Below, one piece after another: positions 1 through 52,256 of a DNA stretch of 52,256 nucleotides. The stretch is from Endozoicomonas arenosclerae (lineage in GTDB: Bacteria; Pseudomonadota; Gammaproteobacteria; Pseudomonadales; Endozoicomonadaceae). The DNA is taken from contig NZ_LASA01000057.1 in NCBI RefSeq assembly GCF_001562015.1, positions 1 through 52,256 of the forward strand, in the 5' to 3' direction. How positions within the stretch are numbered: position 1 is the first letter of the stretch; every line of letters begins with the position of its first letter. The position numbers and the translations under genes were made by a program. The notes beneath the pieces were generated by a model, which searched no databases, was not told where the DNA came from, and saw only the letters and a list, made by a program, of their open reading frames with translations.

Positions 1-140
1 GGGGTGACCACAAGCTGGCGTTAGCTTGCAAAAATTGTCTACCGTAAGGTAGGAGTGCTCCTAATCGTCGCTCATGCTTGTGGGTGGGGATTTCTCAGTC
101 AGTCTGTCCGAAAGGCAGTAAGCAGTCGATGCCCCTCACC
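1..140. other. Highly structured non-coding segment at the left edge
   Basis: No plausible gene is seen from position 1 to 609. The first 140 bases contain a dense run of short perfect hairpins: CAAGCT/AGCTTG at 11-28, CTACC-GTAA-GGTAG at 39-52, GGAG/CTCC at 52-61, and a longer GC-rich pairing between about 93-100 and 128-138 enclosing a CTGTCC-GAAA-GGCAG hairpin. That density suggests a structured RNA or the end of a mobile element cut by the window edge, for example the 3' end of an IS200/IS605-type unit. I cannot name the family. The rest, 240-609, is ordinary AT-rich leader presumably holding the glmM promoter. Confidence 0.35.
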
Positions 141-186
141 CCCGCCTCTAACCTTATACAAATAATTAGAGACAGGTTAAACATAC

Positions 187-238
187 AAGCTTGTCGAAGG
201 GGGGGGGGTGGGCTTTGAAAAGCTCAGCCTGAATGTGG
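187..238. repeat. Degenerate copy of the REP-like palindrome with a G10 run
   Basis: The arm AAGCTTGTCGAAG (187-199) and the arm CTTTGAAAAGCTCAGCCTGA (213-232) match, with several changes, the two arms of the palindromes at 19,622 and 28,466 in this window. The 13-14 base spacing is also similar. The loop has become a run of ten G (199-208), a likely slippage hot spot. Confidence 0.55.
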
Positions 239-609
239 TTGAGGAGTTTCTACAAGGAAGTTGATTTCAGACAAGTCTTAAGTCAGTTCTTCTGGTATTG
301 AAGGGCTGGCTAAAAGTTTGTCTAAAATCAGGTTGTCATAAAACAGACAACTAATTCTATTAAGTCAATGTTGCAGGTATGCAATAATTCACGCTGTATT
401 CATCATTTCAGAATTCTTCTGCACTACTGTTTTATCCAGTCGCCGAAATTGAACGGGGTTATTTTTTGCTGACTTCGGACGATGAAAGAATCTTTACGGG
501 ATAAAACAGACTGCTACCTGCTTATGCCTGCTACTCTGCCTTGTGAACTTCCCAGGAGTGTTTTTGCTGAGTGTATTCAGGCATCAGGTTATTGAATAAG
601 GGTAATTTT

Positions 610-1947
610 ATGAGTCGCAAATTTTTCGGCACCGACGGTATTCGTGGCAAAGTGGGTGAGTTTCCCATTACTCCTGACTTTGTGCTCAAGCTGGGTTGGG
701 CTGCCGGTAAGGTTTTAGCTGATGAAGGTGAGGGTAAGGTGGTCATCGGGAAAGATACCCGAATTTCCGGCTACATGTTTGAGTCTGCTCTTGAAGCTGG
801 CCTCTCTGCAGCGGGTATTGATGTTTGTTTGACTGGCCCTATGCCAACACCTGCCATTGCTTACCTGACTCGTACTTTCAACGGGCAGGCGGGTATTGTT
901 ATCAGTGCTTCCCATAATCCCTTCTACGACAACGGTATCAAGTTTTTTGCCGGCAATGGCACCAAGCTGCCAGATGATGTTGAAGCAAGGATTGAGGCGC
1001 TAATGGAAGGCGATATAGAGGTGGTTGATTCTGATCAGCTCGGTAAAGTGACTCGCCTGGATGATGCCTCTGGTCGTTACATTGAATACTGCAAAGCCAG
1101 TACCGCCCATCAACTGGATCTGCGTGGGATGAATATTGTCATCGATGCCGGTCACGGTGCGACCTATCAGGTCGGTCCAGCAGTATTTCGTGAGCTGGGC
1201 GCCAATGTTCATACTATTGGTATTGAGCCCAATGGCCTGAATATTAATGAAGGGTGTGGCTCTACACAACCGGATAAGCTGGCTGAAATCGTCAAGGAAC
1301 GTGGTGCAGACCTGGGTATAGCCTTTGATGGTGATGGTGATCGGGTCATTATGGTAGACGACCGTGGTGAGATTGTAGACGGTGATGAGCTGCTGTTTGT
1401 GATTGCTCTGGATCGCCGTCAGCATAATGAGCTGGATGGCGGAATTGTCGGCACCCTGATGACCAATCTGGGAATGGAAAAAGCACTTGAGGCTGAAGGT
1501 ATCCCATTTGCCCGCGCTAAAGTGGGCGACCGCTATGTGAATGAGTTGTTGCTGAAGAATGACTGGCATATTGGTGGTGAGTCTTCCGGTCATATTATTT
1601 GCAGGGATGTTTCAACAACCGGTGACGGTATTGTTTCTGCTCTTCAGGTGCTGAAAGCAATGGTTCGCTCCGGCAAGAAGCTCTCTGGCCTGCGTGGCGG
1701 TATGACCAAGTTCCCGCAGACCATGATCAATGTTCGTGTCAAAGAGAAAAAAGACACCGATAAACTGCCCGGTATTGTCGAAGCGGTTAAGCAGTCTGAA
1801 GTGGAGCTTGAAGGACGTGGGCGTGTATTGCTGAGACCTTCCGGAACTGAGCCGGTGATCCGCATCATGGTGGAAGGGGAGCGTGCGGATGAAGTACGTG
1901 CTCACGCTGAGAGGCTTGCCAAGGTTGTTGAGCAGGAAATGTCCTGA
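610..1947 (+). CDS. glmM: Phosphoglucosamine mutase
   Basis: GlmM interconverts glucosamine-6-phosphate and glucosamine-1-phosphate in the cytoplasm, the step before GlmU makes UDP-GlcNAc for peptidoglycan and LPS. The 445-residue product has the alpha-D-phosphohexomutase layout: the phosphoserine loop ISASHNP with Ser101, the Mg-binding loop DGDGDR with Asp240/242/244, the sugar-binding GGESSGH near residue 325, and the C-terminal phosphate loop RPSGTEP. The ATG at 610 gives the family length; an in-frame start at 571 would add 13 residues not expected in the family. In Pseudomonas-type genomes glmM lies just before tpiA-secG; here a transporter pair intervenes. The usual upstream folP is not in the window. 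Confidence 0.97.
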
Positions 1948-1953
1948 TGAGTG

Positions 1954-1984
1954 GTCACTGGCTGGTTAATCGCCAGTCAGTGAC
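1954..1984 (+). terminator. Hairpin after glmM, terminator-like
   Basis: A 12-base stem (GTCACTGGCTGG with CCAGTCAGTGAC, one G-U pair) and a 7-base loop start seven bases after the glmM stop. There is no T-run after it, so it may stabilise the 3' end or need Rho. Confidence 0.5.
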
Positions 1985-2169
1985 AAAATTGCTGTATACA
2001 TTCACTATTGAGCCAGATCATCTTTACTAAGCCTCCCGCTTCTATAAGTCTTCTCCCTTAGGTAGAATCCGAAACCGGCGTGTCACTTTTCTGTTGGGTG
2101 GCATCCATGACCTGACAGCTGTCTTTTCTGACAGTGAATTATAAGAAATACATTTTTGGGGGAATTTCC

Positions 2170-3087
2170 ATGCGTCTTGTCGCTGCAGTCTTTGCACTGA
2201 TCCTGCCTGCGCTTTCCTTTGCACAGAACTACTCCATTGGCACGGGTGGCCAGAGTGGTATTTATTACCCGCTAGGAGGAGCGCTGGCTAAGGTTTGGTC
2301 AGATAAAGTTGACGGAGTTAATGTAAAAGCGGAAGTGACCGCTGCTTCAGTTGAAAATACCATCAAGGTCGTTCGTGGTGATATGTTGGCGGGCATTGCC
2401 ATGGGTAATGTGGTGCTGGATGCCTACAAGGGCGAAGGTCAGTTTCCTGGTGAGATGCCAGTAAAAGTGCTTTTTGCTCTTTATCCTAACCTGGTGCATG
2501 CGCTGACCCTGCAGAATTCCGATGTTAAAAGTCTGTCAGACCTTAAGGGTAAAAGGGTATCTTTGGGCGCGCCTGGCTCAGGTACTGCGGTAACCTCTGC
2601 AGCGCTTCTGAAAAGTGTTGGCATTGATCCCAAGAAAGATATTCGTGCGGTTTACCTGAATTACTCTGAAACCACTAATGCACTGGCAAATGGTCAGGTT
2701 GATGCGGGCTTTATCGTGGGTGGACAAGGTGTGGGTGCCGTTACTCAGGTTGCTCTGACTCACAAAATCCGTGTTCTGCCTGTTTCCGAAAAAGAGCGCG
2801 AGAAGTTTATTGCTGAAAACCCTGCGTACAGCAGCTACACCATTCCAGCGGATGTATACAACGGTGTAGGCCAGGTAGAAACTCTGAGTATCTGGAATGT
2901 ATTGGTCGTGCGTGCAGATATGTCTGATGACATGGCTTTCAGTCTGACCAAGGCGGCCTTTGAGAATATGGGTGATGTGCGCAAGGTGGTAAAAGTAGCG
3001 GAAGCCACTACCAAAGCCAATGCCAGTCGTCTATCCGGTGTGCCACTGCATCCAGGTGCTGAAAAATACCTGAACACCATTAATTGA
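2170..3087 (+). CDS. TRAP transporter solute receptor, TAXI family
   Basis: This is a periplasmic substrate-binding protein of a tripartite ATP-independent transporter, TAXI subtype. The ATG at 2170 has GGGGGAA just upstream and opens directly into a signal peptide, MRLVAAVFALILPALSFA, cut before QNYSIGTGG; the in-frame GTG at 2134 would bury that signal and is rejected. The mature part has the TAXI hallmarks: GTGGQSGIYYPLGGALA near the N-terminus, SLSDLKGKRVSLGAPGSGT in the middle and the conserved Gly/Asn-rich ligand loop. The 305-residue length is normal. The next gene, 16 bases on, is the membrane partner, so the two form one operon. Substrate cannot be read from sequence; TAXI systems studied so far bind glutamate/glutamine or other organic anions. 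Confidence 0.92.
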   Translation: MRLVAAVFALILPALSFAQNYSIGTGGQSGIYYPLGGALAKVWSDKVDGVNVKAEVTAASVENTIKVVRGDMLAGIAMGNVVLDAYKGEGQFPGEMPVKVLFALYPNLVHALTLQNSDVKSLSDLKGKRVSLGAPGSGTAVTSAALLKSVGIDPKKDIRAVYLNYSETTNALANGQVDAGFIVGGQGVGAVTQVALTHKIRVLPVSEKEREKFIAENPAYSSYTIPADVYNGVGQVETLSIWNVLVVRADMSDDMAFSLTKAAFENMGDVRKVVKVAEATTKANASRLSGVPLHPGAEKYLNTIN

Positions 3088-3103
3088 GTCTTCAGGTGGC
3101 CGA

Positions 3104-4984
3104 ATGAATAAAGTCGCAATCAAAACGCTGGGCTATCTGGTCCTCGTCTGTGCTGTACTCCTGTCGGTTTTTCAGATCTGGCAGGGGATAACCTCGACGA
3201 TTTCTGCCACCTATTTCAGGCCGGTTCATCTGGCCTGGGTCATGGTGCTGATCTTTCTTCATTATCCTCTGTTAAAAAACGAAAATAGTCGTTTTTTTGT
3301 GCCGGTCAGGCTATTTGATCTCGTGCTGGCTGCTGCTACTGTTTTCGCTGGCTATCGGATCGTTAACTTCGACTACAACGACATCAACTATCTCCTCTAT
3401 GGTCTGACTGACCTGGATCTCTATGCCGGTATCGCTTATGTGGCGCTGATGCTGGAGGCTTGTCGCCGGGCAGTAGGTTGGGTAATGGTGTTCATCGCAT
3501 TGGTTTTCCTGGCTTACAGTGGCTTTGGGGATATGCTGCCAGGTGTGCTGGCGACCAAGAGTTATAGTATTCAGGAGCTTGTGCAGTTCCAGATCTTTTC
3601 CAGTAATGGTGTGTTTGGTTCGGCTCTGGGTATTGCAGCGACTACGGTATTTATTTTTGTTCTGTTCGGTGCCTTTCTTGAAGTGACCGGGGCGGGCAAG
3701 TTCTTTATCGATCTGGCTTTTGCTATCGCTGGTAAATACCGAGGTGGGCCCGCCAAGGCGGCCGTTATTGCTTCAGCCGGTTTGGGGTCGATTTCCGGTT
3801 CTGCAATTGCCAACACAGTGACAACCGGCTCCATCACAATCCCTATGATGAAAAAGCTGGGGTATAAGCCTGAGCAGGCTGCGGGTATTGAAGCTGCTGC
3901 ATCAACCGGTGGGCAGATAATGCCGCCTATTATGGGTGCGGGTGCTTTTGTTATGGCGCAGTTTACGGGTGTGCCATACAGCGACATTATGATCGCATCC
4001 ATTGCTCCGGCGCTGCTCTATTTCTTCTGTACTCTGTTGTATGTCCACATAATGGCTTGCAAGCTCGAGCTGCCAACTGTTAGTCGAACAGAGGCTGTCT
4101 GGAATGTGATGAAGCAAGGCGCTCACTTTTTAATACCGCTGGTATTGATCACTGTATTGCTGATGATGGGCTACTCACCCTTGCTGGTCGGTGTTGCCGG
4201 TTGTGCAGCTATTTTGCTGACGGCGGCATTAAGAAGTCATAGTCGTGTAGGTATCAAAAAGATTGTTGAAGGGCTGAAGTCGGGGGCTTTGCTGGCTCTG
4301 CCTATATCCGTTGCCTGTGCAGCGGCGGGCATCATTGTAGGGGTTGTTGGCCAGACTGGAATTGGATTGCAATTCACCCAGTTTGTTATGGCACTTTCAG
4401 GTGGCTATATGTTTACCGCCCTTATCCTGATCAGTCTTGTTGCGCTGGTGTTAGGAATGGGGTTGCCGGTGACTGCTGCTTATATCGTTCTGGCGGTAAT
4501 GGCGGTGCCTTTACTGGGTGATTTTGGTTTGCCGCTGCTGACTTCGCATTTGATTGTTTTCTGGTTGTCTCAGACTTCCAATGTGACACCACCGATTGCC
4601 CTGGCTGCATTTGCTGGAGCGGGTGTGGCGAATGCCAGTCCAATGAAGTCTTCTGTTGAGGCGTTCAAGCTGGCTGCAGGGCTCTTCCTGATCCCGATTA
4701 TGATGGCCTATACCGGACTGATTAATACCGGTGGGGATTTTGCAGGTCTGATCATTGCTGTTGTTCAGACTGTTGCAATTATTATTGCTATGGCAGTTGC
4801 CATCGAAGGTTATCTGATCCAGCAGCTCTCAGGGCTTGAGAGAGTTTTGGCGTTAGTGAGCCTGCCAGTGCTTCTGTTTGATCCTGCAGGTTTCGGGCTT
4901 GTGGGTGTGCTGCTGGTGATGGTTGTACTGGCCATTCAGTGGCGTAATAGAGGGAGTGTATTGAAGCACTCAAGTGCTGGTTAA
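3104..4984 (+). CDS. TRAP transporter fused permease subunit (DctQM type)
   Basis: A 626-residue, highly hydrophobic inner-membrane protein. The first roughly 150 residues carry about four membrane segments equivalent to the small DctQ subunit, and the rest is the large DctM subunit with many helices. The DctM signature runs through GSISGSAIANT and the AASTGGQIMPPIMGAGAF stretch. Fused QM proteins are the normal partner of TAXI receptors, and this gene follows the receptor gene at 2170 by 16 bases. Transport would be driven by a sodium or proton gradient. The following 224 bases before tpiA hold no convincing gene; a TATAAT at 5153-5158 may be the tpiA -10 box, but no good -35 box is spaced properly. 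Confidence 0.92.
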   Translation: MNKVAIKTLGYLVLVCAVLLSVFQIWQGITSTISATYFRPVHLAWVMVLIFLHYPLLKNENSRFFVPVRLFDLVLAAATVFAGYRIVNFDYNDINYLLYGLTDLDLYAGIAYVALMLEACRRAVGWVMVFIALVFLAYSGFGDMLPGVLATKSYSIQELVQFQIFSSNGVFGSALGIAATTVFIFVLFGAFLEVTGAGKFFIDLAFAIAGKYRGGPAKAAVIASAGLGSISGSAIANTVTTGSITIPMMKKLGYKPEQAAGIEAAASTGGQIMPPIMGAGAFVMAQFTGVPYSDIMIASIAPALLYFFCTLLYVHIMACKLELPTVSRTEAVWNVMKQGAHFLIPLVLITVLLMMGYSPLLVGVAGCAAILLTAALRSHSRVGIKKIVEGLKSGALLALPISVACAAAGIIVGVVGQTGIGLQFTQFVMALSGGYMFTALILISLVALVLGMGLPVTAAYIVLAVMAVPLLGDFGLPLLTSHLIVFWLSQTSNVTPPIALAAFAGAGVANASPMKSSVEAFKLAAGLFLIPIMMAYTGLINTGGDFAGLIIAVVQTVAIIIAMAVAIEGYLIQQLSGLERVLALVSLPVLLFDPAGFGLVGVLLVMVVLAIQWRNRGSVLKHSSAG

Positions 4985-5208
4985 TAGTTTTCAACTTCAG
5001 GCTGTCAGAGGGTGGATTTGTTGAAGCTCTCTGGCACTTTCCTGTACGATGATTCTGTGATGAATTGGGGGTCTATGTGCTTGATTGATCGTAGGTTTAT
5101 CAATTTTTCTCCGCTTGCTGAAAATTGCCGTCATGGATGTTCAGCACGGTTGTATAATAACGGCACCTGGGTTAGTATGCCGACCTCGCGAATGTTGAGG
5201 TGAGCAGT

Positions 5209-5955
5209 ATGCGTCAGCCACTAGTTGCCGGTAATTGGAAGATGAACGGATCTCTTGAAGAGAACCGCAAATTACTGGATAAGCTTGTTTCGGGACTGAA
5301 TACTAAAGCTGAAGTGTTGGTATGTCCTCCTTCGGTTTACGCTCAAGGCATTCGTGAGCAATTGACTGGTAGTGCTATCAAGGTGGGCTTGCAGAATGTT
5401 TCTGACAAGGCTTCCGGTGCATATACTGGTGAGGTTTCGCCTCTGATGGTCAAGGATCTCGGTATTGAATACGTGGTCATTGGTCACTCTGAGCGTCGTT
5501 CTCTTTTTGGAGAGAATGATGAGGATGTTGCTGCGAAATTCTGTGCTCTGACTGATCAGGGGTTGGTGCCTATTCTTTGTGTAGGTGAAACTCTGGAAGA
5601 GCGCGAAGCTGGCGACACCATGAAGGTGGTGACGGCTCAGGTTGAAGCTGTGCTGCGGACTGCTGGTCCGGAGCGTCTGGCAAACTTTGTGATCGCTTAT
5701 GAGCCTGTATGGGCTATTGGAACCGGGCTGACTGCAACGCCGGAACAGGCGCAGGAAGTACACGCTGTGATTCGCGGTTTGCTGGCAGAGCATGATCAGG
5801 CTATGGCCGACAGAACACGTATTCTGTACGGTGGTAGCATGAAGGCGGCTAACGCTGCAGACCTGATTGCTTTGCCGGATGTTGATGGCGGTCTTGTGGG
5901 GGGAGCCTCCCTGATTGCTGAAGAGTTCCAGGCGATCTGTCACGCTGCGGGATAG
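5209..5955 (+). CDS. tpiA: Triosephosphate isomerase
   Basis: TpiA interconverts dihydroxyacetone phosphate and glyceraldehyde-3-phosphate in glycolysis. The 248-residue product has all catalytic residues: Lys11 in GNWKMNG, His93 in IGHSERR, Glu165 in AYEPVWAIGTG, and the phosphate-binding GGSMKAAN loop near the C-terminus. The ATG at 5209 lies eight bases after a GAGG ribosome site; an alternative GTG at 5200 overlaps that site and is rejected. The stop at 5953-5955 is only two bases before the secG ATG, so the pair is cotranscribed, as in many gammaproteobacteria. Confidence 0.97.
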   Translation: MRQPLVAGNWKMNGSLEENRKLLDKLVSGLNTKAEVLVCPPSVYAQGIREQLTGSAIKVGLQNVSDKASGAYTGEVSPLMVKDLGIEYVVIGHSERRSLFGENDEDVAAKFCALTDQGLVPILCVGETLEEREAGDTMKVVTAQVEAVLRTAGPERLANFVIAYEPVWAIGTGLTATPEQAQEVHAVIRGLLAEHDQAMADRTRILYGGSMKAANAADLIALPDVDGGLVGGASLIAEEFQAICHAAG

Positions 5956-5957
5956 TG

Positions 5958-6377
5958 ATGGAAACCATAATTCTTATTGTTCATGTTCTTGCTTCTGCTG
6001 CCGTAATCGGTCTGATTTTGTTGCAGCAGGGTAAGGGTGCAGAAACCGGTGCCAGTTTTGGATCCGGTGCGTCACAAACAGTGTTTGGTAGTCAGGGTAC
6101 TGGCACCTTTATGAGTCGCACAACAGCGATTCTGGCGGCAGTGTTTTTTGTGACTAGTTTTGCCTTGGCTATGGTGGCCAGGCAGAAGGCGGACGGCATC
6201 GGTGATGCAGGTGTGCCAGCTGTAGTTGTTGAGGAGTCAGTTCCGGCCGGAGACGCGCCAATTGCCCCAGAAGCAGCTTCAGAAAAGAGTGTCGAGAGTG
6301 ATGCTCCTGTGATAGAATCACAACCCGTCGAAAGTGACGAGCAGAATAAAGAGCTATCTCTGCCTCCGGCCCAATAG
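5958..6377 (+). CDS. secG: Preprotein translocase subunit SecG
   Basis: SecG is the small accessory subunit of the SecYEG export channel. The 139-residue product opens with a membrane helix (about residues 3-20), then the family signature LLQQGKGAETGASFGSGASQ, then a second helix (about 51-72). The C-terminal 65 residues form an acidic, Pro/Ala/Glu-rich tail typical of gammaproteobacterial SecG and poorly conserved. The start is taken as ATG 5958; a GTG at 5955 that overlaps the tpiA stop codon is possible. The tRNA-Leu gene follows 34 bases later, the same order as in Pseudomonas and E. coli. Confidence 0.95.
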   Translation: METIILIVHVLASAAVIGLILLQQGKGAETGASFGSGASQTVFGSQGTGTFMSRTTAILAAVFFVTSFALAMVARQKADGIGDAGVPAVVVEESVPAGDAPIAPEAASEKSVESDAPVIESQPVESDEQNKELSLPPAQ

Positions 6378-6411
6378 GGCTAGCTTTAAGCAGGGTGTAG
6401 TGGTGGTGTTT

Positions 6412-6498
6412 GCCCAGGTGGTGGAATTGGTAGACACGCCGTCTTGAGGGGGCGGTGACCTAACGGTCGTGCGGGTTCAAGTCCCGCTCTGGGCACCA
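6412..6498 (+). tRNA. tRNA-Leu (GAG)
   Basis: An 87-base class II tRNA with encoded CCA (6496-6498). The acceptor stem GCCCAGG pairs with TCTGGGC, the D-loop has the usual AATTGGTAGAC, the anticodon loop is TTGAGGG giving GAG, a long variable arm follows, and the T-loop reads GGGTTCAAGTCCC. The position just after secG is conserved in gammaproteobacteria. Confidence 0.97.
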
Positions 6499-6583
6499 AA
6501 TTGCCATTAACTTTTTGAGTAAATGGAAGCGAAGTATCTAGTATAGTGTTGTAAGGATTAAAAGACGTATCTACAGTTATGGC

Positions 6584-6615
6584 TTGTGAAGCGGGTTTTT
6601 AGCTGGCAGTATACT
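6584..6615 (+). promoter_or_regulatory. Possible promoter of the initiator tRNA / rimP-nusA-infB operon
   Basis: A TATACT at 6610-6615 lies about 13 bases before the mature tRNA-fMet 5' end, a good place for a -10 box. A TTGTGA at 6584-6589 is the nearest -35-like sequence, but its 20-base spacing is long, so this is a weak call. In E. coli the equivalent metY gene has the operon promoter. Confidence 0.35.
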
Positions 6616-6628
6616 GGAATAGGTTTGA

Positions 6629-6705
<77 letters not shown>

Positions 6706-6712
6706 AATGACT

Positions 6713-6734
6713 AAACCCCATTATGGGGTTTTTT
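6713..6734 (+). terminator. Rho-independent terminator after the initiator tRNA
   Basis: The stem AAACCCCA/TGGGGTTT with loop TTA is followed by a T-run. It lies eight bases after the tRNA CCA end and would limit readthrough into rimP. Confidence 0.85.
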
Positions 6735-6880
6735 ATTAGGTGCGTCAGAGTCTTTTTAGGGGGGCTTGTGTAGTTAGCCCCGATGGGACTCTAGGAGTTT
6801 GTTGAATTCATGCTCGATAGTGTGTCTTTGGCAGGCTCTTTAGTTGCGTCCAGCTGGAAAACTGGGTGCATAGAAGAGAC

Positions 6881-6902
6881 AGGGCTTTTAAGCCCTTTTT
6901 TT
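6881..6902 (+). terminator. Second terminator or attenuator just before rimP
   Basis: The stem AGGGCTT/AAGCCCT with a two-base loop is followed by seven T. It lies only about 25 bases before the rimP start. The tRNA-fMet to rimP interval thus carries two intrinsic terminators, an arrangement also known in the E. coli metY-rimP-nusA operon where NusA controls its own synthesis. Confidence 0.8.
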
Positions 6903-6927
6903 GTTTTTGCAGACAGGTGTTTCCAAC

Positions 6928-7395
6928 GTGGCAGGTAAGCAGTCGCAGCTGGAAGCATTGATCGCGCCCGTGGTTGAATCCCTTGGCTATCAGCTTTGGG
7001 GGATTGAGTTCAAATCCCAGGGCAAGCAATCAATGCTTCGCATTTATATCGATACCCTTGATAAGGAAAAGGGTATTCAACTGGAAGACTGTGAAGTCGT
7101 CAGTCGCCAGGTAAGTGGGGTTCTCGATGTGGAAGATCCCATCACGGAAGAATATACCCTTGAAGTGTCCTCGCCCGGTGTGGACAGACAGTTGTTTACG
7201 CTTGAGCAGTACGTGGCCTGGGCTGGAGCAGAGGTCAATGTACGTCTGAGGGTGCCTTTTGAAGGGCGCCGCAAGTACAGGGGTATTGTAAAAGGGATAG
7301 AAGATCAGGATGTGGTATTAGTTGTTGATGACCACGAGCTGCTTTTTCCTATTGAGAGCATAGACAAGGCTCAGGTGATACCGAGATTCGACTAA
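6928..7395 (+). CDS. rimP: Ribosome maturation factor RimP
   Basis: RimP helps late maturation of the 30S ribosomal subunit. The GTG at 6928 gives 155 residues, near the 150 of E. coli; the longer in-frame TTG at 6901 lies inside a terminator T-run and is rejected. The family N-terminal domain is clear ([18 protein letters not shown]), followed by the conserved [20 protein letters not shown] segment and a C-terminal SH3-like barrel ending in the [10 protein letters not shown] motif. The gene opens the rimP-nusA-infB operon. A 172-base interval with no gene separates it from nusA. Confidence 0.95.
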
Positions 7396-7567
7396 CTTCA
7401 GGCTCACGGCTGGTAATGACCAGAATAACGAGTGAGTAAAAGGTTCAGGCTGGGTGTTAGCCATTGTCTGCAGCAAAGAAATTGACTACAGGCGAAGGCC
7501 TTCCCGGTTAACGGCCAGGGAAGTGTTGGCAAAGGCATGGACTGGTTCAGCATAGGCGAGGCAGAGC

Positions 7568-9061
7568 ATGAGTAAAGAAATTCTGTTGGTCGTTGAGTCC
7601 GTTTCCAACGAGAAGGGCGTTCCACCCGAAGTGATCTTCGAGGCAATGGAGATTGCTCTGGCGACTGCGACTAAAAAGCGTTACGAAACAGAAGTGGATA
7701 TCCGGGTAGCGATTGACCGCACAAGCGGTGAATACGATACCTTCCGTCGTTGGACCGTGGTTGCGGATGAAGACTTCGAGTTTCCGGGCATGCACTTTAC
7801 CCTGGATGAGGGTAAGGAAAAGGATGAGTCCCTGGAAATTGGTGGTGTCTGGGAAGAACAGGTTGAATCCGTGGCCTTTGGCCGGATTGCCGCTCAGACC
7901 GCCAAGCAGGTCATCGTACAGAAAGTACGTGAAGCTGAGCGTGCTCAAATGGTTGAGCAGTATCGTGACAAACTGGGCGACCTGATTAACGGTACTGTTA
8001 AGAAAACGACACGTGACAGCATTATTGTTGACCTGGGCAGCAATGCTGAAGCGGTGATGCGCAAGGATAATGTGCTTCCCCGTGAAAACTTCCGTATGGG
8101 TACCCATGTTCGTGCCCTGCTGAGTGAAATCTCTACGGAAGGTCGTGGACCGCAGCTGATGCTGTCCAGGACAGTGCCTGAAATGCTGATCGAACTGTTC
8201 CGTATTGAAGTGCCTGAAATTGCTGAAGAGGTCCTGGAGATCAAAGCGGCTGCGCGTGATCCAGGCTCCCGGGCAAAGATTGCAGTAAAAACCAATGATG
8301 GCCGTATTGATCCGGTCGGTGCCTGTGTAGGTATGCGTGGTGCGCGTGTGCAGGCTGTATCCGGTGAGCTGGGTAATGAGCGTATTGATATCGTTCTGTA
8401 CGACGAAAACCCTGTTCAGTACGTGATCAATGCCATGCAGCCAGCAGAGGTTGCCTCCATCATCGTTGACGAAGATTCCGGAACCATGGATATCGCGGTC
8501 AGCGAAGATAACCTGGCCCAGGCCATTGGTCGAAGTGGCCAAAACGTTCGTCTTGCCAGTGAGTTGACTGGTTGGAAACTGAACGTAATGACAGAAGCTG
8601 AAGCCGCTGCCAAGCAAGAAAAGGAAGCGGATAAGTTTAAACAGAGTTTTATTGAACTGCTCGACATCGATGAAGAACTGGCGCAGTTGCTCGTTGACGA
8701 AGGATTCACCACTGTTGAAGAAATTGCCTATGTTCCTCTTGAGGAAATGGTAGCAATTGAAGGCATGGATGAAGAGATCGTGGAAGAGCTTCGCACACGT
8801 GCGAAAGACAAGCTGCTGACCCAGGCCATTGCTCGAGAAGAAAAGTTAGATGGCGCACAGCCAGCTGAAGACCTCCTGACTATGGATGGTATGGATGAGG
8901 AGTTGGCACTGGAGCTGGCCAGCCGGGGTGTCATTACTATGGAAGATCTGGCGGAGCAGTCCATTGACGACCTTCTCGATATAGAAGGTATGGACGAGAC
9001 GCGTGCGGGTGAATTGATTATGACGGCGCGTGCTCCCTGGTTCGAGGAAGCTGGTAACTGA
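7568..9061 (+). CDS. nusA: Transcription termination/antitermination factor NusA
   Basis: NusA binds RNA polymerase and nascent RNA and controls pausing, termination and antitermination. The 497-residue product matches the E. coli length. In order it has the polymerase-binding N-terminal domain (1-130), the S1 domain (about 135-200, [16 protein letters not shown]), two KH domains (about 230-345, with [11 protein letters not shown] and [13 protein letters not shown]), and two acidic C-terminal repeats (about 365-425 and 440-490) which bind lambda N or alpha CTD in E. coli. A GAGG ribosome site precedes the ATG. It is 26 bases before infB and surely cotranscribed. Confidence 0.97.
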
Positions 9062-9087
9062 GCGGGCCACTGAGAGGAGAAGTGTTA

Positions 9088-11616
9088 ATGGCAGAAGTAA
9101 CCGTAGAACAACTCGCGAAGGTGGTCGGCGCTCCGGTCGAAAGGTTGCTGCAGCAGATGCAGGATGCTGGCCTGAAGCAAAGAAAAGCTTCAGAAGCTGT
9201 ATCGGATTCTGAAAAGAAGCAGTTACTGGCTCACCTTAAAGGTATTCATGGTGATCACACAGGTACGGCTGAGCCGACCAAGATCACCCTTAAGCGTAAA
9301 ACTGTCAGTCAGATGAAAGTGTCTGGCGGCGGTGGCGCTGGCAAGAAAAAAGTTGTTAACGTAGAAGTTCGCAAGAAGCGCACATACGTCAAGAACGAAC
9401 AGGCTGAAGAGCAGAAGCCTGAAGAGAAGCAGGCTCGTCGTGATGGCGACCGTCCACCGCGTCGTGATGGAGATCGTCCTCAGCAGCGTCGTGACGGAGA
9501 TCGTCCTCAGCAGCGTCGTGACGGAGATCGTCCTCAGCAGCGTCGTGACGGAGATCGTCCACCGCGTCGTGATGGAGATCGTCCGGCTCGTGCGGGTGCT
9601 CCATCAGGTGCACCAGGTTTTGATCCGTCAGCGGCTCCAATGCCGACACAGGATGGCGATAACAAGCGCGGCAGAAACCGTAAGGCTAAAGATCGTCGTG
9701 ATGAGCCTCGTGAAGAGCGCGGTCGTCGTGGTGACAAGCGTGGTGGTCGTTCAGGCCGTAAGGATGATCGTCGCGGTGGTGGTCGCAAGGCTACTCGCAC
9801 TATCACGCCAGAGTCTATGGCTGCGCACGGCTTCACCAAGCCAACAGCACCGGTAATTCGTGAAGTTTCTATTCCTGAAACCATCACGGTTGCAGAGCTG
9901 GCTCAGAAGATGGCGATCAAAGCGGCAGATGTCATCAAGGTTATGTTCAAGATGGGCTCCATGGTGACCATTAACCAGGTCATCGATCAGGATACTGCCT
10001 CCATCGTTGTTGAGGAAATGGGTCATACCTTCAAGCTGGCCAAGGCGGACAGTATTGAAGACTCCCTGACTGAAAGTCAGGAAGGTGAAGTGACTGAGTT
10101 TGAAGAGAAGTCGCGTGCGCCGGTTGTGACCGTAATGGGTCACGTTGACCATGGTAAGACCTCTCTGCTGGATTACATCCGTAAGAGTCGTGTGCAGGCT
10201 GGTGAGGCCGGTGGTATTACCCAGCACATTGGTGCTTACCACGTTGATACACCTCGTGGCATGGTATCCTTCCTGGATACTCCTGGACACGCGGCGTTTA
10301 CCGCCATGCGTGCTCGTGGTGCCAAGGCGACTGACATTGTAATTCTGGTGGTTGCGGCAGACGATGGTGTAATGCCTCAGACTGAGGAAGCGGTTCAGCA
10401 CGCCAAGGCTGCTGGTGTTCCTCTGGTTGTTGCTGTCAACAAAATGGATAAAGAGGGTGCCGACCCTGATCGTGTGAAGAATGAGCTGTCTGCACACGGT
10501 GTTATCCCGGAAGATTGGGGTGGCGATACTCAGTTCATGCATGTATCGGCTCTGACCGGACAGGGTATTGACGAACTGCTGGAAGCTGTTGTGCTTCAGG
10601 CAGAAGTTCTTGAGCTGTCGGCTGCAGATGAAGGCCCGGCAAAAGGCGTTGTTGTTGAATCCCGTCTGGATAAAGGGCGTGGTCCAGTGGCTACTGTTCT
10701 GGTTCAGTCTGGTGATCTGCAGCAGGGTGATAATATCCTGGTGGGTCAGCAGTACGGTCGTGTCCGTGCGATGCTGGACGAGAATGGCAAGGCTATCAAA
10801 AATGCGGGTCCTTCTATTCCTGTGGAGATTCTGGGTCTGGATGGAACTCCGGATGCCGGTGATGAACTGATCGTGGTTAAGGATGAGCGTAAGGCTCGTG
10901 AAATCGCACTGTTCCGTCAGGGTAAGTACCGTGAAGTCAAACTGGCTCGTCAGCAGGCTTCCAAGCTGGAAAATATCTTCTCCAGCATGGGTACTGAAGA
11001 GAAGAAGACGCTCAATATCGTTCTGAAAGCCGACGTACGTGGTTCCCTGGAAGCTCTGACCAGCTCCCTGGAAGAGCAGGGTAACGACGAAGTACAGGTT
11101 AAGGTTATCTCCGGCGGTGTAGGTGGTATCACTGAAACCGATGCTAACCTGGCGCTGGCTTCTAACGCTGTGATCGTTGGCTTCAACGTTCGTGCCGATG
11201 CTTCTGCTCGTAAGGTCATTGAGACAGAAGAGCTGGATCTGCGTTACTACAGTGTTATCTACGACATCATCGAAGATGTGAAGAAAGCACTGAGTGGTAT
11301 GCTGGGCTCCGATACCCGTGAGCAGATTGTGGGTACCGCTGAAGTTCGTGATGTCTTCCGCTCACCGAAGTTCGGTGCGGTGGCAGGTTGTATGGTGGTT
11401 GAAGGTACTGTTTACCGTAACGACCGTATCCGTGTACTGCGTGACAACGTGGTTATCTTTGAAGGTGAGCTGGAATCCCTGCGTCGCTTCAAGGATGACG
11501 TACAGGAAGTTCGCGAAGGCATGGAATGTGGTATCGCGGTTAAGTCCTACAACGACGTTAAGCCTGGCGACAAGATCGAAGTGTACAAGACCGTTGAGGT
11601 CAAGCGTACCCTCTGA
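9088..11616 (+). CDS. infB: Translation initiation factor IF-2
   Basis: IF-2 is the GTPase that brings initiator tRNA to the 30S subunit and promotes 70S joining. The ATG at 9088 has GAGGAGA upstream and is preferred over the in-frame GTG at 9082. The 842-residue protein has an IF2_N domain (about 1-50), a long basic/acidic linker with six RRDGDRP repeats, a second IF2_N domain (about 255-310), the G domain with GHVDHGKT near residue 352, DTPGH and NKMD, then beta-barrel domain II, domain III, and the C-terminal fMet-tRNA binding domain. The initiator tRNA it binds is encoded upstream in the same block. In-frame GTG/ATG codons near the second IF2_N domain could permit shorter isoforms as in E. 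coli. Confidence 0.97.
9436..9588 (+). repeat. Tandem 24/27-base repeat inside infB
   Basis: Six in-frame copies encode RRDGDRP followed by P, QQ or AR. The three middle units are 27 bases (RRDGDRPQQ) and nearly identical at DNA level; the outer ones are 24 bases. Copy number could vary by slippage without breaking frame. Confidence 0.9.
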
Positions 11617-11643
11617 TCTGACTCAGTCGGTTGCTAAACAAAG

Positions 11644-11671
11644 AAGCCCGCAGCTGAGACTGCGGGCTTTC
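11644..11671 (+). terminator. Rho-independent terminator after infB
   Basis: AAGCCCGCAG pairs perfectly with CTGCGGGCTT around a six-base loop, followed by TTCTC. It separates infB from rbfA, so rbfA-truB probably also has its own promoter in the 150 bases that follow; no clear promoter boxes were found there. Confidence 0.85.
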
Positions 11672-11825
11672 TCATATCAGCAGGATGCCAGTTGCATGGG
11701 CAGTGTGAAACGCTGAACCAGACCACGCTTTTTCATGGCTAAGAGCGGTAGGTTATTTGGGAGAGCACCTGGCGTTCCCGAATGAAAGGTAATCTTATAG
11801 ATTGCCTTGCAGGATTTAATCCCTA

Positions 11826-12212
11826 ATGGCTAAAGAATACAGTCGTACCCAGCGAGTGGCTGACCAGATTCAGAAAGAACTGGCTCAGTTGATTCAGCTG
11901 GAGATGAAAGATCCCCGATTAGGCATGGTAACGGTTAGTGCGGTCGAAGTTTCCCGTGATCTGGCGTTTGCTGATGTCTTTGTTTCTTTCCTGGGTGTAG
12001 ATGACCAGGAAAACGTTGATGAGAAGCTTGAGGTGATGCAGAGTGCTGCCGGTTTTCTGCGCAGCCAGCTGGCCCGTTCCATCAAGTTGCGTATCATTCC
12101 CCAGCTGCGTTTCCGTTATGACAACAGTCTGCGGCGTGGTGCGTATATGAGTGAGCTGATTTCAAAAGCTCGTTCTGGTGACAGTGATCATCAGGGTGAG
12201 TCCGAGGAGTAA
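11826..12212 (+). CDS. rbfA: 30S ribosome-binding factor RbfA
   Basis: RbfA is a small KH-fold protein needed for 16S rRNA 5'-end processing and cold adaptation. The 128-residue product begins MAKEYSRTQRVADQIQKELA and holds the family motifs MKDPRLGMVTVSAVEVSRD and IKLRIIPQLRFRYDNSL; length is near the 133 of E. coli. A strong terminator upstream uncouples it from infB. Its stop codon is two bases from the truB start, so the two genes are translationally linked. Confidence 0.96.
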   Translation: MAKEYSRTQRVADQIQKELAQLIQLEMKDPRLGMVTVSAVEVSRDLAFADVFVSFLGVDDQENVDEKLEVMQSAAGFLRSQLARSIKLRIIPQLRFRYDNSLRRGAYMSELISKARSGDSDHQGESEE

Positions 12213-12214
12213 CG

Positions 12215-13159
12215 ATGTCCAAGCGCAGACGTAGCCGTGGCCGCAGGGTTGACGGTATTGTTGTTGTGAATAAGCCCAAGGGCGCCAGTTCCAACGATGT
12301 TCTGCAACGCGTCAAGCGGCTTTATGGTGCAGCCAAGGCTGGCCATACAGGAAGTCTTGACCCACTGGCAACGGGCGTATTGCCGGTTTGTCTGGGTGAA
12401 GCAACCAAGTTTTCACAGTACTTGTTGGAATCTGACAAGTCCTACCGCACCGAAGTAAAGCTGGGTATTCAGACTGAAACCGGTGACCGCGAAGGTGAGG
12501 TAGTTGAAGAGCGTCCGGTTACTGTGACCCGCTCTGATGTTGAAGGTGTGCTGGAACAGTTTCGTGGTGAGGTTGACCAGGTTCCTAGTATGTACTCCGC
12601 TCTCAAACATAACGGCGAGCCACTGTATAAGCTGGCTCGTCAGGGTATTGTCGTTGATCGTCCGTCACGCAGAATCAATATCTATCGCCTCGAGTTACTG
12701 GACTTTGAAGGTGATCGTCTGATTCTGGAAGTTGACTGTTCCAAGGGTACCTATATTCGTACTCTGGCTGAAGATATTGGTGCGGCTCTGGGTTGTCTCG
12801 GGCATGTCGCTGAACTGCACCGAATCAAGGCAGGTCCTTATACGGAGCATCAGTCCTACACATTGGAGCAGTTGGAAGAAGCCCGCGATAGTGGTGGTCA
12901 CAAGGCTCTGGACGATCTGCTGTTGCCGTTGGATACTTCCGTGAGTGACTGGCCACAGATTCGTCTGGGAGCTACCAGCAGTTACTACATCAGTCAGGGG
13001 CAGCCAGTACAGGTGCCTCAGGCACCAACCAGTGGTAACGTCAGAATCTATGGTCAGGAAGAGGTAGAAGGGCAAGAAGTGCTTCGATTCCTTGGGATTG
13101 GCGAGATTGATGAAGACGGTCGCGTAGCGCCGAAGCGACTGATCAATTCTGGAAGTTGA
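12215..13159 (+). CDS. truB: tRNA pseudouridine(55) synthase
   Basis: TruB makes pseudouridine-55 in the T-loop of tRNAs. The 314-residue product has the catalytic motif GHTGSLDPLATGVL with Asp49, the KSYRTEVKLG strand, the YSALKHNGEPLYKLAR loop, the CSKGTYIRTLAEDIG motif, and a C-terminal PUA-like region. A GAGG site overlaps the end of rbfA and sets the start. The N-terminus is unusually basic (SKRRRSRGRR). Confidence 0.97.
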   Translation: MSKRRRSRGRRVDGIVVVNKPKGASSNDVLQRVKRLYGAAKAGHTGSLDPLATGVLPVCLGEATKFSQYLLESDKSYRTEVKLGIQTETGDREGEVVEERPVTVTRSDVEGVLEQFRGEVDQVPSMYSALKHNGEPLYKLARQGIVVDRPSRRINIYRLELLDFEGDRLILEVDCSKGTYIRTLAEDIGAALGCLGHVAELHRIKAGPYTEHQSYTLEQLEEARDSGGHKALDDLLLPLDTSVSDWPQIRLGATSSYYISQGQPVQVPQAPTSGNVRIYGQEEVEGQEVLRFLGIGEIDEDGRVAPKRLINSGS

Positions 13160-13245
13160 GTTGAGGCAGGGCTTTCTTGACCTCAAATGGTGGTTTTAAC
13201 AGACTGGCTTCCTATTCGAGGTTGGTGTTAGAATGCGCCACTTGG

Positions 13246-13265
13246 TTGACAGCGCTTGCTGTCAA
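13246..13265 (+). promoter_or_regulatory. Hairpin in the rpsO leader, overlapping a consensus -35 hexamer
   Basis: TTGACAGC and GCTGTCAA form a perfect eight-base stem with a GCTT loop about 70 bases before rpsO. The left arm also contains TTGACA, with a weak TGTAAA 16 bases on, so it may be a promoter element instead. S15 is known to bind its own mRNA leader in E. coli; the link here is inference. A TAGAAT at 13,229-13,234 is another possible -10 box. Confidence 0.35.
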
Positions 13266-13336
13266 GATGTAAAGGCTGGCTGTAAATATGCACGGTCGTG
13301 CCTGATTCTTATGCATATTAACTGGAGTATAAAGCA

Positions 13337-13606
13337 ATGGCTTTGACTGCTGAAAAGAAAGCGGAAATTATCAAGGAATTCGGTCGCACTGAAGGCGACA
13401 GCGGTAGCCCTGAAGTTCAGGTTGCTCTGCTGACTGCAAACATCGAAGGTCTGCAGGGTCACTTCAAGGCGAACCACAAGGATCACCACTCCCGTCGTGG
13501 TCTGATTCGCATGGTAAACCAGCGTCGTAACATGCTGAGCTACCTGAAAGGCAAAGACGTTGAGCGCTATCGTTCCCTGATCGAGCGTCTGGGTCTGCGT
13601 CGCTAA
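13337..13606 (+). CDS. rpsO: 30S ribosomal protein S15 (uS15)
   Basis: S15 is a primary binder of the 16S rRNA central domain. The 89-residue product has the full family length and motifs: [35 protein letters not shown] and a C-terminal [14 protein letters not shown] ribosome site lies eight bases before the ATG. The gene sits between truB and pnp as in most gammaproteobacteria, but 770 bases including a mobile element now separate it from pnp. Confidence 0.98.
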
Positions 13607-13698
13607 GACACGCCAGGAGAAAGCTTTGGGTTGTAACCGCAATGTTCAACTCAGGGTTGGACAGGAGTGCAGTAAGCTGCATTCCTGTGCAGTTAAAG

Positions 13699-13734
13699 CA
13701 CCGCCGGCTTCCTTTGTGAGGCAGGCGGTGTTTT
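13699..13734 (+). terminator. Terminator after rpsO
   Basis: CACCGCC and GGCGGTG pair around a partly paired interior (GGCTT with AGGCA), followed by TTTT. It lies about 90 bases after rpsO. Confidence 0.75.
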
Positions 13735-13848
13735 GCATTATTGGCTATGAGAAAAGTAATCAGTTTATTTTATAAGTGACAACAATATATTGTTGTTGAG
13801 CTGTGTAGCCTTTATTGCAATAAATAGCCATGAGCCAGGAAAATTTTA

Positions 13849-14094
13849 TTAACCCGGAAGTTTCATAAAGTGTCGAGCTTCTCGCTCTGCTATTTTTTCG
13901 GCTGAGACATTTTGTCGGCATATTCATGCTTATTGCATGGATCTGCCGACAAAATGCTGTCACGGCGGGAAAAGAGCTAGCGAGAAGCCGACGAGCGATG
14001 TTCGTTTATGTTCGGACACATCAAAAAATGAGCATCTAAGTATTTCTGAGGTATTGAACCTCATTAGAGCGGCTTTATGAATTTTCCGGGTTAA
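13849..14094. mobile_element. MITE-like palindromic element between rpsO and pnp
   Basis: A 246-base non-coding unit bounded by 22-base inverted terminal repeats that match at 20 positions (13,849-13,870 and 14,073-14,094; both ends read TTAACCCGG inward). Inside are further inverted arms: TTTTGTCGGCA with TGCCGACAAAA near 13,910-13,957, and GCTTCTCGCT with AGCGAGAAGC near 13,879 and 13,979. The element would fold into one large cruciform. The outermost TTAA on each side could be a duplicated target. It has no transposase and must be mobilised in trans, if at all. It accounts for most of the long gap; the remaining flanks hold the rpsO terminator and pnp leader. Confidence 0.75.
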
Positions 14095-14130
14095 GCCCTT
14101 ATGAGGTGAAATTATTTTCAGGATAAAGTG

Positions 14131-14136
14131 TATAAT
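14131..14136 (+). promoter_or_regulatory. Candidate -10 box of the pnp promoter
   Basis: A perfect TATAAT lies 242 bases before pnp and just before the leader hairpin. No good -35 hexamer sits at the standard spacing, so the call rests on the -10 box and location. Confidence 0.4.
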
Positions 14137-14252
14137 GAAGTCTTCACTTTTCTTGTGGTTAAAAAAACCATAAAGACAGCACTGTTTTTACGGTTTAAAA
14201 AGAACGGGTGTACTCCGTTCTAAATTGTCAGCACTCCGGTCGTCAGTAGAGG

Positions 14253-14317
14253 GTGCAATTCCAAGTCTGTCTGGATAGGCAGAGTCTGTACGTTATCCAG
14301 AAGGTTTTGAATTGCAT
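14253..14317 (+). promoter_or_regulatory. Long hairpin in the pnp leader, likely RNase III site
   Basis: TGCAATTC (14,254-14,261) pairs with GAATTGCA (14,309-14,316), and TCTGGATA (14,270-14,277) pairs with TATCCAGA (14,294-14,301), giving a two-part stem of about 65 bases. In E. coli the pnp leader has a comparable stem cut by RNase III, after which PNPase destroys its own mRNA. The structure is seen; the same autoregulation here is inferred. Confidence 0.65.
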
Positions 14318-14377
14318 CTATCACACCACTATGGCCGGGTACTGTATTTCTTTATTCACACTAAATAGGAAAACCTA

Positions 14378-16477
14378 GTGAATCCGGTAATTAAATCATT
14401 TGAGTTTGGTGGCCAAACCGTAACTCTGGAAACCGGCCGTGTTGCTCGTCAGGCTTCAGGTGCTGTCCTGGCCAAAATGGGTGACATTGCTGTTCTGGCG
14501 ACCGTAGTGGGTGCAAAGAAGGCTAAAGACGGTCAGGATTTCTTCCCTCTTTCTGTGCATTATCAGGAAAAAACCTACGCTGCCGGTAAAATTCCAGGCG
14601 GCTTCCTGAAGCGCGAATCACGCCCAAGCGAAAAAGAAACCCTGACTTCCCGTCTGATTGACCGTCCAATTCGTCCTCTGTTCCCTAAGGGTTTCATGAA
14701 CGAAGTGCAGGTCGTTTGTACTGTTATGTCTACCGACAAGCAGAACGACCCTGATATTGTGGCTATGGTCGCTACTTCTGCCGCACTGGCTATTTCCGGC
14801 ATTCCTTTTGACGGTCCAATTGGTGCTGCCCGTGTTGGTTTCAACGAAGAGCAAGGCTACCTGCTGAACCCAAGCTACGAATTGCTGAAAACTTCTGAGC
14901 TGGACATGGTGGTAGCCGGTACCAGCGACGCAGTTCTGATGGTTGAGTCCGAAGCTCAGGAATTGACCGAAGACGAAATGCTGGGTGCTGTTCTGTTCGC
15001 ACACCAGGAATATCAGACTGTCATCAAGGCAGTTCAGGAGCTGGCTGATGAAGTAGGTAAAACTCGTTGGGATTGGGAGGCGCCTGCCGAGAATGCTGAC
15101 CTGAAAAACAGCATTGCTGCCTTTGAAGGTAAGATGCGTGAAGCTTATCAGATCACCATCAAGCAGGATCGTACAGCGGCTGTTAATGCGCTGCGTCAGG
15201 AAGTTCTGGAAACGCTGGCAGGTGAAGAGGGTGCCTTCGATGCTTCTGACGTAGAAAAGTCGTTCAGCAAGCTCGAAAAGAATGTAGTTCGTGGCAACAT
15301 CATCAACGGTATGCCTCGTATCGACGGTCGTGACACCAAGACTGTTCGCGGTATCGGCGTTGAAGTGGGTGTTCTGCAGAAGACTCACGGTTCCGCATTG
15401 TTCACCCGTGGTGAAACTCAGGCAATCGTTGCGGCTACTCTGGGTACTACCCGTGACGCTCAGATCGTTGATAACCTGGAAGGTGAAATCAAAGATCCGT
15501 TCATGCTGCACTACAACTTCCCAGCTTACTCTGTAGGTGAGTGTGGTCGTATGGGTGCCCCAGGTCGTCGTGAAATTGGTCATGGTCGTCTGGCTCGTCG
15601 TGGTGTTCAGGCAGTTCTGCCTACTCAGGAAGAATTCCCATACACCATCCGTGTTGTTTCCGAGATCACTGAATCCAACGGTTCCAGCTCCATGGCTTCT
15701 GTTTGTGGTTCTTCTCTGGCGCTGATGGATGCGGGTGTTCCTCTGAAAGCACCGGTAGCTGGTATTGCGATGGGTCTGGTGAAAGAAGGTGACCAGTTCG
15801 CCGTTCTGACCGACATTCTGGGTGACGAAGATCATCTGGGTGACATGGACTTTAAAGTAGCCGGTACTTCTGAAGGTATCACTGCTCTGCAGATGGATAT
15901 CAAGATCGCCGGTATTACCGAAGAGATCATGGAAATTGCCCTGGATCAGGCCATGGACGCTCGCCTTCACATTCTGGGTGAGATGAACAAAGTCATTGGT
16001 GCTGCTCGTTCAGAACTGAACCCGAATGCGCCTATGACCATGTCTCTGAAAATCGATCCGGACAAGATCCGTGACGTTATCGGTAAAGGTGGTTCTACCA
16101 TTCGCAGCATCTGTGACAAGACCGGTGCTTCTGTTGATATTGACGACAGCGGTATGGTTCAGATCTTTGCTGAAAACAGCGATAAAGCCCAGGCTGCCTA
16201 CGACATGGTTTACGGCATCACTGCTGAAGCTGAAATTGGCAAGATCTACACCGGTGAAGTAACCCGTATTCTTGACTTTGGTGCTTTCGTTAGCGTTCTG
16301 CCTGGCAAAGACGGTCTGGTGCACATTTCTCAGATCGCCAATGAGCGAGTTGAGAATGTTACCGACTACCTCAAGGTAGGTCAGACTGTAGACGTTTTGG
16401 TTCTGGATATCGACTCCCGTGGTCGTATCAAGCTCAGCATGAAAGAAGTTGAGCGTGCCAGAGAACAGCAGAGCTGA
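14378..16477 (+). CDS. pnp: Polyribonucleotide nucleotidyltransferase (PNPase)
   Basis: PNPase is the trimeric 3'-5' phosphorolytic exoribonuclease of the RNA degradosome. The 699-residue product has two RNase PH domains (about 10-225 and 300-545), a KH domain (about 550-615, [11 protein letters not shown]) and an S1 domain (about 620-690, [26 protein letters not shown]). The second PH core carries the [20 protein letters not shown] region and the phosphate-binding [14 protein letters not shown]. The start is a GTG with GGA upstream; no ATG gives the family N-terminus. It lacks a long C-terminal tail, close to E. coli in size (711). Confidence 0.97.
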
Positions 16478-16500
16478 TTCTGAGCATTTAGCTTAAAAAG

Positions 16501-16533
16501 AAAACAGGAGCCCTCGGGCTCCTGTTTTTTTAT
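16501..16533 (+). terminator. Strong terminator after pnp
   Basis: AAAACAGGAGCCC pairs perfectly with GGGCTCCTGTTTT around a two-base loop, and the T-run continues. Near-symmetric A and T flanks mean it could work on both strands. Confidence 0.93.
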
Positions 16534-16675
16534 GTCTTAAGACAGTTGGGCATGGCTGTTTTAAGTGTGAAAGAGGTAGAATAACGACGCTCTCATCAGT
16601 ATGAATCAAGTCACGTTTTTCATTTAATTTGAAAAAAATGACGGATAAAAAATAAAAAAGAACAGGGTGTATGGG

Positions 16676-18100
16676 ATGACAGAGGCGGTCCATTGCCAGT
16701 ACCACACAAATAATCCGGCCGTATGGCATTGCGAAGGTTGTCAGAAGCATTATGGGGACTGTTGTGTGCCTGCTGTGCCGGAGGGTTATGACGAGCCTGT
16801 CTGTATGCTCTGCAATCAGGAAATGCAGTATCTCGGTGCCGCTCATTCGGCTGAGCCTTTCTGGCTGAAGATCAATGATTTCTTCCTCTACCCTGTCAGA
16901 GTCGCCAGTCTGACATTTCTTGCAGTCTGTATAGTGATCGGTTTTGTGATGCCTTATACCGGTCCACTGATTTTGCCTTTAAGTATTTTGTTGATGTGTG
17001 TGCTCACTAAATACTCACTTCAGATTATTGAGTCTGTCAGTATGGGAGATTGGGAGCCGCCCAGTCTTGAAGAAGCGTTTTCTGCTGACGGTATGAGTCT
17101 CTTTTTCAAGCAGATTGGTATTTTCCTGGTAGCCGGTGTTGCGCTCTATTTTCTGAGTAATCTGGGGGTCTTTGTGGTGTTGGGCGCTGCCGCTTTCATG
17201 TTGCTTGGATTGCCCGCTTCCATGATGATTCTGGCCAGGGAGCATACGCTTTCTGCGGCCGTTAACCCTATTAAGATTGCTTTTGTTATTTCAGCTATTG
17301 GTTGGCCTTACCTGCTGCTCTATTTCTTCCTGATTGTTCTTTATGGAGGTCCTGGCTACTTTATCGGTGGTCAGGAAGAGGTGTCTTCTCTATTTACTGC
17401 GGCTTCGTCACTGCTGGGTGGATATTTTTCTTTTGTGATGTGCGCCATGATGGGTTATTGCCTTTATCAGTATCAGTCGGAGCTGGGCTACGCTGCTGAG
17501 ATGGAAGGGGAAGAAGGTATGACTGAAGAGGAGTACCGAAACCAGAAAGCTTTGGCAGATGGTCTGGTATTTATGCGGGAAGGGCGTGAAGAAGAGGCTC
17601 TGAAAATAACCAAGCAGGCGTTGGAAAGAGATCGCTCTAACATCCAGCTCAACAAGCGCTTTTTCAAGTTATTGTTACTTTCAGCACCTGATCAGGCATT
17701 AATAAAGTTTGGTGAGAAATATATGCAGCGTTTGATGATTCTTCGCAGGGATCATGAGGCTGCAGATGTGTATCTTGAAATGAAAGGACGCATGAAGGCC
17801 TATATGCCGGCGGTGCCAGGTGAGCGATACCGTTTGGCTGAAGCGTTGTCGCAAAAGGGTAAAGCGCGGGAAGCGTTAGGTCTATTGTTCAATTTGCATA
17901 AGCTTTTCCCTGATTATCAGCAGATTCCAGAGGCTTATCTGTTGATTGCCCGGCTGTTGAGTGAAAATATGAATAACGACGATCAGGCTGGGAAGTATCT
18001 GGATTTTATCATCAAGCATTACCCTGACCACCGTATGGCTAAAGAGGCCAGGGATTACAAGCAGGTTATTGAGTCTCTGTCATCGACGACAGCTGCTTGA
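16676..18100 (+). CDS. Membrane protein with N-terminal zinc-binding B-box-like domain and C-terminal TPR repeats
   Basis: I do not recognise a named gene. The 474-residue product begins with a cysteine/histidine-rich domain of about 45 residues (paired Cys/His in CQYH, HCEGCQKHYGDCC and CMLC), like a B-box or zinc ribbon. Next comes a membrane domain with about five hydrophobic segments (residues 70-265), then an acidic linker and a soluble helical part (about 285-470) that looks like TPR repeats (LADGLVFMREGREEEALKI is typical). This layout suggests an inner-membrane scaffold. It converges on the rhomboid gene with a 35-base overlap. ATG 16,676 is chosen; an in-frame GTG at 16,667 is less likely. 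Confidence 0.8.
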   Translation: MTEAVHCQYHTNNPAVWHCEGCQKHYGDCCVPAVPEGYDEPVCMLCNQEMQYLGAAHSAEPFWLKINDFFLYPVRVASLTFLAVCIVIGFVMPYTGPLILPLSILLMCVLTKYSLQIIESVSMGDWEPPSLEEAFSADGMSLFFKQIGIFLVAGVALYFLSNLGVFVVLGAAAFMLLGLPASMMILAREHTLSAAVNPIKIAFVISAIGWPYLLLYFFLIVLYGGPGYFIGGQEEVSSLFTAASSLLGGYFSFVMCAMMGYCLYQYQSELGYAAEMEGEEGMTEEEYRNQKALADGLVFMREGREEEALKITKQALERDRSNIQLNKRFFKLLLLSAPDQALIKFGEKYMQRLMILRRDHEAADVYLEMKGRMKAYMPAVPGERYRLAEALSQKGKAREALGLLFNLHKLFPDYQQIPEAYLLIARLLSENMNNDDQAGKYLDFIIKHYPDHRMAKEARDYKQVIESLSSTTAA

Positions 18101-19457
18101 TAAGCGTTTGATAGTGCTGGTCGTTTTTTCCTCTGAAATAACTGGCCAGCGCTTCAAGGCAGGGAGCAAGTAATTCAGTTTCCTGAGTAGTGCTCAATGC
18201 TTTTTGTGCAAGGATAAAGGCCTGTGGGAAATAGTCAGCCTTGATCAGTCGGTTGATCCAGAATGCGCTCAATTTTCCGCTCTTTAGCAGGGTGGGTGTC
18301 TTGCAATAGGAGTTTGTGATTGAGGCGACAAGGGCGTCTGTTTCAGTTGTTCTGGGTAGTTTGATGATAGTCAGGACTAGCTGGTGATAGCTTTTATTCC
18401 GGTTTCTTTGCTTCAAGGCGTAAAGTCTTTCCAGAATTTCTACATTGCCGGGATGCTCCTGCATCAGTTTTTCTGCAAGCTGAATGGCTTTATCGTGTTG
18501 CAGTTGATTGGTGAGGTCGTCGATGGCTTGAACCGGATCAAATACAGGCTGTTCAGAATTTTCTTCCAGTTTTGTTTCTGAAAGATTAAGCCATGGTCGG
18601 GCGGCGAGAGTGATGATGACGCCGCTGATCAATCCACCCATGTGTGCCCAGTAATTCACGTTAGTGTTGCTGAATACCTGGCCAATGACTTCTTTACCTA
18701 GCCAGAAAGGGAAGATGATCAGGGCAGGGGCTTTGATAAAGTTAAAGTAAGGACCAATCCAGTAAAAAAACTGAATTTTACGGGTTTGATAAGCGCCAAG
18801 GTAAGCTCCCATTAAGCCAGCTATAGCTCCCGATGCTCCCACCCCGAAGCCGTGTTCACTCCATTGCATAATCCAGTAAAGGCCGGTGGCTGCAAAACCG
18901 GTGAGCAGGTAAGTGCCCAGATAGGCCAGCCTTCCCATGACGACTTCCAGTGCACAACCAAAAATAAACAGGAAAATCATATTGCCAAGCAGGTGACCAA
19001 AGTCACCATGCAGAAACATAGAAACAAAAGCGTCGATCAGCGATGGAGTGGCTGGATTGAAACCATACTTTACATAACTGAGCTGATTCCTGAGCTCCTC
19101 AAACTTTATTCTGTCTTTTTCCCATTGACTGTCATCAAAGTCCGGGTGTTCTCTGAGATTTTTTTCAAATTCCAGATCATGCATCAGCTGCATGGAAAGA
19201 ATCATGCTGCCTTCTTCGCTGTTCAGGGGAATGCTGGCCCATACCTCAGGTTTATGCTGGCTGAGATAATCAGAATAGAGAGGGGTTTCCCGATCGGAGA
19301 GTTGCATCTCCTCATAGGTTTTCATTAGTTCCGGATAGATGTCCTGATCGTCGGTCTGGTAGCCAAAGAAAATGGCGCAATTGATAATGATCAGTAACAG
19401 GGTGATAAGAGGTGGATCTCGCCAGTCCAGCTTTCTCTCGGCGGGAATAATTAGCAT
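18066..19457 (-). CDS. Rhomboid-family intramembrane serine protease with C-terminal helical repeat domain
   Basis: The 463-residue product has a rhomboid core from about residue 15 to 290. The catalytic pair is visible: Ser209 in GVGASGAIAG and His272 in AHMGGLISG, with the HGDFGHLLGNM helix-2 motif at 150-160. An insert of about 100 charged residues lies between the first helix and the core, a feature of some gammaproteobacterial rhomboids. Residues 300-463 are soluble and look like TPR or similar repeats. It cleaves membrane-anchored substrates within the bilayer; substrate unknown. The tail-to-tail overlap with the TPR membrane protein is suggestive but not proof of shared function. Confidence 0.88.
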   Translation of the reverse strand: MLIIPAERKLDWRDPPLITLLLIIINCAIFFGYQTDDQDIYPELMKTYEEMQLSDRETPLYSDYLSQHKPEVWASIPLNSEEGSMILSMQLMHDLEFEKNLREHPDFDDSQWEKDRIKFEELRNQLSYVKYGFNPATPSLIDAFVSMFLHGDFGHLLGNMIFLFIFGCALEVVMGRLAYLGTYLLTGFAATGLYWIMQWSEHGFGVGASGAIAGLMGAYLGAYQTRKIQFFYWIGPYFNFIKAPALIIFPFWLGKEVIGQVFSNTNVNYWAHMGGLISGVIITLAARPWLNLSETKLEENSEQPVFDPVQAIDDLTNQLQHDKAIQLAEKLMQEHPGNVEILERLYALKQRNRNKSYHQLVLTIIKLPRTTETDALVASITNSYCKTPTLLKSGKLSAFWINRLIKADYFPQAFILAQKALSTTQETELLAPCLEALASYFRGKNDQHYQTLIKQLSSMTETQ

Positions 19458-19621
19458 CGTGCGTCCTGCAGCAATTATTGTTTTTAAAGTGTTTTTATTG
19501 CGTCGTATTGTATCTCAGAGTCTATTACAGGGGTAGCAACATAAGATGACTCTGCAGGCTGGGTTCGGGAGTAGTCTGTTAAGAAAAAGCTCACTAGTGC
19601 AGCGAAGAGCTATACCCCAGA

Positions 19622-19684
19622 CCGTTCGCACTGAGTCTGTCGAAGTGTATTGCCAGTATCCTTCGACAAGCTCAGGATGAACGG
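19622..19684. repeat. REP-like palindrome, copy A
   Basis: Arms of 24 bases (19,622-19,645 and 19,661-19,684) with a 15-base loop. The right arm contains CTTCGACAAGCTCAGGATGA. The outer flanks add a second inverted pair (CACTAGTGCA near 19,593 and TGCACTAG near 19,710). The same unit recurs at 28,466 and, decayed, at 187. This motif type is a widespread dispersed intergenic palindrome in Proteobacteria. Confidence 0.85.
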
Positions 19685-19714
19685 AGTTTGTATGACCATT
19701 AACGCTAGGTTGCA

Positions 19715-20608
19715 CTAGTTTGATCCAAAATACTCTGCCATTTGTGATAGTTGGCCCGAACGGGTGGGGAAATTTTTCCACAAGTGTGTGAGTGCATCTG
19801 CCAGAGTGACCTGATGCAGGTTCAGTGTTTTATGAAATAGTAAATGCTGGATGTTGGTGTGAAACTTTTCAGGTTGCTCAGAAAGAGTTGTTCTTTCAAG
19901 CAGGTGCTGATCCAAGGCATCCTCCGGAAACTCCAGAGGCTGAGTGCATTGCTTAAGTAAATTGAAAAGCATGGCGTCCAATAGATGTTCCGGGATTTCG
20001 TTCTGCATTCTATGCAGCCAGGCGATGGTGATCAGGTTGTGTCCAAAGAAGCCAGGTTGAATTAAAGCTGCTTTCAGAGTGTCATCGAAATTGGGAGGTG
20101 TCGGTTGATAGGCGGGCTTTCCTGAAAACTTTGGATCATTAAAGGTAGAGCCAACAAACTCTGTGAGTCTCTCAAGGTATGGAGGAATTTGGGATTCATT
20201 CAGGTGTTGATGAACCGCTTTGAAAGCCAGGAGTATGGTTACGTGGTGGAAAAGGTAGTGGTCAGCCGTTGCTGCTTTCTCAAGATAGTGTTCAAGGATA
20301 TCCTGAATACCTCTTTCCTTGTGCCATTGATTCATCGCGAGATAGGCAGCAGGAAAAACACCATTTTCCACTCTGCTTTGAATTCTGTTTGAGCTAAATG
20401 TGACAGCTTCCATGTGCTCTGACAGAACGGTGTGGATTTTGATTTCTGTTTTTCTGATCAGTCGGTGGGTTTGCTCCCAGATTTCTTGTTGAGCTTCAGG
20501 ATATTTTTCCGTTAAGTGGTTGGCAGCAAGGTATGCTTTCAACGAGTGGGGTTGATGAATGCTTGCGCTACGAAAAACTGCATCCTGCAATAGGTCGGCT
20601 TGATTCAT
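19715..20608 (-). CDS. Protein of unknown function, mostly helical
   Basis: No family is recognised. The chosen ATG at 20,608 (product MNQADLLQDAVF, 297 residues) has a GGA site upstream; a longer reading to 20,701 would run through the terminator hairpin and is rejected. The protein has no signal peptide or membrane segment, is rich in Leu, His, Gln and Glu, and looks all-helical. A cluster of histidines (LFHH near residue 124, FGHN near 193, WLHRM near 202) might bind metal, but this is only a hint. It lies between a REP-like palindrome and the bidirectional rpoD terminator and appears monocistronic. Confidence 0.75.
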   Translation of the reverse strand: MNQADLLQDAVFRSASIHQPHSLKAYLAANHLTEKYPEAQQEIWEQTHRLIRKTEIKIHTVLSEHMEAVTFSSNRIQSRVENGVFPAAYLAMNQWHKERGIQDILEHYLEKAATADHYLFHHVTILLAFKAVHQHLNESQIPPYLERLTEFVGSTFNDPKFSGKPAYQPTPPNFDDTLKAALIQPGFFGHNLITIAWLHRMQNEIPEHLLDAMLFNLLKQCTQPLEFPEDALDQHLLERTTLSEQPEKFHTNIQHLLFHKTLNLHQVTLADALTHLWKNFPTRSGQLSQMAEYFGSN

Positions 20609-20681
20609 AATGATTATCCAGAACCGATGACTTTTTGTTAACTGTCGTTTATAAGGCAGGATCTGCGTTCTGGCAAGTATA

Positions 20682-20709
20682 AAAAAACCGTGCATAAGCA
20701 CGGTTTTTT
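20682..20709 (-). terminator. Terminator of the rpsU-dnaG-rpoD operon
   Basis: AAAAAACCGTGC pairs perfectly with GCACGGTTTTTT around a four-base loop. It lies 23 bases past the rpoD stop. Because of the A/T flanks it can act on both strands. Confidence 0.93.
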
Positions 20710-20731
20710 AGCGCCCGAGAATCTGGAGATA

Positions 20732-22558
20732 TTACTCGTCCAGGAAGCTTCTCAGGTGGTCTGAACGCGTTGGATGACGCAGCTTTCTCAGAGCCTTGGC
20801 TTCGATCTGACGAATACGCTCACGGGTAACGTCGAACTGCTTGCCCACTTCTTCCAGAGTGTGGTCAGTGTTCATGTCGATACCGAAACGCATGCGCAGA
20901 ACCTTCGCTTCACGGGCTGTCAGTCCTGACAGAACGTTGCGAGTAGATTCTTTCAAGCCGGTGCCAGTTGCACGATCGATAGGTGACTGAATGGTAGCGT
21001 CTTCGATAAAGTCGCCCAGGTGGGAGTCTTCATCATCACCGATTGGAGTCTCCATAGAGATAGGCTCTTTGGAGATTTTCAGTACCTTGCGAATCTTGTC
21101 TTCCGGCATTTCCATGCGCACAGCCAGTTCTTCCGGAGTAGGTTCGCGACCCATCTCCTGAAGCATCTGCCTGGAAATACGGTTCAGTTTGTTGATCGTT
21201 TCGATCATGTGAACCGGAATACGGATAGTTCTGGCCTGATCCGCGATGGAGCGGGTGATGGCCTGACGAATCCACCAGGTGGCGTAGGTCGAGAACTTGT
21301 ATCCGCGACGGTATTCAAACTTGTCTACCGCTTTCATCAAACCGATGTTGCCTTCCTGGATCAGGTCGAGGAATTGCAGGCCACGGTTGGTGTATTTCTT
21401 GGCGATGGAGATAACCAGACGCAGGTTAGCTTCTACCATTTCTTTCTTGGCGCGACGGGCACGGGCTTCACCCAGGGACATTCTGCGGTTGATGTCCTTG
21501 ATTTGTACCAGTGTGCAACCAAAGTCTTTTTCAATGGAGATCAGTTTTTTCTGGGCACGGACAATCTCGTCACGGTAGTTGTTGACTACTTGTGCGTAGC
21601 CAGCGCTTCCGGAAGTGATGTCATCAATCCAGTTAAGGCTGGTTTCATTGCCCGGGAATGTGCTCAGGAAAATCTTACGAGGCATTTTCGCGCGACGCAC
21701 ACAGAACTGCATGATGGCGCGCTCATTGCGACGAATGGTGTCCAGAGTATTTCTGATGCGGAATACCAGCATGTCAAAAATACGAGGCACTAACTTCAGT
21801 GGCATGAAGGCTTCGGTAAGCTCTTCCATGGCCGCTTTGGCTTCTTTAGAGCCGAAGTCGTGCTTTTCCAGAGTGCTCAGAACTTTTTCGTGTCCGTCCC
21901 TGAGAGCGCCAAAGCGTTCAGCAGCTTCTTCCGGATCCAGACCGCCAGCATCTTCGTCGTCGTCGTCATCATCGTCATCAGAGTCGTTATCATCAAAGTT
22001 TTCCTGGATGTTTTCGACGACAGGGGCGGGTGCTGGTACATCGGAGTCAGGGTCGATGTAGCCACTGATCAGGTCGGTCAGGCGACCTTCTTCTTCTACA
22101 ATTCGATCGTATTCATCCAGAACAATCTGAACAGAGCCTGGGAACTTGGCCAGGGCTGACATGACTTCACGCAGCCCTTCTTCAATTCGCTTGGCGATCT
22201 GGATTTCGCCTTCACGAGTCAGCAGTTCAACTGTACCCATTTCACGCATGTACATGCGTACTGGGTCAGTAGTACGACCTGCTTCCTGTTCAACCGCTGC
22301 AAGAGCTGCTGCTGCTTCTTCGGCAGCAGCTTCATCAGTATCGGCTTCTGACAACAACAGGGTATCGGCGTCCGGCGCTGTTTCGTAGACGGTGATACCC
22401 ATGTCATTGATCATGCGAATGATGTCTTCAACCTGATCAGGATCGGAGATGTCTTCAGGAAGATGGTCATTCACCTCCGCGTAAGTCAGGTATCCCTGTT
22501 CCTTACCGCGAGAGATAAGCTCTTTCAGTCGGGATTGTTGTTGCGAGTTAGCTGACAT
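20732..22558 (-). CDS. rpoD: RNA polymerase sigma factor RpoD (sigma-70)
   Basis: The 608-residue primary sigma factor matches the E. coli size (613). Regions in order: region 1.1 (about 1-80, start [21 protein letters not shown]), region 1.2 (about 95-130, [20 protein letters not shown]), the non-conserved acidic insert with a run of Asp (about 180-210), region 2 with the core- and -10-binding helices ([15 protein letters not shown]), region 3, and region 4 with the -35 helix-turn-helix ([20 protein letters not shown]) close to the C-terminus. AAGGG precedes the ATG. It is the last gene of the macromolecular synthesis operon. Confidence 0.98.
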
Positions 22559-23007
22559 ATCAACCCTTTAACAGCGAAAGTGGAGTGCCGGACGAAAAAA
22601 ACGTAAGCTGGCAATTATAGCTCAAAAAACATGGGGTTTTCCACAGGAAAGCGCAAAACAGTACACTTTTGTGGAGCTGCACGATGTTCAGTGGTTGAGG
22701 TACCGGAAAAACTGTCCATGGAAAACTACACATGGTGAGGGTCCCCTTCCGTGGCTTTTGCCGTGAAAGCCTCTATTCACGCAAGGTGAGCTGCAGAGAT
22801 GCTTTCTTCGCTCATGGCTGTTTCAGACCGGATTCAGAATCAGGTGTGTGGTCAATAACGGCTTCCCACATAGCACAGTGAAGTTCAAGTATACCTAAAA
22901 ATACGTGCGTCGCCATAAATAAACGGATAAAAAAACAATTTACAATACGCTTACAGGCTGCAGGGAAAAAGGACTTCTGTCGTTCACTAGTCGGTTTTTT
23001 CTGAGCG
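22559..23007 (-). other. 449-base dnaG-rpoD interval, no gene found
   Basis: No plausible coding frame is seen; an antisense-like frame reaching into the dnaG 3' end lacks any gene character. The length and AT-rich patches make a separate rpoD promoter likely, as in E. coli where heat-shock and minor promoters precede rpoD, but I could not fix -10/-35 boxes with confidence. No intrinsic terminator after dnaG was seen. Confidence 0.4.
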
Positions 23008-24975
23008 TTATGACTGTTCTTTTTTGGGTGCAGCAGTGGTGGTTTTGATGCCGAGTTTTTGTTTCTGTTTTTCAAGCAGTGCTTCAAGAACGCTGCGCTG
23101 GGCAGAATCGATTTGCCCCGGCTTTTTCTGGGAAAAAGTTTGCTTTAAAGAGTGGGTAGCCTGTTTATGCTCGAGCTCTCTTACAGTATCTCTGATCCGT
23201 TCAATGGCTTCGTGGAACTCCTGGTCGTTCGGCTCGTGACCCAGTTGCAGTGATGCGATTTCCTGTAAGCGTGAACCGTGTTGAGTTCCATGCCATTGAG
23301 CAATCAACGCTATGGTAGGTAATTTGGGTTGCTCCTGAAGCGTCTTGATCAGTGCAATCAGTAACTGGGTGTCAGGGTGTTCATCGCCTTCAAGTTCGTT
23401 AATGGCTTGAACGCCAGTCGCCAGTTCCGGATTGCATAACAGATGGCGGATTGCATAAATGGATCGCCCGACTTTTAAGGGGGCGGGTGCAGCGGGTTGT
23501 TCGCTCTTATCCTTAAAATTCTTTTTAAAAGGTTTGCGCTCAAAGCTGCGTTCCTGGGGTTGAAAGTTCTGAGTAAAATCGGCCTCGTACTCAGCCTCAG
23601 GATAATAGTCCGCTTCAGCAGGCATTGAGTAGTTGTCGTATACAGCGGGTTCAGTCGGAGCAGGTTCGGGTTCGCTCTTTTTGTTCAGGTAACTTTCCAG
23701 GGTGTCAGTGTTTAATCCGGTAATTTCTGACAGCCGCTGCATCAGCATTTGTTTAAACAGGCCGTCCGGAATTTTATGCAGGTGAGGTTGTGCCTCTGTT
23801 GCCAATCGGGAGCGGCCGTCCATGGTGTTCAGATCAATTTTTTCGCTGAGTTCCTGAAAAAGAAAAGTGTCCAGGCTCAGGGCGGTACTTTTGATTCGCT
23901 CAAGAAAGGCATCGGCGCCTTCCTGTCTGACCATGCTGTCAGGGTCTTCACCTTGGGGTAAAAACAGAAAGCGAGCCTGATTGCCGTCTTCCATATAAGG
24001 AAGGGTTGATTCCAGTGCTCGCCAAGCTGCCCGTCTGCCAGCGTCATCACCGTCAAAGCAGAACACAACTTCTGATACGGTTTTGAACAGCCGCTGCATA
24101 TGATCCAGTGTTGTGGCTGTGCCCAGTGTGGCAACAGCGTTATGGATGCCTTGTTGCGCCAGGGCAACAACATCCATATAACCTTCTACAACCAGGATGC
24201 GCTCAAGGTGTCGATTGTGCTTTTTGGCCTCATAAAGGCCATAAAGTTCCCGTCCCTTGTGAAAAATAGGGGATTCGGGGGAGTTCAGGTATTTGGGTTT
24301 GGCGTCACCCAGCACTCGTCCGCCAAAAGCGATGATCCGTCCCCGGGTGTCATGAATCGGAAACATGATGCGATCACGAAAGCGGTCGTATCGGCTTTTG
24401 GTCTCTTCTTTCTCAACCAGCATGCCGGTGGTGACCAGCTGGTCTTCTTTTTCCTGGTTCTCGGCCAGATGATTCTGGAGGTTGTCCCAGCCGGGAGGGG
24501 CAAAGCCTATTCCGAAGCGCTTGCAGGTCTGACCATCCAGGCCTCGCTGTTTCAGGTATTGGATGGCTCTGGGGGCGTCCTGAGCTTTTCTTAATTGTTC
24601 GTTATAAAAGGCGTTGGCCTTGGTCATCAGCTCATAAAGAGGGGTGTGATCTGGTCCTTTTCTCTGGCTGTGCTGTTCTCTGGGTACTTCAAGGCCCACC
24701 AGGCTGGCCAGAGAGTCTACGGCTGTCGGGAAGTCCAGGTGGTCAAAGTCCATGACAAAACCCAAGGCGTTGCCGCTGGCGCCACAGCCAAAGCAATAGT
24801 AAAACTGCTTGTCGGGGCTGACGGTGAAAGAAGGGGTTTTTTCCTGATGGAATGGGCAGCAGGCGGAGTAGTTTCGACCGGTTTTCTTCAGCTTTACCCG
24901 GGTGTCGACAATGTCCACGATGTCCAGGCGGTTCAGCAGGTCATCAATAAATGTCTGGGGTATGCGTCCGGCCAT
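23008..24975 (-). CDS. dnaG: DNA primase
   Basis: DnaG makes RNA primers at the replication fork. The 655-residue product has the CHC2 zinc finger (Cys40, His43, Cys61, Cys64), the RNA polymerase core (about 115-420) with the TOPRIM motif VVEGYMDVVAL near 265 and the FDGDDAGRRAA acidic metal site, a Pro/Glu-rich linker of about 80 residues (about 435-515), and a C-terminal DnaB-binding helical domain. Length is longer than E. coli (581), due mainly to the linker. It lies between yqeY and rpoD in the usual order. Confidence 0.97.
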   Translation of the reverse strand: MAGRIPQTFIDDLLNRLDIVDIVDTRVKLKKTGRNYSACCPFHQEKTPSFTVSPDKQFYYCFGCGASGNALGFVMDFDHLDFPTAVDSLASLVGLEVPREQHSQRKGPDHTPLYELMTKANAFYNEQLRKAQDAPRAIQYLKQRGLDGQTCKRFGIGFAPPGWDNLQNHLAENQEKEDQLVTTGMLVEKEETKSRYDRFRDRIMFPIHDTRGRIIAFGGRVLGDAKPKYLNSPESPIFHKGRELYGLYEAKKHNRHLERILVVEGYMDVVALAQQGIHNAVATLGTATTLDHMQRLFKTVSEVVFCFDGDDAGRRAAWRALESTLPYMEDGNQARFLFLPQGEDPDSMVRQEGADAFLERIKSTALSLDTFLFQELSEKIDLNTMDGRSRLATEAQPHLHKIPDGLFKQMLMQRLSEITGLNTDTLESYLNKKSEPEPAPTEPAVYDNYSMPAEADYYPEAEYEADFTQNFQPQERSFERKPFKKNFKDKSEQPAAPAPLKVGRSIYAIRHLLCNPELATGVQAINELEGDEHPDTQLLIALIKTLQEQPKLPTIALIAQWHGTQHGSRLQEIASLQLGHEPNDQEFHEAIERIRDTVRELEHKQATHSLKQTFSQKKPGQIDSAQRSVLEALLEKQKQKLGIKTTTAAPKKEQS

Positions 24976-25128
24976 AAATGCCCATAAGGAAAGCAGGTGT
25001 CAGCGCCAGTCATGAACAGAGGCTGGTGCCAGAATGTTTAACAGAAGTTCGATATTATCACTGTCATTGGAGGAATGTCAGTGATTGTCGCAAAAGCTGT
25101 GCTTTGTCGTCAGGTGCGAGAATCTGAT

Positions 25129-25578
25129 TCAGTTGAGCTGTTGCTTGACCGTCTGACTGACTTGATTCATGTCAGCTCGTCCCTGGATTTTGGGCTTGAG
25201 GATGCCCATGACTTTGCCCATATCACGCATGCTCTCGGCTCCGCTTTCACGAATCGCTTCAGAAACCAGTTGGTTGACTTCGTCGGCGCTGAGCTGGGAG
25301 GGCAGGAATTCCTGAATGATGGCCAGCTCCAGTTTCTCCTGGTCGGCCAGATCAGTGCGCCCTGCAGACTCGAACTGGGTGATGGCATCGCGGCGTTGCT
25401 TGGCCATCTTGTCGAGTGCTGCAAGGGCACGGATGTCGTCGATCGACTTTTCGTCTACTTCGATTCGCTTGAACTCGGCTAGAGCCAGGCGAATGGTTCC
25501 CAAACGAACCTTTTCGCGATTGCGCATAGCGTCCTTCATTGCAGCAGTCAGTTGTTCCTTGACCTGGCATTCGCTCAT
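25129..25578 (-). CDS. yqeY: GatB/YqeY domain-containing protein
   Basis: A 149-residue protein equal to the stand-alone YqeY family, related to the tRNA-binding tail of GatB. Motifs are typical: KEQLTAAMKDAMRNREKVRLGTIR at the start and MRDMGKVMGILKPKIQGRADM near the end. Between rpsU and dnaG it is a standard member of this operon in Pseudomonas-type bacteria. Its exact role is not established; binding to tRNA or amidotransferase complexes is inferred from the fold. Confidence 0.93.
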   Translation of the reverse strand: MSECQVKEQLTAAMKDAMRNREKVRLGTIRLALAEFKRIEVDEKSIDDIRALAALDKMAKQRRDAITQFESAGRTDLADQEKLELAIIQEFLPSQLSADEVNQLVSEAIRESGAESMRDMGKVMGILKPKIQGRADMNQVSQTVKQQLN

Positions 25579-25664
25579 GTTCTTACCTCAATACGAGCCC
25601 TTCCCGAAAAAAAGGATTCGAGCTGATCAATGGGAGTCGAAGCAATTAAAACCGGAATCCGGTC

Positions 25665-25880
25665 TTAATACAGACGCTCACGACGACGCTGTTCGCGCTG
25701 CAGTTTTTTCAAATGACGCTTGACAGCAGCAGCAGCCTTACGCTTGCGAACGGAGGTTGGCTTTTCGTAGTGTTCACGACGACGTACTTCAGCCAGGACA
25801 CCAGCCTTTTCGCAGGAGCGCTTGAAACGGCGCAGTGCTACATCAAACGGTTCATTTTCTTTAACTTTAACAGCAGGCAT
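25665..25880 (-). CDS. rpsU: 30S ribosomal protein S21 (bS21)
   Basis: A 71-residue, strongly basic protein with the full S21 pattern ([20 protein letters not shown], then Arg/Lys-rich helix ending RRRERLY). S21 helps base-pairing of mRNA with the 3' end of 16S rRNA. AGGAAGG lies ahead of the ATG. It is the first gene of rpsU-yqeY-dnaG-rpoD, tying ribosome, replication and transcription initiation supply together. Confidence 0.98.
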
Positions 25881-26529
25881 GCAGAGATCACCTTCCTATA
25901 AAAAATAGTGTGTTCATTAAATAAGGTTTGCAGCCCGGCATAATAACATCTGCTATTGGTACCTCCTACTCTTTGATCAGAAAATGCACTCTGTGATTCC
26001 CAGTCCAAATAAAAAGGACGGGGCAGCGATTTATTTTCTATTTATGGCGATTTTCAAATGAATGAAACTCGTCATAAAAGAGCAATCGGTTGAGCATTCA
26101 CACTGTTTTCAGGAGCCCTGCCTAAGCTGAAACCCTTGAATATCGTGTGAAGAAGCTAATTCCGACCCGCAAAATAAGTCAGGACAAAAGTCCAGACTAG
26201 CCGCGTATTTTCAGGGATGCGAATTTTATAGACTATTTTCAGTAAATGCAAAATTCGGCCTGTTTTCAGCCGGGCATGAGAGCTCAGGGGTTGCGGTCTC
26301 TGGCATTTCCTGCAAAGGCCCGTTTGCAGTATCATCCCAGACCCTGCAGCAGGTACTGAACTATAACGGTTGTACGTTAGTTCTTAATATCCGGCCCCTT
26401 GTTATTTTTGCTATGGGAGTTGTTCTGGAAACCTGCCTGAATGATGGTAATCCACAGGGTCTGTGAGTATATGCACTGTTTGTTCAATAAGTGGTGCGAA
26501 GTGCAGACTGATGTTAACAGGTCTTATCT
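25881..26529. other. 649-base divergent promoter region between rpsU and tsaD
   Basis: No coding frame of note on either strand. It must hold divergent promoters for the rpsU operon and tsaD. On the - strand TATTAT near 25,945 is a possible rpsU -10 box. A small GGAC-AAAA-GTCC hairpin lies near 26,190. Nothing else stands out, and the length is unusual for this divergent pair. Confidence 0.4.
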
Positions 26530-27585
26530 ATGATAGTGCTCGGGATTGAAACATCCTGCGATGAGTCAGGCATTGCCCTATATGACAGCCATAAAGGGCT
26601 GCTGGCTGATGCGCTTTACAGCCAGATTGAAATGCATACCGAGTATGGCGGTGTCGTACCTGAACTGGCGTCCAGGGATCATATCCAGAGGGTTCTGCCT
26701 CTGATCAATCAGGTTCTGGAAAAAGCCGGTATCACCCGAAAAGAGATTGATGCAGTAGCCTACACCAAAGGGCCGGGCTTAATTGGTGCTCTAATGGTGG
26801 GCGCCTGTATTGGCCGCTCCATGGGTTGGGCGTTGGGTGTACCCACCGTGGGGGTGCATCATATGGAAGGGCATTTGCTGGCCCCCATGCTGGAAGATAA
26901 CCCTCCTGAATTTCCATTTCTGGCATTGCTGGTTTCTGGCGGTCACACACAGTTGGTCCGCGTAGATGGCATTGGTCAATATCAGCTGCTGGGTGAATCT
27001 ATTGATGATGCGGCCGGTGAGGCTTTTGACAAAGTAGCTGCCATGCTTGAGCTGGGTTACCCGGGTGGGCCAAAAGTATCCATGCTGGCCGAGTCTGGCA
27101 CTCAGGGGCGATTCCGATTTCCCCGGCCCATGTGTGACCGTCCGGGGCTGGATTTCAGTTTTAGTGGTTTGAAAACTTTTACGCTTAATACTGTGGCAGC
27201 CTGTAAAAAGGAAGGTCACTTTACCGATCAGGATCGGGCCGATATTGCTTTGGCTTTTGAGGAAGCGGTTGTCGATACCCTGGCATTCAAGTGCCGTCGA
27301 GCATTGAGACAAACCGGATTGAAACAGCTGGTGATTGCCGGTGGTGTGAGTGCTAACAAAAGACTCAGAAAAGAACTGGAAGCCATGGCGACAAAAGAGG
27401 GTGGCGGTTTGCGTTATGCCAGACCGGAGTTTTGTACCGATAATGGTGCCATGATTGCTTATGCAGGGTGTCAGCGTCTGCTGGCAGGTCAAACTGAGCC
27501 CCTTGAAGTAGCTCCCATGCCTCGCTGGAATATGGAAGAGCTGGAAGCCGTTAATTCAGAATCCAAGGGTGATGTGAATGGATAA
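26530..27585 (+). CDS. tsaD: tRNA N6-adenosine threonylcarbamoyltransferase
   Basis: TsaD, with TsaB and TsaE, transfers threonylcarbamoyl to A37 of ANN-decoding tRNAs. The 351-residue ASKHA-fold product has [14 protein letters not shown] at the start, the iron/metal site His111 and His115 in HHMEGH, the nucleotide-binding VSGGHTQL, and [10 protein letters not shown] plus [12 protein letters not shown] near the end. The length is typical. Its end overlaps folB by eight bases, so tsaD-folB-folK are cotranscribed, divergent from rpsU as in E. coli and Pseudomonas. Confidence 0.97.
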
Positions 27586-27943
27586 GGTTCGTATCGAGCA
27601 TCTGGAAACCCGGGCCATTATTGGTGTTTATGAGTTTGAGCATGAAGCCCCTCAGCCCTTGATTATTGATCTGGAGCTGGAAACCGACTTTACCAGAGCC
27701 TTTGGTTCCGACGATTTGAATGATGCACTGGACTACGATGCCATCAGTCAGGCAGTCAGCGCCTTCTGTGAAGAATCCCGGTATGCCTTGCTGGAAGCGC
27801 TGGCTGGAGGCATTATTAAGCTGGTGCAGGTCAACTTTAATGTCGATCGGGTAGGTGTTTTGATTCGCAAGCCCGAAGCATTAAAAGGTGCAGTAGCCTC
27901 AGTATGGTGTGAACGTACAAAGGATGAGATGCGTCAACTATGA
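27578..27943 (+). CDS. folB: Dihydroneopterin aldolase
   Basis: FolB converts dihydroneopterin to 6-hydroxymethyl-dihydropterin in folate synthesis. The 121-residue product matches the family in length and in the motifs [26 protein letters not shown] and [11 protein letters not shown], the last carrying the substrate-binding Glu. It overlaps both tsaD upstream and folK downstream (four-base ATGA), so translation is coupled along the three genes. Confidence 0.95.
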
Positions 27944-28422
27944 CACTTTATTACATTGGAGTCGGTTCCAATGAAGAGGCTGAAAGCAATTGTCGCAAGA
28001 TGATTGAGGCATTTCGGCAGCAGTTTGGCACTTTGCTGGTCAGCAGCCTGATCCAGACTTCTGCAGAAGGAGTGGATGCGGCTGATTATTATAATGCTGT
28101 CGTTTGTTTTGAAAGTGAGGCCACACCCGCCTCGATAAATCAGTGGTGCAAGCAGATAGAAGATCAGTTGGGGCGGGTCAGGGGTAGCCTGAAATGTCGG
28201 GCCGACCTTGATATTCTGCAGGCTGTGGAAGATGTTCGGGACGTAACATTGAGCGCCATTGAAGAAGTCTACTTTCGACCTCTGGTGAAACAACTCTGGT
28301 GTTTTCAGGCGGGAAGACCTGTCAGTGTTTTTGTTGATGCCATTCCAATGGCGTTTGAGCCCGATGTCCTATTAGGCAACCAGCCTCGTTTATTGCCTGA
28401 GCTGGAGTTTGTTGCTGGCTAA
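27940..28422 (+). CDS. folK: 2-amino-4-hydroxy-6-hydroxymethyldihydropteridine diphosphokinase
   Basis: FolK phosphorylates the FolB product with ATP in the next step of folate synthesis. The 160-residue product begins with the family YIGVGSNEE motif and has DYYNAVVCFE and the RADLDILQ acidic metal motif. Similarity to standard FolK is looser than for FolB in the C-terminal half, where the FVDAIPMAFEP segment replaces the usual motif, but position directly behind folB supports the call. Confidence 0.85.
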   Translation: MTLYYIGVGSNEEAESNCRKMIEAFRQQFGTLLVSSLIQTSAEGVDAADYYNAVVCFESEATPASINQWCKQIEDQLGRVRGSLKCRADLDILQAVEDVRDVTLSAIEEVYFRPLVKQLWCFQAGRPVSVFVDAIPMAFEPDVLLGNQPRLLPELEFVAG

Positions 28423-28465
28423 GGAATAGTCCTGAAATAACTTCCTGGTTGAGAGCCTACCAAAA

Positions 28466-28530
28466 CCCGTTCGGGCTGAGCCTGTTGAAGCCCAATGCCA
28501 CCACCCTTCGACAAGCTCAGGGTGAACGGG
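28466..28530. repeat. REP-like palindrome, copy B
   Basis: Arms of 25 bases (28,466-28,490 and 28,506-28,530) with a 15-base loop; right arm CTTCGACAAGCTCAGGGTGA. The flanks add AACTTCC (28,439) and GGAAGTT (28,546) as an outer inverted pair. It sits in the convergent gap between folK and cca and may serve both genes as a 3'-end structure. Confidence 0.87.
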
Positions 28531-28596
28531 TTAGGTGTGCAAGCTGGGAAGTTCTAAGTGGAAAGATCTAATAATTCTATTTGGAGCACTAGTCTG

Positions 28597-29730
28597 TTAT
28601 TGCTTTAACTTTTCCTGCATCTGCTCAACTCTCAACTTCCTCAACTGCTCTCCAACAGCTTTACCCTTAAAGCCTTGTGCAACAATGTCCCTGGCATTGA
28701 TAGAAAGACACAACTCCAGAAGTGATTGCAGAGTGCTACAGGCTTCTGCAGACAACTCCTGTTCTTTGGCAGTGGCAATGCAAGAACATGCTTCCAGAAA
28801 GTGAGTAAAGCGTTCCGGGCGTCTGAAGGCATCGGTTTGTTCAAACAGAGTCATCAGAAATTCAGCATCAATTGATGCAATGTTGTCCAGAACGGTTTGA
28901 CTGTATTGGAAGGTCAGGCTGGCCAGTTCTGTATAGCTGGAAGGCACTTTCAGATGCTTTGATAAAGACTTTATCTGCTCTACGTTCAGTCCGGATTCGG
29001 TGCTGAATGTTGCGGCAAAACGAATCTCTTCAGGTTTGCCTTCTTTCACGGCTGCTTCAAGAGCCTTCAAGCCGGTAGCTGGAGCGCTGATAAATGGAAT
29101 CCAGTCAGGCATAACTACGGACATGGCGTTGCAGGCAAAGAGCACTTCGAAATAGATTTGGGGAGAAGGCTCGGAAAGAGCCCGAACAGTTTCCTGCCAA
29201 ACCCGCTCGGGTACCAGGTAAGAGGCTTCTCCACTTTCAACCATTCGGGTCATCAGTTGCAAGGTTTCAGGGGCTACCTTGAAGCCCAGGTGATGGAACC
29301 GTGCCGCAAATCGGGCTACACGCAGGATACGCAGAGGGTCTTCCTGAAAAGCAGAAGAGACATGACGTAAAAGGCGGTTTTCCAGATCTTTTTTACCACC
29401 GTAAGGATCATGGAGCTGCCCTTGAGAGTCTTCAGCCATGGCGTTGATTGTCAGATCCCTTCGGATCAAGTCTTCTTCCAGGGTGACATCCGGTGCTGTA
29501 TGAAACACAAAACCACCGTAGCCGTGGCCTGACTTTCTTTCAGTGCGGGCCAGTGCATACTCTTCTTTGGATTGTGGGTGAAGAAAAACAGGGAAGTCCT
29601 GGCCGACGGGCTGAAAGCCCTGGCTTTTCATTTCCTCGGGACTGCTGCCTACCACCACCCAGTCGTGATCCTTAACCGGCAGGTTCAGTAACTTGTCTCG
29701 AACGGCACCACCAACCAGAAAAATCTTCAT
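28597..29730 (-). CDS. cca: CCA-adding enzyme (tRNA nucleotidyltransferase)
   Basis: The enzyme adds or repairs the 3' CCA of tRNAs. The 377-residue product has the class II nucleotidyltransferase start GGAVRD, the catalytic Asp21 and Asp23 in DHDWVVVG, the RRDLTINAMA motif, the EDPLRILRVARFAARF motif and the nucleotide-selecting region near 150. It is shorter than E. coli Cca (412) and I see no clear C-terminal HD phosphohydrolase motif, so it is probably the form lacking full repair activities. It converges on folK across the REP-like repeat. Confidence 0.93.
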   Translation of the reverse strand: MKIFLVGGAVRDKLLNLPVKDHDWVVVGSSPEEMKSQGFQPVGQDFPVFLHPQSKEEYALARTERKSGHGYGGFVFHTAPDVTLEEDLIRRDLTINAMAEDSQGQLHDPYGGKKDLENRLLRHVSSAFQEDPLRILRVARFAARFHHLGFKVAPETLQLMTRMVESGEASYLVPERVWQETVRALSEPSPQIYFEVLFACNAMSVVMPDWIPFISAPATGLKALEAAVKEGKPEEIRFAATFSTESGLNVEQIKSLSKHLKVPSSYTELASLTFQYSQTVLDNIASIDAEFLMTLFEQTDAFRRPERFTHFLEACSCIATAKEQELSAEACSTLQSLLELCLSINARDIVAQGFKGKAVGEQLRKLRVEQMQEKLKQ

Positions 29731-29918
29731 GTCATGTCTATCTGTATCGTTGAGTGAATCATCTTAACTGCATGATATGGAGTGTGAACAGTAAAAATTA
29801 GATCAGCAGTTTGAAAATATAGGTGGATTCTTATTTATTCAAAATGAATGATTTTTCAAAGTGATTTCTCAGTTTTGACTATCTTTGTTAGCCAGTGTCA
29901 TCTTCAGGTTGTAAATAA

Positions 29919-30953
29919 ATGAGTCATTATAATCATAGATTCTGGCGAAGCGTGTTCTGCATTTTAATGCTGCTGTTCGTTTCTTTTGAAGTCAGTGCGC
30001 TTGCTACCAAAAAGCAATTTTATGAGCTTGGGGCACATCCTACTCACTATCTGGCTCAAATGGTCGTAATCAAGGAAGCCAGATCCGGTGATTACATGGG
30101 GAATGAAGAGTTCGAGTATTATCTGTTCGATACTTTTCTTATTAAAGAGCAGATAGTCCTGAGTGCGAAACAGGTGAAAGAAATCAAGAGTCTGCTTGAT
30201 CAGGAGGTATTCGAAGAAAATGGAGTAATGAAGAAAATAGTAGTGAAGGTATTTACTGACTTTCAGCGAACAGGGGTTGGTTATCTGCGTTCAGTTCCCA
30301 ATGTTGCTGAAGTGAAAGAGATTAATTCAAGCAATTGGGATCAGGATAAAGAGCGTTTACTGTTATTACCTCTTGAAGAGGCCGTTGCTGGTGCACCTGC
30401 GAGTGCTGTAAATCTCCCATATGGAGCTCTTAATGAGGGAGAGTATCATTTCGCAAGTACTCGCTATCAAGGGAATAAGCATGGTTCTGTTGGTCTAGGA
30501 TACAATCAACAGGTGGGATTCACTAAAGCATGGCCTGAAGCGGTGAGAGAACTGGCAAACGACTGTCCTCATTTGTTTATGGATAAAAATCAAAGGGAGA
30601 GCACACAAGCGACCCCTTCAAACAAGAAGATGAATAAGAGTGTATTTCCATGTTGGCTCCGTAAAAGTATGCTCCAATACTTTAAAATCTCGGTATCAAG
30701 CAAGAAGCATATTGTGACACTCTCATTTGAGAAGTTGATGGATGAAGCAGTATGTAGCCAGTCGGTTTGCAGTCCAGTCGACATCGATGGTTATCCGTTA
30801 CATATGGAGAACCATCCAGTGATTCTTGTTTATAAAGACAAGTTTTATCTTTATGGGTTCACAGAGTCGTGTACGTTGGGGGAAAAATGTTCTGTCAGAG
30901 CTTTTCCGGTCCCCACCCCCCTGACTTTCAGAAACAGTCAGGGTCTCCATTAG
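29919..30953 (+). CDS. Exported protein of unknown function
   Basis: A 344-residue protein with an N-terminal signal peptide (basic MSHYNHRFWR, then a hydrophobic stretch ILMLLFVSFEVSALA). No family is recognised. After the signal there is a mixed soluble domain with no further membrane segment; the C-terminal third has several cysteines (CPHLF, CWLRKS, CSQSVCSP, CTLGEKC) that could form disulfides outside the cytoplasm. An AGG site precedes the ATG. It lies divergent from cca and convergent with another exported orphan. The codon use looks AT-richer than the housekeeping genes. Function cannot be assigned. Confidence 0.75.
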   Translation: MSHYNHRFWRSVFCILMLLFVSFEVSALATKKQFYELGAHPTHYLAQMVVIKEARSGDYMGNEEFEYYLFDTFLIKEQIVLSAKQVKEIKSLLDQEVFEENGVMKKIVVKVFTDFQRTGVGYLRSVPNVAEVKEINSSNWDQDKERLLLLPLEEAVAGAPASAVNLPYGALNEGEYHFASTRYQGNKHGSVGLGYNQQVGFTKAWPEAVRELANDCPHLFMDKNQRESTQATPSNKKMNKSVFPCWLRKSMLQYFKISVSSKKHIVTLSFEKLMDEAVCSQSVCSPVDIDGYPLHMENHPVILVYKDKFYLYGFTESCTLGEKCSVRAFPVPTPLTFRNSQGLH

Positions 30954-30965
30954 AGGCCCTGTTTT
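30941..30965 (+). terminator. Terminator overlapping the end of the exported protein gene
   Basis: GGGTCTC pairs with GAGGCCC around CATTA, followed by TGTTTTC; the stop codon at 30,951 is inside the structure. A second hairpin (CCCTGACT with AGTCAGGG, 30,918-30,943) lies just upstream within the coding end. Confidence 0.6.
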
Positions 30966-30973
30966 CAGAAAAA

Positions 30974-32578
30974 TTAATCATCAAAGTCATTCATTCTTTG
31001 AGCATTATAAGAGGGCGGTCGAGAGACAAAACCAGCCCAGGTCAGGATCAGTTTTATGGGGTCCTGAGAATCCTCTGCAAAGTACAAGGGTTGAATTTGC
31101 CTTAATAAATCCCTAATGAGTCGAAAAATATAATGACCATTTGAGGTTTGAGTGGATGAAGTGGTGCCTGGCATTTGAGGGGGTATAGGGATGACATGTA
31201 ACCCTGTCATAGTGGACACAAGAAACCAGTAACTCTGACTGTGTATCAGTACTAAAGTGAATCCAGTATCTGAAGTTGCTTCCGAGTAATCAAGAAAGAT
31301 CGCATGGGTGCTTTCCGGGTCATTCAGTCTGGCGATCATGTCGTCTATGGTTTGTCTTTTGTTTTCGGGAGTGATTGATCTGCTTCGCCACTGTTTAGAG
31401 TGGAGTTGATTCAGAATAATGCCAAGTTGCTGCTGAAAGGCTGCCACATCAAAGTGAAAGTTTACGGATGGGTTTATATGAGCGGGTTCCTGTAAAATGA
31501 GAGTCACCAGTTCCAGTAAGCTTTGCCTTGATTCATTGGCTGATAGAGTCATCCCGTTCCGTATCATGGTTTGAGATTCAAACAGCTGCTGAAAATCCGG
31601 GTACTTTTCTCGAAAGGCAGGGCTGAAGTTAGCGCATACATCCCAGAAGCCTGCTGCCAAACATTGCCAGCCCACTATGACTGGCTCAGGTTCAGGAGTG
31701 CCCGATAGAGGGGCTTCAGTCATAGAAACAGAGGGCTCAATGGTTCTGGTTTCTTCTGTGCCTGCAGATGAAAGGGTTGGTCTTCTGATCACCTGAGGTT
31801 TGGGTTTCATTGCACTGCCTTGCAGCTGCTCAGGAGCAGGTCTCGGAAAAGGGTTTGTTGCCTGAGGCACAACCGTAGCTGTAGGAGTATGAGGGATAGA
31901 AGGAGTTGGTTGAATGGTTAGACTCTGTAGTCTATGGCTTATGTGGGCAGGAGGGCGGGCTCTTGTCTCTGAACCGAATTTTCTTTTATGTGCTGACCAG
32001 GACACCTCATCCAATTGCTGTCTGCGTGAATCACTCAAGGGAGAAAAGTCTGAAGCCATTTCGGGGTGTGCTTTAATGGTATTTCGGGCTCGCCTGATCA
32101 CAGAGCTTCTTTCAATAGTTTTACCTTTGTGTTGTCCCTCAAAATCCGAAAGTCTTTCTGAAAGATAGAGAACGTTTGGAGGGATATCACTGGTGTCTTC
32201 CGCATGACGGCTTCTTTCAGTTTCACTGTGTCTTGATACCGGCGGAATGATAATGACATTGGGATCCACAGTGGTTCTTGTAGTAACTTCCCGAGCGGGT
32301 GGTTCATCCGGGAGAGGATTTAGAATTTGCCAGGCGGTTTCATACAATTTAAACCAGGCGTCAGGTCCTGAGTGATGAGTAGAAATGATTTTTGATAGAT
32401 CTTGTGATTTGGTATAAGCCCCGGGGTATTTCTCTCGTGCTTTCCAAACCTTTTCCAGAATTCTGTTGAGGTCCTTTTGGAAGGCAGTGCTTTCTTGAAG
32501 TGACGAAGTCGATGGATCCATGCTGAATAGGTTGAAAGAAATTAAAATGAGATAAATAAAAGATAAGCTTCTATTCAT
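30974..32578 (-). CDS. Large exported protein of unknown function with proline-rich linker
   Basis: A 534-residue orphan. It begins with a signal peptide (MNRSLSFIYLILISFNLFS), then a charged helical region (about 25-90), a long low-complexity linker rich in Pro, Thr, Ser and Arg (about 90-300), and a folded C-terminal domain (about 300-520). That domain has an isolated GWQCLAAGFW motif (Cys306) and, about 140 residues later, LVLIHSQSYWFLVST (His446), an order and spacing reminiscent of papain-fold cysteine peptidases, including some deubiquitinase-like effectors. This is inference from two motifs only. The disordered linker and export signal fit a secreted, host- or competitor-directed protein. 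Confidence 0.75.
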   Translation of the reverse strand: MNRSLSFIYLILISFNLFSMDPSTSSLQESTAFQKDLNRILEKVWKAREKYPGAYTKSQDLSKIISTHHSGPDAWFKLYETAWQILNPLPDEPPAREVTTRTTVDPNVIIIPPVSRHSETERSRHAEDTSDIPPNVLYLSERLSDFEGQHKGKTIERSSVIRRARNTIKAHPEMASDFSPLSDSRRQQLDEVSWSAHKRKFGSETRARPPAHISHRLQSLTIQPTPSIPHTPTATVVPQATNPFPRPAPEQLQGSAMKPKPQVIRRPTLSSAGTEETRTIEPSVSMTEAPLSGTPEPEPVIVGWQCLAAGFWDVCANFSPAFREKYPDFQQLFESQTMIRNGMTLSANESRQSLLELVTLILQEPAHINPSVNFHFDVAAFQQQLGIILNQLHSKQWRSRSITPENKRQTIDDMIARLNDPESTHAIFLDYSEATSDTGFTLVLIHSQSYWFLVSTMTGLHVIPIPPQMPGTTSSTQTSNGHYIFRLIRDLLRQIQPLYFAEDSQDPIKLILTWAGFVSRPPSYNAQRMNDFDD

Positions 32579-32811
32579 TTTTAAACCTGCGTTTATTGAA
32601 ACAGGAAAAACAGTGTAGCTTCATTTTTAGCGCTCGCATTTTTGGAAATGTGAATGTGTTTTGAATCAATTACTTGGATTTTATTAAAAGGGATGTTTTC
32701 TTCTTTGTTATCAACCCATGCTGCTTTTTTAAATGAGTCGTCGAAAGTGATTGTCTATTGATTTGCTAAACTTGCCCTCACATTTACGAGGTGAGCTGAG
32801 GCTTTCTGCTT

Positions 32812-33867
32812 ATGAAGTGGTTAGGTACAAAGTGTATCGGTCGTTTTGTTTTGAGTACTCTGTTTTTTCTATTTGGGTGTAACAGTGTGCAGGCAGCACC
32901 TCTGCCTCCTTTATCTACCTGGAATGATGGCGCTAATAAACAGGCGATTATTGAATATGTAAAGGAGGTTGTCTCCAGACTGCCTGTTTCTCAGAGAGTG
33001 GTGGTTTTTGATGTAGACGGAACTTTGATCGTAGAAAAGCCGCAGCCCATGGCCATGTTTATGGGCGTGGATCACCTGTGTGAAAAGAAGAAACTGCATC
33101 CTGAGACATTTACCGGACAGGTCTATGAACAGGCATGTCTGCGTAATTTCACCTGGTTGGACACTCATCTGAATGCCGTTCAGCTCACGGCCTTTCTCAA
33201 TGAAACCGCTGATAGCACCAGACGTTATGGTGTGAACTATTTGAATAAACCGGCAAATCCTGTGTATCAGGCTCCATTGAGGTCCTTGTTCTATTTACCT
33301 ATGGCTGATCTGATTGAGTATCTTCTGGAAAACCAGTTTATGGTTTATCTGGTCTCCGGGTCCGACGAGACCTTTGTCAGGGCTCTGGTCAATTCGGCTG
33401 AATTTGATGATCTGGATCAGGATAAGCTCAATATTCCAGACAGTCATGTGCTCTCGCAGACTGTGTTGCTTCACCTCAATGAAAAAGACGGTACTTTTGT
33501 CCGAACCTATCAGTTCAGGCCTCCCAATAACTGAAATGAAGGGAAAGCAGAAAGAATCAAGATGGGTCTGGGTAATACTGCACCGACAATGGCTGTGGGT
33601 AACAGTATGGGGGATTACCAGATGCTCGGTTATCTTTCTGATTCGGTTCCAGAGGGAGGGCTTTCCATGGTCATAAATCATGATGATCCCGTCAGGGAAT
33701 GTGCCTATGAGGATGAAGAGTTGTTAGAAAAAGCCCGGGAGAAAGGTTGGCTTGTGATCTCTATGAAGAATGATTTCAAACGGTTGTTTTCCACGGGAGT
33801 CAAGCGTCTCAAGGGTAGTTGTCAAAGCAGGAAGCGGTCATTAACAGAAACGGTCATAAGGGATTAA
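32812..33867 (+). pseudogene. HAD-superfamily phosphatase, exported, interrupted by an in-frame TGA
   Basis: The reading frame codes for an HAD-type hydrolase: signal peptide (residues 1-29; LFGC could also be a weak lipobox), catalytic motif VVVFDVDGTL with Asp67 and Asp69, motif II VYLVSGSDE near residue 180, and after the stop the motif IV GNSMGDYQML. The stop TGA at 33,532-33,534 falls between motifs II and IV, and the frame on both sides is the same, continuing to 33,867. The likely causes are a recent nonsense mutation or a sequencing error. Without the C-terminal part the aspartates of motif IV would be missing and the enzyme inactive. Confidence 0.8.
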
Positions 33868-33936
33868 AAAAATCTACCCCTTAGATCTGGGAATTCTGAT
33901 TGATTTTGTGCATGATTGCGAACTGGCCAAAAGCCT

Positions 33937-33956
33937 TTGCCAATGGAGATTGGCAA
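33937..33956. repeat. Perfect hairpin after the HAD gene
   Basis: TTGCCAAT and ATTGGCAA form a perfect eight-base stem with loop GGAG. It lies in the 366-base gap before putA. No T-run follows, so it is not a clear terminator. Confidence 0.5.
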
Positions 33957-34091
33957 TTATAAGTTATCAAAAGGGGTTCATGGAGTTCAGTCCCTCCCGG
34001 CTGGCTGATGTCGGAAGCCTTTTTGTGTTTACAAAACAAACCGCCTTAAGTGGAAGTGCCATCGGCTTTTAATCGAAATAGCCGTGGACCC

Positions 34092-34135
34092 ATGATTAAT
34101 TTCGCGTCCCTTTGGGGTGGGACAGAATTAATCAT
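34092..34135. promoter_or_regulatory. Long inverted repeat upstream of putA
   Basis: ATGATTAATT (34,092-34,101) and AATTAATCAT (34,126-34,135) are perfect ten-base arms; inside, GTCCC and GGGAC add a second stem. It lies about 100 bases before the putA start, where an operator or leader structure would be expected. This PutA seems to lack the DNA-binding domain that represses put genes in E. coli, so another regulator would be needed. Confidence 0.45.
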
Positions 34136-34233
34136 AAAAGTCATGAGCGAAAAAAACGCCAGGCATTTCCCAAATAGATTGATAAACGGCATAGGTCAGG
34201 GATTACATTTGCCGAAACTGGGGGAGACACCGC

Positions 34234-37200
34234 ATGTTTGAGGCCAATTCCGTATTTAAACCTGAATTCATCCAGGAGAGCCCAGCCAAGCTTTGGAAGG
34301 CAATCTCTCCACAATACAGTGTGGATGAGTCAGCCTGGCTGGCACAGCTGGTCGATTTGGCCAGACCCGAACCGCAGCAGCTGGCTGCAGTAACCCGACG
34401 CGCGACTGAACTGGTTGAACAGGTTCGGGCCCGGGAAGATTCCATTCATATGATTGATTCCATGCTGTTGCAATACAGTCTGGATACCCGTGAAGGCATT
34501 CTGCTTATGTGTCTGGCAGAAGCCCTGATGAGAATTCCCGATTCAGAAACGGCCGATGCCCTGATTCGCGACAAACTCAGTGTTGCCGAATGGGAAAAGC
34601 ACCTCAAGCAAAGTGATTCTTTACTGGTTAATGCTTCCACCTGGGGTCTGATGCTGACTGGTAAGGTGGTGACACTGGACAAGTCTGAAGACGGCCGTCC
34701 GGGTAATGTCATTGGGCGACTGGTTAAAAAGATGGGTGAGCCCGTTATTCGTCAGGCGGTAAACCAGGCGATGAAAATCATGGGCGAACACTTCGTTCTG
34801 GGCCGTACTATTGAAGAAGCACTCAAGAATGGTCGCAAACCAAGAGAAAAAGGCTACACCTATTCCTTTGACATGCTGGGTGAAGCGGCGCTGACGGCCA
34901 GAGATGCAGAGAAATATCTGGCATCGTATATGGCGGCAGTGAAGTCTGTTGGTCAGGAAAAGAAGAGTGACGGTTACAAAGGACCTCGTCCAACGGTTTC
35001 CATCAAACTGTCTGCTCTGCACCCTCGTTACGAAGTGGCTAACGAAGCCCGTGTTCTCAAAGAACTGTTCGACAGCGTGCTGGGGTTGATTCGTACCGCC
35101 AAAAGCCTGAATGTCGGCATCACAATTGATGCGGAAGAGCAGGATCGTCTTGAACTTTCCCTGAAACTGTTCGAAAAACTCTATCGTCACCCTGAATGCC
35201 AGGGCTGGGGTGGTTTTGGTCTGGTGGTTCAGGCCTACGGCAAGAGAGCTTTGCCAGTTCTGGCCTGGCTGGCAGCCCTGTCAAAAGAGCAGGGTGATGA
35301 AATACCGGTGCGTCTGGTAAAGGGTGCTTATTGGGACAGCGAGATCAAACTCTGCCAGCAGGCAGGATTTTCCGGCTACCCTGTTTACACTCGTAAAGAA
35401 GCAACGGATGTCGCCTACCTGGTTTGTGCCCGCTTCCTGCTGAGTGAACCTGTAAAGGGTGCTATCTATCCTCAGTTTGCTACCCACAATGCTCACACCG
35501 TCGCCAGTATTCTGAGCATGGCTGAGCATGACAGTTTTGAATTCCAGCGTCTGCACGGTATGGGCGATGCCCTCTATAACACTGTGCTGGATCAGGAGAA
35601 ATCCCACGTCCGCATCTATGCGCCCGTTGGCAGCCACAAAGATTTGCTGCCCTATCTGGTGCGTCGACTGCTGGAGAATGGCGCTAACTCATCCTTTGTT
35701 CATCGTCTGGTGGATGCCAAGACCCCGGTTGTGGATCTGGTCCATCATCCGGTCAGTGTGCTCGAGAAACACAGTTCTCTGGCCAATGATCGAATTCCCT
35801 TACCTGTAGATATTTTTGGAGAGGACAGAGTTAACTCCATGGGTGTAAATATCGATATTGAGTCCCAGTGGCAGCCGTTTTCTGAATCGGTTCAGAAGTT
35901 TATGACCAAAACGTGGCACAAGGGCCCCGTGATTTCCGGTCAGCAGGTTGAAACGGATAAAGCGGTGGAAGTGCACTGCCCATACCAGCTCAGCGAGTTG
36001 GCGGGTCGCCTGCATTATGCCGGAGAAAAAGAAGTGGACCAGGCTATTGCAGCGGCTCACAAAGCGTTTGATGGCTGGAATCAGACAGCCGTAGAAACCC
36101 GGGCCCAGAGTCTGGAAAAGCTGGCCGATCTGCTGGAAGCCAACTGCGAAGAGCTGGTGGCTCTGTGCCATAAAGAAGCAGGTAAAACCATTCACGACAG
36201 TGTTGACGAAGTTCGTGAAGCGGTCGACTTCTGTCGTTATTACGCGAATCAGGCTCGTGAAAAGTTTTCTGAGCCTCAGCTGATGCCAGGACCTACGGGT
36301 GAATCCAATGAACTTTACCTGACTGGTCGTGGTGTATTTCTGTGCATCAGCCCATGGAACTTCCCTCTGGCGATTTTCCTGGGTCAAGTGACAGCTGCTC
36401 TGGCATCCGGTAATACAGTTGTTGCCAAGCCTGCTGAACAGACCTCCCTGATTGCAGTGCGTGCTGTTGAGCTGATGCTCGAAGCCGGGGTGCCTGCTGA
36501 TGCCATTCAGCTGATCACTGGTGAAGGTAAAGACATTGGTACTCAGCTGACTTCTGATCCTCGTATTGCCGGTGTTGCTTTCACAGGCTCCACACAAACA
36601 GCACGTTTGATTAACCAGACCCTGGCCATGCGTGAAGGCGCCATTGTACCTCTGATTGCTGAAACCGGTGGTCAGAATGCCATGATCGTTGATTCCACGG
36701 CTCTGCCTGAACAGGTAGTGACCGATGTTGTTCAGTCTGCTTTTGCTAGTGCCGGTCAGCGTTGTTCTGCACTGCGTGTACTGTATGTTCAGGAAGACAT
36801 TGCGGACCGTATCGAAGACCTGCTGGTGGGTGCCATGGCTGAATTGCAAGTTGGCAATCCGTCCTTGCATGAAACTGATCTGGGTCCTGTGATCAGTGAC
36901 GTCGCCCTGAAAGGTTTGCAGTCACATGTTGATCGCATGAAGCAGGAAGCACGACTGATTGCAGAAGTGGATCTGGGGGCTGAGTGTAACGAAGGTTACT
37001 TCATTGCCCCGGTTGCTTTTGAAATCGACAGCATCAGCCAGCTGGACAAAGAGCAGTTTGGCCCGATTCTCCATGTGGTTCGCTACAAGGCTTCTGAGCT
37101 GGAAAAAGTGATTCAGGAAATCAATGCCACGGGCTATGGTCTGACGCTGGGTGTGCACAGTCGTAACGAAGCGACTTCCTCCTACATTGAACAGAGCCTG

Positions 37201-37407
37201 AAAGTGGGTAATGCCTACATCAACCGTAACCAGATTGGTGCGGTAGTGGGTGTTCAGCCGTTTGGTGGTCAGGGACTTTCCGGTACCGGTCCAAAGGCGG
37301 GTGGCCCACACTACCTCTACCGATTTGCGACTGAGCGTACTCGAAGCATCAACACTACAGCGGTAGGCGGTAATGCCACCCTGTTGTCACTGGGTGCTGG
37401 TCACTAA
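34234..37407 (+). CDS. putA: Bifunctional proline dehydrogenase / L-glutamate gamma-semialdehyde dehydrogenase
   Basis: PutA oxidises proline to glutamate in two steps, passing electrons from FAD to the quinone pool and then making NADH. The 1057-residue product has a proline dehydrogenase barrel (about 150-490; KLSALHPRYE, RLVKGAYWDSEIK, FATHNAHT) and an aldehyde dehydrogenase domain (about 540-1040; catalytic Cys844 in GQRCSALRV, Glu in AETGGQNAM). It lacks the N-terminal ribbon-helix-helix domain of the 1320-residue E. coli protein, so it is the short, non-repressor type. A GGGGGA site precedes the ATG. It is followed by a terminator and then putP, the matching importer. Confidence 0.97.
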   Translation: MFEANSVFKPEFIQESPAKLWKAISPQYSVDESAWLAQLVDLARPEPQQLAAVTRRATELVEQVRAREDSIHMIDSMLLQYSLDTREGILLMCLAEALMRIPDSETADALIRDKLSVAEWEKHLKQSDSLLVNASTWGLMLTGKVVTLDKSEDGRPGNVIGRLVKKMGEPVIRQAVNQAMKIMGEHFVLGRTIEEALKNGRKPREKGYTYSFDMLGEAALTARDAEKYLASYMAAVKSVGQEKKSDGYKGPRPTVSIKLSALHPRYEVANEARVLKELFDSVLGLIRTAKSLNVGITIDAEEQDRLELSLKLFEKLYRHPECQGWGGFGLVVQAYGKRALPVLAWLAALSKEQGDEIPVRLVKGAYWDSEIKLCQQAGFSGYPVYTRKEATDVAYLVCARFLLSEPVKGAIYPQFATHNAHTVASILSMAEHDSFEFQRLHGMGDALYNTVLDQEKSHVRIYAPVGSHKDLLPYLVRRLLENGANSSFVHRLVDAKTPVVDLVHHPVSVLEKHSSLANDRIPLPVDIFGEDRVNSMGVNIDIESQWQPFSESVQKFMTKTWHKGPVISGQQVETDKAVEVHCPYQLSELAGRLHYAGEKEVDQAIAAAHKAFDGWNQTAVETRAQSLEKLADLLEANCEELVALCHKEAGKTIHDSVDEVREAVDFCRYYANQAREKFSEPQLMPGPTGESNELYLTGRGVFLCISPWNFPLAIFLGQVTAALASGNTVVAKPAEQTSLIAVRAVELMLEAGVPADAIQLITGEGKDIGTQLTSDPRIAGVAFTGSTQTARLINQTLAMREGAIVPLIAETGGQNAMIVDSTALPEQVVTDVVQSAFASAGQRCSALRVLYVQEDIADRIEDLLVGAMAELQVGNPSLHETDLGPVISDVALKGLQSHVDRMKQEARLIAEVDLGAECNEGYFIAPVAFEIDSISQLDKEQFGPILHVVRYKASELEKVIQEINATGYGLTLGVHSRNEATSSYIEQSLKVGNAYINRNQIGAVVGVQPFGGQGLSGTGPKAGGPHYLYRFATERTRSINTTAVGGNATLLSLGAGH

Positions 37408-37417
37408 TCTGCTATAG

Positions 37418-37456
37418 GCCTGCGCGACCATTGGGTGGTGCAGGCTTTTCTTTTTT
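37418..37456 (+). terminator. Terminator after putA
   Basis: GCCTGC and GCAGGC enclose a second stem (ACCA with TGGT), followed by TTTTCTTTTTT. It separates putA from putP, which must have a separate promoter in the next 160 bases. Confidence 0.9.
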
Positions 37457-37615
37457 ACAGCTATGACTTCAATTGCCTGTATCCGGGCAGTTAAAACACC
37501 TGACGAGATGAGCCGACTGGCTCAAATAACAAGATTTGCCTGAGTGATTTTGGGGGAGCTGGATCAGTTTGGTCTGGCAACATTCAGGACAAGTTGCATA
37601 AAACGGAAAAGAACA

Positions 37616-39107
37616 ATGATTACCAATACTTTTGCGACAATAATGACGTTTGTCGTGTATTTGGCCATGATGTTGATGATTGGCCTTTGGGCCTGGAAGC
37701 GGACTTCCGATTCCGCTGACTACTTTCTTGGGGGCAGAAGTCTCGGGCCCTGGCCTGCAGCTCTGAGTGCCGGTGCTTCTGATATGAGTGGCTGGCTTGC
37801 TGCTGGGTCTGCCCGGTTATGCCTTTGCTTCGGGTGTTGAAGCTTTCTGGCTGGCAGGTGGTCTGCTGTTGGGCACTTGGCTGAACTGGTTGATATTGGC
37901 CCGTCGTCTTCGTGTTTACAGCCAGACTTCTGGTAATGCTCTGACCCTGCCTGAATTCTTTACCAACCGATTCCGTGACTCTTCAAAAATGTTGCAGGTG
38001 GTTTCCGCTTTCTTCATTTTGCTGTTCTTCCTTTTCTACACAAGCTCTGGTTTGGTAGCAGGCGGCAAACTGTTCGAAACCGTGTTTGGTCTGGATTACA
38101 CCTGGGCGGTCATTATCGGGACTCTCTGTGTCATCTCTTACACGCTGTTTGGTGGTTTCCTGGCGGTATCATGGACCGATCTGGTTCAGGGCTTGCTGAT
38201 GGCGGCAGCTATGGTAATTGTGCCGGTGATTGCTCTGCAGTCTGGTAACTCCGATGCATCTATTTTTGATCAGCTCCGTGCACATAATGAAGAATTGCTG
38301 AATCCGTTCACCAATTCAACCGGTGAAGCTCTGGGCTGGATGGCTATTGTATCCCTGGTGACCTGGGGTCTGGGCTACTTTGGTCAGCCACATATTCTGG
38401 CTCGTTTTGCTGGCATTCGTTCTGAGCAGGACGTACCTACAGCCCGTCGTATAGCGGTGACCTGGAGTGCCATCTCCATGCTGGGAGCCATCATGGTGGG
38501 TCTGATTGGTCTGCTCTACATCAATGAGATGAGCCTTTCCCTGGGCGATGGCGAAACCATTTTCATGGTGCTGGTTAACGCTCTGTTCCATCCAGTGGTA
38601 GCAGGAATTCTGCTGGCGGCTATTCTTGCTGCGATCATGAGTACGGCTGATTCCCAGCTGCTGGTTTCTTCTTCTGCTCTGGCTGAAGACTTTTACAAGG
38701 CAGTGATTCGTAAAGATGCTGATCAGAAAGAAGTCCTGATGGTGGGTCGTCTGGCCGTTGTGGTTATTGCTCTGGTGGCTCTGGCTCTGGCCATGTCTCC
38801 TGACAGTTCTGTTCTTGGTCTGGTATCTTACGCCTGGGCGGGCTTTGGTGCTGCCTTTGGTCCTGCACTGCTTATGAGTCTGTACTGGAAGCGTATGAAC
38901 CGCAACGGTGCTCTGGCAGGAATTATTGTAGGTGGTGTGACAGTGGTTCTCTGGAAGCAGGTATCCGGTGGGATTTTCGATCTTTATGAAATTGTTCCAG
39001 GCATGCTGTCTGCTTTCATTGCGATTACCGTTGTCAGCCTTATGTCGTCTGAACCGGAAGCGGAAATCGTTGAAGAGTTCGATAATGTAGAGAAGGCTCT
39101 GGCCTGA
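37616..39107 (+). pseudogene. putP: Sodium/proline symporter with a one-base frameshift
   Basis: PutP imports proline with sodium. The gene is nearly intact: joined across the shift it gives about 496 residues (E. coli 502) with family motifs YFLGGRSLGPW, LSAGASDMSGWL, then LLGLPGYAF, ILLFFLFYTSSGLVAGGKLFE, GGFLAVSWTDLVQ and LGYFGQPHILARF. Up to 37,798 the frame is that of ATG 37,616; from 37,800 to the stop it is one base further on. One extra G near 37,799 (in CTTGCTGCTGG) explains it and restores the conserved SGWLLLGLPG. It may be a real mutation or a sequencing/assembly error. Twelve or so membrane helices would follow if read through. Confidence 0.85.
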
Positions 39108-39120
39108 TTATGTAGAGTGG

Positions 39121-39150
39121 CTGCCAGTGGTTAGCTGGCAGTCATATTTT
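39121..39150 (+). terminator. Probable terminator after putP
   Basis: CTGCCAG and CTGGCAG form a perfect seven-base stem with a seven-base loop, followed by TCATATTTTC. Confidence 0.7.
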
Positions 39151-39194
39151 CTGAATTTCAGGTGGTGTATCCAATCCGTTTTATGGTTTAAGAC

Positions 39195-39239
39195 TGGTGC
39201 CGATGAGAGGACTTGAACCTCCAACCTTCGCATTACGAA
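39195..39239 (-). tRNA. 3' half of tRNA-Thr (CGT): island attachment site
   Basis: On the - strand the sequence runs from the anticodon loop (TTCGTAA) through a complete T-arm (GGAGGTTCAAGTCCTC) to the acceptor end and encoded CCA. The 5' half of the tRNA is absent on the expected side: from 39,240 on the sequence is unrelated. This is the remnant left at a chromosome/island junction when a tyrosine integrase recombines inside a tRNA; tRNA-Thr(CGT), thrW in E. coli, is a known target. An intact copy would be expected at the far end of the island. Confidence 0.9.
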
Positions 39240-39383
39240 AGGCTATTCGGACGTATATACCATCCATTGCAGTACAACAAAAAACAATGCAAACTGAATC
39301 TAACTCATTGATAAATATGGAGTTAATATTCAATGAGATGTTGCATGGTGTTGTATGGCTATACATGCTGTTGTTTCTAAACA

Positions 39384-39405
39384 AGTGGAAAATTAGTGGA
39401 AAATT
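39384..39405. repeat. Two adjoining 11-base direct repeats near the attachment site
   Basis: AGTGGAAAATT occurs twice in tandem between the tRNA remnant and the integrase start. Such pairs are common as arm-type integrase binding sites, but this use is inferred. Confidence 0.45.
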
Positions 39406-39455
39406 CATCCACGAGGCTAAAAACCTGACCACAGTTGCCTATAGGGTGAAATAGC

Positions 39456-40790
39456 ATGCAAACAATAACAAAAGAAAAGCTCACAAACTCCATTGTTGAT
39501 GACCTGGAAACCACAGGAAAAAAGTATCGTATCTGGGATACCAGGGTGTCAGGCTTCTATCTTCAGGTCAGTCCCAAAGGCGCTAAAACTTATTACGTTC
39601 GTTATACCCTTCCCGAGAAGGTAAGCTGTCAGGATTACAAGCTTGGTCGTCATGGTCATCTGTCTCCTGATTCAGCACGCAAACAGGCGAAAATCAAACT
39701 CGGAGAGGTTGCCAGAGGCGTTGATATTCAGGGTGAGAAACAATCGCTGAGAAAAAAAGCCGAGCAGGAGAAAAACAATACACTCGGAAGCTTCGTTGCC
39801 AACATCTACACAGCCTGGGCATTGAAGAACAAAAAAGGTGGTTTGAAAGACCTCAAGCGATTGAAGAAGGTTTTTGGACATTGGTTTTTATTGCAAATGA
39901 GTGACATCACTGTTCGTCGGGTTAATGAATGGCGTACAGATGAACTTGAGCGTGGTCTGGCTCGCAGTACCCTCAACAGGGAAGTTGGAAACTTAAAGAG
40001 CGTTTTGTCCAAGGCCGTAGAGTTTCATATTCTGGAAGCCTCTCCGCTGCGTGATTTGAAGCTCCTGAAGGTCGATAAAAACAAAAGGGTAAGGTATCTG
40101 TCACAAGATGAAGAATGCCGCCTCAGAGTCGCTATTGATGAATATGAGCAGGGACTGAGAGAAAAGCGTAGTCGGTTCAATAAGTGGCTAATTCAACGTC
40201 ATCGTGACTCTTTGCCAGAGCTGGATCAAGTCTTTGCTGATCATGTGAAACCCATCGTATTAATGGCACTGAATACTGGTCTTCGTAAAGGTGAGCTATT
40301 CAATTTGCAATGGACTCATATTAACTGGGCAAACAATGCCCTGTTTGTTGAAGGTGATGGCAGTAAAAGTGGTCAGACAAGACATGTTCACCTGACAGAA
40401 GAAGCTCGTAACACGTTGAGGATGTGGCGGAAGCAAATACTGGCTTCAGAATCTCGATACGTGTTCCCCAGTCCGGTAAATGGTGGACGTCTGGATAATA
40501 TTGATAGTGCATGGACGACAATCAGAAAGTCAGCAGGTTTGCATCTTCCAGAAGAGCCTGACACTCATTTCCGGTTTCACGACCTTCGTCACAGCTTTGC
40601 CAGTAATGCTGTCATGGCAGGGATTGAGTTGAATAAAGTCCGTGAACTTTTAGGTCACAGTACCATTGACATGACCTTGAAATATGCCCATCTCTCACCA
40701 GAGTCGCAGGCCAGTGCTATTGCCATTCTGGATAAGCATATGAAGGCAAAGCGGGGGGCTGATACAGCTTTGGAGTCAACAGTAGGCTAA
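39456..40790 (+). CDS. Tyrosine-type site-specific recombinase (integrase)
   Basis: A 444-residue integrase of the P4-like/DUF4102 group. The N-terminal domain (about 1-95) has the arm-binding fold (RIWDTRVSGFYLQVSPKG), followed by a core-binding SAM-like domain (about 105-195) and the catalytic domain (about 215-425). Catalytic residues are in place: Arg277 in NTGLRKGEL, Lys304, His375 and Arg378 in HDLRHSF, His401 in LLGHST, and the nucleophile Tyr410 in LKYAHLS. It lies 216 bases from the tRNA-Thr half site, reads away from it, and should catalyse island integration and excision. Confidence 0.96.
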   Translation: MQTITKEKLTNSIVDDLETTGKKYRIWDTRVSGFYLQVSPKGAKTYYVRYTLPEKVSCQDYKLGRHGHLSPDSARKQAKIKLGEVARGVDIQGEKQSLRKKAEQEKNNTLGSFVANIYTAWALKNKKGGLKDLKRLKKVFGHWFLLQMSDITVRRVNEWRTDELERGLARSTLNREVGNLKSVLSKAVEFHILEASPLRDLKLLKVDKNKRVRYLSQDEECRLRVAIDEYEQGLREKRSRFNKWLIQRHRDSLPELDQVFADHVKPIVLMALNTGLRKGELFNLQWTHINWANNALFVEGDGSKSGQTRHVHLTEEARNTLRMWRKQILASESRYVFPSPVNGGRLDNIDSAWTTIRKSAGLHLPEEPDTHFRFHDLRHSFASNAVMAGIELNKVRELLGHSTIDMTLKYAHLSPESQASAIAILDKHMKAKRGADTALESTVG

Positions 40791-40799
40791 TTCATTTTA

Positions 40800-40835
40800 C
40801 CCGGTCTTTTACCTCGAATAAGACCGGGGATTTCA
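40800..40835 (+). terminator. Hairpin after the integrase
   Basis: CCCGGTCTT and AAGACCGGG form a perfect nine-base stem with an 11-base loop, followed by GATTTC. It is ten bases past the stop and probably ends int transcription. Confidence 0.65.
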
Positions 40836-40889
40836 TCTGTGAAACTAACAACATCTCATAAGGTGTGAGGTGTAGGGTAATAATAGATA

Positions 40890-41231
40890 TCACCGATGTT
40901 CGATGATTATATTACTCTCCCTTCGGCCATCGGCTCTTTGGTAATCAGGGTGAGTGGACTCTAAGCAGCGGAATTCCAGCGTAGAACCACCAGCTCCAGC
41001 AAAATTGAGGTTTTCCTTTGAGAATCCCTTTCGTAGCATTACTTTACCTAAGCCCGTGCAGTAAGAAGCTGCTTTTTTTAAAGCCATTGTCATGGCTTTT
41101 GAGCTGCCTCCACAAGCTGGACATGCGGCTGTTGTGACCATGTATGTATCAGGGCCGGTTGGTATCACATCACTTGTCGTCATACATCCTGAAAGGGCGA
41201 GGACTGTCATTATCAGCAAGATTTGTCTCAT
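40890..41231 (-). CDS. Small lipoprotein of unknown function
   Basis: A 113-residue protein with a clear lipoprotein signal (hydrophobic stretch then LALSGC, Cys16 as the lipidated residue). An AAGGA site precedes the ATG. The mature part has two adjacent cysteine pairs (ACPACGGSSKAM and a later SYCTG / FRCLES), perhaps disulfide-bonded in the envelope. No family is recognised. It lies in the island between the integrase and hsdR, with 135 bases of AT-rich sequence separating it from the hsdR stop. Confidence 0.8.
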   Translation of the reverse strand: MRQILLIMTVLALSGCMTTSDVIPTGPDTYMVTTAACPACGGSSKAMTMALKKAASYCTGLGKVMLRKGFSKENLNFAGAGGSTLEFRCLESTHPDYQRADGRRESNIIIEHR

Positions 41232-41366
41232 GAGTCCATCCTTGGATCTTGGGTTTCTGATGATTTAATCAGCACTATCGACACTTGGGTTCATATTATT
41301 TTGATTGACCCGCATCTCGTCTTATAAAAGTTAGAATAGCTGAAAACAGTACATAAAAAAGGTATT

Positions 41367-44300
41367 CTAATCACCAACCATTTGCCGCAAACTCTGTTGC
41401 ATAGCCGCCTTAAAGGCTGGGTCAGTCGCCAGCAGCTTATACAGTTCCATTTCCGTCCGACGGTTCTTCAACATAACTTCTTCAAAAATTTTGTCGAACG
41501 CCAGGTCTCGGTTATAGGTATCCTGGTTATCTTTATATTTTTTCTGGAAGTCAGGGTGTGAAGTAATGCGGTCCGCAATGTTCAGAAACTTCATGCGTTG
41601 TTCTTCAGGCGTTGCACTCCAACCCTGAAAATAACGCTCGTTGAACACACGCAGAATTTCGTCCAGCGGGTCGGTTTCCTCCTCGCCACCATGAGCAGCA
41701 CGAGGGTTAGGGTTCTGCGGGTCAAGTTCCGTTTCGCTGTCATCAAGGTCAATTGTATGCCCCAACTTGGTTCGCTCCAAGCCATAGGACGACAGGTCAA
41801 CAGAGTTAAGCAGGTCATCCAGTTGGTCTGAATCCGGGTCTTTAATGATCAGCTTCGGAATGAGGAATTTCAGGAACCAGAAAAGTTTTTCCCAATCCAC
41901 GACCTCATAGGGCATGATCGCCGCCATCTGTCCGTAGATTTTAACGAACTGCTTGGCCTTCACCTTGAAGTCGGCCTTATCAGCGTCTTCCAGTTCCAGC
42001 TCGGTGTTAAAACGCTCTGCTGCCACATCAATAATCGGACTGAGTTTCTGTGCATCAGCACCATCCCAGTAAAGCTCATTGAACTGGTTTACCTCATGCC
42101 ATTCGTACACCCCGGCTTCATCCAGTACGTCCTTCAGCTCATGCAGCACATTCACATCTGTAGCGTCAGACAAAGTAGTAGAAGTGTAGAAGTCATCAAA
42201 AGCATTCTTGATGTCGTCTACTGAGTTAAAGAAATCCAGCACAAACAAGTCTTCGGTTTTCTTGGCCAGCTTCGGTGCAGCACGGTTAAGCCGTGACAGT
42301 GCCTGCACTGCCAGAACACCCTGTAATTTCTTGTCTACATACATTGCCGCCAGTTTCGGCTGGTCAAAGCCTGTCAGGTATTTATTGGCAACCACTAACA
42401 GGCGATATTCATCCTCGTCAAAATAATCACGGGTATCATTCTCCGGGAAACCATTAATATCCTGCTCGGTATATTCAATGCCATCCACTTCTTTGGTACC
42501 GGAGAAAGCAATTACGGCTTTAAACGGGTTGCCACGTTCTGTCAGCAATCGCCCAATGGCCTGATAGTAACGAATCGCCGTTTCAATGTTCTGGGTAATC
42601 ACCATACCCTTGGCTTTACCTTTCAGCTTCTTGCTGTTGACCACCTTGGGAATAAAATGGTCAAGAATCACTTCGGCCTTAACGTCGATGGTTTGCTGAT
42701 GCCGCTCAACATAGGCTCTTAGCTTTTTCTGGGCCTTGGTGGTATTAAACAGCGGGTTGTCTTCAATGGACTTCTGAATCTCGTAATAGCTCTTGTACGT
42801 GGTGTAATTTGCTAATACATCCAGAATGAAGCCTTCTTCAATTGCCTGCTTCATGGAGTACAGGTGAAAAGGCTTAAAGCTGCCATCGCCCTGCTGCGAG
42901 CCAAACTTTTCCAGCGTAGTATTCTTGGGAGTTGCCGTGAATGCAAAGTACGACGCATTACCACGCATTTTACGAGACTGCATGGCATGGATGATTTTAT
43001 CCTGAGCATCCATTTCGTCAGTACTGTTTTGTTCATTAAGAGGAGCATCAGCCTTACCCATCGCCCGGTTCATATTGTCATGGGCTGAACCACTCTGGGA
43101 ACTGTGCGCCTCGTCAATTATTACCGCAAAGCGTTTGTCGCTCAGGTCACTGATACCATCAATGATGAACGGGAATTTCTGAATGGTGGTAATAATAATT
43201 TTCTTGCCTTGCTCCAGTGCGCTTTTTAGTTCAGAGGATTTAAAGGCTGGAGCAATAATGTTTTTAACTTCAGAAAATTCCTTGATATTCTCCCGTAACT
43301 GTTTATCCAGCAGGCGACGGTCTGTCACCACAATCACTGAATCAAACAGAGGCTTCTCAAGGCTTTTAGCCCCAGGTACCTCGGCACTGACCGGATAGGT
43401 TTCAATAAGCTGGTAAGCCGCCCAGGTAATCGAGTTGGATTTGCCAGAACCCGCTGAATGTTGAATCAGGTAGGTTTGCCCTACACCCTTTTCACTGACA
43501 TCCGCCACCAGCTTACGAACCACGTCCATCTGGTGGTAACGGGGAAAGAACAGGGTACGTTTGTTCAGGGCATCTTTCTTTGCACCGTCCAGCCGTATGA
43601 AATGCTGGATGATATTGGCAATGCTCAGCTTGCTGAATACTTCTTCCCACAGGTAAGCGGTTTTATGCCCCTGCGGATTAGGTGGGTTGCCTGCACCAAA
43701 ATCATGCCCCTTGTTAAACGGCAGGAAAAAGGTGCTTTTCCCCGTCAGTTTGGTGGTCATATACACTTCATCGGTGTCCACCGCCATATGCACCAGACAG
43801 CGACCAAACTGCAATAATGGCTGAGTGTTGTCCCGGTCATTTCGGTATTGTTTCTGACCATGATAACGGGCTGTCTGCCCGGTCCACGGGTTTTTCAGTT
43901 CTAGCGTGGCGAATGGCAGACCATTGATAAACAACACCATGTCGATTTCTTGCAGGGTGTTCGCCAGCGAATAACGAATCTGCCGTGTACTGCTGAACAC
44001 ATTCGCCGCAAACCGTTCTTTAACCTTTTCAGAACTGCTGGCCAGTGGTGCAGGGTACATCAGGGTCAAATGGGCGTTATCCACACTTAAACCTTTTTTC
44101 AACAGGTACAACAGACCATACTTTTTCACCAGCCTGTCGTAGCGTTCCAGCACCTTGCGCTGCCAGTCTGCACCCGTCTTCTGGAGCTTTTCCAGTTCGT
44201 CTTTCTGAGTGGCTTCCAGAAATGTCCAGAACTGTTTGTTATCCAGTGCGTACCGTGCGTTAAAGTCCTGTGGATAACCCAATGTGTAACCATGATGCTG

Positions 44301-44411
44301 ACTAAAGGGCAAGTCGCCATCGGCTATCCTGTTCTGATCTTCAAGACAGGTGCCGGTAAGTTGTTTTTCGATAGCGGCTTCAAGTGCCTGTTCGTTCGTC
44401 TGGCTGACCAT
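41367..44411 (-). CDS. hsdR: Type I restriction enzyme subunit R (endonuclease/translocase)
   Basis: HsdR gives the type I enzyme its ATP-driven DNA translocation and cleavage. The 1014-residue product has an N-terminal PD-(D/E)XK nuclease (Asp157 in EIDMVLF, Glu171 and Lys173 in LELKNP), Walker A GSGKS at 321-325, the DEAH box at 433-436, SF2 motif III FAFTATP, and motif VI region QALSRLNRA, then a C-terminal helical domain. This is a full-length subunit with no break. It sits on the - strand, separated from hsdS by two unknown genes and by the higBA pair which is on the other strand; the ATG is within 48 bases of higB, so the two genes share a short divergent promoter region. Confidence 0.95.
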   Translation of the reverse strand: MVSQTNEQALEAAIEKQLTGTCLEDQNRIADGDLPFSQHHGYTLGYPQDFNARYALDNKQFWTFLEATQKDELEKLQKTGADWQRKVLERYDRLVKKYGLLYLLKKGLSVDNAHLTLMYPAPLASSSEKVKERFAANVFSSTRQIRYSLANTLQEIDMVLFINGLPFATLELKNPWTGQTARYHGQKQYRNDRDNTQPLLQFGRCLVHMAVDTDEVYMTTKLTGKSTFFLPFNKGHDFGAGNPPNPQGHKTAYLWEEVFSKLSIANIIQHFIRLDGAKKDALNKRTLFFPRYHQMDVVRKLVADVSEKGVGQTYLIQHSAGSGKSNSITWAAYQLIETYPVSAEVPGAKSLEKPLFDSVIVVTDRRLLDKQLRENIKEFSEVKNIIAPAFKSSELKSALEQGKKIIITTIQKFPFIIDGISDLSDKRFAVIIDEAHSSQSGSAHDNMNRAMGKADAPLNEQNSTDEMDAQDKIIHAMQSRKMRGNASYFAFTATPKNTTLEKFGSQQGDGSFKPFHLYSMKQAIEEGFILDVLANYTTYKSYYEIQKSIEDNPLFNTTKAQKKLRAYVERHQQTIDVKAEVILDHFIPKVVNSKKLKGKAKGMVITQNIETAIRYYQAIGRLLTERGNPFKAVIAFSGTKEVDGIEYTEQDINGFPENDTRDYFDEDEYRLLVVANKYLTGFDQPKLAAMYVDKKLQGVLAVQALSRLNRAAPKLAKKTEDLFVLDFFNSVDDIKNAFDDFYTSTTLSDATDVNVLHELKDVLDEAGVYEWHEVNQFNELYWDGADAQKLSPIIDVAAERFNTELELEDADKADFKVKAKQFVKIYGQMAAIMPYEVVDWEKLFWFLKFLIPKLIIKDPDSDQLDDLLNSVDLSSYGLERTKLGHTIDLDDSETELDPQNPNPRAAHGGEEETDPLDEILRVFNERYFQGWSATPEEQRMKFLNIADRITSHPDFQKKYKDNQDTYNRDLAFDKIFEEVMLKNRRTEMELYKLLATDPAFKAAMQQSLRQMVGD

Positions 44412-44424
44412 GATGATTACTCAA

Positions 44425-44452
44425 TTGACAATGGAACCTTTGGGGTTACACT
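44425..44452 (+). promoter_or_regulatory. higBA promoter, possibly giving a leaderless mRNA
   Basis: A perfect TTGACA (44,425-44,430), 16 bases, then TACACT (44,447-44,452). The start point predicted seven bases on falls on or next to the higB ATG at 44,459, and no good ribosome site precedes that ATG. Confidence 0.55.
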
Positions 44453-44458
44453 TTTACT

Positions 44459-44737
44459 ATGATTTTAAGCTTTCTGCACAAGGGGCTGGAACGGTTCTAT
44501 CGTACAGGTAAAACCTCTGGAATTCAGGCGCAACATGCCAAAAAATTGCAGCGTATTTTGTTCACCCTGAGCAGAGTCAAATCACCTTCAGAAATGGATG
44601 TGCCCAGTTATCGCCTTCATCCCCTGAAAGGAGAACGCAAAGGTATCTGGTCTGTTACCGTCAGTGGCAACTGGCGTGTGACTTTCCGCTTTAACGATGA
44701 AAATGTTGAAATCGTGAACTACGAGGACTACCACTGA
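44459..44737 (+). CDS. higB: Toxin of a HigB/RelE-type toxin-antitoxin system
   Basis: A 92-residue RelE/ParE-fold ribosome-dependent mRNA endoribonuclease. Family features: start [22 protein letters not shown], the [15 protein letters not shown] helix, [24 protein letters not shown] and the C-terminal [10 protein letters not shown] with the typical terminal His. The toxin gene precedes the antitoxin, as is usual for higBA, and the stop shares an A with the higA start (ATGA overlap). The pair is on the + strand within a - strand restriction locus. Confidence 0.94.
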
Positions 44738-45027
44738 TGGAAATGTATAACCCACCACACCCTGGCGAAATACTCGGGGAAGACATACTCAAGCCTCTAG
44801 GGCTTAGCATTACTGAAGCCGCCAGTCACCTGAAGGTCAGCCGTAAAACCCTGTCTAAAATTGTCAATGGTCGTGGCGTTATTACTGCAGACATGGCTCT
44901 TCGGTTGGAAAAAGTGTTTCGTAACCCCTCTGCCAGTACCTGGCTGGCTATGCAAAATGACCACGACCTCTGGCACCTGAAGCAGGGTGAGCTGGATGTC
45001 ACCCCTTATCAGCCGGATGCCGCATGA
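44737..45027 (+). CDS. higA: HigA-family antitoxin
   Basis: A 96-residue helix-turn-helix antitoxin that neutralises HigB and represses the pair's promoter. It begins with the family pattern [18 protein letters not shown], then the HTH segment [23 protein letters not shown] and ALRLEKVF. Translation is coupled to higB by a four-base overlap, with GAGG upstream inside higB. It ends eight bases before the stop of the converging unknown gene. Confidence 0.95.
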
Positions 45028-45035
45028 CCCTGGCC

Positions 45036-46193
45036 TTATGCCCAGCTTTGATTCCCTGAACCTAAGGTGCTACCCACCCCTTTCCAAAGATTACGACCAT
45101 AGCCACCCAATTTACTCCGAACATCATTGGCAATCACCAAACCTGCTGCCCCAAAAGCGACGGCAGTTGTTGGATCACCTGCTCCCAGAACCGAATGAAA
45201 GCTTTTCTCAAGCGAAGTTTGACTGATCAGACCTGCCACAAAACCACCACTCACGATCCCCTTGGCGGCTATCAGCCCAGCCTCTTTCAAGGCTGCTCGC
45301 TGATTATCAGGGTTTTTCAAATCATAAGGGCTGTGATTGATGCCCATCAGATTGAACCCCACTTTTTTGCACAATGACTCCAGCTGCTCTTTACGAGTGC
45401 CTTTTCCCCTGGGATTGGAAAAATACACATTCTGGTACTGCTGACTTTCTTCATGGGCCATCATGCTCTGGTATTGAGGGTTGGCCGACAGCTTTTTCAT
45501 GGCGTTTACAAAAGTACCAGCCCCCTCTCCATGCACCAGCCAGTTTACCCGTGCATCTTTAGCCATAGCCTGTTGCAGAAGCGCCAGCATAATACTGGCG
45601 TGCTTGTCCGATGAATGCTGATCTTTCTGCCAGAAGAGCGAGTAATGATTATTGTGTTTGTTTATGTCCCGCTCAATCAACCGGTAAGCATTGCGGATAT
45701 GCTCAATCAACTTTCTTCCAGCAGCTTCTTTGGTTTCAAACTGGCCGCCTACCGCCGCATAGTGATTATTGTTCCAGGTGTGATCCAGCTCCAGGTGCTG
45801 TCTGAACTCATTATTCGTTTTCCACTTTTCATGTTTTTGGTCATAATCAACCCGGTAGACTCCAGCATTCTGATTACCCGAAGGTGCAATACTGGCATCA
45901 ATCTCCAACAGGTAGATGCCGACATCACCGTTGGAGTCAATGGTGTAGTGCAGACTGCCACCTTCGAGATCAAGTGATTTACTCTCGCCATTACGTGCTC
46001 CTGCCATTGAGCAGAGTTGATAGGCAGTGCGAACAATAATTGTCTTGTAATAATTGCCGGTATGAGTCCGTTTCAGCTCTACCCATAATGGGTAATGCTG
46101 CTTGAGCACATAGACATTGCGATTAACGTTGGCACTTTCACCTTTCCGGATAATTAAGTGCCATGTTCGATTCAGCTGGCTGATGCTGGTCAT
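45036..46193 (-). CDS. Unknown protein in the restriction locus, hydrophobic C-terminus (gene Y)
   Basis: A 385-residue protein I cannot place in a family. The N-terminal 150 residues look beta-rich (LWVELKRTHTGNYYKTIIVR). The middle has a VNWLVHGEGAGTFVNAM segment at about 230, which resembles the nucleophile elbow of alpha/beta hydrolases (GxSxG) but with Glu in place of Ser; whether it is catalytic is unclear. The last 100 residues contain glycine/alanine-rich hydrophobic stretches (GIVSGGFVAGLIS, TTAVAFGAAGLVIAND) that could insert in a membrane. It follows gene X by 56 bases on the same strand, so the two form a pair. A membrane-acting effector is possible; defence role likewise only from location. 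Confidence 0.75.
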   Translation of the reverse strand: MTSISQLNRTWHLIIRKGESANVNRNVYVLKQHYPLWVELKRTHTGNYYKTIIVRTAYQLCSMAGARNGESKSLDLEGGSLHYTIDSNGDVGIYLLEIDASIAPSGNQNAGVYRVDYDQKHEKWKTNNEFRQHLELDHTWNNNHYAAVGGQFETKEAAGRKLIEHIRNAYRLIERDINKHNNHYSLFWQKDQHSSDKHASIMLALLQQAMAKDARVNWLVHGEGAGTFVNAMKKLSANPQYQSMMAHEESQQYQNVYFSNPRGKGTRKEQLESLCKKVGFNLMGINHSPYDLKNPDNQRAALKEAGLIAAKGIVSGGFVAGLISQTSLEKSFHSVLGAGDPTTAVAFGAAGLVIANDVRSKLGGYGRNLWKGVGSTLGSGNQSWA

Positions 46194-46249
46194 AACAAAT
46201 CCCTTGTCGTTTTATTCTCTTATGGCCCTATTGACGATGAGTGTGCCAA

Positions 46250-47197
46250 CTAGGGAATCAATTCCGGTGGCTGGTCACCCGGCCTGGTAATCACTGTATC
46301 AGGCTCAACTTCATATTCACCCTGTCGCCACTGGGGGTAAACCCAGAGTTCAGGGGAACGGGATTGACTGGCACTGGCATCGGGCCAACGCTTCTTTGCA
46401 TCGTTTAATGCCGCCTGGGCAGAAGGGCTGAGTGAAAGCTGGATGCTATTGATCACCGAGTCCCGCAATTCATTCATATGCTGAAGACTGGACGCAACCG
46501 GGGCATAACCCAGATACCAGAAATTTACCCTGAGAAAATAGCGTTGATCCAGGGGAATAAACAGATGACTGTCAAAGCTGGCAGGCTGGCTGTCTAGGAG
46601 TTCGATACTCTTTTTTTTGTACTGGGAAAAATCCATATGCACCTCCTGATAGACCCAAGTGCTGCCATTTACCTCTTTGACACGCCAGTTAACGGGTGCA
46701 CTGAAGTAGCCTTTTGTTGGCCTCATAGGATAATCAAAGTAAAGATCACGAATCAGCAATTGTTCGAAATGGTTGGGGTTAAAGCAGCTCATGGACTCAG
46801 GCAGAGCATCAGAACGGCAAACCACCATAGAAAAATCTACAGTACCTACTGGTTGCTCCCGCCAGACAGGGCCATATAACTCCCAGCTGCGTTTGGTCAC
46901 TCCCTGGGTCTCTAGCCCTTCCTGTTCATAAAGCTCCTTGTATTGGATATCACCCAGTTGCTCTATGCTGGTAAAACTTCGGTCGTCGTATAGATTAATC
47001 TTCGTTTTGACCGGCTCAGCCGGAAACCCCTCATAATCATGATGAGGAGGCAGCTCGACTTTGAGAAGGCTACCCGAGAAGTCTATTTCATAGGCTTCCC
47101 GTTCATCGCACCCGGGTATCCAAGGGTGCTTGCGTGTGGCTAAAAGTCGTTTCAACATCCTGTTTTTCACTTCTTCTTGAGCATCAGACTGTGCCAC
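46250..47197 (-). CDS. Unknown protein in the restriction locus (gene X)
   Basis: A 315-residue soluble protein of unknown family, without signal peptide or membrane segment. It is mostly beta-strand-like with many aromatic residues (WELYGPVWREQPVGTVDFSM, FIPLDQRYFLRVNFWYLGY), a composition seen in several immunity and binding proteins. A Pro-rich tail (EVEPDTVITRPGDQPPELIP) ends it. It is the first gene of the X-Y pair, 74 bases behind hsdS with a perfect hairpin between, so it could be expressed separately from the methylase-specificity genes. An immunity role paired with Y is inference from order and character only. Confidence 0.75.
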   Translation of the reverse strand: MAQSDAQEEVKNRMLKRLLATRKHPWIPGCDEREAYEIDFSGSLLKVELPPHHDYEGFPAEPVKTKINLYDDRSFTSIEQLGDIQYKELYEQEGLETQGVTKRSWELYGPVWREQPVGTVDFSMVVCRSDALPESMSCFNPNHFEQLLIRDLYFDYPMRPTKGYFSAPVNWRVKEVNGSTWVYQEVHMDFSQYKKKSIELLDSQPASFDSHLFIPLDQRYFLRVNFWYLGYAPVASSLQHMNELRDSVINSIQLSLSPSAQAALNDAKKRWPDASASQSRSPELWVYPQWRQGEYEVEPDTVITRPGDQPPELIP

Positions 47198-47233
47198 AGA
47201 ATAGTAGGTGGTTTTTCTGGCAGGTACAAGCTA

Positions 47234-47260
47234 CCTGAATCGTGCCAGGCACGATTCAGG
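47234..47260 (-). terminator. Perfect hairpin between hsdS and gene X
   Basis: CCTGAATCGTGCC pairs perfectly with GGCACGATTCAGG. No T-run follows on the hsdS strand, so it may be a pause or processing structure, or an operator, rather than a true terminator. Confidence 0.6.
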
Positions 47261-47271
47261 ATAGGCAGTTG

Positions 47272-48594
47272 TTACGTTAGTGGTGTTACCTTGATCTTTC
47301 CGGTCACAGCACTGTTGATCAGCGTGGCTCGGTATTCTTTCAGCTTTTCGATTTGCTGTTGTTGCAGGGTGATGGCTTTGTCGATTTTATCGGACTCAAC
47401 CTCGATATGAGCAACTATTGCTTTCTGCTCATCTTCCGGAGGCAAGATGGTCAACAACTGCTTGTATTCATCCCAGTAAAGCCGCTTTCTGAAATCGGTT
47501 ATTCCCTTGGAAAACCGGTCCATTTGTTGGATGAAAATCGGGCTTCGGTATTGGTATTCATAAAACTTAGAGTTAATCGCACCGATAGGCGTTGCTATGA
47601 TGTAGGCGGGACTTACCATACCATCTACCCGAACTGCACCAATTGCACCCTGCCAGGCTCTCATCATGTTGAATACAATGTCACCGGGCTTAACAAGGTT
47701 GTATTTGGTCTTATCCTCTATTTTGACACGGCCTCTGATATTCTCTTCATCAGACACTTCGTCGTCAGATACACCAGAGTGGATGGAAACCATCAGCAAA
47801 GGCAACCCTTCACGCCCAGGCTCAACTCTTTCTTTGAATAAGCTTCGGTTTGCAACCACCTCCCAATGCGCCGGAATCTCCCCAATCCACTCCACACCGG
47901 AGTCACGCATGGGCACTTGCGGATCAAGGCCATGGGTGACAGCATTCTGAATCAGGATTTGCCTGCGCTCTTTCAGCAGCTCGATCTGCTGTTCCTTGAT
48001 GGTAATGGCCTGGTCGATCTGGGTGGTTTTGGTGTCCAGATAGGCGGCTATGGCTTTTTGCTCGTTAACACTTGGGAAGGTAATTTGATAATCCTGAATA
48101 TCTTTAGGTGCTATATGGGGTACCATCGGATCGGTTTTGCTTTGATTTACCCAATTCAAAAACCTATTGCATGCAAGATTCCAATACAAAAAGCGACTAT
48201 CTAGCTTTTCTTTAGTCCTCAATCGAGCAACTCGCTGGAGCAACAATATTGGAAGCTCCTCATTAGCTACCCAACAGAAGTTTTTACCTACCTTAGAGCC
48301 GTCCATTCCTATAAGAATGTCTCCAGCTTTTAAAAGGTATTGCTTTAATTCAGAAGTTATTTCTGGCCAATATTGCGTATCTTTCCAATCTAAAACACCT
48401 TGTTTTACATTGATTCCACGGGCAAGTTTAATGCCTTCGCTAGTATATTTTTCACTTTTAAATGGATAACCCGTCAGCAGTACAATTTCATTTTTGATAC
48501 GGTTGAACGCCCAATTGGCAGGAATGATTCCTGCCCCTTCAACCCCAGAATCCTTATAAGCCTCATACCGAGGCATAGCCGCTAACTCAGTCAT
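47272..48594 (-). CDS. hsdS: Type I restriction-modification specificity subunit S
   Basis: HsdS determines the bipartite DNA target of the HsdM/HsdR complex. The 440-residue product has two variable target-recognition domains (about 15-180 and 220-390), each followed by a conserved helical spacer with the family pattern EQKAIAAYLDTKTTQIDQAI and EQKAIVAHIEVESDKIDKAI. Both start PANW/PAHW motifs are present (GIIPANWAF and GEIPAHWEV). The start overlaps the hsdM stop by four bases, so translation is coupled. Target cannot be read from sequence. Confidence 0.95.
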   Translation of the reverse strand: MTELAAMPRYEAYKDSGVEGAGIIPANWAFNRIKNEIVLLTGYPFKSEKYTSEGIKLARGINVKQGVLDWKDTQYWPEITSELKQYLLKAGDILIGMDGSKVGKNFCWVANEELPILLLQRVARLRTKEKLDSRFLYWNLACNRFLNWVNQSKTDPMVPHIAPKDIQDYQITFPSVNEQKAIAAYLDTKTTQIDQAITIKEQQIELLKERRQILIQNAVTHGLDPQVPMRDSGVEWIGEIPAHWEVVANRSLFKERVEPGREGLPLLMVSIHSGVSDDEVSDEENIRGRVKIEDKTKYNLVKPGDIVFNMMRAWQGAIGAVRVDGMVSPAYIIATPIGAINSKFYEYQYRSPIFIQQMDRFSKGITDFRKRLYWDEYKQLLTILPPEDEQKAIVAHIEVESDKIDKAITLQQQQIEKLKEYRATLINSAVTGKIKVTPLT

Positions 48595-50972
48595 GCTTTC
48601 ACCCCGGTAACTTCAGCTACTTCCAAACCCAGCACCTCGGCAATCAAGCCTTCTGCCTGCTGCTCCAGTGCCACTATATCGTTCGCCACGTCTTTCAGTG
48701 AGCGCAGTGGCTGATGGCGGTAGAAGTATTTGTTAAAGCTGATCTCATAACCAATCTTGGTGGAGTCCAGATTGATCCAAGCTTCGTCTACATGGGGTTT
48801 TACTTCTTGCAGGAAGTAGCCATGAATCTCGTCTTTCAGGGGTACGGTTTCACTGTCCCGCAAGTCAGACGACGGCTCGTAGGTGATAAATTCACCAGCC
48901 TTATCGGTGGAATAGAAACCAAAGTCGGCTAACTGATCTTCTGTACAACTCAGATGATGCAACAGCGCATCCAGCTTATCGCCTTTCAGCTTCAGGGTTT
49001 TACGAACCACTTTCTCGGCGGTTTCGTCGTACCAGCTCATAGCATTCAGAATGGCGTTTTTATCGCTGGCAGCAAGCTTGAGTTTGCCGTCTTTCAGCGT
49101 CTTGTCGACCAGTGCCTTGAACTGGTCGTAGTCGCTGGAAATGTCGTTGTCAATGGCCTCCATTAATGCCGTCGCCACCTGCACTAGATTCCGGCCTTTC
49201 TGCCAGGTATCCATGCTTAACAGTTTTTTGCGGTTCTTGGCGTTCAGGTTCAGTTCGTTATCTTCGCACCAGTCGAAAATAGCTTTTTCATGCTCTTTGA
49301 GCGTGCCTTCTTCATACACCTGTTCACCCCATTCACTGTAAATCCATTCCATAGGCTCACGGAGGGATTTATCGAAACGCAGGGGTTCAATACGCTCAGT
49401 GGTGAATTGCGCTTTACGACGGTCAGGACGCTCGATATTGACCTTGTAGTAACCAAAGTCACTGTTATCGAAGACCTGTGAAGCGATGCCTTCATCACCG
49501 TCACGGTCAACAGCAGCTAGCTCAAGATAGTTAGCCGTGATTTCTGCTACATGCTCCGGCGAAAATTGGCAGTTCTTGTCGCCCAGATTCTTACGCAGCT
49601 TCCGGTAAAGCTGGCTGGCATCAATCAGTTGTACTTTGCCTTTGCGCTGTTCAGCCTTGTTATTGGACAGTAGCCAGATATAGGTGGTGATACCTGTGTT
49701 GTAGAACAAGTTGTTTGGCAACTGAACAATGGCTTCCAGCCTATCGTTCTCAATGATATGACGGCGGATATTACTTTCACCGCTGCCAGCGTCGCCGGTA
49801 AACAGGCTGGAGCCGTTATGAACGGAAGCAATACGGGAACCCTGTGTTCCTGTTTCAAATGACTTCATCTTGCTGACCATTTCCATCAGGAACAGTAACT
49901 GACCATCGCTGGAGCGTGGCGCAGCGTCATAAAGGTCGCTGTTACCCCAGTAATCTTTCAGGCTGATACGGAAACGGCTGTCGATAACGTCGGAGCCGTC
50001 TTTGATGTATTTCTGGTCACTGCTCCAGCTTTTGCCGTAAGGGGGATTGGACAGCATGAAGTCAAAACGTTCTTTGGAAAATTCATCCGTCGCCAGGGTG
50101 GAACCCACTTTGATGTTTTCAGGGTTGTTGCCCTTGATCATCATATCGGACTTACAGATGGCATAAGTCTCGTCGTTGATCTCTTTGCCGTATAGATGAA
50201 TATCCCGGCTGCCATCTTCAGCAGGGTATTTTTCTTCAATAAAGTTCTGGGATTCGGTGAGCATACCGCCACTACCACAGGCAGGGTCGTAAACACTCAG
50301 GGTCAATGGCAGTTCATCCTTGACCGGATCGAACACCAGGTGAGTCATCAGTTCAATCACTTCACGGGGCGTAAAGTGTTCCCCGGCTTCTTCGTTATTT
50401 TCTTCGTTGAATTTACGAATCAGTTCTTCAAACACGTAACCCATGCCAAGGTTGCTCAGGGCGGGCAGTTTGTTACCGTCAGGGTCTTCAGCTTCGTTAG
50501 GGGTCAGGTTGATCAGGGGCGATGTGAACTTTTCCAGTACGTCCAGCAGCACGTCTTTACGTGCCATATGCTCCATCTGGGATTCCAGGTTAAAGCGACG
50601 GATAATTTCCTTCACGTTGGCGCTGAAGCCGAGCAGGTAGTCTTCCATGTTGGCCAGCAGGATTTGCTGGTTATTGGTGGCTGTCTGACAGATTTGAGAA
50701 AGTGTCCACTTGCTGGTGTTGTAGAACACATAGCCGGAAGCGTCTTTAAGTCCAGCATCATCCTGCTCAGTCAACCCAAGCTCATTTTTCTGGAACGACA
50801 CTTCTTCCAGCACCTGTTCCTTGGTCGGCTCCAGCAGACTGTCCAGACGACGCAATACCACCATTGGCAATATAACGTCCCGATACTTGCCCCTGACATA
50901 GACATCTCTCAAACAGTCGTCAGCAATTGACCAGATAAAGGAAACAAGCTTGTTGTGGGCGCTGTGGTCCAT
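48591..50972 (-). CDS. hsdM: Type I restriction-modification DNA methyltransferase subunit M
   Basis: HsdM methylates adenine at the target chosen by HsdS, and protects host DNA. From ATG 50,972 the product has 793 residues: the N-terminal HsdM domain (FIWSIADDCLRD, VILPMVVLRRLD), the SAM-binding DPACGSGG at 229-236, and the catalytic NPPY at 309-312. The length beyond about 520 is unusual for a plain HsdM; the extra C-terminal part is helical and charged and belongs to a longer HsdM subgroup. A GTG-started version 15 residues longer (51,017) is possible but does not fit the family N-terminus. Confidence 0.93.
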   Translation of the reverse strand: MDHSAHNKLVSFIWSIADDCLRDVYVRGKYRDVILPMVVLRRLDSLLEPTKEQVLEEVSFQKNELGLTEQDDAGLKDASGYVFYNTSKWTLSQICQTATNNQQILLANMEDYLLGFSANVKEIIRRFNLESQMEHMARKDVLLDVLEKFTSPLINLTPNEAEDPDGNKLPALSNLGMGYVFEELIRKFNEENNEEAGEHFTPREVIELMTHLVFDPVKDELPLTLSVYDPACGSGGMLTESQNFIEEKYPAEDGSRDIHLYGKEINDETYAICKSDMMIKGNNPENIKVGSTLATDEFSKERFDFMLSNPPYGKSWSSDQKYIKDGSDVIDSRFRISLKDYWGNSDLYDAAPRSSDGQLLFLMEMVSKMKSFETGTQGSRIASVHNGSSLFTGDAGSGESNIRRHIIENDRLEAIVQLPNNLFYNTGITTYIWLLSNNKAEQRKGKVQLIDASQLYRKLRKNLGDKNCQFSPEHVAEITANYLELAAVDRDGDEGIASQVFDNSDFGYYKVNIERPDRRKAQFTTERIEPLRFDKSLREPMEWIYSEWGEQVYEEGTLKEHEKAIFDWCEDNELNLNAKNRKKLLSMDTWQKGRNLVQVATALMEAIDNDISSDYDQFKALVDKTLKDGKLKLAASDKNAILNAMSWYDETAEKVVRKTLKLKGDKLDALLHHLSCTEDQLADFGFYSTDKAGEFITYEPSSDLRDSETVPLKDEIHGYFLQEVKPHVDEAWINLDSTKIGYEISFNKYFYRHQPLRSLKDVANDIVALEQQAEGLIAEVLGLEVAEVTGVKA

Positions 50973-51049
50973 TGAGGGAGCTTCTCTGCAAAGTGAAATC
51001 CAGATAGATTCTACCACTGTTTTTCATAATGCTGTGTAGCAGCATGATT

Positions 51050-51108
51050 AACCAGAGCGCAGCGACCAGAGGCGGAGCCTCATCCCTGGTCAACCGGAGC
51101 GTAGCGAC
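51050..51108. repeat. Direct repeat pair in the hsdM upstream region
   Basis: AACCAGAGCGCAGCGAC (51,050-51,066) recurs as AACCGGAGCGTAGCGAC (51,092-51,108) with two changes. The pair sits between the truncated helix-turn-helix gene and hsdM and may be a regulator site or a remnant of a dispersed repeat. Confidence 0.5.
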
Positions 51109-51116
51109 TCTTCGAT

Positions 51117-51805
51117 CTATGCCCCAGCATTCAGCAAAAATGGCAGATTGACGGGTTGTTCGTTTTCTACCCTCCACTGTTCACTCATAGCAAGTTCTTC
51201 ACAACGCTCTGACAATTCACTAATCAATTCGTCAACACCTCCATACCGCTTTATTGCTGCAATGATTCTGGTATCGAGGTCTGGGGTTATGTCGTGCCAA
51301 CGTAGAAATAATGACCAGTCATTTTCATTTACAATCTCCTGCCAACGACCAAGAAAAATGAATAACAGTCGTTTGCTATCAAAAGACAATTTTGATCGCG
51401 GACTTGTTGTAGTAATCTCTGGTGTAGTCTTATGAGTACTCTCTTGAGTAATACATGAATTAGCTTGCCCCTTTGGTACAGATTTGGCGGCCTTATCCGT
51501 CTCATTGTGCTGCCTTTTTGGGCTTTGTTGATTGTCTGGTTGGACAGTGGTTTTAAGCAAATCATCTACTCGCACTTTCAGGGTGTAATGAGACCTCTGT
51601 GGTATCCCTTTTTTAATTATTTTAACCAGTCCAGAATCTATTAGTTTTTTCTTGGCATTTCTGATTTCTTTCGGCCCAAAATTAAGCTCTTTAGCCAGTT
51701 CTGCATCGGTTTTATAAAGCATCCGTCCCTTTTTCAAATCCCACCAGTAATCTAGCTGACTCAATAGAAGCGCACTGGTGACAGAACCCGTTATACTTTT
51801 TAATT
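51117..51805 (-). pseudogene. Helix-turn-helix (replication-initiator-like) protein cut by ISAs1
   Basis: The remaining frame codes for a winged-helix protein: ITGSVTSALLLSQLDYWW, then KTDAELAKELNFGPKEIRNAKKKL, a typical HTH, followed by a Thr/Pro-rich linker and a C-terminal helical domain with LSERCEELAMSEQWR. The frame is open upstream to 51,805, where an insertion-sequence end begins, and no start codon remains; the 5' end is therefore missing. A TTG near 51,764 could start a shortened product but would drop the first helix. Similar proteins are found on phage and plasmid-like islands. It lies upstream of hsdM on the same strand, so IS insertion may have changed expression of the RM genes. 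Confidence 0.75.
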
Positions 51806-52256
51806 CAGGGTAATATCCAGGGCAATTGCATCAATTCAGAACGACTGAGCAAAGCAGCTTTTTCAGGTGCTTATGGTCCCACCCTGCTAGCTTCCGGTGA
51901 CTCTTGATACTGCGACTTCCCTTATTGGCTTTGATAGCGTTCAGCGCAAGCCGTCTCAGAATGGAGAAATTTTCAGCCCCATTTCCTGTGCTTATCTGAC
52001 ATGCGTCCTCTGAAAATGCAACGTCCAAAATCCAGTGCAGATTATTCTCCACCGCCCAATGATTGCGACTGATCGTTAGCATTTCCTCAGCGGACATGGT
52101 TCGACTCATAATGTAGAAACGCAGTGCAGTCGTTACTTTACCATTAATCTGCCGGTCATTTTGTACGATGGCCACCTGTTTTAGCCCTGGCCACTCCGCA
52201 GCTACTTCCAGGCCAGAGAGGTCGCTTATCACCCAGCAACAGCGGGTTTCTACACG
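51806..52256 (-). mobile_element. ISAs1-family insertion sequence, partial (window edge)
   Basis: CAGGG at 51,806 begins the terminal repeat of the element; the transposase stop is 25 bases further in. The other end lies beyond the window. The helix-turn-helix gene frame stops exactly here. Target duplication cannot be checked. Confidence 0.85.
51831..52256 (-). CDS. ISAs1-family transposase, C-terminal part
   Basis: The frame is open from the window edge to the stop at 51,831 and gives 142 residues from the C-terminal part of a DDE transposase. The family pattern is clear: RVETRCCWVISDLSGLE near the edge, YIMSRTMSAEEML, then SRNHWAVENNLHWILDVAF (with the catalytic Glu in the ENNLHW motif) and the RRLALNAIK helix. 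The N-terminal two thirds, with the two catalytic Asp, lie off the window. The element sits downstream-to-upstream of the cut helix-turn-helix gene. Confidence 0.93.
   Translation of the reverse strand, partial: RVETRCCWVISDLSGLEVAAEWPGLKQVAIVQNDRQINGKVTTALRFYIMSRTMSAEEMLTISRNHWAVENNLHWILDVAFSEDACQISTGNGAENFSILRRLALNAIKANKGSRSIKSHRKLAGWDHKHLKKLLCSVVLN

Follow-up and report, generated by a model that had tools for sequence, protein, structure and literature searches.

The closest described counterparts of the locus reported here are the T6SS cargo effector–immunity pairs, exemplified by Tse3–Tsi3, Tle4–Tli4 and TplE–TplEi. In such pairs the two genes are constantly adjacent and linked to T6SS genes, and extra or orphan immunity genes are frequent, but not obligatory. 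The effector is delivered by the T6SS and poisons cells that have no immunity gene, and its partner neutralizes it by binding. Periplasmic immunity proteins carry a signal peptide. Another related group consists of the Eag (DUF1795/DcrB-like) chaperones, such as EagT6 and SciW, whose chains are listed with 141–150 residues and whose partner is a PAAR effector with an N-terminal transmembrane domain. Eag chaperones are the subject of PMC12881460. Another study proposed that, in T6SS operons, the PsbP/MOG1-like products of genes next to toxin genes are toxin adaptors (Biol Direct 2012;7:18, PMC3482391).

Here, we describe two adjacent genes, X and Y, from Endozoicomonas arenosclerae (contig NZ_LASA01000057.1); the whole analysed stretch of 52,256 nucleotides is referred to as the window. 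X–Y shares with the T6SS pairs the constant adjacency, the link to T6SS genes and the occurrence of extra and candidate orphan copies of one partner. Neither product matched any PDB chain significantly. Unlike the periplasmic immunity proteins, X has no signal-peptide-like stretch as judged by hydropathy. The predicted fold of X is of the Mog1/PsbP type, as in the Eag chaperones (Mog1/PsbP/DcrB), and, with a shared beta-sandwich, it may also be similar to that of Tli4 and TplEi. X differs from the Eag chaperones in its length of about 300 aa, its common extra copies and the absence of a Pfam DcrB match, while its partner Y has no PAAR match and carries its hydrophobic stretches past residue 300. 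Like the PsbP/MOG1-like members described in PMC3482391, X is encoded beside a putative toxin gene; it has no significant Pfam match.

Organization of the Locus

X and Y are located within a type I RM locus, which has the following features:

39456–40790, plus strand: tyrosine integrase, near the RM locus, Pfam domain present
41367–44411, minus strand: hsdR, part of the host locus, Pfam domain present
44459–45027, plus strand: higB–higA, left flank, both genes also at the empty site
45035–47287, no strand: approximate extent of the inserted cassette by comparison with the empty site in L130, boundaries within about 10–20 bases either way
45036–46193, minus strand: Y, 385 aa, predicted T6SS cargo effector, best conserved in its middle (201–240), hydrophobic stretch at 305–323
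46250–47197, minus strand: X, 315 aa from GTG, predicted cognate immunity protein or Eag-like chaperone, predicted Mog1/PsbP-like fold
47234–47260, no strand: perfect inverted repeat, arms of 13 bases about a single central base, in the hsdS–X intergenic stretch and within the insertion
47272–48594, minus strand: hsdS, right flank, host locus outside the module, Pfam domain present
48591–51017, minus strand: hsdM, Pfam domain present

The gene order hsdS, X–Y, higBA, hsdR was already given in the preliminary description, and both the ORFs and the Pfam domains agree with it. A promoter and terminator scan of 44300–47400 revealed sites not in excess of those in shuffled sequences. At the right edge of the window, positions 51831–52256 encode the C-terminal part of a DDE transposase. 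In the case of the sodium:solute symporter ORF at 37788–39107, the Pfam match begins at profile position 24, and the true start may lie upstream.

X and Y Form a Two-Gene Module

X–Y is a two-gene module. The joint occurrence of the two families was surveyed in 61 loci, namely the window, 8 loci from its own genome and family, 32 from searches of the order and class, and 20 that came out of scanning 84,980 species; the regions for reading were chosen by hand. Both families were adjacent and on one strand in 59 of the 61 loci, which are not 61 independent cases because the same places recur through two collections (L098–L117 repeat several of L066–L097, e.g., L102/L066, L103/L070 and L099/L097). 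This recurrence is above chance and confirms that both ORFs, at 45036–46193 and 46250–47197, are real. In the two exceptions, the X gene is at the end of a contig (L072) or neither family is represented by a detected ORF (L117). The order X–Y was found in 26 loci, Y–X in 14 and Y–X–X in 8, and rarer arrays contained up to four X genes. The gap between X and Y had a median of 17 nt (63 pairs). X outnumbered Y beside a Y in 16 of 60 loci, and the X copies within one locus were 23–83% identical to each other. In the window's own genome, relatives of both genes adjoin each other at C243 (identity of 32% for Y and 37% for X), and there are further pairs at C260 (Y–X–X) and C137 (Y–X) and, at C290, a Y with an X cut off by the contig end. 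Among 37 genomes of the family, the X profiles matched 4 and the Y profiles the same 4.

For the pair alignment and trees, 49 of the 63 pairs were kept after short ORFs had been dropped together with repeats, which were recognized by the 150 C-terminal residues of Y. The two gene orders correspond to two clades. Of the 22 X-first proteins, 21 group together in the X tree (support 0.996), and the Y tree has a single split that unites all 22 X-before-Y rows (support 0.988); one of the 22 rows (L022 6486–7640) is labelled by an X that belongs to another Y, and the same X is the exception in the X tree. The distance matrices of X and Y correlated with r 0.88, which none of 2000 permutations reached, with shared species descent uncontrolled. 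This value shows co-inheritance only; it fits, but does not show, the binding or neutralization of Y by X. Among 403 ORFs located within 4 kb of the modules, no family was present in more than 7 loci, and those 7 make up one related group with a shared gene order.

Some genes near the modules deserve a separate mention. In L067, an X of the window's type (8919–9803, 42% identical to the window's X) directly precedes a Y–X module of the other type, and is a candidate orphan immunity gene. In L022, the T6SS cluster that holds the Y–X pair also encodes a second, very divergent Y (6486–7640, 7e-7), together with an ORF (5651–6499) whose kinship to X is doubtful at best (8.5 bits, E 6.6e-5, one target searched with filters off). 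These two ORFs are possibly a further branch of the family.

Start, Fold and Sequence of X

In the alignment of 49 X–Y pairs, in which one X was entered twice, residue M14 of X was methionine in all 49 rows, and residues 1–20 had a mean occupancy of 0.42. On these grounds, the true start of X is probably at 47158 (M14) rather than at the GTG at 47197. A 19-residue stretch of hydropathy above 1.4 was present in just 4 of 86 X proteins. The AlphaFold model of the window's X (pLDDT 83.9, pTM 0.84) predicts a Mog1/PsbP-like fold. Both results agree with the earlier view of X as a soluble, beta-rich protein. The fold does not by itself give a function, because this type is common and also occurs outside the T6SS, as in PsbP and Mog1.

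Searches of X and Y against Pfam, NCBIfam, PADLOC, PHROGs and PDB sequences revealed nothing significant or above the curated level, and profile searches and member-by-member scans of both families likewise gave sub-threshold matches only. Calpain_III (0.013), CheR_N (0.09), NucT (0.16) and similar candidates were rejected as sub-threshold. The DcrB/DUF1795 Pfam model did not match any of 24 X proteins, the window's X included, at E up to 0.5, nor any of 4 further X proteins at E up to 1.

Conservation and Hydrophobic Part of Y

The segment HGEGAG, which had been described as hydrolase-like with Glu in place of the nucleophile, is present at residues 221–226 of the window's Y. The hydrolase reading fails because the segment varies across relatives. 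At position 223, the supposed nucleophile, 20 of 49 aligned Y proteins have E and another 20 have G; H occupies position 221 in 25 of them, and elsewhere the segment reads FGGSA, QKNGS and others. An alpha/beta hydrolase was therefore rejected for Y, as the conserved nucleophile elbow G-x-S-x-G is absent. The near-constant residues in the same 49 proteins are L60 (48), W218 (48), G224 (47) and A231 (49). Conservation is highest at residues 201–240 and 41–60 and low past 281.

The hydrophobic C-terminal part proposed for Y was recovered by hydropathy analysis as the one such stretch in the window's Y, at 305–323. Of 59 full-length Y proteins, 44 contained one or more 19-residue segments with a mean hydropathy ≥1.4, every one of them starting past residue 300, and the other 15 had no segment over the threshold. 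No signal-peptide-like stretch was found in Y by hydropathy, and no PAAR or VgrG domain was matched with Pfam.

The RM Locus as a Landing Site

Relatives of HsdR were sought in 292 genomes of the order, of which 20, the window's own included, were positive at E 1e-150. Eight RM loci (L130–L137), picked from the 19 other genomes with a close HsdR, were read, and X and Y were absent from all eight. The closest relative, L130 (hsdR 79%, hsdM 80%, higA 82%, higB open), has the order hsdM–hsdS–higBA–hsdR without X–Y, the ends of hsdS and higA being 5 bases apart, and it represents the empty site. The homology of the window to L130 reaches to about 45053 on the left and starts again from 47288 on the right. 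Because homology to the empty site breaks there, we conclude from the comparison that the presence of X–Y in the RM locus is the result of an insertion of about 2.25 kb, holding X, Y and the palindrome, and that the link to restriction is incidental. Nothing about function can be read from the nesting of X–Y in the RM locus, tempting as that would be.

The interval between hsdS and hsdR contained other ORFs of differing sizes in 6 of the 8 loci, only higBA in L130 and nothing in L137, so that it looks like a cargo slot. The palindrome at 47234–47260 was not reproduced in any of 100 shuffles of the window. Among 137 loci its two arms occurred together only in copies of the window, and single arms were present in L095, L121 and L132; it may be a terminator-like hairpin or mark an end of the cassette. 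A search around the cassette for direct repeats, as expected at the borders of a transposition unit, found none.

Distribution and Mobility

None of the 9 other genomes of the genus contained X or Y, and a class-wide search with the Y profile identified 2 of 369 genomes (G000 and G751). Microbulbifer, Thalassolituus, Oceanobacter, Oleibacter and related bins are the carriers that the 84,980-species scan named. The full-length Y nearest to that of the window is 45% identical, with a paired X of 43% (genome G395); partial Y proteins of Microbulbifer okhotskensis are closer (50%). This nearest full-length pair is located on the conjugative plasmid pTHAF38_a (102,668 bases) of Microbulbifer sp. 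THAF38, where both X and Y are annotated as hypothetical proteins. The plasmid search returned one record for the window's X and none for an X from C260. No relative of X was found in viral contigs, and the window's X had no match in 50,697 phage records. As judged from the RM-locus insertion and the conjugative plasmid, X–Y is to all appearances a horizontally mobile cassette. With the terms used, a literature search that included accessions and locus tags returned no paper attributable to the X–Y pair, and the terms sought are absent from the main text of PMC11148199, in which T6SS pairs were surveyed by structural bioinformatics.

Link to T6SS

Y–X was found within T6SS gene clusters at 5 loci, spread over 4 genomes: that of the window and three others from the same family. 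In the window's own genome (L010) it lies between tssG and clpV; in L021, L022 and L023 it has the second tssC on one side and tssE on the other, and in L020 it is beside tssA at a contig end. Ten representative T6SS genes were checked with Pfam and the remainder by BLAST to those ten; tssA, B, C, E, F, G, M and vgrG are supported by Pfam, and three further genes are named tagF, tssL and clpV by their position. The clusters in L010, L021, L022 and L023 contain two different tssC genes in tandem. Of the neighbours that had been considered in the preliminary description, secretion genes thus recur beside the pair (the 5 loci in T6SS clusters), and the association with hsd genes did not recur (0 of 8 related RM loci). 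In all 5 T6SS-cluster loci Y precedes X. The X-first clade, to which the window's pair belongs, is present in genomes with this T6SS subtype and, among the loci examined, never in its cluster. Markers taken from the family's T6SS had no match near any of the 52 loci L066–L117, all of them outside the family, nor in the window, and ten genes neighbouring scattered modules contained no T6SS domain according to Pfam.

X, VipB/TssC and the second TssC were each searched for in 390 genomes of the order; the listed handles agree between searches, and the identity of the unlisted ones is assumed. X was found in 20 genomes, VipB/TssC in 125, and a second distinct TssC (query L010:1832–3346, E 1e-130) in 36. 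At most six candidates per genome were scored for X and at most three for the second TssC, so that copy numbers are lower bounds. The second-tssC subtype was present in 19 of 20 X-bearing genomes versus 17 of 370 without X (Fisher p 1.8e-21 by genome). Counted by genus, which is the sole correction for descent, all 8 X-bearing genera were among the 14 of 142 that bear the subtype (p 9e-10). The one X-bearing genome outside the subtype, G294, had no VipB match. The 17 of 36 subtype-bearing genomes that have no X fit the notion of optional cargo. For the 20 X-bearing genomes, the neighbourhood of X was inspected in all but G346: Y stands beside X in 18 of these 19, and in G164 only the contig-end X (L072) was read.

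Proposed Role of X–Y

The best reading is that X–Y is a new family within a known kind of system, the T6SS effector–immunity pairs. With a probability of roughly two in three, it is a mobile T6SS effector (Y) with its cytosolic immunity protein (X). The preliminary description had offered an effector with its immunity protein or an RM-linked abortive infection module; the former gains support from the constant pairing, the extra X copies, the T6SS-embedded relatives and the co-occurrence with one T6SS subtype, and the latter did not hold up. We infer the secretion and toxicity of Y, the choice of Y as the toxic partner, its neutralization and its role at the membrane. The cassette would supply the T6SS with a cargo toxin and its antidote. 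Y would be loaded as cargo and injected into neighbouring bacteria, where its hydrophobic C-terminal part probably aids insertion into, or crossing of, the inner membrane, and its conserved middle (about residues 140–285) is the likely active part. In the producer, cytosolic X with its Mog1/PsbP fold would bind Y and shield the cell, and the diverged extra X copies may act as a reserve of immunity to the Y variants that other strains carry. In this genome, one copy of the cassette entered a type I RM locus, in the space that separates hsdS from higBA.

The main rival, which we regard as unlikely, keeps Y as a T6SS effector and makes X an Eag-like chaperone that would cover its hydrophobic C-terminal part until secretion, with immunity encoded elsewhere or provided by X as well. 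Two to four X genes stand beside one Y in several loci, and immunity fits better than a chaperone because X is multiplied and diverged, as described above. Moreover, no third gene recurs beside the pair as a separate immunity gene, X lacks a Pfam DcrB match, and Y has no PAAR match and carries its hydrophobic part at the C-terminus rather than the N-terminus. A more speculative and still less probable version unites both functions: X would be an Eag-type chaperone of the C-terminal membrane segment of Y and, in polyimmunity arrays, its immunity protein, and Y would found a toxin class of its own, specific to the second-tssC T6SS of marine Pseudomonadales.

The position between hsdS and hsdR, beside higBA and near an integrase, in an interval that often holds other genes in related loci, could suggest a defence or toxin–antitoxin module of an RM island, acting by abortive infection. 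We consider this improbable, as X–Y is missing from all 8 related RM loci, the closest of which is an empty site, PADLOC gave no match, the window's X has no match in phages, and the co-occurrence is with the T6SS. It is equally hard to credit, and has the slightest chance of the readings considered, that the second-tssC subtype uses X and Y as accessory components, structural or regulatory. Their place among core T6SS genes in 5 loci and their tie to one subtype would agree with such a role, but X is missing in 17 of the 36 genomes bearing the subtype, the position within the T6SS cluster varies, the copies are multiple, strongly diverged and mostly away from T6SS genes, and one is carried by a conjugative plasmid.

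If the effector–immunity reading is true, two families of hypothetical proteins become a T6SS effector–immunity family of two clades that goes with one T6SS subtype of marine gammaproteobacteria and moves as a cassette of about 2.25 kb. One could then test whether the fold of the Eag chaperones can confer immunity in the cytosol as well.

The T6SS cluster of the window's own genome contains a further gene of note. In L010, the ORF at 13756–14652, near vgrG, matched Peptidase_M91, an 'Effector protein' family, in Pfam (5.7e-14), and the NCBIfam XopG model at 3.8e-10, which is under the cut-off of that model.
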